This document shows, one piece after another, positions 1 through 38,565 of a DNA stretch of 38,565 bases. How positions within the stretch are numbered: the first letter of the stretch is position 1; every line of letters starts with the position of its first letter. Below the pieces are notes generated by a model. It was given only the letters and a program-made list of their open reading frames with translations, was not told the DNA's origin and made no database searches. The DNA is from an uncultured Hyphomicrobiales bacterium (GTDB lineage Bacteria > Pseudomonadota > Alphaproteobacteria > Rhizobiales > Xanthobacteraceae), in the NCBI GenBank assembly GCA_903878085.1, contig CAIRGJ010000014.1:1-38565 (forward strand). The letters run 5' to 3'. A program made the translations under genes and the position numbers.

Positions 1-798
1 ACGCTGGTCGGGGCCGGGCCGGGCGATCCGGAGTTGTTGACGCTGCGCGCGGTGCGCGCGCTGCAATCGGCCGACGTCATTCTGTTCGACGATCTGGTGT
101 CGCGCGACGTGCTTGATTTTGCCCGCCGCGAAGCGCGCAAGCTGCTGGTCGGCAAGACCGGCTTCGGGCCGTCGTGCAAGCAAGACGACATCAATACGCT
201 GATGGTGAGCCTGGCCAAGCAGGGCAAGCGCGTCATTCGTCTCAAGGGCGGCGATCCGTTGATCTTCGGCCGCGCCGCGGAAGAAATCGACGCCTGCAAG
301 GCGGCGGACATCACGGCCGATGTGGTGCCCGGCATTACCGCGGCGCAGGGCGCGGCGGCCAGACTCGGTATTCCGCTCACCGACCGCGACAACTCGCGGC
401 GGCTGCAATACGTCACTGGGCACGCCCGCAGCGGCAAACTGCCGGACGACATCGACTGGCGCAGCCTCGCCGATCCGACGACCACCACGGCGATCTACAT
501 GCCGGTGAAAACCCTCGAAGCGCTGGTCGCCCGTGCCACCGCCGAAGGCCTCGACCCGTCAACGCCGTCGCTGGCGATCTCGCGCGCCACGCGGCCGGAT
601 CAGCAGGTCGTCGCCGCGCCGATTAGCGAACTGCCGCAACGCATCGCGCAGTCCGATCTACCCGGTCCGGCGCTCGTGATGCTGGGCCACGCGCTGGAAC
701 GGGCGCTTATGTCCGGTCAGCCGCAAGGAACGGCGCAAGAATCTCCAGCAACGCTTGCGGGCTTTCCTCCGGCACGTAGTGCCCGCAGTTCGGGATGA
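1..798 (+). CDS. cobA: Uroporphyrinogen-III C-methyltransferase (SUMT), 5' end missing
   Basis: SUMT uses S-adenosylmethionine to methylate uroporphyrinogen III twice, giving precorrin-2 for siroheme or cobalamin. The frame is open from the first base and begins inside the N-terminal SAM-binding loop (VGAGPGDPELLTLRA); only a short N-terminus is missing. Other SUMT signatures are GGDPLIFGR and VPGITAAQGAAA, followed by TDRD. The domain appears to end near PGPALVMLGHAL. About 30 further residues, rich in Ser, Pro and Ala, run to the stop and overlap the 3' end of the opposite hydrolase gene by 92 bases. That tail is not typical of the family and may reflect loss of an earlier stop. Upstream neighbours lie outside the window, so it cannot be said whether it serves siroheme or B12 synthesis. 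Confidence 0.93.
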   Translation, partial: TLVGAGPGDPELLTLRAVRALQSADVILFDDLVSRDVLDFARREARKLLVGKTGFGPSCKQDDINTLMVSLAKQGKRVIRLKGGDPLIFGRAAEEIDACKAADITADVVPGITAAQGAAARLGIPLTDRDNSRRLQYVTGHARSGKLPDDIDWRSLADPTTTTAIYMPVKTLEALVARATAEGLDPSTPSLAISRATRPDQQVVAAPISELPQRIAQSDLPGPALVMLGHALERALMSGQPQGTAQESPATLAGFPPARSARSSG

Positions 799-1597
799 CG
801 GCGCCAGTCAATTGCGGCGCGGCGCGCTCGAAGGTGCCGCGCATTGCGCTGCCTAGTCCCGCCTCGCCGCCAATCGCCAACACTGGCATGGCTAATTGCG
901 TCGATGCGGTCGCGCGGTTTTGCGCGATTGAGTCAAAGATGGCGCGGTAATAACCGAGTCCGTTCGACCAGGCGCCGGGGCGGGCATAAAGACGGACGTA
1001 TTCATCCATCGCGGCGTCGTCGAAGGCTTTGCGCCAATCGACCGACTTGGTTTTGAACAGCCAGGTCAGGAATTAGCGCTCGCGGCCGGTAATCAGCAAT
1101 TCCGGCAGTTCGGGCAGGAAATTGAACGCGAAGTGCCAGGTCTTGTGCAGCCGTTCCGGCGTCATGGTGTAGACGTCGGCGGGCGCCATACCGGGGACCG
1201 CCGCGTCGATCGCCACCAGCCGGCGCACCCGCGCAGGATTACGCACGGCATAGGCGTAGCCGATCCAGGCGCCGATATCGTGCGTCACCAGCAGGCAGTC
1301 CTTGGCGCCGAGGTCGTCCAGCAGCGGATCGATGTGGCTGGCAATGTTGGCGGTGTCGTAGCCGCCGACCGGGGCTGAGGAATCGCCGATGCCCGGCGGG
1401 TCGAACGCCACCACGCGATAGGTCGCGGCCAGCGCCGGCATCACCTTGCGCCAGGCGTAAACCGATTGCGGCCAGCCGGGCACCAGCAGCACCAGCGGCC
1501 CTTGGCCGCCTTCGACGACCTGCAACGCGGCGCCGTGCGCGATCACGCGCCGCCGCGTGAATAGTCTCTCGAATGCGCTGTGGTCATCGTCGGTCAT
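707..1597 (-). pseudogene. Alpha/beta-fold hydrolase (epoxide hydrolase-like) interrupted by an in-frame stop
   Basis: Two minus-strand open stretches in the same frame (1597-1073 and 1072-707) together make one alpha/beta hydrolase of about 296 codons. The first carries the oxyanion region VPGWPQS and the nucleophile elbow THDIGA, with Asp107 as likely nucleophile, as in epoxide hydrolases and haloalkane dehalogenases. The second carries the late acid region and the catalytic-His segment NCGHYVPEE. They are split only by a TAA (bases 1073-1075) at codon 175, just after GRER in the cap-domain region. The reading frame is kept on both sides and all catalytic segments survive, so this is a point nonsense mutation or a sequencing error. 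The 3' end overlaps the cobA end. As written, the product would lack its catalytic His and should be inactive. Confidence 0.85.
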
Positions 1598-1699
1598 GGC
1601 TTCACTTGCTGTTTCATTTGGCGCTGCCCAGCCGGAAAACCGATGCTATACGTTTGTGACGGGCTTTGAAGACCTGAAACAAGTTCTCTAGGGGGCATT

Positions 1700-2863
1700 A
1701 TGGCGGCGGTTGAGCGCGCGGTGACGATCGAAGACTTGCGCCGGCTCGCGCTGCGGCGGTTGCCCAATTTCATCGGCCGCTACGTCGAACAAGCCGCCGG
1801 CGATGGCGGCGGCGTGGCGCGCAACATCGCCGCGTTTCGTCAGCATCAATTGATCCCGCGCGGACTTGTCAACGTGACGCCCGTCGACACGACGACCGAG
1901 CTGTTCGGCAAGAAATATTCCAGTCTGTTCGGCATCTCGGCGGTGGGAACTGGCGGCATCTATCGCCGCCACTTCGACGAGATTCTGGCGGAGGCGGCGC
2001 GCGACGCCAACCTTCCTTACATCCTGTCGGGCTCGGCCACCGCCTCGATCGAAGCCGCCGGCCGGATCGCGCCGGACCATACCTGGTTTCAGCTTTATGG
2101 CGCCAAGAGCGAAAGCCTGACCGATCACATGATCGGCCGCGCCAAAGACGCCGGCGTCAAAGTGCTGGTGCTGACCGTGGACTATCCGATCCGCCCGCGC
2201 TCCGAAGTGGTCGAGCGCACCGGCGTGGCGCTGGCGAGCGGCCCGACTTTGCGCACCTTCCCGCGGCTGTTTCTGGACGCGGTGCGGCATCCGTTGTGGA
2301 CCGCCGAGTATCTGCGCGGCGGCGGCACCCCGAAGCTGGAGAGCTGGGCGCCTTATGCGCCGCCCGGCAGCGGCCGCAAGCAGGTCGCCCGCTTTTACGT
2401 CGACAACTGGGTCAGCAATCAGACCTGGCGCGACCTCGATCGTGTCCGCAAGCTCTGGAAGGGTGCGCTGGTGGTGAAGGGCCTGGTGCATCCCGGCGAC
2501 GTGCTGCGCGCGGCGCAGGCCGGCGCCGACGCGGTGACGATCTCCAACCACGGCGGCAACAAGCTCGACTGCATGCAGGGTGCGCTGGACTCGCTGGTGA
2601 ATGTGCGAAAGGCCGCCGGCCCCAATGTGCGCCTGTTCTTCGACGGCGGCATCCGCCGCGGCTCCGATCTGATCGTGGCCAAGGCGCTGGGCGCCGATCA
2701 TTGCTTCATCGGCCGGGCGACGATTTACGGCACCGCGGCGGGCGGCCTGCAAGGCGCCAAGCGCGCCATCGACATTCTGCAAACCGATCTCGCTTATACG
2801 ATGGCGATGATCGGCTGCCGCACGGCCGCCGACATCACGCGCGAGCATGTGACGGCGAGTTAG
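1700..2863 (+). CDS. FMN-dependent alpha-hydroxy-acid oxidase/dehydrogenase family protein
   Basis: The 387-residue protein is a full-length member of the glycolate oxidase/L-lactate dehydrogenase/mandelate dehydrogenase TIM-barrel family, which oxidises 2-hydroxy acids with FMN. Visible elements are the FMN-side Lys260 in VVKGL, catalytic His284 in SNHGGNKLD, the phosphate-binding FDGGIRRGSD (314-323) and GRATIYG (339-345). The usual motif is SNHGGRQLD, in which the Arg binds the substrate carboxylate; here that residue is Asn287, so the substrate may differ from simple lactate or glycolate. The ATG follows a GGGGG ribosome site. The stop codon overlaps that of the convergent enolase-superfamily gene. 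Family assignment is firm; the substrate is unknown. Confidence 0.9.
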   Translation: MAAVERAVTIEDLRRLALRRLPNFIGRYVEQAAGDGGGVARNIAAFRQHQLIPRGLVNVTPVDTTTELFGKKYSSLFGISAVGTGGIYRRHFDEILAEAARDANLPYILSGSATASIEAAGRIAPDHTWFQLYGAKSESLTDHMIGRAKDAGVKVLVLTVDYPIRPRSEVVERTGVALASGPTLRTFPRLFLDAVRHPLWTAEYLRGGGTPKLESWAPYAPPGSGRKQVARFYVDNWVSNQTWRDLDRVRKLWKGALVVKGLVHPGDVLRAAQAGADAVTISNHGGNKLDCMQGALDSLVNVRKAAGPNVRLFFDGGIRRGSDLIVAKALGADHCFIGRATIYGTAAGGLQGAKRAIDILQTDLAYTMAMIGCRTAADITREHVTAS

Positions 2864-3951
2864 GCGACGCCGTAGGTCTTGAACAGATCGGGCGCGAATT
2901 TCAGCCCGAGGCCGGCGCCGGTCGGCACCGTCATCATGCCTTTGTCCGGCATCGGCGGGTTTTCGAACAGCCGCCAGGTCCACGGCATGTATTCCACCAC
3001 CAGCCCGTTCGGGATGGCGGCGATCAGATGAACGTGAATTTCCGGCAGCAGGTGGCTCGCCACCGGCCGGTTGAAGGCTTCGGCCATGCCGGCGATCTTC
3101 ATCCACTGCGTCACGCCGCCGGCGCGCAATAGATCGACCATGACGATATCGACCGAGTGATGCGCCAGCGTCTGGCGGTGCGGCTCGATGCCGTAGAGAT
3201 ATTCGCCGGCGCAGATCGGCGTGTGCAAGGCGCGGGCGATTTCGGCAAGGCCTTGGTAGTCGTTATGTGCGGCGGGATCTTCAAGCCAGCCGAGGTTTAG
3301 TTCCTCGACCTGGCGGCCGATGGAAATCGCCTCGTGCACGCTCCAGCGCTGGTTGATGTCGACCATCAGGTTGACGTTGGGGCCGACGGCGTCGCGAATG
3401 AGGCGAATGCGCTCGATTTCCTGCGCCGGATTGAGCCCGTCAACGGCCATTTGTGTTTTGATCTGGGTGTAGCCCTTGGCGACCAGTGCTGTGGCTGCGG
3501 CTTCGAGTCTGTCGGTCGGCGTGGTGCGCGTCAGCGCGCCGCTGGCATAGGCGGGGACACGATCGCGCAGGCCGCCGAGCAGGCGGGCGAGCGGCTGGCC
3601 GAAGGCCTTGCCGCGGATGTCCCACAACGCGATGTCGATTGCCGAGATCGCCAGCGCGGCGATGCCGCCGGGGCCGCACGACGCCGAGGCGGCGCGAAGC
3701 TTGGCGGTGACCTGCTCGGTGCGCAGCGGGTCGTCGCCGACGATCAATTCGCCGAATTCCTCCAGCGCGGTTTTCAGCGTCCGCACGATCTTGCCGCCGA
3801 AGGTGGTGACGCCGATGCCCTCGATGCCGTCGTCGGTCATGATCTGCACGGTGAGAAATTCGCGCAGCATGCCGGGCATCGGTGGCGCGCCGACCAGCGG
3901 CTCTTCCAGCGGCAGGCGGACGAGATTGATCGTGACGTGTTGAATTTTCAT
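2860..3951 (-). CDS. Mandelate racemase/muconate lactonizing enzyme family protein (second gene of pair)
   Basis: A 363-residue enolase-superfamily enzyme. Such enzymes abstract the alpha proton of a carboxylate bound to Mg2+ and act as sugar-acid dehydratases, racemases or cycloisomerases. The N-terminal capping domain spans about 1-120. In the barrel the metal ligands are Asp198 (MVDIN), Glu224 (WLEDP) and Glu250 (CAGEY). Likely catalytic bases are Lys165 on the second strand and the His300-Asp273 pair (ASHLLPE; VDLLRAGG). The second strand reads Lys-Thr-Gln where mandelate racemase-like enzymes have Lys-x-Lys. It lies 21 bases after the next gene, probably in one operon. A sugar-acid or other hydroxy-acid dehydratase is the best guess; the substrate cannot be read from sequence. 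Confidence 0.88.
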   Translation of the reverse strand: MKIQHVTINLVRLPLEEPLVGAPPMPGMLREFLTVQIMTDDGIEGIGVTTFGGKIVRTLKTALEEFGELIVGDDPLRTEQVTAKLRAASASCGPGGIAALAISAIDIALWDIRGKAFGQPLARLLGGLRDRVPAYASGALTRTTPTDRLEAAATALVAKGYTQIKTQMAVDGLNPAQEIERIRLIRDAVGPNVNLMVDINQRWSVHEAISIGRQVEELNLGWLEDPAAHNDYQGLAEIARALHTPICAGEYLYGIEPHRQTLAHHSVDIVMVDLLRAGGVTQWMKIAGMAEAFNRPVASHLLPEIHVHLIAAIPNGLVVEYMPWTWRLFENPPMPDKGMMTVPTGAGLGLKFAPDLFKTYGVA

Positions 3952-3972
3952 GGTGGCTCCGGCGCGATGCGT

Positions 3973-5070
3973 TCAATCGACTTTGAGTTTGTCCAGCAGC
4001 GCCAAGTCCGGCTCGATGCCGAGCCCGGGCCCTTGTGGCAGCGTGAGCGCGCCGCCCTTCGGCTCGTACCAGTCGCCGAACGGGCTTTCGCTGAGGTCGC
4101 AATACAGTCGTTCGACCATCGGCGCGCGCGACAGCGCGGCGCTCAGATGCACGGTGGCGATCAGGCCGGGTCCGAAATAAGCGGAATGCGGCGCGACCGC
4201 GACGCTGGCCTGGCTGGCGAGGGCGTAAATGTCGCGCATCACGGAAATGCCGCCGATTTTCGAAACGCTGGGTTGGATGTAATCGACGGCGCGGGTCTCG
4301 ATCAGCCGGGCGAAGTCGGTCGGCGACAGCACGTTCTCGCCGATGGCGACCGGCACGCCGGAGGCGCTGATCTGCGACGCGGCGCGGAAATCCTCCGGCG
4401 GCCAGACCGGCTCTTCGACCCATTTCAGATCGAGTTCGCGCATCGGCGCGGTCGCCGCCAAGGCTTCCTGCAAATTCCACGGCGCGTTGACGTCGACCAT
4501 CAGCGACGCGCCGCTCGTCCGGCGCAACAGCTTCGCGGCGGCGGTGACTTCGCTCAATCCGGTCTCATGCACTTTCAATTCGCGATAACCGCGGCCGAGC
4601 GCATCTTCCGTGGTGCGCGTCACCACCGCGGTGTCGTTGTATTTGAGCAGGCTGGCATAGGCCGGGACTGTCGTGCTCGCCGCGCCGCCGAGCAGTTTAT
4701 AGATCGGCAGGTTGGCAACTTTGCCGAGAATGTCCCACAGTGCGATGTCGAGCCCCGACAGCGCGTACATCACCGGGCCGGCGCGGCCGACGCCGTAAGT
4801 GTGGCGATACAGCTTTCCCATGAGATGGGAAATATCGGTCGGGTCGGCGCCGATGCAGACCGGCGCGATCAGTGTCTCGACAAAGCTTCTGATGCCGGCC
4901 CACACCCGGTGCGGAAAAGCCTCGCCCCAGCCGACGATGCCGGCGTCGGTTTCGACCTTGATCAGTAGCGTCTCGAAGCCGGCGCGGGCTTCGCCGGCGA
5001 ATTTCGGCTGCGGACCTTTGAGGATGAGCTGCTGGCGGTAGACAACGCTCGATACGCGCGTGATTTTCAT
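3973..5070 (-). CDS. Mandelate racemase/muconate lactonizing enzyme family protein (first gene of pair)
   Basis: A 365-residue enolase-superfamily protein, only distantly similar to its operon partner. Metal ligands appear to be Asp193 (MVDVN), Glu219 (WVEEP) and Glu245 (IGEN). The second-strand motif is Lys166-Val-His168 and the seventh-strand base is His295 (APHSAY). The Asp that normally pairs with that His (QPDVS in relatives) is Ser268 (QPSVS), so the His/Asp dyad may be modified. It is the first gene of the minus-strand pair and is divergent from the binding-protein gene at 5212, with 141 bases between them. Racemase, epimerase or dehydratase activity on an acid substrate is possible; no specific reaction can be assigned. 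Confidence 0.88.
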   Translation of the reverse strand: MKITRVSSVVYRQQLILKGPQPKFAGEARAGFETLLIKVETDAGIVGWGEAFPHRVWAGIRSFVETLIAPVCIGADPTDISHLMGKLYRHTYGVGRAGPVMYALSGLDIALWDILGKVANLPIYKLLGGAASTTVPAYASLLKYNDTAVVTRTTEDALGRGYRELKVHETGLSEVTAAAKLLRRTSGASLMVDVNAPWNLQEALAATAPMRELDLKWVEEPVWPPEDFRAASQISASGVPVAIGENVLSPTDFARLIETRAVDYIQPSVSKIGGISVMRDIYALASQASVAVAPHSAYFGPGLIATVHLSAALSRAPMVERLYCDLSESPFGDWYEPKGGALTLPQGPGLGIEPDLALLDKLKVD

Positions 5071-5211
5071 TGCAAAACTGAACCCAGTCCGAACGTTGCG
5101 CAGAATGTCGCCCGGATCATTGTTGGCGCGCTTAATTCAGCCTATCATGACCGCAGGCGGGCGTCATAGCCGCCAACAAAGCCCGGCAAAGGGCGAATGG
5201 GGAGACGCACG

Positions 5212-6237
5212 ATGTCACACAAAATGAACCGGCGAATTGCAATTGCGGCGGTGGCGGCGGGCATCGGCCTGCTGGCGCCTTCGATGGCCGGCGCGCAGAC
5301 GCCGCTCACGGTCAAATTCGTGCAGCAGCGCGGCCTGCTGTATATCCCCGTCGATATGATGGTCAGCGGCGGCATCCTGCAAAAGGAAGCGACCAAACTC
5401 GGGCTCGGCAAAGTCGACGCCACCGTGACGACGCTGAGCGGTCCCGGGCCTGTCACCGACGCGCTGTTGTCGGGCGCAGCCGACTACGGCACCGCGGCGT
5501 TGCCGTCTTTGCTGACCCTGTGGGACAAGACCCACGGCACCGCCAACGAGGTCAAGGCGGTCGGCACCGTGTCGAACGGCGCCATGGTGCTCTACACCAT
5601 CAACCCCAACGTCAAGACCATCGCCGATTTCACCGAGAAGGATCGCATCGCCGTGCCGTCGGTGCGCATTTCGTTCAACGCCATGATGCTGGAAATGGCG
5701 GCGGAGAAGCAGTGGGGCGACCCCCACAAACTCGACCATCTGACGGTCGGGCTAGGCCATCCGGACGCAGTCGCGGCGCTGTCTGCCGGCTACGGCACCG
5801 CCACGGTCACCGCACATATCGCGGTGCAGCCGTTCACCGACCGCGGGCTTAAACTTCCGGGTGCGCACGTGATCGCCGACAGCCGCGAGGTGTTCGGCGG
5901 GCCGCTGACGCAAATTACGCTGCTCGCGACCAAGCAGACCAAAGACAAGAACCCGCTGTTGTTCAAAGCGGTCGCCAATGCGCTGGAAGAATCGATCAAG
6001 GTCGCTAATGCCGACAAGCGCGCCGCCGCCGTGCTCTGGAAAGAGGCCAACAAGGCGAGCGAAAGTGTCGACGAACTAGTCAAGTTGCTCAGCGATCCGG
6101 GCTTCGAGTTCACGGCTGAGCCGCACCGCATCGCCTTTTTTGCGGCGTTCCTCAACCGAATCGGCAATATGAAGTCGAAAGTCGGCGACTGGAAGGAGCT
6201 GTTCTGGGAAACGGCGCACCACCAGAAGGGCGACTGA
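5212..6237 (+). CDS. NitT/TauT-type ABC transporter substrate-binding protein (orphan)
   Basis: A 341-residue periplasmic binding protein of the nitrate/sulfonate/taurine (SsuA/TauA/NMT1-like) type. It has a positively charged start and hydrophobic segment, with likely signal cleavage after AGA at about residue 28. The ATG at 5212 is chosen because GGGGAG sits 7 bases upstream; the earlier in-frame ATG at 5197 overlaps that ribosome site. The mature part opens LTVKFVQQRGLLYIP and contains the ligand-domain segments GAADYGTAALPSLL and KDRIAVPSVRISFN. No permease or ATPase gene is adjacent, and a terminator-like hairpin follows. It may use the NitT/TauT permease and ATPase at 15894-17473. The ligand could be a sulfonate or aromatic acid; this is not resolved. 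Confidence 0.87.
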   Translation: MSHKMNRRIAIAAVAAGIGLLAPSMAGAQTPLTVKFVQQRGLLYIPVDMMVSGGILQKEATKLGLGKVDATVTTLSGPGPVTDALLSGAADYGTAALPSLLTLWDKTHGTANEVKAVGTVSNGAMVLYTINPNVKTIADFTEKDRIAVPSVRISFNAMMLEMAAEKQWGDPHKLDHLTVGLGHPDAVAALSAGYGTATVTAHIAVQPFTDRGLKLPGAHVIADSREVFGGPLTQITLLATKQTKDKNPLLFKAVANALEESIKVANADKRAAAVLWKEANKASESVDELVKLLSDPGFEFTAEPHRIAFFAAFLNRIGNMKSKVGDWKELFWETAHHQKGD

Positions 6238-6268
6238 GTTTCTTGCTGATTTCGTTTATTGATGCCTC

Positions 6269-6312
6269 ATCAAGCCGGCGCGGTTCCATCAGTGGGCAGC
6301 GCCGGCTTTGAT
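6269..6312 (+). terminator. Terminator-like hairpin after the orphan binding-protein gene
   Basis: Starting 31 bases after the stop at 6237, bases 6272-6281 (AAGCCGGCGC) pair perfectly with 6299-6308 (GCGCCGGCTT). The stem extends through ATC/GAT with one bulged T. The loop is 17 bases. Only a weak T-rich stretch follows (GTTTATG). It probably separates transcription of the binding protein from the Mo hydroxylase block. The rest of 6313-6483 is relatively AT-rich and would have to hold the promoter of the next operon; no convincing -35/-10 pair was found. Confidence 0.55.
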
Positions 6313-6483
6313 GTTTATGCCGCATTGCGAAGATCGAATTGTGCGCTGCGAAAAATTGTCGATGGCAATGGAATATCTTTTTAGAACGATTGTTGATTGA
6401 GCACAGTCCGATTACGCTCTTGATATCGGTTTTCATCTGCCTGTCCGGCAGTAGAAGAAAATAAGTCCCGAGGGGGAAACAAA

Positions 6484-6933
6484 ATGATCAATCTCACCAT
6501 CAACGGCAAATCTCATAGCGTCGACGTCGAGCCGGATACACCGCTGCTCTGGGTGATCCGTGACACCATCGGCATGACCGGCACCAAATACGGCTGCGGC
6601 ATCGCGCAATGCGGCGCCTGCACGGTGCACATCGACGGCCAGGCGGTACGCTCCTGCGGCATGACCGTCAGCGACGCGGCCGGCAAGAAGATCACCACCA
6701 TCGAGGGTCTCGCCGACAACGGCGTACTCACCAAGGTGCAGAAGGCCTGGGTCGAACTCGACGTGCCGCAATGCGGCTACTGCCAGAGCGGCATGATCAT
6801 GGCCGTGTCGGCGCTCCTCAAGGAAAAGCCGAAGCCGACCGACGCCGACATCAACGAAGCGATCACCAATATTTGCCGGTGCGGCAGCTTCCAACAAGTG
6901 CGCGCGGCGATCCACGCCGCCGCCAACGCTTAA
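6484..6933 (+). CDS. iorA: [2Fe-2S] small subunit of a molybdenum hydroxylase (IorA/CoxS type)
   Basis: A 149-residue iron-sulfur subunit of a xanthine-oxidase-family molybdenum hydroxylase. The N-terminal plant-type ferredoxin domain has cysteines 38, 43, 46 and 58 ([17 protein letters not shown]). The C-terminal four-helix domain has cysteines 97, 100, 131 and 133 ([13 protein letters not shown]). All eight ligands for two [2Fe-2S] clusters are present and the length is normal. It passes electrons from the Mo site of the large subunit 15 bases downstream. GAGGGGG sits just before the ATG. The two-subunit arrangement without an FAD subunit matches isoquinoline 1-oxidoreductase and related periplasmic aldehyde or heterocycle hydroxylases. 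It has no signal of its own and would be exported with the Tat-tagged partner. Confidence 0.92.
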
Positions 6934-6948
6934 AGGGAGAACGGCACC

Positions 6949-9108
6949 ATGAACGCTATGCCCAAACTCGACCGCCGCTCATTCCTGGTCGGAACCGCCA
7001 CCGCCGGCCTGTCGCTCGGCTTCAACATCCCGTTCCTGAACTCGACCAGCGCGCAAGGCGCGCCCGAGATCAACGCCTGGGTCGTGATCAAGTCGGACGA
7101 CACCGTCATCATCCGCATCGCCCGCTCCGAGATGGGGCAGGGCACGCTCACAGGCCTCGCCCAGATGGTCGCCGAGGAGTTGGAATGCGACTGGTCGAAG
7201 GTCACGACCGAATACCCGACGCCGGGCCAGAGCGTCGCCCGCAAGAATCCGTGGGGCGATTTCGGCACCGGCGGCAGCCGTGGCATCCGCACCTCGCACG
7301 ATTACGTCCGCAAGGGTGGCGCCGCAGCGCGCATGATGCTGATTGCCGCCGCCGCCGGCGAATGGAAGGTGCCGGCCTCGGAATGCAGCGCCGCCAACAG
7401 CGTCATCACGCATAAGGCGTCGAACCGCACCACCACTTACGGCAAGGTCGCCGCCGGGGCGGCGCAGGTCGAACCGCCGGCGGACGTGCCGCTGAAGGAC
7501 CCGAAGGACTGGAAGCTGATCGGCAAGAGCGTCAAGCGGCTCGACACGCTCGACAAGACCACCGGCAAGATGATGTACGGCGCCGACGTGCGGTTGCCGG
7601 GCATGATGTATGCCGCGATCAAGCAGTGCCCGGTGTTCGGCGACAAGGTGAAGAGCTTCGACGCCGCCAAGGTGGCGTCGATGAAGGGCGTCCAGAAGGT
7701 CGTGCAGGTCGGCGACAGCGCCGTCGCGGTGGTCGCCGATAGCTGGTGGCGCGCCAAGACCGCGCTCGATGCGATGCCGATCGTCTGGGACAATGGTCCG
7801 AATGCCAAGGTCTCGAGCGAGAGCATCGGCAAATGGCTCAAGGAAGGCCTCGATGCCGAGCAGGCCTTCGTCAACAACAAGAACGGCGACGTCAAAGCCG
7901 GCCTCGCCTCGGCGGCCAAGACCGTGGTGCAGGACTACGCTTATCCCTACCAGAACCACGCCTGCATGGAGCCGTTGAACGCCACGGCGGTCTACACCGC
8001 CGACAAATGCGAAGTGTGGTGCGGCACCCAGCACGGCCAGGCCGCATTCGCGGCGGTGCTCGAAGCCTCGGGCCTGCCGGCGAGCAAGGTCGAGGTCTAC
8101 AAGATGATGCTCGGCGGCGGCTTCGGCCGCCGCGGCCGCTCCGACTATGTCACGCAAGCGGTGCTGATCGCCAAGCAGATGCCCGGCACGCCGGTCAAGC
8201 TGTTGTGGTCGCGCGAAGAGGACATGCAGCACTGCAGCTATCATCCGATCACGCAGTGCCGGATGTCGGCGGGCCTCGACGATAAGGGCAACCTCACGTC
8301 GTTGCACGTGAGGTTGTCGGGCCAGTCGATCCTCACCGCGTTGCGGCCGGAAGCGCTGGTCAACGGCATGGATCCGGCGACCTTCGCCGGACTGTCGCCA
8401 ACCGGCGAGGCGGCGATCGGTTACAGCGTGCCGAACCTCTTGGTCGACCACTCGATGCGCAATCCGCATGTGCCGCCGGGCTTCTGGCGCGGCGTCAACG
8501 TCAACCAGAACGCCATCTATCTCGAGTCCTTCATGGACGAGTTGGCCAAGGAAGCCGGCGTCGATCCGCTGGAATTCCGCCGCCGGCTGATGGCGAAATA
8601 TCCCAAACACCTCGGCGTTCTTAACGCCGTGGCCAACGGCATCGGCTGGGACAAGCCGGCGCCGGCCGGCGTGCACCGTGGTATCGCCCAGTTCATGGGC
8701 TACGGCAGCTACGTCGCCGCCGCCGCGGAAGTGTCGGTGACCGGCAACAAGGTGAAAATCCACCGCCTCGTGGCCGCGACCGACCCGGGTTACGCCGTTA
8801 ACCCAGGTCAGATCGAGCGGCAGATTGCCGGCTCGTTCGTCTACGGGCTGTCGGCCTTGTTCATGGGCGAGTGCACCGTCAAGGACGGCGCCATCGAGCA
8901 GAGCAATTTCGACAATTACGACTCGATGCGGATCGCGCAAATGCCGAAGGTGGAATGCATCGTCATGCCGTCCGGCGGCTTCTGGGGCGGTGTCGGCGAA
9001 CCGACCATCTGCGTGGCGCCGCCGGCGGTGCTCAACGCCATCTCTGCGGCGACCGGCAAGCGTTACCGCACATTCCCGCTCAAGAACCATGGGCTGACCA
9101 TGGCATGA
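6949..9108 (+). CDS. iorB: Molybdopterin-binding large subunit of a periplasmic molybdenum hydroxylase (IorB type)
   Basis: A 719-residue catalytic subunit of the isoquinoline-1-oxidoreductase beta/aldehyde dehydrogenase type, using molybdopterin cytosine dinucleotide. It starts with a twin-arginine leader (Arg9-Arg10, DRRSFLVG, then a hydrophobic stretch ending near SAQG at about residue 37), so the folded complex is expected in the periplasm. Cofactor motifs are GGGFGRRG (389-396) and GFWRGV (511-516); the catalytic Glu is Glu684 in GVGE. AGGGAGA precedes the ATG. No XdhC-type maturation factor and no cytochrome c subunit, the common electron acceptor of such enzymes, lies next to it. Instead the FccB and Sox genes follow on the same strand. 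Enzyme class is firm; the substrate (N-heterocycle, aldehyde or other) is unknown. Confidence 0.92.
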   Translation: MNAMPKLDRRSFLVGTATAGLSLGFNIPFLNSTSAQGAPEINAWVVIKSDDTVIIRIARSEMGQGTLTGLAQMVAEELECDWSKVTTEYPTPGQSVARKNPWGDFGTGGSRGIRTSHDYVRKGGAAARMMLIAAAAGEWKVPASECSAANSVITHKASNRTTTYGKVAAGAAQVEPPADVPLKDPKDWKLIGKSVKRLDTLDKTTGKMMYGADVRLPGMMYAAIKQCPVFGDKVKSFDAAKVASMKGVQKVVQVGDSAVAVVADSWWRAKTALDAMPIVWDNGPNAKVSSESIGKWLKEGLDAEQAFVNNKNGDVKAGLASAAKTVVQDYAYPYQNHACMEPLNATAVYTADKCEVWCGTQHGQAAFAAVLEASGLPASKVEVYKMMLGGGFGRRGRSDYVTQAVLIAKQMPGTPVKLLWSREEDMQHCSYHPITQCRMSAGLDDKGNLTSLHVRLSGQSILTALRPEALVNGMDPATFAGLSPTGEAAIGYSVPNLLVDHSMRNPHVPPGFWRGVNVNQNAIYLESFMDELAKEAGVDPLEFRRRLMAKYPKHLGVLNAVANGIGWDKPAPAGVHRGIAQFMGYGSYVAAAAEVSVTGNKVKIHRLVAATDPGYAVNPGQIERQIAGSFVYGLSALFMGECTVKDGAIEQSNFDNYDSMRIAQMPKVECIVMPSGGFWGGVGEPTICVAPPAVLNAISAATGKRYRTFPLKNHGLTMA

Positions 9109-9173
9109 TAAGACACGGGCAACCGCCCGCGTCTTCTCGGCACCAAGCGCGTCATCAAACTCGGGATGCGCCT

Positions 9174-10466
9174 ATGAAAAAAGATCGCGCGACAAGACGC
9201 GACATTCTGAAAACTGCAATGGCGGCTTCGGCCGCCATTTTTCCTTTGCCCGGCTTTCCTTTGCCCGCCTTGGCGCAAGCGGCCAAGGCGCGCGTCGTCG
9301 TCATCGGCGGCGGCTTCGGCGGCGCGGCTTGCGCCCGCGCGCTCAAGCGCGCCGACGGCAAGCTTGTCGTGACGCTGGTCGAGCCCAACCGCGTCTATAC
9401 CGCGTGTCCGATGAGCAATGCGGCCATCGCAGGATTGCGCGATCTGACACTGCAGGAGTTCGGTTACGGCCGCATCGCGGTGGACGGCGTCGAGATGGCA
9501 TACGCCGCGGCGGAAGCCATCGATGCCGCGGCGCGCGCCGTGACGCTCAGCGGCGGACAAAGGCTGGAATACGACCGGCTGGTGCTGGCGCCCGGTATCG
9601 ATTTCCGCTGGGAGGCATTGCCCGGCTATTCGCGCGAGGCTGCCGCCGTGATGCCGCATGCCTGGACCGGCGGCGACCAGATCGCGCTGCTGACACGGCA
9701 GATCGCGGCGATGGACGACGGCGGCGTGGTGGTGATCTCGGTGCCGGTGACGCCGTCGCGTTGCCCGCCGGCGCCCTACGAGCGCGCCAGCCTGATTGCG
9801 CATATGCTGAAAGTCCGCAAGCCGCGCTCCAAGGTGATCGTGCTCGATGCCAAGGATGCCTTCACGATGCAGCGCCAGTTCCAGGGTGCCTGGAAGCAGC
9901 TTTATCCGGGCATCCTCGAATATGTCTCGCTGTCGGATGGCGGGCTGGTGACTGCGGTCGAAGCTGCGACCAGAACCGTGACGACCGATTTCGATAAATA
10001 CACCCCGGCTGTCGCCAACATTATCCCGCAGCAGAAGGCCGGGCGCATCGCCGAGATCGCCGGCGTCGCCGACCGTACCGGCTGGTGTCCGGTCGATCCG
10101 GTGACGTTCGAATCGCGGCTGCAGCCGAATATCCACGTCATCGGCGACGCCGCGATTGCCGGCGCGATGCCGCGCTCGGCGTCGGCGGCGAGTTCGCAGG
10201 CGAAAATCTGCGCTGCGGCGGTGGCGACGCTGTTGGCCGGCAACACGCCGCCAGCGCCGACCCTGACCAGTACGTGCTTCAGCCTGATCGCGCCGGACTA
10301 TGCCATCTCGCAGGCCGGCCGCTACCAGCCGGTCGGCGATCTCTACACCGAGGTCGAGGGCAGCGCTGCGATCAGCCCGGCCGATGCGCCGCAGGGGTTG
10401 CGCGCCAGGGAAGCGCGGGACACCGACGCCTGGTTCACAGCCACCACCGCGGAGGTGTTCGGGTGA
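9174..10466 (+). CDS. fccB: Sulfide-dehydrogenase flavoprotein subunit (FccB/SoxF)
   Basis: A 430-residue FAD protein clearly of the flavocytochrome c sulfide dehydrogenase family, which oxidises sulfide or persulfide and passes electrons to a c-type cytochrome. It has a twin-arginine leader (Arg8-Arg9, TRRDILK), the Rossmann motif VVVIGGGFGGAA (41-52), Cys78 in TACPMSN (position of the FAD-linked Cys), and redox cysteines Cys197 (SRCPPAPYERAS) and Cys305 (GWCPVD). The C-terminal part contains the family segment FSLIAPDYAIS. The ATG at 9174 is preferred because the leader begins there; the open frame upstream overlaps iorB and is not coding. No FccA cytochrome gene is adjacent; SoxX begins within its stop codon, so a SoxF role is likely. 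Confidence 0.92.
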   Translation: MKKDRATRRDILKTAMAASAAIFPLPGFPLPALAQAAKARVVVIGGGFGGAACARALKRADGKLVVTLVEPNRVYTACPMSNAAIAGLRDLTLQEFGYGRIAVDGVEMAYAAAEAIDAAARAVTLSGGQRLEYDRLVLAPGIDFRWEALPGYSREAAAVMPHAWTGGDQIALLTRQIAAMDDGGVVVISVPVTPSRCPPAPYERASLIAHMLKVRKPRSKVIVLDAKDAFTMQRQFQGAWKQLYPGILEYVSLSDGGLVTAVEAATRTVTTDFDKYTPAVANIIPQQKAGRIAEIAGVADRTGWCPVDPVTFESRLQPNIHVIGDAAIAGAMPRSASAASSQAKICAAAVATLLAGNTPPAPTLTSTCFSLIAPDYAISQAGRYQPVGDLYTEVEGSAAISPADAPQGLRAREARDTDAWFTATTAEVFG

Positions 10467-10918
10467 CGCGCGCCGTAAGCCTTGCCGCCGCGATCTTCAC
10501 CGCGCTTGCAGGCGGCGGCTTTGGCCTTGCCGACGAACTTCGGCCGTACCAAATCGCCGGCGGCGCCATCGCCGTTTCACTGACCGGGACGCCGGGCGAC
10601 GCGGCGCGCGGCCGCGCCATCGTGGTCAACCGGACGGTCGGGCTGTGTCTGCTGTGTCATTCCGGCCCGTTTCCGGAAGAGCGGTTCCAGGGCAATCTAG
10701 CGCCCGACCTGACGGGGAGCGGCGCGCGCTGGTCGGTGGGCGAGTTGCGGCTGCGCATGGTCGACAGCCATAAGCTCAATGCCGACACGATTATGCCGGC
10801 CTATTATGCTGTCGATGGCCTCAACCGAGTGGCGCCGGCCTTTCGCGGCAAGCCGCTATTGACCGCCGAACAGATCGAGGACGTGGTGGCCTTTCTTGCC
10901 ACGCTGCGCGGCCAATGA
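10463..10918 (+). CDS. soxX: Sulfur-oxidation cytochrome c subunit SoxX
   Basis: A 151-residue monoheme cytochrome c, one half of SoxXA, which attaches sulfur substrates to the SoxY cysteine. A GTG start overlapping the fccB TGA (GTGA) is chosen because a Sec-type leader (hydrophobic, ending near GFGLADE) begins exactly there; the longer upstream frame lies inside fccB. The heme motif is CLLCH at about residues 61-65. The distal Met ligand is in DTIMPAYY, the usual SoxX arrangement. It is translationally coupled to fccB and overlaps the soxY start. Length and motifs are normal for SoxX. Confidence 0.9.
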   Translation: MTRAVSLAAAIFTALAGGGFGLADELRPYQIAGGAIAVSLTGTPGDAARGRAIVVNRTVGLCLLCHSGPFPEERFQGNLAPDLTGSGARWSVGELRLRMVDSHKLNADTIMPAYYAVDGLNRVAPAFRGKPLLTAEQIEDVVAFLATLRGQ

Positions 10919-11394
10919 AGAGATCACGCATGGATGCACCAGGCACGACGCGGCGCGAGGTTCTGATCGGCGCGCTGGCCGGCGGCCTGGTCGCGACCTT
11001 CGGCGCCGCGCCTGCGCGGGCGACCCCCGACGAAATGCGCGCGGCGATCCGCAAGGTTGTCGGCACCGCCCAGGTCCGCAAAGGCCGCATCGATCTCGAC
11101 GTGCCGCCGCTGGTAGAGAACGGCAACACGGTGTCGCTGGTCATCACCGTCGACAGCCCGATGACTGCGACCGACTACGTCAAGTCGATCCACGTGTTCA
11201 ACGAAAAGAACCCGCAGCCCAACGTCATCGGCATTCGTCTCGGGCCGCGCGCCGGCAAGGCGAAAATCGCTACGCGGTTTCGGCTGGCTGATACGCAGAT
11301 GATCACGGCGATCGCCGAAATGAGCGACGGCAGCTTCTGGTCGGCGAGCGCGGAGTTGATCGTCACCATGGCCGCTTGCGTAGAGGGTCTGTAG
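10915..11394 (+). CDS. soxY: Thiosulfate-oxidation carrier SoxY, with atypical C-terminus
   Basis: SoxY carries sulfur intermediates on a C-terminal cysteine and works as a SoxYZ heterodimer in the periplasm. This 159-residue protein has a twin-arginine leader (TTRREVLIG) and the SoxY beta-sandwich domain, including the segment FNEKNPQPNVIG. The canonical C-terminal arm is GGCGG; here the protein ends MAACVEGL, with a single Cys155 followed by four residues. No alternative frame restores GGCGG. The ATG at 10915 overlaps the soxX stop (ATGA); ATG 10930 is an alternative start five codons later and also keeps the leader. soxZ begins directly after its stop. The carrier role is probable, but the substrate arm is altered. 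Confidence 0.88.
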   Translation: MKRSRMDAPGTTRREVLIGALAGGLVATFGAAPARATPDEMRAAIRKVVGTAQVRKGRIDLDVPPLVENGNTVSLVITVDSPMTATDYVKSIHVFNEKNPQPNVIGIRLGPRAGKAKIATRFRLADTQMITAIAEMSDGSFWSASAELIVTMAACVEGL

Positions 11395-11715
11395 ATGGCC
11401 CGCCCGTTGATCAATGTGCCGGCCAAGGTCAAACGCGGCCAGGTGTTCGAGATCAAGACGCTGATCTCGCACATCATGGAGACCGGCTTCCGCTACACCA
11501 CCACCGGTCAACGCATTCCGCGCGACATCATCACGTTCTTCTCGTGCAGCTATAACGGCGAGGAGATTTTCAGCGCCGATTTTTATCCGGCGGTGTCCGC
11601 CAATCCGTTCCTCACGTTTTACACGGTGGCCACCGAAAGCGGCACGCTGGAATTTAAATGGATAGGCGATAACGGATTTTCCGAAACCGCCAGCGTCCCG
11701 GTCACGGTGGAATGA
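11395..11715 (+). CDS. soxZ: Thiosulfate-oxidation carrier partner SoxZ
   Basis: A 106-residue SoxZ, the partner that cradles the SoxY arm. It has no signal peptide, as is normal, because it is exported bound to SoxY. The family signature is visible in VKRGQVFEIKTLISHIMETG near the N-terminus and in the central segment from FSCSYNGEEIF to FYPAVSANP. The ATG directly follows the soxY stop and the stop overlaps the soxA start (ATGA), so soxXYZA should be translated as a unit. Confidence 0.93.
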   Translation: MARPLINVPAKVKRGQVFEIKTLISHIMETGFRYTTTGQRIPRDIITFFSCSYNGEEIFSADFYPAVSANPFLTFYTVATESGTLEFKWIGDNGFSETASVPVTVE

Positions 11716-12497
11716 CCGGGTCTTTGCCGCGCTGCTTGATTGTTGCGATTGCGCTCGCGGCCTGCGTTGCCTCGGCCAACGGAGGCGACATTCCGCTCGA
11801 CCAGCGCCGTTCCGGCTACGCCGATCTCGGCCGCGACACCAAGGCGATGCAAGACGACGACACCAGCAATCCGGCGACGCTGTGGGTGCTCGACGGCGAG
11901 GCGCTGTGGAACCAAAAGGCCGGCAGCGCCAACCGCGCCTGCGCCGAGTGTCACGGCGACGCAACAGCGAGCATGAAGGGCGTGGCGGCGCGCTATCCGG
12001 CGTTCGACGCGGTGCAAAAGAGCCCGATCGATCTCGAACAGCGTATCAACTTGTGCCGCACCGAACGGCAGAACGCGACGCCGTTCGCCTTCGAAAGCCA
12101 CGAATTGCTGGCGCTGACGGCGTTCATCGGGCGCCAGTCGCGCGGCATGCCGATTGTCTCAACCGATGAGAAGCTGAAGCCCGCCATCGAGGCCGGGCGC
12201 AAGCTGTTTATGCAGCGCATTGGGCAGATTGATATGAGCTGCGCGCAATGCCATGACGACAATTGGGGCAAGCATCTCACCAGCAGCCTGGTGCCGCAGG
12301 GCCACCCGACCGGCTACCCGATCTATCGGTTGGAGTGGCAGAATCTCGGCTCGCTGCAGCGGCGCTTACGCAACTGCATGATCGGGATGCGCGCCGAGCC
12401 TTTCGACTATGGCGCGCCGGAAGCCGTGGCGCTGGAGGCCTATCTGATGTGGCGGGCGCGGGGGCTGCCGGTGGAGACGCCGGCCGTGCGGCCCTAG
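11712..12497 (+). CDS. soxA: Sulfur-oxidation diheme cytochrome SoxA
   Basis: A 261-residue SoxA, the catalytic cytochrome of SoxXA, which oxidatively couples the sulfur substrate to SoxY. A Sec-type leader covers about residues 1-23. Two heme motifs are intact, CAECH (77-81) and CAQCH (177-181), placing it in the diheme class. Cys115 is the likely ligand of the first heme. Cys222 in LRNCMIGMRAEP is the likely active-site cysteine that becomes a persulfide. It is the last gene of the plus-strand block and ends one base before the stop of the convergent MBL gene. soxB does not follow. Confidence 0.92.
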   Translation: MTGSLPRCLIVAIALAACVASANGGDIPLDQRRSGYADLGRDTKAMQDDDTSNPATLWVLDGEALWNQKAGSANRACAECHGDATASMKGVAARYPAFDAVQKSPIDLEQRINLCRTERQNATPFAFESHELLALTAFIGRQSRGMPIVSTDEKLKPAIEAGRKLFMQRIGQIDMSCAQCHDDNWGKHLTSSLVPQGHPTGYPIYRLEWQNLGSLQRRLRNCMIGMRAEPFDYGAPEAVALEAYLMWRARGLPVETPAVRP

Positions 12498-12498
12498 A

Positions 12499-13374
12499 TC
12501 AGAAGCGCGGGCGGAATCCGGCCGCCGTCTTGTCGATGAAACCGGCGAACGGCGCGCCGACGTGGCCCGGAAACACCATCGCGCCGGCGGCGGCGCAATC
12601 CTCGAACACGCGGCGGCGGCTGACGCGGGCCTCTTCGGCATCCGAGTTCTTGGGGAAATTCCAGTCCGGATAGAAAATCTGCAGCAGGTGATGGAACACG
12701 TCGCCGGTGATCATGGCGGTGCTGCTGCCGAAATTCATCTTGAACACGAAGTGTCCCGGCGAGTGGCCGCCGGCCGGCAGGATTTCGATGAACTCATTGA
12801 GCCGGTGCGGCCCGGTAACCAGATCGGCGCGGCCGGCATCGACCACCGGAATGACGCATTCGCGGAAAGTGCCGAACTCGGCCGGGCCGGTCGCCGGATC
12901 GGCGTCGAGCTTCTGGAAGTAATCGAAATCGAGTTTCGAGAAGACGTAGCGGGCGTTGGGGAAGGTCGGCACCCACTTGCCGTCGCGCAACTGCGTGTTC
13001 CAGCCGAGGTGATCGTGGTGCAAATGCGTGCACATCACCATGTCGATTTCGTCCGGCCGCGCGCCGGCCGCCGCCAGCCGGTCGAGCCACGGCGTGTTGA
13101 GCATGTTCCAGAACGGGCGGGCCGGCCGCGGTTTGTGATTGCCGCAGCAGCAATCGATCAGGATCTTGCGGCCGTCGACTTGCAGCAGCCAACTATGGAC
13201 GCTGAGCATGATCTTGCCGCTGGCGGGATCGTAGTGGTTGGGCGCGAGCCAGGGGCCGTGCTCCTTGAGGTCAGCGTCGCTGAACGCCGGAAAGATGTCG
13301 CGGATCGGATAGACCGCCTGATAGGTCTCCTCGATCCGCGTGATCGTTGCTTTGCCGACCTTGAAGACTGACAT
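12499..13374 (-). CDS. MBL-fold metallo-hydrolase
   Basis: A 291-residue metallo-beta-lactamase-fold hydrolase. The dinuclear zinc site is visible as His117, His119, Asp121 and His122 (THLHHDHLGW), His204 (AGGHSPGH), Asp225 (TGDVFHH) and His271 (FPGHVG). The shape resembles lactonase-like members and could hydrolyse a lactone or ester. It lies 27 bases downstream of the SDR gene at 13402-14196 on the same strand and is probably cotranscribed. It converges on soxA. A SoxH role was considered because sox clusters can carry MBL proteins, but its opposite strand and SDR partner argue against that. Confidence 0.88.
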   Translation of the reverse strand: MSVFKVGKATITRIEETYQAVYPIRDIFPAFSDADLKEHGPWLAPNHYDPASGKIMLSVHSWLLQVDGRKILIDCCCGNHKPRPARPFWNMLNTPWLDRLAAAGARPDEIDMVMCTHLHHDHLGWNTQLRDGKWVPTFPNARYVFSKLDFDYFQKLDADPATGPAEFGTFRECVIPVVDAGRADLVTGPHRLNEFIEILPAGGHSPGHFVFKMNFGSSTAMITGDVFHHLLQIFYPDWNFPKNSDAEEARVSRRRVFEDCAAAGAMVFPGHVGAPFAGFIDKTAAGFRPRF

Positions 13375-13401
13375 CGCTCCCCCCGGTTAGTTTGGTGAAG
13401 C

Positions 13402-14196
13402 CTACCACAGGCCCTTGAGCCGGCCGCCGTCAAGATTGAGCGAGACGCCGGTGATGTAACTGGCGCGTTCCGAGCACAGGAACACGGTGGCGTTCGCCAG
13501 TTCTTCCGGCTTGCCCATGCGGCCCAACGAATTCTTCTTGGCCGCCAGCTTGCGGACTTCCTCCTCGGAGGTGACGTTGAGCTCTTTCTTGAGGCCTTCG
13601 GTGTTCTGCACCCAGAGATTGGTCGCGACCCAGCCGGGGCAGATGGCATTGACCAGCACATTGTCGGGGCCGAACTCTTCCGACAGCGACTTGGTCAGGT
13701 TCAACAGCGCGCTATTGGTGATGGCGCTGCCGAACATATAGGGGTCCGGCTCCTTGCCGGCGCCGCCGATGGTGTTGACGATGCGGCCCCACTTCTGCGC
13801 CGCCATCAGCGGATAGACGAGACGGATGGCGCGCATGAAGCCGAACAGCTTGGTCTCGAGCTGGTTCTTCAACTCGTCGTCCTTGAGCGCGGCGAAGCGG
13901 CCGGAATACATCGTGCCGGCGTTGTTGATGAGAATATCGACGCCGCCGAGCTTTTCTTTCGCGGTATCGACCATGCGCTGGATGTCGGCTTCGTTGCGCA
14001 TGTCGACCTGCACGGCATGCACTTCGCCGCCGGTCTTCTTGGCTAGTTCGTCGCGCGCCTTGTTGATCTTGTCGAGCGTGCGGCCTGCAATCAGGACGCG
14101 CACGCCTTCCTCAAGAAACTGCCGCGCGGTCTCGTAGCCGATGCCGCTGCCGCCGCCGGTGACGATCGCGCGCTTGCCCTTGATGCCTAGGTCCAT
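13402..14196 (-). CDS. SDR-fold protein with non-canonical catalytic tetrad (first of three)
   Basis: A 264-residue short-chain dehydrogenase/reductase-fold protein. The cofactor motif TGGGSGIG (13-20) and the NNAG strand are intact. The usual tetrad Asn-Ser-Tyr-Lys is replaced: Lys116 (LETKLFG) for Asn, Gly144 (NTIGG) for Ser, Ser157 for Tyr and Asn161 for Lys (SAITN where YxxxK is expected, with 13-residue spacing from Gly144 kept). The same changes occur in the next two genes. The ATG at 14196 is chosen for its MDLG start, shared with both relatives; the longer frame upstream is antisense to the next SDR. It is divergent from that SDR and leads an operon with the MBL protein. NAD(P) binding is likely; the chemistry is uncertain. 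Confidence 0.85.
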   Translation of the reverse strand: MDLGIKGKRAIVTGGGSGIGYETARQFLEEGVRVLIAGRTLDKINKARDELAKKTGGEVHAVQVDMRNEADIQRMVDTAKEKLGGVDILINNAGTMYSGRFAALKDDELKNQLETKLFGFMRAIRLVYPLMAAQKWGRIVNTIGGAGKEPDPYMFGSAITNSALLNLTKSLSEEFGPDNVLVNAICPGWVATNLWVQNTEGLKKELNVTSEEEVRKLAAKKNSLGRMGKPEELANATVFLCSERASYITGVSLNLDGGRLKGLW

Positions 14197-14217
14197 GTCT
14201 CGTTCCTTCCCTTTGGC

Positions 14218-14251
14218 TTGACGCCTTTGACTCATCCATAGAGTATTTGAC
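14218..14251. promoter_or_regulatory. TTGAC repeats between divergent SDR genes (possible regulator or promoter elements)
   Basis: The 91-base divergent spacer 14197-14287 holds three TTGAC copies, at 14218, 14227 and 14247. The second and third lie in TTTGAC units exactly 20 bases apart. They could be a direct-repeat operator or -35 boxes for the plus-strand SDR operon. No matching -10 box was convincing, so the role is open. Confidence 0.25.
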
Positions 14252-14287
14252 CAACCTCTTACATCATAAGAAAAGCGAGGGGGAGGG

Positions 14288-15094
14288 ATGGATCTCGGCC
14301 TTCGTGGCAAAGTCGCCTTAGTCACCGGCGCATCGCGCGGAATCGGCAAGGCGGTTGCCCAATCACTCATCGATGAAGGCTGCCGCGTTGCGATCTGCGC
14401 GCGCGATGGCGAGCGTTTGCGCGCCGCCGTCGCGGAGCTTTCACATGGCGCAAACGGTTCAATCGCAGATTGCGTTATTGGGGTGCCCACCGATGTCACC
14501 GACGAGGCGGCGGTGAAAAATTTCGTCGCTACCGCGCACAAGGCATTCGGCCGCATCGATATTCTGGTCAACAACGCCGGCACGCACCTGCGCGGTACCG
14601 TGGACACCACAACGCTCGATATTCTGGAGCGGCAATTGCGCGACAAAGTGTTCGGGTTTTTCGCCATGATCCAGGCGGTGCTGCCGATCATGCGCAACCA
14701 GAAAGACGGCCGCATCGTCAATATCATCGGCCAGGCGGCGCGGCATCCGCACCCCGACCGCTTTCCGTCCGGTGTGACCAACGCCGCCTGCATGGCACTG
14801 ACAAAATCGGTCGCCGACGCCGTGGCGCGTGACAACATTCGCGTCAACGCGGTCTGCCCGCAATACATCGAATCCGAACTGCTGGCCTCGCTGATCGACA
14901 AAGAGATGCGCGAGCGCAAGGTCGACCGCGCCACCGCGGCCGGCGGCTTCTCGCGCGCCAATCCGCTGGGGCGCACCGGCGCCCCGCAGGAAGTCGCCGA
15001 TCTGGTGTCGTTTCTGGTGTCCGACAGCGCGAACTTCGTCGCCGGCAGTTCGATCAGCATCGATGGCGGCTATCATCGTTATGTGTTCGGTTAA
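14288..15094 (+). CDS. SDR-fold protein with non-canonical catalytic tetrad (second of three)
   Basis: A 268-residue SDR-fold protein beginning MDLGLRGKVALVTG with TGASRGIG (13-20) and NNAG intact. Active-site positions read Lys120 (LRDKVFG), Gly148 (NIIGQAA), Ser161 and Asn165 (SGVTN) in place of Asn, Ser, Tyr and Lys. The C-terminal SISIDGG segment is normal. A strong ribosome site (GGGGGAGGG) precedes the ATG. It opens a plus-strand operon: SDR, SDR, NitT/TauT-type ATPase, permease and binding protein. Proteins of this type are usually annotated as 3-oxoacyl-ACP reductases, but the missing Tyr/Lys make that function doubtful. It may act on the compound imported by the linked transporter. 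Confidence 0.87.
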   Translation: MDLGLRGKVALVTGASRGIGKAVAQSLIDEGCRVAICARDGERLRAAVAELSHGANGSIADCVIGVPTDVTDEAAVKNFVATAHKAFGRIDILVNNAGTHLRGTVDTTTLDILERQLRDKVFGFFAMIQAVLPIMRNQKDGRIVNIIGQAARHPHPDRFPSGVTNAACMALTKSVADAVARDNIRVNAVCPQYIESELLASLIDKEMRERKVDRATAAGGFSRANPLGRTGAPQEVADLVSFLVSDSANFVAGSSISIDGGYHRYVFG

Positions 15095-15102
15095 GGCGGA
15101 TC

Positions 15103-15882
15103 ATGGACCTCGGACTCACCAATAAAGTGGCGCTGGTCACCGGTGGCAGCAGCGGCATCGGCCTGGCGATCGCGGAAAAGCTCGCGGCCGAAGGCTGCAA
15201 GGTGGCAATCGCCGGCCGCGACAAGGCCAAGCTCGAGGCCGCGGCCGTCGGCATTCCGGGCGCGCGGGCCTTTGCCGGCGATGTGCGCGAGCCGGGCCAA
15301 GTTGCGCGTCTCGTCGATGACGTCATCGCCGCGTTCGGCCGTGTCGATATCGTCGTCAGCAATGCCGGTACGCATCTGCCGGGCCGCATGGAAGACGTCG
15401 CGACCGACGCGCTGCTGCGCCATCTCGAGACCAAAGTGATCGGCGCCTGGGAATTGGCCAAGTGCGTGACGCCGCACATGCGCAAGCAGGGCGGCGGCCG
15501 TTTCATCGTCATCATAGGGCAGGCCGGCAAGGTGCCGCAGGCGAATGGCATCGCATCGACCATCAGCAATGCCGCGCAGCACGCCTTCGTGAAATCGCTG
15601 TCGGACGATCTCGCCCGCGACAATATTCTGGTCAACGCGGTGTGCCCGAGCCGTATCAAGAGCCCGCTGACCGATGCGCTCGGCCATCTCTACAACGAGG
15701 TCTATTACGGCCGCAGCCTGGAGCAGCAGGAGTCGCGCTGGGGCGCGGAGGTGCCGCTCGGCCGCTGGGGCACGCCCGAGGACATCGCCAATGCCGTGGC
15801 CTTCCTGGCGTCGGATCGTGCCGCCTTTATCGTCGGCGCCAACATCGATGTCGATGGCGGCCACCAGCGTTCGATCTTTTGA
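15103..15882 (+). CDS. SDR-fold protein with non-canonical catalytic tetrad (third of three)
   Basis: A 259-residue SDR-fold protein 8 bases after the previous gene. The cofactor loop is TGGSSGIG (13-20), with SNAG instead of NNAG. Tetrad positions are Lys111 (LETKVIG), Gly139 (VIIGQAG), Ser152 and Asn156 (STISN). The three SDRs therefore share the same set of replacements while differing elsewhere, so this is a conserved subfamily rather than decay. The next gene, a transporter ATPase, starts 11 bases later. The reaction is unknown. Confidence 0.87.
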   Translation: MDLGLTNKVALVTGGSSGIGLAIAEKLAAEGCKVAIAGRDKAKLEAAAVGIPGARAFAGDVREPGQVARLVDDVIAAFGRVDIVVSNAGTHLPGRMEDVATDALLRHLETKVIGAWELAKCVTPHMRKQGGGRFIVIIGQAGKVPQANGIASTISNAAQHAFVKSLSDDLARDNILVNAVCPSRIKSPLTDALGHLYNEVYYGRSLEQQESRWGAEVPLGRWGTPEDIANAVAFLASDRAAFIVGANIDVDGGHQRSIF

Positions 15883-15893
15883 CGGCCGCCCGC

Positions 15894-16664
15894 ATGATCG
15901 AAATCCGCAATGTTTCCAAAGGCTTCCGGCGGGGCGACCATGTCGTCGAAGCGTTGCGCGATTTCAATCTGACCATCGGCAAGCATGAAGTCATTGCTAT
16001 CATCGGGCCGAGCGGCTGCGGCAAGTCCACGCTGCTGAACATGATCGCCGGGCTCTATATGCCGAGCAAAGGCCGCGTCATCTACAAGGGCGCGGCGGTC
16101 ACCGACGTCAACACCGATGTCGGTTACATGACGCAGAAGGACAATCTGCTGCCGTGGCGCAATGTGCGCGACAATATCGCCTTTCCGCTGGAGCTTGCCG
16201 GTGTCGACAAGGCCGAGCGCGAGGCGCGGGCCGATGCCGTCGTCAAGCAGGTCGGCCTCGACGGTTTCGAGACGCGGTTCCCGACCGAGCTATCCGGCGG
16301 CATGCGCAAGCGCGCTTGCTTGGCCCGCATGATGTTGTACGGCGCGGAAACCGCGCTGCTCGACGAACCGTTCGCCGCGCTCGACGCCCAGCTCAAGCTG
16401 GTGATGCATGAATTGCTGCTGCGGCTGGCGGCGGACAGTGGACAAACCGTTGTCTTCGTGACCCACGATCTGATGGAAGCGGTCACGCTCGCGGATCGCG
16501 TCATCGTCTGCACGCGGCGGCCGGCGATGATCGCGCTCGAGCAGGAGATTCCGCTACCGCGGCCACGCGACGTGCTCAACGTGCGGTTCACGAATGAGTT
16601 TAAGGAACTCTACGACGCCTTGTGGGAGCGCCTGCGCGTGGAATATCAAGAGGAGCGGGTGTGA
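15894..16664 (+). CDS. NitT/TauT-type ABC transporter ATP-binding protein
   Basis: A 256-residue ATPase of the nitrate/sulfonate/taurine (SsuB/TauB) type, energising import through the permease encoded next. Walker A GPSGCGKST (38-46), Q-loop Gln81 (TQKDNLLPW), signature LSGGM (133-137), Walker B LLDEP (155-159) and the switch His191 (VTHD) are present. The QKDNLLPW form of the Q-loop is usual for this subfamily. ATG 15894 (MIEIRNVSKGF) is taken as the start because the family begins there; the open frame further upstream overlaps the SDR gene. Its stop overlaps the permease GTG start. Confidence 0.92.
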   Translation: MIEIRNVSKGFRRGDHVVEALRDFNLTIGKHEVIAIIGPSGCGKSTLLNMIAGLYMPSKGRVIYKGAAVTDVNTDVGYMTQKDNLLPWRNVRDNIAFPLELAGVDKAEREARADAVVKQVGLDGFETRFPTELSGGMRKRACLARMMLYGAETALLDEPFAALDAQLKLVMHELLLRLAADSGQTVVFVTHDLMEAVTLADRVIVCTRRPAMIALEQEIPLPRPRDVLNVRFTNEFKELYDALWERLRVEYQEERV

Positions 16665-17473
16665 CGGCATCCAACGATCAACCCGAAATTGTTGCCGCCG
16701 AGATGTCGGCGCGCACCGGCAATCTCGTCATGGTGCTGTGCCAGACTGCGCTCGGCATTGCGATCCTGTTCACCTGGCAGGGCGTGTCCGGGCGCCTGGT
16801 CGACAATTTTTTCATCTCGAATCCGATCGAGGTCGGCCGGCGGCTGCTCGGCTGGACGCTCGACGGTTCGATCTTCATCCACCTATGGGCCACCGTCTAC
16901 GCGACCATGCTCGGATTTTTTATCGGCTCGGTGATCGGTGCGGTGCTTGGCATCTGGCTGGGTATTTCCAGCTTCGCCAGCCGGCTGCTGAATCCCTATT
17001 TGAACGCGCTCAACGCGCTGCCAAAGGTGGCACTGGCGCCGCTGTTCGTTCTGTGGTTCGGCCTCGGCATTGAATCCAAGGTCGCACTCGCGGCTTCACT
17101 GGTCTTGTTCCTGGTGTTTCTCAATACTTTTGCCGGCGTCCGGCAGGTCGATCAGGACCTGATCGACGGCGCGCGGCTGATGCGCGCCACGCGCCTGCAG
17201 GTCGTGACCAAAGTCATTGTGCCATCGGCGCTGTCCTGGCTATTCGCGGGCTTACGCGTTTCGGTGCCCTATGCGCTGATCGGCGCTGTGCTCGGCGAGA
17301 TGATCGCGTCCAACCGCGGGCTCGGCTATCTGGTGCAGTATTCCGGCGCGCAATTCGACACGGCCGGCGTGTTCGCGGTGCTGATCGTGATCGCGCTGCT
17401 GGCCATGGCCCTTAACTTCATCGTCGATATCGTTCAAAATCGCATGGAAGGCTGGCGGATTGTCAGCCGCTGA
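16661..17473 (+). CDS. NitT/TauT-type ABC transporter permease
   Basis: A 270-residue inner-membrane permease (SsuC/TauC type) with about six hydrophobic segments. The cytoplasmic EAA-like loop that contacts the ATPase is seen in IDGARLMRATRLQ followed by VIVPSAL. A GTG start overlapping the ATPase stop (GTGA) is chosen because AGGAG lies about 5 bases upstream; a farther in-frame ATG at 16622 lies inside the ATPase gene. It forms the channel for the ligand delivered by the binding protein 36 bases downstream, and could also serve the orphan binding protein at 5212. Confidence 0.9.
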   Translation: MTASNDQPEIVAAEMSARTGNLVMVLCQTALGIAILFTWQGVSGRLVDNFFISNPIEVGRRLLGWTLDGSIFIHLWATVYATMLGFFIGSVIGAVLGIWLGISSFASRLLNPYLNALNALPKVALAPLFVLWFGLGIESKVALAASLVLFLVFLNTFAGVRQVDQDLIDGARLMRATRLQVVTKVIVPSALSWLFAGLRVSVPYALIGAVLGEMIASNRGLGYLVQYSGAQFDTAGVFAVLIVIALLAMALNFIVDIVQNRMEGWRIVSR

Positions 17474-17509
17474 CGGCAAAGAACAACAAATCTCCGGGAG
17501 GAGCGCGTC

Positions 17510-18490
17510 ATGAAATTCCTGAAGTCGTCGTTGATCGTCGCATCCGCTTTGCTGTCGTGGTCGGCCTGCGCCGAAACGGTCAAGATCACCAATATCGGGC
17601 ACGGCTATTACTCGGGCGCGCTCTATGTCGCCAAGCGCGAGAAACTGTTCGAGAAATACGGGCTGGAGCCAGAGATTTCATTCGTGCAAGGCGGCCCGCT
17701 GGCATTGCAGGCGGCGCTGACCAAACAGGCCGACGTTTCCGTCGTCAGCTACGAACACATCCTGACCTCGGCGGTGCAGGGCAAGCAGGTCGTCGCCTTC
17801 TTCAACATCGCCAACCGGCCGGTGAACAACGTCATCGGCAACGACAAACTGATGGAAGGCGCCGAGAAACTCAGCGTCGAAGACAAGATCAAACGGCTGA
17901 AGGGCATGCGCGTGGCAATGCCTTCGGCCGGCGGCTCGGGCGAAAAAATGCTGGGCGTGTTGGCCAAGAAATACGGGCTGACGCTGCCCGGCGATATCAC
18001 TTCCGTCTATCTCGGTGCCGAAGCGCCGTCTTATGTCGCGGCATTCCAGCGCGATCTGATCGACGCCGCGCTGCCGTTCGAGCCCGCGGGCGTGCTGGTG
18101 CAGCAAGCCGGCAAAGGCAAGATTTTTCTCAACATGATGGACGGCGAAGTGCCGGAAGTGCGCGACATTCTGTTCATGGTGCTGGCAACGCACCCGGACA
18201 ACATCAAGGAAAAGCCCGAACTAATCCGCAAGGTCGCGGCCGTGTTCTCCGAGGCGGTGAAAATCCTCAAGGGCGATCCCAAGCGTGGCAAGGCGCTGAT
18301 GGCGCTGGAATACCCGTCGATGGCGCCGGAGACCAACGATCTCGCCTTTGACATCGTCAGCCAGATTTGGACTAATGATGGCAAGATGACCGAAGCGCAG
18401 GCCCGCGCCACGTTCGCCTATCTGCAGCCTTCGGGCCCGCAGGAGGTGAACTTCAAGGCCTCGTTTACCAACGAATTTCTGCCGAAGTAG
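17510..18490 (+). CDS. NitT/TauT-type ABC transporter substrate-binding protein
   Basis: A 326-residue periplasmic binding protein (NMT1/SsuA-like) with an N-terminal signal ending near SACAE (about residue 20). The mature domain starts VKITNIGHGYYSGALYVAKRE, and the hinge and binding segments GGPLALQAALTKQADVSVV and GMRVAMPSAGGSGEKM are typical. GGGAGGAG precedes the ATG. It closes the SDR-SDR-ATPase-permease operon. Its sequence differs strongly from the orphan protein at 5212, so the ligands may differ. The ligand is unknown; related proteins bind sulfonates, aromatic carboxylates or pyrimidine-like molecules. Confidence 0.88.
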   Translation: MKFLKSSLIVASALLSWSACAETVKITNIGHGYYSGALYVAKREKLFEKYGLEPEISFVQGGPLALQAALTKQADVSVVSYEHILTSAVQGKQVVAFFNIANRPVNNVIGNDKLMEGAEKLSVEDKIKRLKGMRVAMPSAGGSGEKMLGVLAKKYGLTLPGDITSVYLGAEAPSYVAAFQRDLIDAALPFEPAGVLVQQAGKGKIFLNMMDGEVPEVRDILFMVLATHPDNIKEKPELIRKVAAVFSEAVKILKGDPKRGKALMALEYPSMAPETNDLAFDIVSQIWTNDGKMTEAQARATFAYLQPSGPQEVNFKASFTNEFLPK

Positions 18491-18511
18491 GCCTAAGCGT
18501 TCGCTACTTCG
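18483..18511. terminator. Inverted repeat spanning two convergent stop codons
   Basis: CGAAGTAG (18483-18490) is perfectly repeated in inverse as CTACTTCG (18504-18511) with a 13-base loop. Each arm contains the TAG or its complement that ends the binding-protein gene and upp, so it may act as a bidirectional terminator. There is no T-tract, so this is tentative. Confidence 0.35.
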
Positions 18512-19133
18512 TGCCGTAGGCGCGATCGCCGGCGTCGCCCAGGCCTGGGACGATGTAGGCGTGCTCGTCGAGGCGTTCATCGATCGCGGCGGTCCAGATA
18601 TGGACGTCGGGATGGTGGGCGCGCAACCGTTCGATGCCTTCCGGCGCCGCGAGCAGGCAGACGAAGCGAATATCCTTGGCGCCGCGCTCTTTGATGCGAT
18701 CGATCGCCGCCACGGCGGTGTTTGCGGTCGCCAGCATCGGGTCGATGACGATGACCAGCCGTTCGTCGAGATTGATTGGGGCCTTGAAGAAATACTCGAC
18801 CGCTACGAACGTCACCGGATCGCGATAGAGCCCAATATGTGCGATGCGCGCCGAAGGCACGAGGGTGATCATGCCCTCGACGAAGGAAAGACCCGCGCGC
18901 AGGACCGGTGCGAACACCAGTTTTTTGCCGGCGATTTCCTTGCCGGTCATCGGCGCGAGCGGGGTTTCGATCTGCACGTCGGCGAGCGGCAGATCGCGCG
19001 TCACCTCGTAACACAGCAGCATGCCGATCTCGTTCAACAGTTCGCGAAACGATTTGGTCGAGCGGCTCTTGTCGCGGATCAGCGTGAGCTTGTGCTGCAC
19101 CAGCGGATGATCGACGACGGTAACGCCTTCCAT
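18504..19133 (-). CDS. upp: Uracil phosphoribosyltransferase
   Basis: A 209-residue UPRT that joins uracil to PRPP to make UMP. The PRPP loop is [10 protein letters not shown] (131-140), the uracil-side C-terminal motif GLGDAGDR (197-204), and PVLRAGL (76-82) is also typical. Length is the family norm. It is the last gene of a minus-strand operon behind urc1 and urc4 homologues, with 19 bases to the preceding gene. In yeasts that degrade uracil by the URC route, the UPRT (URC6) is needed for degradation, so here it probably feeds catabolism as well as salvage. Confidence 0.95.
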
Positions 19134-19152
19134 GACAAACTCCTGTTGCCGG

Positions 19153-20388
19153 CTAAAACACGGTGCCGTCGCTGATGACCTTGATGGGTGGCGAACCGTC
19201 GGCGCGGCGCGCGCGGGCGAGCAGGCGGCCGGTGGCCCAGGTGCCGCCTTCGAGGATTTTCGCCAGCGGCAGCGTTTGCGCGTCCATGTCCAATTTTTTG
19301 CGGATGCTATCGGCGAGCCGGTCGAGCAGCGCCACCGTCAGCGCGCGCCATTCGACGACCAGTTCAGAGCCGACATCATGCTGGCGTTCGGCCTGAGCAG
19401 GGTCGCGCAACACCAGCGCACCGGCATCGACGAACAGCCCGCCATTGCGATATTCGGCCAGCCCAGTGAGGCCGTCGATGTCGCTGACGGCAAGGCCAGC
19501 CTGCTGCAGCGGCTCGATCAGCGAATAGGCCAGCCATTGCGATAATTTATGCAGCGGCACGATGCCGCTGGTCGCGTCGGCTGTGGTGATTGCTGAATGC
19601 CGCCAGCAATCGCCCAGGGGTATGCCGCCGAGCGAGATGCGTGATGGCCAGATCGTGCCCAATTCATGCAGTAGTTCGGACAGGATCTCCGGCGCCGCAA
19701 TCTTGCGGTTCTCAGCGATGCCCACGAGATGATCGAACAGCCCACCCGGACGCGGACTGTCGTTGCGCGCGAACACGCCGGTATTGTCCATGATTAGCAC
19801 GCCGAGCGCACGCAACAACGCGGCGCGGCCCTCGACGCCGACCAGCGGATTGCTCTCAGTGGCCTGGAAGCCGTCGCGCAGCTGCTGCGCGGTAAGTTTT
19901 GCCAGCACCGAGGCATCGACCCGGAACGGATCGTTGTGCTGGGCCGAAAACATGCCGCGCGCGAACATATCGAGGCTGGCGAGCGCAAGCCCTTCGGAGC
20001 GGCCGATGCTTTTTCCGGTAATTTTGTCGGCGTAGCGCCATTGCGTGCCGGCGCCGGCGTCGAGAAAGACGCTGACGATCGCCAGGTCGAATGCCGCCCG
20101 CGCCCGTGCCTCATTGTCGGGCCAGCCCGCGGCTTTCACGATGGCGTCGAACCGGTCGGCGCCGTCGACGACGAAGTGCCGCCAGCGCGAATGGAACGGA
20201 ACATCCAGCGACGGATGGGCCTTACGGGTCGTGGCGATGACGCGCTCGGCGGTGGCATCGAGGCGGGACAGATCGACGCGAAAGTTCGCCAGTTTGTCGT
20301 CGAGCGCGAACGCAAGCATGCGCTGGGCGCGTTCGCGCACCGCCGCGGCACTCAAAAGCGAAAAAGCGGCGGCGGTGTCGTTCTTCAT
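19153..20388 (-). CDS. urc4: URC4/Urg3 family protein (DUF1688), uracil catabolism
   Basis: A 411-residue member of the DUF1688/URC4 family, required for uracil use as a nitrogen source in fungi of the URC pathway; its exact reaction is not established to my knowledge. Recognised segments include FHSRWRHF (65-72), [30 protein letters not shown] and [10 protein letters not shown]. No signal or membrane segment is visible, so it should be cytoplasmic. It sits between the URC1-like gene (22 bases upstream) and upp (19 bases downstream), the expected partners, which supports the assignment. Confidence 0.88.
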
Positions 20389-20410
20389 GGGATCGCCCGG
20401 TCTCTTTCGC

Positions 20411-21667
20411 TCAATACTTGTCGAGCGAACGGCCGATCGAGTCGGTCAGGTCTTGCGGCTTCGGCGCATCGGGCGAGTAGTAGCCGGCGGCCTTCTTAGC
20501 GGCGATCTCGACATGGGCGTCGGCCGGCACCAGGTCGTCCGGAATCGGCACGCGTTCGACGATCGCGATGCCCTGCGACACTACCGCGTCATATTTCATG
20601 TCGCTCATCGACACGAAACGGTCGATGCGCTTGAGGCCGAGCCAGTTGAGGCAGTCTGGCATCAGTTGCTGGAAGCGCGCGTCCTGCACGCCGGCCACGC
20701 ATTCGGTGCGCTCGAAATAGGCCGCGGCGGCGTCGCCGCCTTCCTGCCGCTTGCGCGCATTGTAAACCAGGAATTTGGTGACCTCGCCGAGCGCGCGGCC
20801 TTCCTTGCGGTTGTAGACGATGATGCCGAGCCCGCCGTTCTGCGCGGCGCGGGCGCATTCCTCGATGCCGTGAATCAAATAAGGCCGGCAGGTGCAGATG
20901 TCGGAGCCGAACACGTCGGAGCCGTTGCACTCGTCATGCACGCGGCAGGTGATCTTGGTGGTATGGTCGGGCAGCTTGGTGACGTCGCCGAACATATAGA
21001 TCGTGGTGCCGCCGATCGGCGGCAGGAAAACCTGCAAGTCGGGCCGCGTCACCAGTTCGGGAAACATGCCGGCGGTCTGCTCGAACAACGCGCGACGCAG
21101 GTTGGTTTCCGGCGTGCTGAATCGCTCGGCAATGCCGGGCAGATACCAGACCGGATCGATGGCGATCTTGGTGACGCCGACGCTGCCGTTCTCGCGCACC
21201 ACGTCGCCGTCGGCCTTCAGCCGGCCCAGTGTGACTGCCTGTTGCATTTCATGCAGATCGAGCCGCGCCTTGGTGACGGCGATGCTCGGGCGAATGTCGA
21301 TACTTTCGGCGATTTCGGCCTTGAAGCTGTCAGCGGCGAGATGGCCCCAGGGATCGAGCGATACGATTTTGCGCGGATCGCACCATTGTTCGAAGGGGCC
21401 GATGGTCGCGGCCGGATAGGTGTTGGTGAGGTCAGGGCGGCGGATCGGATCGAGCGCGCCGGCAGACACCGCCAGCGCGCGATACAGCGCGTAAGAGCCG
21501 CCATGGCTGCCGATCACATTGCGATCGCCCGGCCGCGACACCGTGCCGATGACCGGCCCGCGTTCGCGCGCGGTGGCGGCGCCCCAGTGGATCGGGAAGC
21601 GCAGCTTGCCACCGGGCTCGGGATGAGAGGTGAGGCGGATATGGTCGGGTCGGTTCGGACGGCTCAT
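20411..21667 (-). CDS. urc1: URC1-like GTP cyclohydrolase II homologue, uracil catabolism
   Basis: A 418-residue protein with a C-terminal GTP cyclohydrolase II-like domain and an N-terminal extension typical of URC1. The zinc cysteines are Cys247 (RVHDEC), Cys258 and Cys260 (DICTC). The nucleotide-side motif is RKEGRALG, against QEGRGIG in true RibA, so the ring-opening activity is probably directed at a uracil derivative rather than GTP. It is the first gene of the operon with urc4 and upp. The 191-base leader upstream holds a GC hairpin (21689-21710) and an AT-rich TAATAT on the minus strand that could be a -10 element. Riboflavin synthesis is a less likely role given the neighbours. Confidence 0.88.
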   Translation of the reverse strand: MSRPNRPDHIRLTSHPEPGGKLRFPIHWGAATARERGPVIGTVSRPGDRNVIGSHGGSYALYRALAVSAGALDPIRRPDLTNTYPAATIGPFEQWCDPRKIVSLDPWGHLAADSFKAEIAESIDIRPSIAVTKARLDLHEMQQAVTLGRLKADGDVVRENGSVGVTKIAIDPVWYLPGIAERFSTPETNLRRALFEQTAGMFPELVTRPDLQVFLPPIGGTTIYMFGDVTKLPDHTTKITCRVHDECNGSDVFGSDICTCRPYLIHGIEECARAAQNGGLGIIVYNRKEGRALGEVTKFLVYNARKRQEGGDAAAAYFERTECVAGVQDARFQQLMPDCLNWLGLKRIDRFVSMSDMKYDAVVSQGIAIVERVPIPDDLVPADAHVEIAAKKAAGYYSPDAPKPQDLTDSIGRSLDKY

Positions 21668-21688
21668 GGTATGGGCCCAAAAGGCAAT

Positions 21689-21710
21689 GGCCCGCCGGTG
21701 AAGACGGGCC
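21689..21710 (-). promoter_or_regulatory. GC hairpin in the leader of the uracil operon
   Basis: GGCCCG (21689-21694) and CGGGCC (21705-21710) form a 6-bp stem with a 10-base loop, 22 bases upstream of the urc1 start. On the minus strand it is followed by CATTGCC and then four Ts, which would suit a weak attenuator. No ligand-binding leader was recognised. Confidence 0.25.
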
Positions 21711-21858
21711 TGACGATCGGATTGATATTATTCCCATGAAGACGGCTCAACACCAATCCTCATCTTGCTAATATAGCCCTCTTGATGCGGCTGGCAATGA
21801 CGCCAAATGGCATATCAGCTCATCACGGCCCGTATTTCGCGTTAACGCTTCCGGCCGC

Positions 21859-22788
21859 CTATTCCTTGACGGCGCCGGTCATGGCCGAGACGTAATGCTC
21901 GACAAAGAAGGCATAGAGCACGACCAGCGGCAGCGAGCCGATCATGGCGCCGGCCATCAGCGAGCCCCAGCGGTAAATATCGCCATCCACCAGCGCCGTG
22001 ACGATCGCCACCGGCACGGTCTTATAATGCGTCGACGAGATGAAGGTCAGTGCGTAGATGAATTCGTTCCAGCACAGCGTGAAGCAGAAGATGAAGGCCG
22101 ATATCAGCCCGGGGATCGCCAGCGGCAGCACGATCTTGGTCAAGATCTGCCAACGGCTGGCGCCGTCGATCAGCGCGCACTCTTCGAGCTCGAATGGGAT
22201 GGTCTTGAAATAGCCCATCAACAGCCAGGTCGAGAACGGGATCAGGATCGTCGGATAGGTCAGGATCAGCGCCAGTGGCGTGTCGAAGATGCCGTACTGA
22301 AACACGACGGTCGACAGCGGGATGAACAGGATCGACGGCGGGATCAGATAGGCGAGGAAGATCGCGCCGCCGACCCATTGCGCGCCGCGATAGCGCAGCC
22401 GCACGATCGCATAGGCGGCGAGCACGCTGGCGACGATCGAGAGAAACGTGGCGCAGACCGCGACCAGCATCGTGTTCCACAGCCAGATCGGATATTGCGT
22501 CTCGAACAGCAATTTGTAGATGTGCTTGAACGTCGGATTCCAAGTCCAGAACGGGTTGAAGGTTTCCAGGTCGAGCAGTTGCTCGTCCGGCTTTATCGAG
22601 GTCAGCGCCATCCAGTAAAATGGAAACAGCAAGATCAATAGAATGATCGACAGCGGCAAATAGACCGTCACCAGCCGGCGCGGCACGTTGTGCAGATAAC
22701 TCATGCCCTCGCTGCTGTCGGTGAGCGGCACAGAAGCAGTCAGCACGGATTTCGGGTCGGCGGCTTTGGCGGCGAGGGCGTCAGTCAT
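21859..22788 (-). CDS. Carbohydrate ABC transporter permease (MalG/UgpE type)
   Basis: A 309-residue inner-membrane permease, the second of the pair in a sugar (CUT1-type) importer. It has about six hydrophobic segments. The EAA loop is LEECALIDGASRWQ followed by KIVLPLAIPG (about 201-227), the docking site for the ATPase. An N-terminal extension of about 35 residues precedes the first membrane segment. Its ATG lies in a partly duplicated gene junction: the last codons of the preceding permease gene are repeated just upstream of the start (see the repeat at 22783-22901). It is the last gene of the minus-strand sugar operon. Confidence 0.92.
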   Translation of the reverse strand: MTDALAAKAADPKSVLTASVPLTDSSEGMSYLHNVPRRLVTVYLPLSIILLILLFPFYWMALTSIKPDEQLLDLETFNPFWTWNPTFKHIYKLLFETQYPIWLWNTMLVAVCATFLSIVASVLAAYAIVRLRYRGAQWVGGAIFLAYLIPPSILFIPLSTVVFQYGIFDTPLALILTYPTILIPFSTWLLMGYFKTIPFELEECALIDGASRWQILTKIVLPLAIPGLISAFIFCFTLCWNEFIYALTFISSTHYKTVPVAIVTALVDGDIYRWGSLMAGAMIGSLPLVVLYAFFVEHYVSAMTGAVKE

Positions 22789-22901
22789 TGTTCGCGCCTT
22801 GTTGCCATTTCCGACACCGCGCGTGGGGCTTGCCCCATTCGCGGAAGAGATAAGCAGCGGCGGCCTGACTAGTCATTGTTCTCGCCTTGCTGCCATTTCC
22901 G
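22783..22901 (-). repeat. Imperfect 31-base direct repeat flanking a hairpin at the permease gene junction
   Basis: Bases 22783-22813 and 22871-22901 match at 29 of 31 positions. The right copy is the end of the upstream permease gene (KWQQGENND, stop). The left copy still reads KWQQGANND-stop in the old frame and contains the ATG of the next permease. The two originally probably overlapped as ATGACTGA. The 57 bases between copies hold a hairpin (22817-22844: CCGCG and TGGGG arms pairing with CCCCA and CGCGG). This looks like an 88-base tandem duplication or the scar of a small palindromic insertion. Confidence 0.75.
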
Positions 22902-23825
22902 CCGCTGCAGGCCGAACCAGGACACCAGGATGGCCGCGAGCAGGAACGGGATCATGGCCGTCGAGATGGCCGCGCCTTCGCCGAGATAGCCGCTCATGAT
23001 GGCGCGCTGATAGGAGAACGTCGCCATCAAGTGCGTGGCGTTGACCGGTCCGCCGCGCGTCATCACCCAGATGAGCTGAAAGTCGGTGAAGGTGAACAAC
23101 ACGGAGAATGTCATCACCACCGCGATGATAGGCGTCAGCAGCGGATAGGTGATGAAGCGGAAGCGCTGCCAGGGCGTCGCGCCGTCGATGGTCGCCGCTT
23201 CGTAGAGCGACGGCGAGACGGTCTGCAGGCCGGCCAGCAAGGTGATGGCGACGAAGGGCACGCCGCGCCAGATATTGGCGAATATCACCGAGGCGCGCGC
23301 ATTCCAGACATCGCCGAGGAAATCGATGTTGGTCGTGATCACGTGCATCTTCTTGAGCGACCACGAGATGATCGAGAATTGCGGATCGAACAGCCACCAG
23401 AATGCGATGGCCGACAGCACCGTCGGCACGATGAAGGGGATCAACACCACTGCGCGAATGATGGCTTTGAACGGCAGGCGTTCGTTGAGCAGCAGCGCCA
23501 GATAAAGTCCGACCGCGAATTTAATGATGCTGGCGACGCTGGTGTAGAGCAGCGTGTTGAACACCGAGAGCCAGAAGGTGGTGTCGTCCCAGAGGAATTC
23601 GTAGTTTTCCAGGCCGACGAAGACGCCGTCGCGGCCGAGCCGGGCGTCGGTGAACGACAGCCAGACGCCGAGGCCGAGCGGATAGGCGAGAAACAGGATC
23701 AGGAATGCCGCCGCCGGCAGCATGAACCAGATCGCCAGCCAGTTGCGATTGGTCTTGAGGCGGTCCCACCGCGTCACTTCACGGTAAGAGCGCGCTGGAC
23801 GATTCTGGTCGAGAGCGATCGTCAT
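22869..23825 (-). CDS. Sugar ABC transporter permease (MalF/UgpA type)
   Basis: A 318-residue inner-membrane permease, first of the pair. It has about six hydrophobic segments beginning near residue 29. The EAA loop is YEAATIDGATPWQRFRF followed by ITYPLL (208-230). The start is taken at ATG 23825 (MTIALDQNRP); the longer frame to 23873 would begin inside the stem-loop that follows the binding-protein gene and has no ribosome site. With the MalG-type permease, the Tat-exported binding protein and the UgpC-type ATPase it makes a complete CUT1-type sugar importer. Confidence 0.91.
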   Translation of the reverse strand: MTIALDQNRPARSYREVTRWDRLKTNRNWLAIWFMLPAAAFLILFLAYPLGLGVWLSFTDARLGRDGVFVGLENYEFLWDDTTFWLSVFNTLLYTSVASIIKFAVGLYLALLLNERLPFKAIIRAVVLIPFIVPTVLSAIAFWWLFDPQFSIISWSLKKMHVITTNIDFLGDVWNARASVIFANIWRGVPFVAITLLAGLQTVSPSLYEAATIDGATPWQRFRFITYPLLTPIIAVVMTFSVLFTFTDFQLIWVMTRGGPVNATHLMATFSYQRAIMSGYLGEGAAISTAMIPFLLAAILVSWFGLQRRKWQQGENND

Positions 23826-23856
23826 TGCTGGTCCGGTTGTCTCTCGGAAAATTGAA

Positions 23857-23884
23857 CCGGCGGGCAGGCTCACCCGCCCGCCGG
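23857..23884 (-). promoter_or_regulatory. GC-rich stem-loop between binding-protein and permease genes
   Basis: CCGGCGGGC (23857-23865) pairs perfectly with GCCCGCCGG (23876-23884) around a 10-base loop. It starts 8 bases after the binding-protein stop, with no T-tract. Such intercistronic hairpins after binding-protein genes commonly protect the upstream mRNA and lower permease expression; this is inferred from position and stem strength. Confidence 0.6.
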
Positions 23885-23892
23885 GTTATCTT

Positions 23893-25206
23893 TTAGCGAT
23901 AGATGCGCTTCAACTGCCGCTCGGCGATCGCGATCGCGCCCTTGGTGTCTTCGCGGCCGGTGCAGACATTGGCGAACATGTCGAGCACCACGAAGTCGGC
24001 GATGGCTGTCGCCGCCTTCTCGCCGACCGAGCCGAGGCCGCCCGCGGTGAGCGAACGCTTGGCGACGTCGCGGTACGGGGTTGTCTTCGGATCGGCGGTC
24101 CACACCGGGTTCTTGTCGTACTCGTTGAGGCAGTGCGTGAGGTAGCCCTTGGCCGACTGGATCCACGGATTGAAGTTGTCGGCCGCCAGCATGAAGGCGA
24201 TCAGCGCCTTACAGGCTTGCGGATACTTGGTGTAGGTCATCGCCAGGATCGGATACATCAGGTGCAGCTCGGTCGGCTTGCCGACGGGACCGATCGGGAA
24301 GTAGGCATGGTCCATGTCCGCGGCGACATCCTTCGCGCTGTTCTGCGCCGCGACGTAGATCGAGATGCCGTTATTGGTCCAGTGGATTTCCTTGGCGAGG
24401 AAGGCCTTGTTGTTGGAAGCGTCGTTCCACGAAGCGGTACCCGGGATCATCGACCCGTAAAGGTTCTTGGCGAAGTCCAGCGCCTTCACCGTTTCCGGCG
24501 AGTTGATGATGACCTTGTCGCTGGCATCGACGGCCTGGCCGCCCTGCGCCCACAGGCACCAGTGCACCCAGGTGTTGCCGTCGCCCGAGGCATGGCCGAG
24601 CGCGAAGCCGCCAGGCGTGCCCTGCGCCTTCATCGCCTTGGCATATTCGAGGAACTCGTCGGTCTTGGTCGGGAATTTCGTCCAGCCGGCCTTCTTCGAA
24701 CTTTCGAGGCGATAGTTGATGAGCGCGCCCGAATAGCAGATCGGAATTGCGATCCACTTGTTGCCGCTCTTGCCGTACTTGACCGCGCTGTCGACCCAGC
24801 CGCCGTGCGTCTTGCCGAGGTAGTCGGCGACGTCGCTGACGTCCATGCACTTCTGCGGGAACAGATGCGGCAGCGAGTACAGGCCCCAGAACAGGTCCGG
24901 TCCAGTGCCGGTATTGGCGGCGACCGAGGCTTTCGGCTGCACGTCTTCGTAAGACTCGCGCGAGATATCGACAGGCACGCCGGTGGCCGCGGTGAAAGCC
25001 GCGATCAGCTTGACGAAGGCATCGTCTTCCGCCTGCACGAAATATTTCCAGCGCAGCATCGAAAGCTTGGCGCCCTTCTCCGGCTTCCATGGCGCATTCT
25101 GCGCCCAAGCTTTGGCCCAATCGAGCAGGGCCGGACCGGTCAGCGCGCCTGCGGCGCCGAGCGCGGTGCCGCCCTTGACGAGAGCGCGACGAGTAAAGTC
25201 AGTCAT
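23893..25206 (-). CDS. Sugar ABC transporter substrate-binding protein, Tat-exported
   Basis: A 437-residue family-1 extracellular binding protein. The leader is twin-arginine (MTDFTRRALVKGG, Arg6-Arg7) with a hydrophobic stretch ending near AWAQN (about residue 36). The mature part has the family-1 features AAFTAATGVPVDI and GTGPDLFWG, and later SPETVKALDF and WTNNGISIYVAAQ. It would deliver a sugar, polyol or sugar acid to the two permeases. The ATPase gene precedes it by 22 bases. The ligand is not identifiable, but the adjacent IlvD/Edd dehydratase and two SDRs point to a monosaccharide or aldonic acid. Confidence 0.9.
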   Translation of the reverse strand: MTDFTRRALVKGGTALGAAGALTGPALLDWAKAWAQNAPWKPEKGAKLSMLRWKYFVQAEDDAFVKLIAAFTAATGVPVDISRESYEDVQPKASVAANTGTGPDLFWGLYSLPHLFPQKCMDVSDVADYLGKTHGGWVDSAVKYGKSGNKWIAIPICYSGALINYRLESSKKAGWTKFPTKTDEFLEYAKAMKAQGTPGGFALGHASGDGNTWVHWCLWAQGGQAVDASDKVIINSPETVKALDFAKNLYGSMIPGTASWNDASNNKAFLAKEIHWTNNGISIYVAAQNSAKDVAADMDHAYFPIGPVGKPTELHLMYPILAMTYTKYPQACKALIAFMLAADNFNPWIQSAKGYLTHCLNEYDKNPVWTADPKTTPYRDVAKRSLTAGGLGSVGEKAATAIADFVVLDMFANVCTGREDTKGAIAIAERQLKRIYR

Positions 25207-25228
25207 GGTCGTTCCTCCGTTGGTTTTG

Positions 25229-26296
25229 TTATGCAGTCAGACGTTTCCCCGTCGCCTCATCGAACAGATGGACGACACTTTGGTCAGGTTTCAGCCGGAT
25301 CTTGTCGCCCGGATTGAACTTGTGACGTTCGCGGAACACCGCGACGACCTCATCGCCGCCGAGCTTGGCGAAGACTTGGGTTTCCGAGCCGGTCGGCTCG
25401 ACCACGACGATTTCGGCTTCGGCGCCGTCATCCGCGATGGTGAAGTGTTCCGGCCGGATGCCGTAGACGGCGGGCCGGCCATTTGAATTTTCCGGCGCCG
25501 AGCCGAGCGGCAGCTTCACGCCATTCGGGCCTTCGAACGAGGCAACGCCGTTGACCACGATCTTGCCCTTGATCAAATTCATCGCCGGCGAGCCGATGAA
25601 ACCGGCGACGAATTGGTTGGCCGGCTTGTCGTACAGTTCGAGCGGCGAGCCGATCTGCTCGACGATGCCGTCATGCATCACCACGATTTTGTCGGCCATG
25701 GTCATGGCTTCGATCTGATCGTGCGTGACGTAGACCGTCGTGGTCTTCAGCCGCTGATGCAGTTCCTTGATCTCGGTGCGCATCTGCACGCGCAGCTTGG
25801 CGTCGAGGTTCGACAACGGCTCGTCGAACAAAAACACCTGCGGGTCGCGCACGATGGCCCGGCCCATGGCGACGCGCTGACGCTGCCCGCCGGACAATTG
25901 CCGGGGATAGCGTTCGAGATAGGGCCCAAGGCCAAGGATGGCCGCCGCGCGGTTGACGCGGGTGTCGATTTCGTTTTTTGGCGCGCCGCGCAGCTTCATG
26001 GAAAATGCCATGTTCGCGGCGACGGTCATATGCGGGTACAGCGCATAGTTCTGAAAAACCATGGCCACGTCGCGTTCTTTGGGGGGCAGGTTATTGACGA
26101 CACGGCCGCCGATCGTGATTTCGCCGCCGGTGATATTTTCCAGCCCGGCGATCATGCGCAACAGCGTGGATTTGCCGCAGCCGGACGGGCCGACCAGAAC
26201 GACGAATTCGCCGTCCGCAATGTCGACATCGACGCCGTGAATGACAGGCGTCAGGCCAAAAGCCTTGCGCACGTCGTGAATACCGACGGTCGCCAT
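25229..26296 (-). CDS. ugpC: Sugar ABC transporter ATP-binding protein (UgpC/MalK type)
   Basis: A 355-residue ATPase. Walker A GPSGCGKST (36-44), Q-loop Gln82 (FQNYALYPHM), signature LSGGQ (134-138), Walker B FLFDEP (155-160) and switch His192 (VTHDQIEAMTMAD) are all intact. The C-terminal TOBE/regulatory domain (about 240-355) is typical of UgpC/MalK and contains GIRPEHF. It powers the permeases encoded downstream. 181 bases separate it from the SDR upstream, enough for its own promoter. Confidence 0.93.
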   Translation of the reverse strand: MATVGIHDVRKAFGLTPVIHGVDVDIADGEFVVLVGPSGCGKSTLLRMIAGLENITGGEITIGGRVVNNLPPKERDVAMVFQNYALYPHMTVAANMAFSMKLRGAPKNEIDTRVNRAAAILGLGPYLERYPRQLSGGQRQRVAMGRAIVRDPQVFLFDEPLSNLDAKLRVQMRTEIKELHQRLKTTTVYVTHDQIEAMTMADKIVVMHDGIVEQIGSPLELYDKPANQFVAGFIGSPAMNLIKGKIVVNGVASFEGPNGVKLPLGSAPENSNGRPAVYGIRPEHFTIADDGAEAEIVVVEPTGSETQVFAKLGGDEVVAVFRERHKFNPGDKIRLKPDQSVVHLFDEATGKRLTA

Positions 26297-26448
26297 GTAG
26301 TCCTCCCTGGCGGCGCATTGGCCGCTTATTATTCAGGTCCGGCGCCCACTTTTGCGGGTCGCGAGTTCCCGGACCGTCTACAACTCCAGCTACTCTAGCA
26401 GGGCCGCGTGGTTTAGCGACCGTCTTTTCGTAGGGTCGAAACGGCCCA

Positions 26449-26474
26449 CCGGCGGCCGCCCACCGCGCCGCCGG
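26449..26474 (-). terminator. GC hairpin after the SDR gene
   Basis: CCGGCGGC (26449-26456) pairs with GCCGCCGG (26467-26474) around a 10-base loop, 3 bases past the SDR stop. Only a short TTT follows on the minus strand, so it may be a weak terminator or an mRNA-stabilising hairpin in the 181-base spacer before ugpC. The rest of the spacer shows nothing recognisable. Confidence 0.35.
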
Positions 26475-26477
26475 GCG

Positions 26478-27236
26478 TCACAGCGCCATGCCGCCATCGA
26501 CCAGATGGGTATGGCCCGTAATGTAACTCGACTCGTCGGAAGCCAGGAACAGCGCCAGCGCGGCGACTTCCGCGGTGGTGCCGAGCCGGCCGATCGGCTG
26601 GCGGCCGATGAAATCGTCGCGCACCGCCTTGAGCGATTTGCCGGTGCTTTTGGCGACCGCCTCGATGCGGCCGTCGAGCGACGGCGATTGGATGGTGCCG
26701 GGGCAGATCGCGTTGCAACGGAGGCCTTGGCGGATGAAGTCCGCCGCGACTGCCTTGGTGAGCCCGATGACCGCCGCCTTGGTGGCGCCATAGGCGTAGC
26801 GGTTTGGCACGCCGCGGATCGACGACACCGCCGAGGATATGTTCACGATCGAACCGCCACCGTTTTTCAGCATCGCCGGAATGAAGGCGCGCAGCATGCG
26901 GTGCATCGACTTCACATTAAGGTCGAAGGAAAAATCCCAATCCTGTTCCGAGCATTCGAGCACGCTGCCCTGGTGCACATAGCCGGCGCAGTTGAACAGG
27001 AGATCGGGGGCGCCGAATTTTTTGATCACGTCTTTTGCCAGCGCATCGACTTTGGCGGTGTCGCGGACATCGAGCGGAAATGCCGTCGCCTTTTTCAGGC
27101 TTTTCAGTTTTCCGGCATCGAGATCGGTGGCGATCACCTTGGCGCCTTCGGCTATACAAGTTTCCGCAATGGCGCGGCCGATGCCTTGGCCCGCCGCCGT
27201 CACCAACGCGAGCTTGCCCTTCAATCGTCCGGCCAC
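26478..27236 (-). CDS. SDR family oxidoreductase, canonical; candidate 2-keto-3-deoxy-sugar-acid dehydrogenase
   Basis: A 252-residue short-chain dehydrogenase. It has a cofactor motif TAAGQGIG (13-20), catalytic Asn107, Ser135 (NISSAV), Tyr149 and Lys153 (YGATK). It resembles the BDH2/2-keto-3-deoxy-L-fuconate dehydrogenase group, which oxidises the product of an aldonate dehydratase with NAD. The IlvD/Edd dehydratase gene directly upstream (21 bases) supports a two-step sugar-acid route: dehydration, then oxidation to a diketo acid. Substrate identity (fuconate, rhamnonate, arabonate) is inference. Confidence 0.9.
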   Translation of the reverse strand: MAGRLKGKLALVTAAGQGIGRAIAETCIAEGAKVIATDLDAGKLKSLKKATAFPLDVRDTAKVDALAKDVIKKFGAPDLLFNCAGYVHQGSVLECSEQDWDFSFDLNVKSMHRMLRAFIPAMLKNGGGSIVNISSAVSSIRGVPNRYAYGATKAAVIGLTKAVAADFIRQGLRCNAICPGTIQSPSLDGRIEAVAKSTGKSLKAVRDDFIGRQPIGRLGTTAEVAALALFLASDESSYITGHTHLVDGGMAL

Positions 27237-27257
27237 TGCAGCACCTCTTTCGATGTT

Positions 27258-29075
27258 CTAGTGATTATCGCGGGGCACGCATTTCTGCGCGATGCGTTGA
27301 TATTTTACCGCGGGCTTGAGCACCATGCCGTCGGCGAGTTGATCGACCATGGCGCGCTGGATTTCCTGCCAAGGCGTCTGGCTCTCGGCGTAAGCGAAGC
27401 CGCCGCTTTTCTGCAGCGCAGCGTGCCGGCGCGCCAACTCGGTTTTGGAGATCAGAATGTCGGCGCTTCCTTTGTTCAAGTCGATCCGCACGCGGTCGCC
27501 GGTTTTCAGGATCGCGAGTCCGCCATTGGCGGCGGCTTCCGGCGACGCATTGAGGATCGATGGCGAACCGGAGGTGCCGGACTGGCGTCCGTCGCCGATG
27601 CAAGGCAGCGCCGTGATACCTTTTTTGATCAGCGCCGCCGGCGGCTGCATATTCACGACTTCCGCCGAGCCCGGATAGCCGATCGGCCCGACGCCGCGGA
27701 TGAACAGCACTGTGTCGGCGTCGATCTTCAGCGACGGATCTTCGATGCGGTGGTGATAATCCTCTGGGCCTTCGAACACCATGGCGTGGCCTTCGAAGGC
27801 ATTCGGGTCTTTCGGGTTGGACAGATAGCGCGTGCGGAATTCCTCGGAGATCACGCTGGTCTTCATGATGGCGCTATCGAACAGGTTACCTGTCAGTACC
27901 TTGAAGCCGGCCTGTTTCTTCATCGGCTTGGCATAGGGCTTGATGACGTCGGCATCCTGCACCTGGGCTTTGCGGACGTTGTCGCCCATGGTCTTGCCGT
28001 TGACCGTGAGCGCGTCGGCATGGCCTTTGCCCGCCTTGAGCAGTTGCCGCATCACCGCCGGCAGGCCGCCGGCGCGGTAATATTCTTCGCCGAGATATTT
28101 GCCCGCCGGCTGCATGTTGACCAACAACGGCACGTCGTAACCGACCTTTTCCCAATCCTCGATTGTCAGCTTGACGCCGACGTGGCGGGCAATGGCGTTG
28201 ATATGGATCGGCGCATTGGTCGAGCCGCCAATGGCCGAATTGGCGACGATGGCGTTCTCGAAGGCCTTGCGGGTGAGGATGTCGGTCGGCTTGAGGTCTT
28301 CGTGCACCAATGCGACCGCGCGCATGCCGGTCTCGTAAGCAATCTGCCCGCGCTCGCGGTAGGGTGCGGGAATCGCCGCGCACCCCGGCAGCGACATGCC
28401 GAGCGCTTCGGCCAGCGCGTTCATGGTCGATGCCGTGCCCATGGTGTTGCAGTGGCCGACCGATGGCGCCGACGACGTCACGATGTCGAGAAATTCCTTG
28501 TAGCTGATCTTGCCGGCGGCGTGATCCTCGCGCGCCTGCCAGACCACGGTGCCCGAGCCGGCGCGTTCGCCCTTCCACCAGCCGTTCAGCATCGGCCCGC
28601 CGGACAGCACAATGGCCGGAATGTTGACGCTTGCCGCCGCCATCAGGCAGGCCGGCGTGGTCTTGTCGCAGCCGGTGGTCAGTACGACGCCGTCGAGCGG
28701 ATAGCCGTACAGAATTTCGACCAGACCGAGATAAGCGAGATTGCGATCGAGCGCGGCGGTCGGCCGTTTGCCGGTTTCCTGGATCGGATGCACCGGGAAT
28801 TCGAAGGCAATGCCGCCGGCCGCCGTGATGCCGGCGCGCACCCGTGCGGCAAGTTCGATGTGGTGACGATTGCAGGGCGACAGGTCCGAGCCGGTTTGCG
28901 CGATGCCGATGATCGGCTTGCCGGAAGTCAGCTCTTTCAGGGTCAGACCGTAATTCAGATAACGCTCGAGATAGAGCGCGGTCATGCCGGGGTTCTGCGG
29001 ATTGTCGAACCAAAGCTGCGAGCGCAATTCACGCCCGCGCGGCTTCAACGACTTCGACACGACTTTCTTGGCCAT
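27258..29075 (-). CDS. IlvD/Edd family dehydratase, probable aldonate dehydratase
   Basis: A 605-residue iron-sulfur dehydratase. Cluster cysteines are Cys68 (LSPCNRHH), Cys136 ([11 protein letters not shown]) and Cys209 (VGHCNTMG); the active-site serine region is SGTSGSPS. This pattern matches sugar-acid dehydratases such as L-arabinonate or D-xylonate dehydratase more closely than amino-acid-pathway IlvD. The ATG at 29075 (MAKKVVSK) is chosen because GGGGAG lies about 6 bases upstream; a frame to 29111 is open but lacks a ribosome site. It removes water from an aldonic acid to give a 2-keto-3-deoxy acid. It is flanked by two SDR genes. Confidence 0.9.
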
Positions 29076-29147
29076 TCCGATCTCCCCGTGCGCCTTTTCT
29101 CTTTTGCCCAAGGATGCGCCGAATGGCGCGCCGGGCGCAAGGGAGGT

Positions 29148-29903
29148 TCAATAGGTCGCGCGGCCGCCGGAAATGTCGAAGGCCGAGCCGGTGGTAAAGG
29201 AGCAATCGGCGGAGGCGCAAAACGCCACCAGCGCCGCGATCTCTTCAACGTCGACGAAACGGGCGCGCGGGATTTTCGACAGCATGTAGTCGATATGCGA
29301 TTGCGTCATCTGCGCGAACATCGCCGTCTTGGCCGCCGCCGGCGTGATGCAATTGACGCCGATGTCGTAACTCGCCAGCTCCTTGCCAAGAGATTTAGTC
29401 AGCGCGATCACGCCGGCCTTGGAGGCCGAATAGGCCGGGGCATTCGGATTGCCTTCCTTGCCGGCTACCGAGGCGATATTGACGATGCGGCCGTAATTCT
29501 GCGCGATCATCGACGGCACGATGGCCTTGCAGCACAGAAAAGGGCCGTCGAGATTGATGCGCATGACGCTCTGCCACGCGTCGATCGGATATTCCCAGGT
29601 GGTCACGTTCGGGCCGGTAATGCCGGCATTGTTGACCAGGATATCGATGCGGCCGAGTTCTTTCAGTGTAGCGTCGCGGGCCTTTTCGATGTCGGCGTAT
29701 TGCGTCACATCCACCGTGATCGGAATGACGCGGCCGCGGCTCTTGAGTTCGGCGGCGGTCTCAAGCGCCAGCTTTTCATCGCGGTCCCAGATCGCGACTG
29801 AAGCGCCCGAGTCCAGAAACCGTTCGACAATCGCGCGGCCAATGCCCTGGGCGCCGCCCGTGACCACTGCGTTCCTGCCTTTGAGATCGATCTGATTGGC
29901 CAT
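29148..29903 (-). CDS. SDR family oxidoreductase, canonical
   Basis: A 251-residue short-chain dehydrogenase with TGGAQGIG (15-22), Asn117, Ser145 (NIASVAG), Tyr158 and Lys162 (YSASK), all canonical. The start at 29903 (MANQIDLKG) is chosen for GGGGGAAA 5 bases upstream; the longer open frame adds 13 unlikely residues. It ends 72 bases before the dehydratase start and could oxidise the sugar to a lactone or act later in the same route. Generic annotation would be FabG-like; the context favours sugar or polyol oxidation. Confidence 0.9.
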   Translation of the reverse strand: MANQIDLKGRNAVVTGGAQGIGRAIVERFLDSGASVAIWDRDEKLALETAAELKSRGRVIPITVDVTQYADIEKARDATLKELGRIDILVNNAGITGPNVTTWEYPIDAWQSVMRINLDGPFLCCKAIVPSMIAQNYGRIVNIASVAGKEGNPNAPAYSASKAGVIALTKSLGKELASYDIGVNCITPAAAKTAMFAQMTQSHIDYMLSKIPRARFVDVEEIAALVAFCASADCSFTTGSAFDISGGRATY

Positions 29904-29952
29904 GTGGTTTCCCCCGCTATCGTTTGGGGCATTAGACCACAACTGCGATTAT

Positions 29953-32493
29953 TCACAGCCACAGAATTTTCTTGCGATAGGCGAGGTCGGTCAGCAGCGG
30001 CGTCGCCGGTCCCTGGTGGAACACCGCGCCACGCTCCAGCGCGAAGACGCGGTCGGCCAGCGCCAGCACCAGATCGAGATTGTGCTCGACGATCACGATG
30101 GACGTGTGCCGGCGCAATTGATCGAACACCTTGAACAGTTCGAGGATCACCGCCGGCGCCAAGCCCTCGAACGGCTCGTCGAGCAACAGCAGTTTGACGT
30201 TGCCCGACATGGCGCGCGCCACCGCAACCATCTGCTGCTCGCCGCCGGACAGGTAGTCGGCAGCGACATTCATCCGCTCTTTCAGCCGGGGGAAATAGTC
30301 GAGGATCTGTTCCTCGCTCCAGACCACGCCGTTGCTGCCGTCGGTCTTGCGCGCCAGGCGGCCGAGTGACAGATTTTCCCGGACCGTCATGCCGGCGAAC
30401 AGCCCGCGGCCTTGCGGCACATAGCCGATGCCGAGGCGCGCGATATCCGGCGCGGGCATGCCGGCAATATTGCGGCCCTCATATTCAATAGTACCCGATG
30501 CCGGCGGCACCAGCCCGGCCAGCGTCTTGAGCAGCGTCGACTTGCCGGCGCCATTGCGGCCGAGCAGCGCGACGATCTCGCCGTCGCGCACGTCCAGCGT
30601 GGCGTCGTTGAGGATATGGCTCTTGCCGTAGAACGTGTTGACGGCTTCGAAGCGCAACACCTGCGTAGCACCGGCACCGGCGTCCTCGCTCCGCTTGGTC
30701 TCGACCTCGGGAACACCCGTGCCGGTGTAGATTTCCTGCACGCGCCGATCGCTGCGCACTTCGCTGGGCGCGCCGGCCATCAGCACTTCGCCCTGGTTCA
30801 TGACGGTCACGCATTGCGAGAAACCGAGCACACGGTCGATGTCGTGTTCGACGATCAACACCGGAATGTTGGATGCGATATTCTTCACCAGATTAGACAC
30901 GCGCTCACGTTCGGCGGCGGCGAGACCCGCGAGCGGCTCGTCCAGCAGCAGCACCTGCGGCTTGGAGCCGAGCGCGATGCCCAAATCCACCAGCCGCTGG
31001 CCGCCGTAGGACAACTCGCCGCCCTGGATTTGCTCGATGCCTTCCAGCCCGAGGAATTTGATGAGCTCGGCGGTTTCGGCGTGAACCTCCGGGTAGCTAT
31101 CGACATCGCGCCAGATGTTGAAACGCATCTTATGTTGCGCCTGCAGCGATAGGCGCAGGTTTTCGTAGATCGACAATCCGCGAAAGACGTTGGTGATCTG
31201 GAACGAACGGGCAAGGCCCCCGTGGCAGATTTGGTGCGAAGGCAGGCCGTGGATATCGCGGCCGATGAGCCGCACGGTGCCGGTATCCGGCACGTAAAGG
31301 CCCGACACCAGATTGAACAAGGTCGTCTTGCCGGCGCCGTTCGGCCCGATCAAAGCATGAATTTCGCCGGCGTTGACCGTCAGGCTGGCGCCAGCGACCG
31401 CGCGGATGCCGCCGAAGTGCTTCGAAACGTTGTCGACCTCCAGCACCTTGCCCTGCAGCGCCTGCGGCCGCAGGAACGCCGGCAGCGGCAGGCCTTCGTA
31501 GATCTTGCGCTTGCTCATCGCCGCCGCTTCTTCCGGCAGCGGGCGCCAGCGCCGCGTCAGCTTCTCCCAGATGCCAACAAGGCCGCCCGGCGAGTACATG
31601 ACGAAGCCGACGAAGACCAAGCCGAAATACAACAGCCAGTTTGAGGACCAGATCGAAAATATTTCACGAAACAGGATGAAGAACAGCGAGCCGAGCGCCG
31701 GCCCGAGGATGTTGTGCATGCCGCCGATCACGACCATCGCCAGCATCTCGCCGGCGAACGGCACCGAGACTGACTCGGCCGACACCAGGTAAGTCTGGAA
31801 GCCGAGCAATGCGCCGGCCAGCCCCGTCACCACCGCCGAGAGAACGAAGACACCGAGTTTGTATCGCTCGACCGGGTAGCCTTGGAACGTGGCGCGCAAC
31901 TGGTTCTCACGGATTGCCACCAGCACATGGCCGAATGGCGAGCGCACCACGCGCAGCAGCACATAGAGGACAGCAAGGCCGATGAGCGCAACGACGACGT
32001 AGAAGGCGAGCCCGCCGTCGAGCGAGATCGGGCCAATGGAGCCGCGCTTTAATCCACCGAGGCCGTCTTCGCCGCCGGTGACGTCGCTCCAGCGGAAGGC
32101 GACGATGTAGGTCAACGCGGCGAGCGCCAGCGTCAGCAGCGAGAAATAGACGCCGCGCCGGCGCAGAATGAGGGTGCCGACCGCCGTCGATACCACGGCG
32201 ACGATGATCATCGACAGAAGCAGCGGTAGCCACATCTGGCTGGGGAACCAGCGCAACTGGATCAATCCCGCGGCGTAGGCACCGATGCCGAACCAGGTGC
32301 TGTGGCCGAACGACACCAATCCGGTGTAGCCGACGCACATATTCAGCCCCATGGCCGCGATCGCCAGGATCACGACATTGATGGCGGTATTGATCGAAAG
32401 GCCGAGCAGCGGCATCAGGAACGGCAGCGCGATGAGGGCTGCGGCGGCGAGCAGCAAGGGCCGGTATTTCAGATGGCGAGGCGCGATCGTCAT
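29953..32493 (-). CDS. Triple fusion LivM permease, LivG ATPase and LivF ATPase (HAAT-type transporter)
   Basis: One uninterrupted frame of 846 residues. Residues 1-320 are a LivM permease with about eight or more hydrophobic segments (GLNMCVGYTGLVSFGHS; GGMHNILGPALGS). Residues about 348-590 are LivG: Walker A GPNGAGKTT (383-391), signature LSYGGQ (494-499), Walker B LLLDEP (515-520), His550. Residues about 612-846 are LivF: Walker A GRNGAGKST (645-653), signature LSGGE (748-752), LLLDEP (769-774), His804. The start ATG overlaps the livH stop (ATGA). An internal Met326 (base 31518) has a possible ribosome site GGAAG, so a separate LivG-LivF product could also be made. Branched-chain amino acids or small carboxylates are likely substrates. 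Confidence 0.9.
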   Translation of the reverse strand: MTIAPRHLKYRPLLLAAAALIALPFLMPLLGLSINTAINVVILAIAAMGLNMCVGYTGLVSFGHSTWFGIGAYAAGLIQLRWFPSQMWLPLLLSMIIVAVVSTAVGTLILRRRGVYFSLLTLALAALTYIVAFRWSDVTGGEDGLGGLKRGSIGPISLDGGLAFYVVVALIGLAVLYVLLRVVRSPFGHVLVAIRENQLRATFQGYPVERYKLGVFVLSAVVTGLAGALLGFQTYLVSAESVSVPFAGEMLAMVVIGGMHNILGPALGSLFFILFREIFSIWSSNWLLYFGLVFVGFVMYSPGGLVGIWEKLTRRWRPLPEEAAAMSKRKIYEGLPLPAFLRPQALQGKVLEVDNVSKHFGGIRAVAGASLTVNAGEIHALIGPNGAGKTTLFNLVSGLYVPDTGTVRLIGRDIHGLPSHQICHGGLARSFQITNVFRGLSIYENLRLSLQAQHKMRFNIWRDVDSYPEVHAETAELIKFLGLEGIEQIQGGELSYGGQRLVDLGIALGSKPQVLLLDEPLAGLAAAERERVSNLVKNIASNIPVLIVEHDIDRVLGFSQCVTVMNQGEVLMAGAPSEVRSDRRVQEIYTGTGVPEVETKRSEDAGAGATQVLRFEAVNTFYGKSHILNDATLDVRDGEIVALLGRNGAGKSTLLKTLAGLVPPASGTIEYEGRNIAGMPAPDIARLGIGYVPQGRGLFAGMTVRENLSLGRLARKTDGSNGVVWSEEQILDYFPRLKERMNVAADYLSGGEQQMVAVARAMSGNVKLLLLDEPFEGLAPAVILELFKVFDQLRRHTSIVIVEHNLDLVLALADRVFALERGAVFHQGPATPLLTDLAYRKKILWL

Positions 32494-33356
32494 TCGAATT
32501 TCTCGATGCGTTCGCCAAGCAGGCCGCGCGGGCGAAAGAGCAGGACCAGGAACATCAGAATGTAAATCGAGGCTTCGCCTGCTGCCGGAACAAAGTGGAT
32601 GGTGATGCCGCGCACCATGCCGACTAACAACGCGGCGATGATCACGCCCCAGAAGCTGCCAAGGCCGCCGATCACGACGACCACAAAGGCGACGGTGATG
32701 ATTTCGGCGCCCATGGCGGGATGTACGATCGTGATCGGGGCGAAGAGTGCTCCGCCCAGCGCCGCCATGCCGACGCCGAGCATGACGATGGCGGTCATGT
32801 AGGGCTGTAGCTTGATGCCCAACGCCGCGACCATATCCGGCCGCTGGATGCCGGCGCGCACCACGCGCCCGAACGACGTCTTGTGCAGCAGCAGCCAGAT
32901 GCCGAGCAGCACAATGGCCACGATGCCGAGCAGCATTAGCCGGTAGCGCGAGAACAGAAAGTCGCCGATGAACACGGCACCCTTCAGGCTGGGCGGCATC
33001 GTTTGCGAGAGTGGCGAGGCGCCCCAGATGATGCGGATCAGTTGCTCGGCCACCATGGCTAACCCGAAGGTCACCAGCAGGCTCAAAATGGGATCGGCGG
33101 TGTAAAACCGGCGTAGGATGAACCGCTCGAACAGAATGCCGAGCAAGGCGACGGCGATCGGCGACAGCACGACGGCCGCGCCGAAGCCGAGATACTGTGT
33201 GATCTCCACCGCCGCATAGGCGCCGAGCGCATAGAAAGCGCCATGCGCCAGATTCACCACGCCGCCGACGCTGAAGATCAGCGACAGGCCCAGCGCGATG
33301 AGCAGATAGTAGCCTCCGAGCACGAGGCCATTGACTATCTGTTCGAGCAAAAACAT
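32490..33356 (-). CDS. livH: LivH-type permease of a branched-chain-amino-acid-type ABC transporter
   Basis: A 288-residue inner-membrane permease with about eight hydrophobic segments, the partner of LivM. Typical segments are NGLVLGGYYLLIALGLSLIF near the start and VNLAHGAFYALGAYAA. The cytoplasmic contact region is GIQRPDMVAALGI. The stop overlaps the start of the LivM-LivG-LivF fusion, so the two are translationally coupled. The binding-protein gene lies 112 bases upstream, separated by a strong stem-loop. Confidence 0.93.
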   Translation of the reverse strand: MFLLEQIVNGLVLGGYYLLIALGLSLIFSVGGVVNLAHGAFYALGAYAAVEITQYLGFGAAVVLSPIAVALLGILFERFILRRFYTADPILSLLVTFGLAMVAEQLIRIIWGASPLSQTMPPSLKGAVFIGDFLFSRYRLMLLGIVAIVLLGIWLLLHKTSFGRVVRAGIQRPDMVAALGIKLQPYMTAIVMLGVGMAALGGALFAPITIVHPAMGAEIITVAFVVVVIGGLGSFWGVIIAALLVGMVRGITIHFVPAAGEASIYILMFLVLLFRPRGLLGERIEKFE

Positions 33357-33430
33357 GAACGAAGTTCTCAGAGCGAGAGCGCAAATAAATGCAGCGGCGT
33401 CGTCGTGGCGGCCGCCGCTGTGCGGTCATC

Positions 33431-33461
33431 GGACGCGAGCGCCAACGCGGCGCCCGCGTCC
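33431..33461 (-). promoter_or_regulatory. Strong stem-loop between the Liv-type binding-protein gene and livH
   Basis: GGACGCG (33431-33437) pairs with CGCGTCC (33455-33461) and inside it GCGCC (33439-33443) pairs with GGCGC (33449-33453), with one A/C mismatch and a 5-base loop. It begins 7 bases after the binding-protein stop and lacks a T-tract, so it more likely stabilises the upstream message than ends transcription. It parallels the stem-loop at 23857. Confidence 0.65.
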
Positions 33462-33468
33462 TGGTGTC

Positions 33469-34710
33469 CTAGGCGAAGACGCAGGCGTTTTGCGCCTTGG
33501 TCGGGTTGATGACCTCAAGCGGCTCATTTGCATTGGGGATAGCCGCGCCGAGCGCGAGGAAGTCCCATTTGTCCTTGGCCTGGCCTTTTGGCCTGACCGA
33601 GAACGGGTACGCTTCCTGGATCAGTTGGTGATCCCATGCGCGGAAATAGCCCTTGCGCGCCTTGAGAATATCGAACTGCGTTTCCTTCTCGAAGTAGGCG
33701 ATCAGCTTTTCGGTGTCGGTCGATTTGGTCTCGTTCATGGCTTGCGCCATCATCTTGAGCGAGACGTATTCGATCCAGGCATGGTTCTCCGGCGGCTTGC
33801 CGTTGCGCTTGATGAATTCCGCGACGAAGGCCTTCGAAGCCGGCACCTCAGAGGTGTGATACCAGACCGTCGGCCAAGTGCCGCTCAGGTTGCCTTCGCC
33901 GGCGGCCCAAGCGTCGGCGGTGTTGAGGTTGAAGCCGACGATCGGGAAGGGCAGACCGAATTCGGCGTATTGCTTGATCAGGTTGGTGACCTGATTGCCG
34001 GCCAGATTTGAACAGACAATGTCGGGCTTCGCCTGACGGATTTTCAGCAGATAGGGGCTGAAATCGGTGACGTCGGTCGCGACCAGTTCGTCGCCGATCG
34101 GATTGCCGCCATTGGCGGCGAAGAAGGCATTGGCGGCGCCGCGCAAGTCATGGCCGAACAGATAATCGGCCGTCAACGTGTAGAATTTCTTGCCCTTCAT
34201 CATGTTGTCGCGCACCAGCGCCTTGCCGACGGCGTTGACCATGACGGTGCTCGGGATGTCGACGTGGAAGGTGTAGCGGTTGCAATTCTTGCCGCGCAGC
34301 GCGTCGGAACGGGCGCCGATTTGCATGAACAGCTTTTTGTTGCGGGCAGCAACCTGCATGATTGTGGCGGCGGAGGCCGAGTTGATCTCGCCCATCAGCA
34401 CGGTGGCCCCGTCCTGCTCCAGCATACGTTGGGCCTTGGTCGCGGCGGTCGCCGGGTTGACCGAGTCTTCCGACGTGATGTCCAGTTGGCGGCCCATGAC
34501 GCCGCCGGCTTTGTTGATTTCTTCCTCGGCCTGTTTGAGGCCGAGTTGCGCGTAGGCGCCAAGCGCGCCGAGGAAGCCGGTCAAAGGCGTGAGATGGCCG
34601 ATTTTGATCTTGTCGGTCTGGCCGCTGACGATCGACGGAAATCCGATGGCGGCCGCGCCGGCAAATGCGGCGCCGGTTTTCAATACAGTTCGCCTGTTGG
34701 TGCTGGTCAT
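33469..34710 (-). CDS. Branched-chain-amino-acid-type ABC transporter substrate-binding protein, Tat leader
   Basis: A 413-residue periplasmic binding protein of the LivJ/peripla_BP_6 type. Its leader is twin-arginine-like (NRRTVLKTG, then a hydrophobic stretch ending near SGQTD). The mature part begins KIKIGHLTPLTGFLGALGAY, the usual family opening, and contains QRMLEQDGATVLMGE and the hinge segment QAKPDIVCSNLAGNQ. ATG 34710 is chosen since GGGAGGG lies about 7 bases upstream; the open frame continues to 34767 without support. It feeds LivH and the LivMGF fusion. Such proteins bind amino acids, aromatic acids, amides or urea; the ligand is unknown. Confidence 0.91.
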   Translation of the reverse strand: MTSTNRRTVLKTGAAFAGAAAIGFPSIVSGQTDKIKIGHLTPLTGFLGALGAYAQLGLKQAEEEINKAGGVMGRQLDITSEDSVNPATAATKAQRMLEQDGATVLMGEINSASAATIMQVAARNKKLFMQIGARSDALRGKNCNRYTFHVDIPSTVMVNAVGKALVRDNMMKGKKFYTLTADYLFGHDLRGAANAFFAANGGNPIGDELVATDVTDFSPYLLKIRQAKPDIVCSNLAGNQVTNLIKQYAEFGLPFPIVGFNLNTADAWAAGEGNLSGTWPTVWYHTSEVPASKAFVAEFIKRNGKPPENHAWIEYVSLKMMAQAMNETKSTDTEKLIAYFEKETQFDILKARKGYFRAWDHQLIQEAYPFSVRPKGQAKDKWDFLALGAAIPNANEPLEVINPTKAQNACVFA

Positions 34711-34887
34711 TTGGTTTCCCTCCCGGAAAGATGCTGTTTGCGCCGTTACCCTCCAATTCCCGCGCATGCGAGGATGTGAGAGACGTTTTTTTATTGTTGG
34801 AGATATTTCAGGAGAGGCGGGACGGAGTCAACGCCAAAAGCGGGAGTTTCGCGCCGTAACCCGCTGTGTGGTGCACAAACGGGAGGG

Positions 34888-35766
34888 TTACTTAGCCGCG
34901 CCGAAACCCGCAGAAAGCCGCTCCGCCGCCGCCTGTACGATTTTAGCCCGGCTTTGCAGAGCCTGGTTCGACATGCGCCAGATCGGCCCTGAAATTCCCA
35001 ATGCACCGACAATCTGGCCGGTGAAGTCCTTCACCGGCACCGCCACGCAGCGGACCTCGGCGTTAAATTCGCCGTCATCGACGGCGATCCCGCTGCGCCG
35101 GATCTCGGCGACCTCGCGCAGCAGCACGGGAATGTCGGTAATCGACTTCTCGGTCGATGGCTTCATATCGACGCGCGCGAGGAAACGCTCGAGCTGGTCG
35201 GGCCGCAATGAGGCGAGGATAACCTTGCCGAGCGCGGTGCAGTGCGCCGGCCGCACGACGCCGACGCGATCGGTAAGCTGGAATGCGCCCGGACCGCTGG
35301 TGCGGGCGATTACCACGACGGCGTCGCCCATGCGCACCGCAAAATGGCTGCTTTCGCCGGTGTCGCGCGACAGGTCCTCCAGGACCGGGGTCGCGACGTT
35401 GACCATCTCGATCTCGTCGAGGGCGCTGGCGGCGAGCGCGAACAGCGGCCGGCCGACGCGGTAGCGCTTGGAATCCTTCTCCTGGCGAATGTAACCCAGA
35501 GAAACCATGGTTTTAGCGAGGTGGAAGGTCGTGGAATTGTGCAGACCCACCAGCTTGCTGAGGTCGGCAAGGCCGATTCCCTCACGGTGGCGCGCCACTT
35601 CCTCGAGGATTGCGAAGGCGCGGCCGAGCGACTGCACGCCGACGCGCTGCCGGTCCTCGGCGTCGTCGTCGATATCGGGCTGCAACGGCTCCACCAGCCG
35701 GGCGATCGGCGCCTTGGCCGGAGCCGAGGGCTTCTCGACAGCTTTCGTTTTGGTTCGCGGTCTCAC
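34888..35766 (-). CDS. IclR-family transcriptional regulator
   Basis: A regulator of about 292 residues with an N-terminal winged helix-turn-helix (QSLGRAFAILEEVARH, then LADLSKLVGLHNSTTFHLAKTMVSLGYI) and a C-terminal ligand-binding IclR domain (RPAHCTALGKVILA; DDGEFNAEVRCVAVPV; GALGISGP). A basic, Pro/Ala-rich tail of about 40 residues precedes the DNA-binding domain. GTG 35766 is preferred because GGAGA lies 7 bases upstream; a GTG at 35784 is possible but has no ribosome site. It lies between the aldehyde dehydrogenase and transporter genes on the same strand and probably controls one or both; the palindromes at 37355 and 37427 are candidate sites. Confidence 0.9.
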   Translation of the reverse strand: MRPRTKTKAVEKPSAPAKAPIARLVEPLQPDIDDDAEDRQRVGVQSLGRAFAILEEVARHREGIGLADLSKLVGLHNSTTFHLAKTMVSLGYIRQEKDSKRYRVGRPLFALAASALDEIEMVNVATPVLEDLSRDTGESSHFAVRMGDAVVVIARTSGPGAFQLTDRVGVVRPAHCTALGKVILASLRPDQLERFLARVDMKPSTEKSITDIPVLLREVAEIRRSGIAVDDGEFNAEVRCVAVPVKDFTGQIVGALGISGPIWRMSNQALQSRAKIVQAAAERLSAGFGAAK

Positions 35767-35849
35767 CGGGTCGTCTCCAGGCACGTCAACGCCACATCAT
35801 GGGCTAACGCGGCGACTTCGTACAACCCCTACGCAATCGCGAAAAGGGC

Positions 35850-37307
35850 TTAGTAATTGAAGAGCACCATGCGCTCTTCAGTCATGTCGCGGATGGAATA
35901 CTTCGGGCCTTCGCGGCCGATGCCGCTGTCCTTGACGCCGCCATAGGCGAGTTGGTCGGTGCGCCAGGTTGAAGAGCCGTTGATGATGACGCCGCCGGTG
36001 CGCAGGCTGCGAACCGCGCGGATCGCCAGTTCGGTTGAGGCGGTGAAGATGCCGGTCTGCAGCCCAAATCGGCTTTCGCTGACGAAGCGGAACACGTCCT
36101 CGATGTCGTCATAGGGCAGAAGGCTGATCACCGGGCCGAACACCTCGTCGCACACGACTTTCATGGTCGGTTTCACGTCAGCAATGACGGTCGGCTCGAT
36201 CTGGGCACCGTGGCGCTTGCCGCCGGTGAGAACGCGGGCGCCAGCGGCGGCGGCTTCGTTGATCCAGCCCTCAACGCGAAGCGCCGCGGCCTCGTCGATC
36301 ACGGTGCCGACGTCGGTCGTCGGGTCGAGCGGGTCGCCGAGCTTGAGCTTTTTCACTTCAGCCACGACCAGATCGACGAATTTGTCGTATTGGCTGCGGT
36401 GCACGTAGACCGTCTGCACCGAAATGCAGCTTTGCCCGGCGAGCCGCATCGAATTCCGTGCGCAAATCGGCGCGGCTTCCGCGATATTGGCGTCGGAATG
36501 CACGATGGTGACGCCATTGCCGCCGAGTTCGAGCGCGACGCGGCGGAGCCCTGAGTTGGCCTTGATCTGGGCGCCGGCGCGCGGCGAGCCGGTGAAGGTG
36601 ATGAAATCGACGCGCGGGTCGCGCACCAGCGCCGGACCCACCGTATCCCCGTACAAAACGTTGAGAAATCCGGCCGGCGTGCCGGCATCGACGAAGATTT
36701 GCGCCAGCGCGTGAATAACCCCCGGGCATTGCGGCGGCGCCTTCAAAACCAGCGCGTTGCCGGCGGCGATCGACGGCGCGATCTTGTGGCAGGCGAGATT
36801 CACCGGCGCGTTGAAGGGGGTTATCCCCGCCACGACGCCGACGGGAAAGCGCAGCATGAAGCAGATCTTGCCGGCGCCCATGGCGCTAGCATCGAGCGGG
36901 ATATGCTCGCCCTCGATGCGCACGGCCTCTTCCGCCGACAATGACAGCGTGTCCTGCGAGCGCACGATCTCGGCCTTGGCGTCTTTGACCGCCTTGCCGG
37001 TCTCCCGCGCCATGATTTCGGCGATGGAATCCGCTCGCTCCACCAATAACTTAGCGGCGCGGCGCAGCAGCGCGGCGCGCTCATAAGCCGGCATCGCGGC
37101 GGCCTTGGCTTTGGCGGCGACAGCGGCATTGAGCGCGTCGTCGAGGTCGGCCTGCGACGAGCGCGGCGCCCGGCAGACGACGGTTTTACGATAGGGATCG
37201 ATGACCTCGTAGGTCTCGGCGGCGTTGCGCCACGCGCCGTTGATCAGCATGGGGATTTCAACCGTAGCCGTGTCGCCCGAGCGTTTTGCAACGGAAAGTT
37301 GGTTCAT
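35850..37307 (-). CDS. Aldehyde dehydrogenase family protein
   Basis: A 485-residue NAD(P)-dependent aldehyde dehydrogenase. Catalytic Cys294 (AGQSCISVQ), general base Glu260 (LELGGNG), Asn166 (TPFNAP) and the FTGSPRAG cofactor turn (238-245) are present. The C-terminal segment contains the usual GGVKDSGIGREG. It converts an aldehyde to its acid; the group resembles lactaldehyde/glyceraldehyde-type enzymes, but the substrate is unknown. ATG 37307 is chosen because GGGAG lies about 7 bases upstream; an in-frame ATG at 37340 is less supported. It is divergent from the TIM-barrel gene. Confidence 0.92.
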   Translation of the reverse strand: MNQLSVAKRSGDTATVEIPMLINGAWRNAAETYEVIDPYRKTVVCRAPRSSQADLDDALNAAVAAKAKAAAMPAYERAALLRRAAKLLVERADSIAEIMARETGKAVKDAKAEIVRSQDTLSLSAEEAVRIEGEHIPLDASAMGAGKICFMLRFPVGVVAGITPFNAPVNLACHKIAPSIAAGNALVLKAPPQCPGVIHALAQIFVDAGTPAGFLNVLYGDTVGPALVRDPRVDFITFTGSPRAGAQIKANSGLRRVALELGGNGVTIVHSDANIAEAAPICARNSMRLAGQSCISVQTVYVHRSQYDKFVDLVVAEVKKLKLGDPLDPTTDVGTVIDEAAALRVEGWINEAAAAGARVLTGGKRHGAQIEPTVIADVKPTMKVVCDEVFGPVISLLPYDDIEDVFRFVSESRFGLQTGIFTASTELAIRAVRSLRTGGVIINGSSTWRTDQLAYGGVKDSGIGREGPKYSIRDMTEERMVLFNY

Positions 37308-37354
37308 TATCGCACTCCCGGAAGAGGTAAAACTGATCAATCGGTCTTGCTGCG

Positions 37355-37369
37355 GAGGGTATTACCCTC
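37355..37369. promoter_or_regulatory. 15-base palindrome in the ALDH/TIM-barrel divergent region
   Basis: GAGGGTA-T-TACCCTC is a perfect inverted repeat located 48 bases upstream of the aldehyde dehydrogenase start. Size and symmetry fit a dimeric repressor site such as that of an IclR protein. A half-site-like GTTACCCTCC occurs upstream of the Liv-type binding-protein gene (34745-34754). No binding data can be inferred beyond this. Confidence 0.35.
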
Positions 37370-37426
37370 ACCGGAGCGGAATGTTTTTGCGGCACGTGCT
37401 CCGTCGCGCCGGCAACCATATCACCC

Positions 37427-37442
37427 GGCATTCTGGAATGCC
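37427..37442. promoter_or_regulatory. 16-base palindrome in the ALDH/TIM-barrel divergent region
   Basis: GGCATTC-TG-GAATGCC is a perfect 7+7 inverted repeat in the same 247-base divergent spacer (37308-37554). Its ATTC/GAAT core recalls IclR-family operators. No clear -35/-10 boxes were found in the spacer. Confidence 0.35.
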
Positions 37443-37554
37443 AAACGCCAACTCACAATGCCGGATAGCGGTTGACTTGAGGCACCCCAGGTTTATGACT
37501 GGCCGCCGCCGCGAAAAGGCGGCCCGCCACACAGCATCGGAAGGGCGCGCATCA

Positions 37555-38397
37555 GTGACCGGGGAGAGCAGTGCGCACGCGTCGATGTTCGGCGCCAACA
37601 CCTATTCCTATATGCGCTCGCACAGCGCCGAGGCTTGTCTGGCGCGGCTCGCCGATCAGGGCTTCGACGAATTCGAAGTGATGGTGCATCCCGGCCATCT
37701 CTGGCCGTCCGACCTTTCGGCCGGAGAGCGCAGCGCGCTGCGGAACTTCATTGCGCAGCGCGGCCTGAAGCTCGTTTCGCTGAACATGCCGAACATCGAC
37801 ATCAATGTCGCCAGCGCCGCGCCCGGCATGCGCGCTTATTCGCTCAAGCTGCTGACCGACACCGTCCAGCTCGCCGGCGACCTCGGCGCGCGCGGTGTTG
37901 TAATCGGGCCCGGCAAAGCCAACCCGCTGTTTCCCGCCGGCGCTGACGAACTCACCAAGCATTTCTTCGACGCGCTCGATCTGCTGTGTCCGGTCGCAGA
38001 ATCCGCCGGTACCGCGCTGTGGGTCGAGAACATGCCGTTCGCATTCCTGCCGGGGATCGGCGAACTGCTCGCCGCGCTCAAGCAATACGGCAACGATGCC
38101 GTGCGCATCATCTACGACATCCCCAACGCCTATTTCATCGGCGAGGACTTTGTCGATGGTTTGCAGCAATGCCGCCCACTGCTGGAACTCGTTCACCTGT
38201 CGGATACCGGCCGCCAGGCCTATCGTCACGATCCGGTCGGCCTCGGCACGGTTCCCTTCGCGGAGGTGCCGCACGCGCTCGACGCGGTCGGCTACACGGC
38301 AAAGCCGATGCTGGAGATCATCTCGCGCGATCCCGACCGCGACATCATTGCCAGTGCCGCCAAACTCGCGGTACTAGGAATTAAACGTCCTTACTAA
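37555..38397 (+). CDS. Sugar phosphate isomerase/epimerase-like TIM-barrel protein
   Basis: A protein of about 280 residues of the xylose-isomerase-like TIM-barrel family, whose members isomerise, epimerise or cleave sugars and keto acids with a divalent metal. Likely metal residues are Glu158 (WVENMP), Asp188 (IIYDIPNAY), His214 (LVHLSDTG) and Glu254 (MLEII). Start choice is uncertain: GTG 37555 has GGAAGGG about 9 bases upstream, while ATG 37585 (MFGANTYSY) is closer to the domain but lacks a spaced ribosome site. The open frame farther upstream overlaps the divergent ALDH gene and is not coding. The TcuA-like gene follows after 31 bases, suggesting one operon. Confidence 0.85.
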   Translation: MTGESSAHASMFGANTYSYMRSHSAEACLARLADQGFDEFEVMVHPGHLWPSDLSAGERSALRNFIAQRGLKLVSLNMPNIDINVASAAPGMRAYSLKLLTDTVQLAGDLGARGVVIGPGKANPLFPAGADELTKHFFDALDLLCPVAESAGTALWVENMPFAFLPGIGELLAALKQYGNDAVRIIYDIPNAYFIGEDFVDGLQQCRPLLELVHLSDTGRQAYRHDPVGLGTVPFAEVPHALDAVGYTAKPMLEIISRDPDRDIIASAAKLAVLGIKRPY

Positions 38398-38428
38398 CGT
38401 CTGCTCACACAAGAGGCTCTGAAAAGTC

Positions 38429-38565
38429 ATGGCTACAGCGTTACCTAAATCCGCGGATGTCATCGTCGTCGGCGGCGGCAATGCAGCATTCTGCGCCGCC
38501 CTGGCCGCGGCCGAGCAGGGCGTCTCCGTCCTCGTCCTGGAGCGCGCGCCGGAAGACGAATCCGG
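38429..38565 (+). CDS. TcuA-like FAD-dependent dehydrogenase, 3' end missing
   Basis: Only the first 45 residues are in the window. They show the FAD-binding Rossmann start DVIVVGGGNAAFCAALAAAE followed by VLVLERAPE. The GGGNAAFCAALAA form closely recalls tricarballylate dehydrogenase TcuA and related fumarate-reductase-type flavoproteins. The ATG at 38429 follows the epimerase-like gene by 31 bases. Substrate and full domain content cannot be judged from this fragment. Confidence 0.8.
   Translation, partial: MATALPKSADVIVVGGGNAAFCAALAAAEQGVSVLVLERAPEDES

Follow-up and report, generated by a model that had tools for sequence, protein, structure and literature searches.

Sox genes are commonly taken as evidence of thiosulfate oxidation. 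The canonical Sox system is the first point of comparison for the locus analysed here, but not the only one. Its molybdenum enzyme resembles the aldehyde dehydrogenase of structure 8gy3, which we take to come from an acetic acid bacterium and to include a cytochrome subunit, and its flavoprotein resembles that of FccAB/SoxF. Its carrier protein belongs to TIGR04487 ('SoxY-related AACIE arm protein'), a family that names the protein only. In the excerpts of two reports that bear on such carriers, divergent forms of the SoxYZ-S2 and SoxYZ-S4 types lie beside PQQ alcohol, methanol or formate dehydrogenases (PMC11237559, PMC12997753). The excerpt of a further report states that in B. diazoefficiens soxY1 of sox locus I alone is essential for thiosulfate oxidation (PMC5748708); its soxY2 may be of the AACIE type.

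The locus lies in a window of 38,565 nucleotides, the whole stretch of DNA analysed (contig CAIRGJ010000014.1 of an uncultured Hyphomicrobiales bacterium). It is one tight plus-strand run, iorA-iorB-fccB-soxX-soxY-soxZ-soxA, without soxB or soxC:

6268..6313, plus strand: inverted repeat 5' of the block, spotted by eye (arms 6268-6281 and 6299-6313, 17-nt loop)
6484..6933, plus strand: iorA, [2Fe-2S] subunit of a xanthine-oxidase-family Mo hydroxylase, no leader seen; Pfam Fer2 and Fer2_2
6949..9108, plus strand: iorB, molybdopterin subunit, Tat-type leader; MoCoBD_1/2
8998..9000, plus strand: codon of Glu684 of IorB, in the GGVGE motif
9174..10466, plus strand: fccB, flavocytochrome c sulfide dehydrogenase flavoprotein, Tat-type leader; FCSD_central and FCSD-flav_bind
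10463..10918, plus strand: soxX, monohaem cytochrome, GTG start, Sec-type leader; TIGR04485, 75.3 bits (cut-off 61)
10915..11394, plus strand: soxY, AACIE-arm SoxY paralogue, Tat-type leader; TIGR04487
11371..11391, plus strand: altered swinging arm of SoxY, AACVEGL in translation, with carrier Cys155 (codon 11377-11379)
11395..11715, plus strand: soxZ, carrier partner subunit, no leader seen; TIGR04490, 84 bits (cut-off 76)
11712..12497, plus strand: soxA, dihaem cytochrome, Sec-type leader; TIGR04484, 238.3 bits (cut-off 110)

An earlier note on this DNA described a single block of seven plus-strand genes whose Sox genes overlap or abut. The gene calls agree: the intergenic spacings, in block order, are 15, 65, -4, -4, 0 and -4 bp, and from this spacing we infer that the seven genes are probably co-transcribed. 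The note also assigned Tat leaders to IorB, FccB and SoxY and Sec leaders to SoxX and SoxA. Judged from the sequence by eye rather than with a prediction program, the former three carry RR motifs, read as Tat-type, and the latter two have Sec-like starts.

How does the carrier differ from a canonical SoxY? By score the protein is a member of TIGR04487 (209.2 bits, cut-off 172) and falls under the cut-off for true SoxY, TIGR04488 (100.9 bits against 125). The fused SoxYZ carrier TIGR04557 was also rejected: the genes here are separate, and the scores are 57.6 bits (SoxY) and 39.5 bits against a cut-off of 140. The arm of IorB-linked SoxYs ends in an [A/S/G/P]AC motif instead of GGCGG. Among 80 fetched relatives, 79 have an [AQG]AC-x-[ED] tail and none has a GGC tail; conversely, GGCGG ends all 24 canonical SoxYs and none of 45 cassette SoxYs. 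In a tree with canonical SoxYs, these 45 form one clade (support 96/93), which is recovered with the tail removed (SH-aLRT 89). The comparisons support SoxYZ as a putative specialised carrier with an altered arm.

In linking an altered-arm SoxYZ to a carbon-oxidising dehydrogenase, the block resembles the SoxYZ-S2, SoxYZ-S4 and TIGR04557 carriers. In the excerpts, however, those carriers are fused SoxYZ proteins that lie close to SoxH and PQQ enzymes, whereas the block encodes SoxY and SoxZ separately and adds SoxXA, FccB and a Mo hydroxylase partner (PMC11237559, PMC12997753). SoxX, SoxA and SoxZ all exceed their NCBIfam cut-offs. SoxA matches 1h31_A (E 5.5e-47), and its Cys222, presumably the active-site haem ligand, is found in 77 of 79 sequences. 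A SoxXA that keeps its haem and active cysteines is supported as a prediction, and a full SoxXA of this kind suggests catalysis.

Like the canonical Sox system, the block has SoxX, SoxA, SoxZ and a SoxY-type carrier that bears one carrier cysteine, but its arm reads AACVEGL, not GGCGG, and its window holds no SoxB or SoxC. The latter absence had been claimed in the earlier note, and tblastn with the genome's own SoxB and SoxC indeed finds no match for these two in the window. The same genome carries a SoxY-SoxZ-SoxXA-SoxB-SoxC locus on contig C36, with a SoxY of the GGCGG type; a SoxB family search of the genome gave matches on contigs C36 and C30 only. That the block is distinct from thiosulfate-oxidising Sox is supported at the level of predicted proteins. 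Of 66 genomes with an AACIE SoxY, 18 lack a SoxB over the cut-off. SoxB is present in the other 48, as it is in four small genomes whose blocks show SoxX and SoxA as their sole cytochromes, so cross-talk with thiosulfate oxidation is possible.

FccB matches 5n1t_A (E 4.6e-121) and also the 3vrd and 1fcd flavoproteins. Its Cys197 and Cys368, which we take to be redox-active, occur in 73 of 73 and 72 of 73 sequences. These conserved cysteines, common to the flavoprotein of FccAB/SoxF, support FccB as a predicted sulfide dehydrogenase flavoprotein with its cysteines intact. In the block no fccA adjoins fccB and the iorB-fccB gap is only 65 bp, as expected from the earlier note, which saw no cytochrome c gene beside iorAB; yet in 31 of 66 relatives that very place is taken by a small cytochrome c gene. 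FccB is not between iorB and soxX in loci L006, L018, L019 and L026, and is missing from L008 and, in the stretches as fetched, from L112, L114, L115, L117 and L120-L125. It is therefore not essential everywhere.

The remaining genes encode a [2Fe-2S]-[2Fe-2S] subunit and a Moco subunit with a GGxGE motif, the hallmarks of a Mo hydroxylase. All 66 aligned IorA sequences, the window's included, have the eight cluster cysteines, and the GG[VF]GE motif is found in 70 of 71 IorB; Glu684 within it is presumably the catalytic base. The solved structure nearest to IorB is the large subunit of an aldehyde dehydrogenase, 8gy3_C (E 6.3e-72). This match covers residues 6-712, nearly full length, and scores 246 bits against 86 for the next best. 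Alike as the two proteins are almost end to end, the block has no multi-haem cytochrome subunit, and the Sox set stands in its place. Matches of IorA and IorB to the NCBIfam equivalogs for xanthine, aldehyde, CO and related enzymes all stay under the cut-off, and no isoquinoline model gave a match; the name IorAB is that of the earlier note. The data support a predicted Tat-type, FAD-free Mo/2x[2Fe-2S] hydroxylase nearest to aldehyde dehydrogenase.

In a quick tree, an IorAB clade without Sox genes is nested inside the Sox-linked IorB, and four of its seven loci have a cytochrome c gene of their own. Only four positions passed the thresholds for a fixed difference between the two groups, and this comparison found no conserved cysteine peculiar to Sox-linked IorB. 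A GGGFG/GGSFG loop does distinguish IorB from the Sox-less clade, which leaves room for different substrates.

The gene order iorAB-fccB-soxXYZA is conserved across genomes: of 61 public loci whose flanks are long enough, 57 have all seven genes in it, and it is also kept in other families and in another class. In the family sample, 61 of the 67 places with an AACIE SoxY have an IorB on the same strand within 9 kb. This conservation strongly supports the core idea of the earlier note, a Mo enzyme acting together with the Sox carrier. The IorAB, SoxXYZA and FccB parts very probably form one functional system, and the prediction of a dedicated IorAB-SoxXYZA(-FccAB) system has good support. The literature searched made no mention of TIGR04487, 'SoxY-related' or 'AACIE arm', with AACIE absent among the matches listed, and no description of an IorAB-Sox system; the SoxY family already has its name, and the system looks undescribed in that literature.

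What might the system do? Our preferred reading, possible rather than probable, is a split pathway that handles an organosulfur compound in two parts: IorAB oxidises its aldehyde group while SoxXA, SoxYZ and FccAB carry and oxidise its sulfur. The periplasmic substrate would be a small molecule, either itself an aldehyde with reduced sulfur or a source of both. IorAB would convert the aldehyde carbon to the acid, SoxXA would attach the thiol or sulfide to the SoxY cysteine by oxidative coupling, and FccAB, where present, would oxidise sulfide or persulfide; electrons would reach cytochrome c via SoxXA or FccA. We propose aldehyde chemistry because 8gy3_C is the best solved match of IorB, and sulfur chemistry because the SoxA, FccB and SoxY cysteines are conserved. 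IorAB may act on free substrate, since a Sox-less clade is nested among its relatives.

The main rival, first put forward in the earlier note, keeps the substrate on the carrier: SoxXA would join an organic thiol to the AACxE arm of SoxYZ through a mixed disulfide, and the bound group would then be oxidised by IorAB, the altered arm being fitted to IorAB and not to SoxB or SoxCD. The arm change tracks IorAB wherever both are visible in a locus, and L008 retains only iorAB-soxYZ, with no soxX or soxA nearby. Six SoxY places have a pair of same-strand iorB copies within 9 kb, as if one carrier served several enzymes (a third lies just past 9 kb in one of these genomes). The nested Sox-less clade speaks against this rival, as do the mere four fixed differences and the lack of a cysteine peculiar to Sox-linked IorB. 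Nor do we know of another enzyme of this family that works on a carrier-bound substrate. On balance we think it rather unlikely, though a serious contender. We are doubtful, too, of a widespread, undescribed and SoxB-independent periplasmic pathway in which a Mo hydroxylase oxidises an organic group held covalently on the specialised SoxYZ arm after loading by SoxXA; such a pathway would be carrier-bound metabolism with a sulfur protein as the carrier.

The Sox proteins could instead merely accept electrons from IorAB, or maintain it, for example by removing inhibitory sulfur species or resupplying the Mo-sulfido ligand. A protective or accessory role has been proposed, according to the excerpts cited, for SoxYZ-like carriers by PQQ or methanol dehydrogenases (PMC12997753, PMC11237559). 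The four small genomes, with no block cytochromes except SoxX and SoxA, fit a support role. But the Sox-less IorAB clade manages without Sox proteins, the genome already has an XdhC-family gene, XdhC being the usual cofactor chaperone, and the complete SoxXA points to catalysis; a support role is distinctly unlikely.

Could IorAB replace SoxB and SoxCD and oxidise sulfur that SoxY has taken up from thiosulfate or sulfide? FccB and SoxXA are both sulfur enzymes, their active sites are intact, and the 18 genomes noted above lack a SoxB over the cut-off. This inorganic route is nevertheless very unlikely: IorB retains its carbon-hydroxylase motif, and soxY1 of sox locus I alone is essential for thiosulfate oxidation in B. 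diazoefficiens, according to the excerpt cited (PMC5748708). It is more improbable still that unrelated genes simply share an operon. The literature searched gave no link between them, but their order is kept even in another class and the carrier arm sets IorB-linked SoxYs apart. That the block is the decayed remnant of a complete sox operon, also considered in the earlier note, has a negligible chance, for although a Sox locus with SoxB and SoxC does exist on C36, the copy here is intact, with all frames open and active-site cysteines matching those of relatives, and its SoxY sits in a separate clade found in many genomes.

The block contains four usual Sox markers, soxX, soxY, soxZ and soxA. 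Because these occur here with a different arm and a carbon-oxidising partner, and with no SoxB over the cut-off in 18 of 66 genomes, surveys of genomes and metagenomes may count too many thiosulfate oxidisers. If the split-pathway chemistry is true, it would newly link organic sulfur to carbon oxidation in bacteria such as Bradyrhizobium and Reyranella. Given its arm motif and conserved gene order, the system lends itself directly to tests by gene deletion.

Outside the core, every gene family is confined to 24 or fewer of 82 loci, so the substrate cannot be read from a transporter or a downstream enzyme. A weak lead toward it comes from SBP56, the methanethiol oxidase family, whose products are formaldehyde and sulfide. 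An SBP56 gene lies downstream in 8 of 80 loci, all eight titled Bradyrhizobium, and shared ancestry may therefore explain the link. By genome, SBP56 is found in 14 of 66 with an AACIE SoxY against 8 of 132 without (compared by Fisher test); the other 52 of the 66, the window's genome included, gave no match.

Lastly, the earlier note placed a terminator-like hairpin before the block. An inverted repeat is present there, but its loop spans 17 nt, no strong run of T follows from the sequence, and it is absent from the output of a terminator scan limited to loops of 3-8 nt. It is possibly the terminator of the preceding gene.

The seven genes lie on a single strand, and an inverted repeat stands upstream of them:

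6484-12497, plus strand: seven-gene block in the order iorA, iorB, fccB, soxX, soxY, soxZ, soxA
6268-6313: inverted repeat upstream of the block

The one-strand arrangement described in the earlier note is borne out, and the genes are tightly packed, with intergenic spacings from iorA to soxA of 15, 65, -4, -4, 0 and -4 bp. The hairpin reported before the block is present as the inverted repeat, but its strength as a terminator is weaker than that description implied. Domain searches find both [2Fe-2S] domains in IorA, molybdopterin domains in IorB and flavocytochrome c sulfide dehydrogenase domains in FccB; SoxX, SoxZ and SoxA pass their NCBIfam cut-offs. SoxY scores 209.2 bits against TIGR04487, the 'SoxY-related AACIE arm protein' (cut-off 172), and falls below the cut-off of the true-SoxY model (100.9 bits vs 125). 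Its C-terminal residues are AACVEGL. As had been claimed, the window lacks SoxB and SoxC: the genome's own SoxB and SoxC gave no tblastn match in it.

How widely is this gene order kept? Scanning public genomes with the window SoxY returned 309 relatives, the best 80 of which were fetched (loci numbered L). Enough flank for judging gene order was available in 61, and 19 with short flanks were set aside. The full order iorA-iorB-fccB-soxX-soxY-soxZ-soxA is present in 57 of these 61 eligible loci, which answers the question of conservation raised in the earlier note. Among the 57 are loci titled Bradyrhizobium, Tardiphaga, Reyranella, Microvirga and Enterovirga, as well as two titled Rokuibacteriota that are possible binning errors. 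The other four lack fccB (L006, L026), soxA (L010) or fccB, soxX and soxA together (L008). Among surveyed genomes (numbered G), the AACIE SoxY exceeds its cut-off in 66 of 198 from the window's family, at 67 places, and a same-strand IorB lies within 9 kb at no fewer than 61 of these among the matches listed, with matches down to 51% identity accepted. Given 57/61 loci in order and at least 61/67 SoxY places with IorB, a chance neighbourhood is rejected.

Six of the 67 places have no same-strand IorB among the matches listed. IorB adjoins SoxY in inverted orientation in G276; SoxY sits at a contig end in G320; IorB is on a different contig from SoxY in G401, G402 and G342; and only a 41% IorB paralogue is among the matches listed for G312. 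IorB copies of 67% identity occur on other contigs in G425, G415 and G269, and a 71% IorB is found in a genome without the AACIE SoxY (G356, locus L089). In broader samples, which overlap with the family sample and with each other, the AACIE SoxY occurs in 12 of 249 genomes of the order and 15 of 398 of the phylum. Four of these 15 are genomes of 1.7-2.1 Mb from another class, carrying iorAB-soxXYZA without fccB. Even below the TIGR04487 cut-off, iorAB adjoins soxY in 8/8 loci (L110-L115, L124, L125), chosen because the match reached the end of the model and so not a random sample. No accessory gene beyond the core is kept in more than 24 of 82 loci (the 80 fetched and two of the window's own genome); this clustering used stop-to-stop frames, in which core genes were placed imperfectly, and only its larger contrasts are used. 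Genes that by eye resemble xdhC and Mo cofactor synthesis genes lie after the block, on its strand, in L110 (9609-15085) and L111 (9869-14899). L095 carries three successive iorB copies (66-7818; 75, 71 and 51% identical to the window's), then a single fccB-soxXYZA set.

The block appears to encode working enzymes. When the window is aligned with its relatives, the eight cluster cysteines of IorA are present in 66/66 sequences, FccB Cys197 in 73/73 and Cys368 in 72/73, SoxA Cys222 in 77/79, the SoxY carrier cysteine in 81/81 and the IorB motif GG[VF]GE in 70/71. Alignment columns were used because strict cysteine patterns missed many sequences (0/65 for the second IorA cluster; 3 and 33 of 72 for FccB). 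The soxX model matches the soxY frame weakly, and weak soxX scores are artefacts. The closest solved relative of IorB is an aldehyde dehydrogenase large subunit (8gy3; E 6.3e-72, 246 bits; the next scores 86 bits). FccB is an optional member: no fccB stands between these two neighbours, iorB and soxX, in four of 70 fetched loci with both genes (L006, L018, L019, L026, of which L018 and L019 belong to the short-flank set), and the gene is also absent from L008 and, as fetched, from L112, L114, L115, L117 and L120-L125. The earlier note found no cytochrome c beside iorAB; this holds for the window, but in 31 of 66 relatives a small cytochrome c gene separates iorB from fccB.

The arm of SoxY marks the system. 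The tail [AQG]AC-x-[E/D] is found in 79 of the 80 fetched loci (the exception is L004), and a GGC tail in none of the 80. Twenty further SoxYs of the cassette group end in AAC, SAC, GAC or PAC motifs, and 19 have the block IorB in the sequence stretch examined. The tail GGCGG is present in 24/24 SoxYs grouped as canonical, of which L145 and L147 were so called by Sox neighbours and tail with no SoxB in view, and L140 and L141 with no SoxB in the stretch and a genome SoxB within 0.5 kb. A careful tree of 78 SoxYs places the 45 cassette sequences on one side of a branch with support of 96/93 that is present in 95% of bootstrap trees; the grouping persists when the last nine residues are removed (SH-aLRT 89). 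The SoxY trees were built from the window, 24 of the 80 loci and others fetched later, excluding L098-L109; the second also omits L146, L154 and L156. The cassette label of L090, whose upstream genes are off the contig, comes from a weak match of a distant IorB paralogue. A degraded sox copy is rejected, since the active cysteines are kept and the SoxYs form a separate clade. Five other loci (L148, L151, L152, L153, L157) combine fccB, soxY and soxZ, with tails such as GGCAG, GGCVG and GGCLT; no separate soxX or soxA was found in these stretches.

The rest of the window's genome (4.41 Mb, 64 contigs, rated 99.29% complete) holds some of the genes that the earlier note had proposed to look for. 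On contig C36, SoxB (856.9 bits) lies in a strand-wise run with SoxC, a SoxX-SoxA fusion, SoxZ and a GGCGG SoxY, all above NCBIfam cut-offs; a SoxD-like reading adjoins soxC by eye, and the frame submitted to family search was unmatched. Thiosulfate oxidation therefore has a locus of its own. One XdhC-family gene exceeds its cut-off, on contig C41. As regards INDEPENDENCE from SoxB, SoxB is over its cut-off in 48 of the 66 AACIE-SoxY genomes and not over it in 18; completeness is put at 94% or more for ten of the 18, and each of the four small genomes has a SoxB. Given these 18 genomes, the block is not bound to thiosulfate Sox, yet it usually shares a genome with SoxB.

What might the block do? 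The sequence itself shows which proteins the block encodes, that they are probably exported, that their catalytic residues are conserved and that they are inherited together. On this footing, IorAB would oxidise an aldehyde carbon; SoxXA, which attaches thiosulfate to SoxY in the canonical pathway, would here couple a thiol or sulfide to it; and FccAB would oxidise sulfide or persulfide. One possible source of both aldehyde and reduced sulfur is methanethiol, from which methanethiol oxidase makes formaldehyde and sulfide. Genes of this oxidase family, SBP56, lie 2.5-5.6 kb past soxA in eight of the 80 loci, all titled Bradyrhizobium:

10531-11928 of L030, a fetched Bradyrhizobium locus: SBP56 gene downstream of the block, as in seven more Bradyrhizobium loci

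Three further genomes (G171, G194, G216) have SBP56 within about 10 kb of soxY. Overall, SBP56 occurs in 14 of the 66 AACIE-SoxY genomes against 8 of the 132 without (Fisher p 0.003, ignoring shared ancestry). A universal link is not supported: SBP56 is missing in 52 of the 66, including the window's own, which gave no match, and methanethiol is therefore at best one case of the substrate.

The earlier note suggested that the Mo enzyme acts on an organosulfur substrate loaded on SoxYZ. Some IorBs, at 56-63% identity, stand away from any AACIE SoxY, and in a quick tree seven such Sox-less IorBs form one clade nested among the Sox-linked ones (25 of the 80 loci requested; L003 dropped as too gappy, L019 11% filled). 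Loss of the Sox genes is therefore the likelier direction. Four positions exceed the set thresholds for fixed differences between the two groups, one of them within the GGGFG/GGSFG loop, which we take to lie at the molybdenum site, and a comparison of 44 Sox-linked with 7 Sox-less sequences shows no cysteine peculiar to the former. The clade and the few fixed differences favour an IorAB that acts on a free substrate. The substrate may have shifted in the Sox-less clade, where a separate cytochrome c gene adjoins iorA by eye in four of seven loci (L086, L087, L094 and L096, the last checked against Pfam).

Together these features describe a system that is real, conserved and specialised, a variant of Sox-type carrier systems and not a new category. 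The SoxY variant itself has already been noticed, as its NCBI family name shows. According to passages of PMC11237559, symbionts as well as free-living bacteria encode divergent SoxY proteins and SoxYZ fusions close to PQQ alcohol, methanol and formate dehydrogenases, and a part in carbon or organosulfur metabolism is proposed for them. For a SoxYZ-like carrier of the Pseudomonas ped cluster, part of PMC12997753 considers an accessory or protective function. Of the two soxY genes of B. diazoefficiens, thiosulfate oxidation requires soxY1 alone, according to a portion of PMC5748708. The titles and abstract openings listed in the searches held no description of the iorAB-fccB-soxXYZA block, and as far as these searches reach the combination is new as a described one.

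Upstream of the block in the window lie an FMN-dependent alpha-hydroxy acid dehydrogenase and two mandelate-racemase-type enolase-superfamily proteins (1700-5070), then a lone SsuA/NMT1-type substrate-binding protein before iorA (5197-6237) that is kept beside the block in the close relatives L004 and L005. After soxA come a lactonase-like metallo-hydrolase and three short-chain dehydrogenases (12499-15882), kept at 85-97% identity only in close relatives (L003-L005). An NMT1/SsuA-type ABC transporter follows (15945-18490) and, past it on the other strand to 21667, a uracil phosphoribosyltransferase, a DUF1688 protein and a GTP cyclohydrolase II-like protein. The set at 15945-21667 resembles the URC uracil-degradation genes, and the transporter may thus be one for pyrimidines and not a partner of the Sox block.
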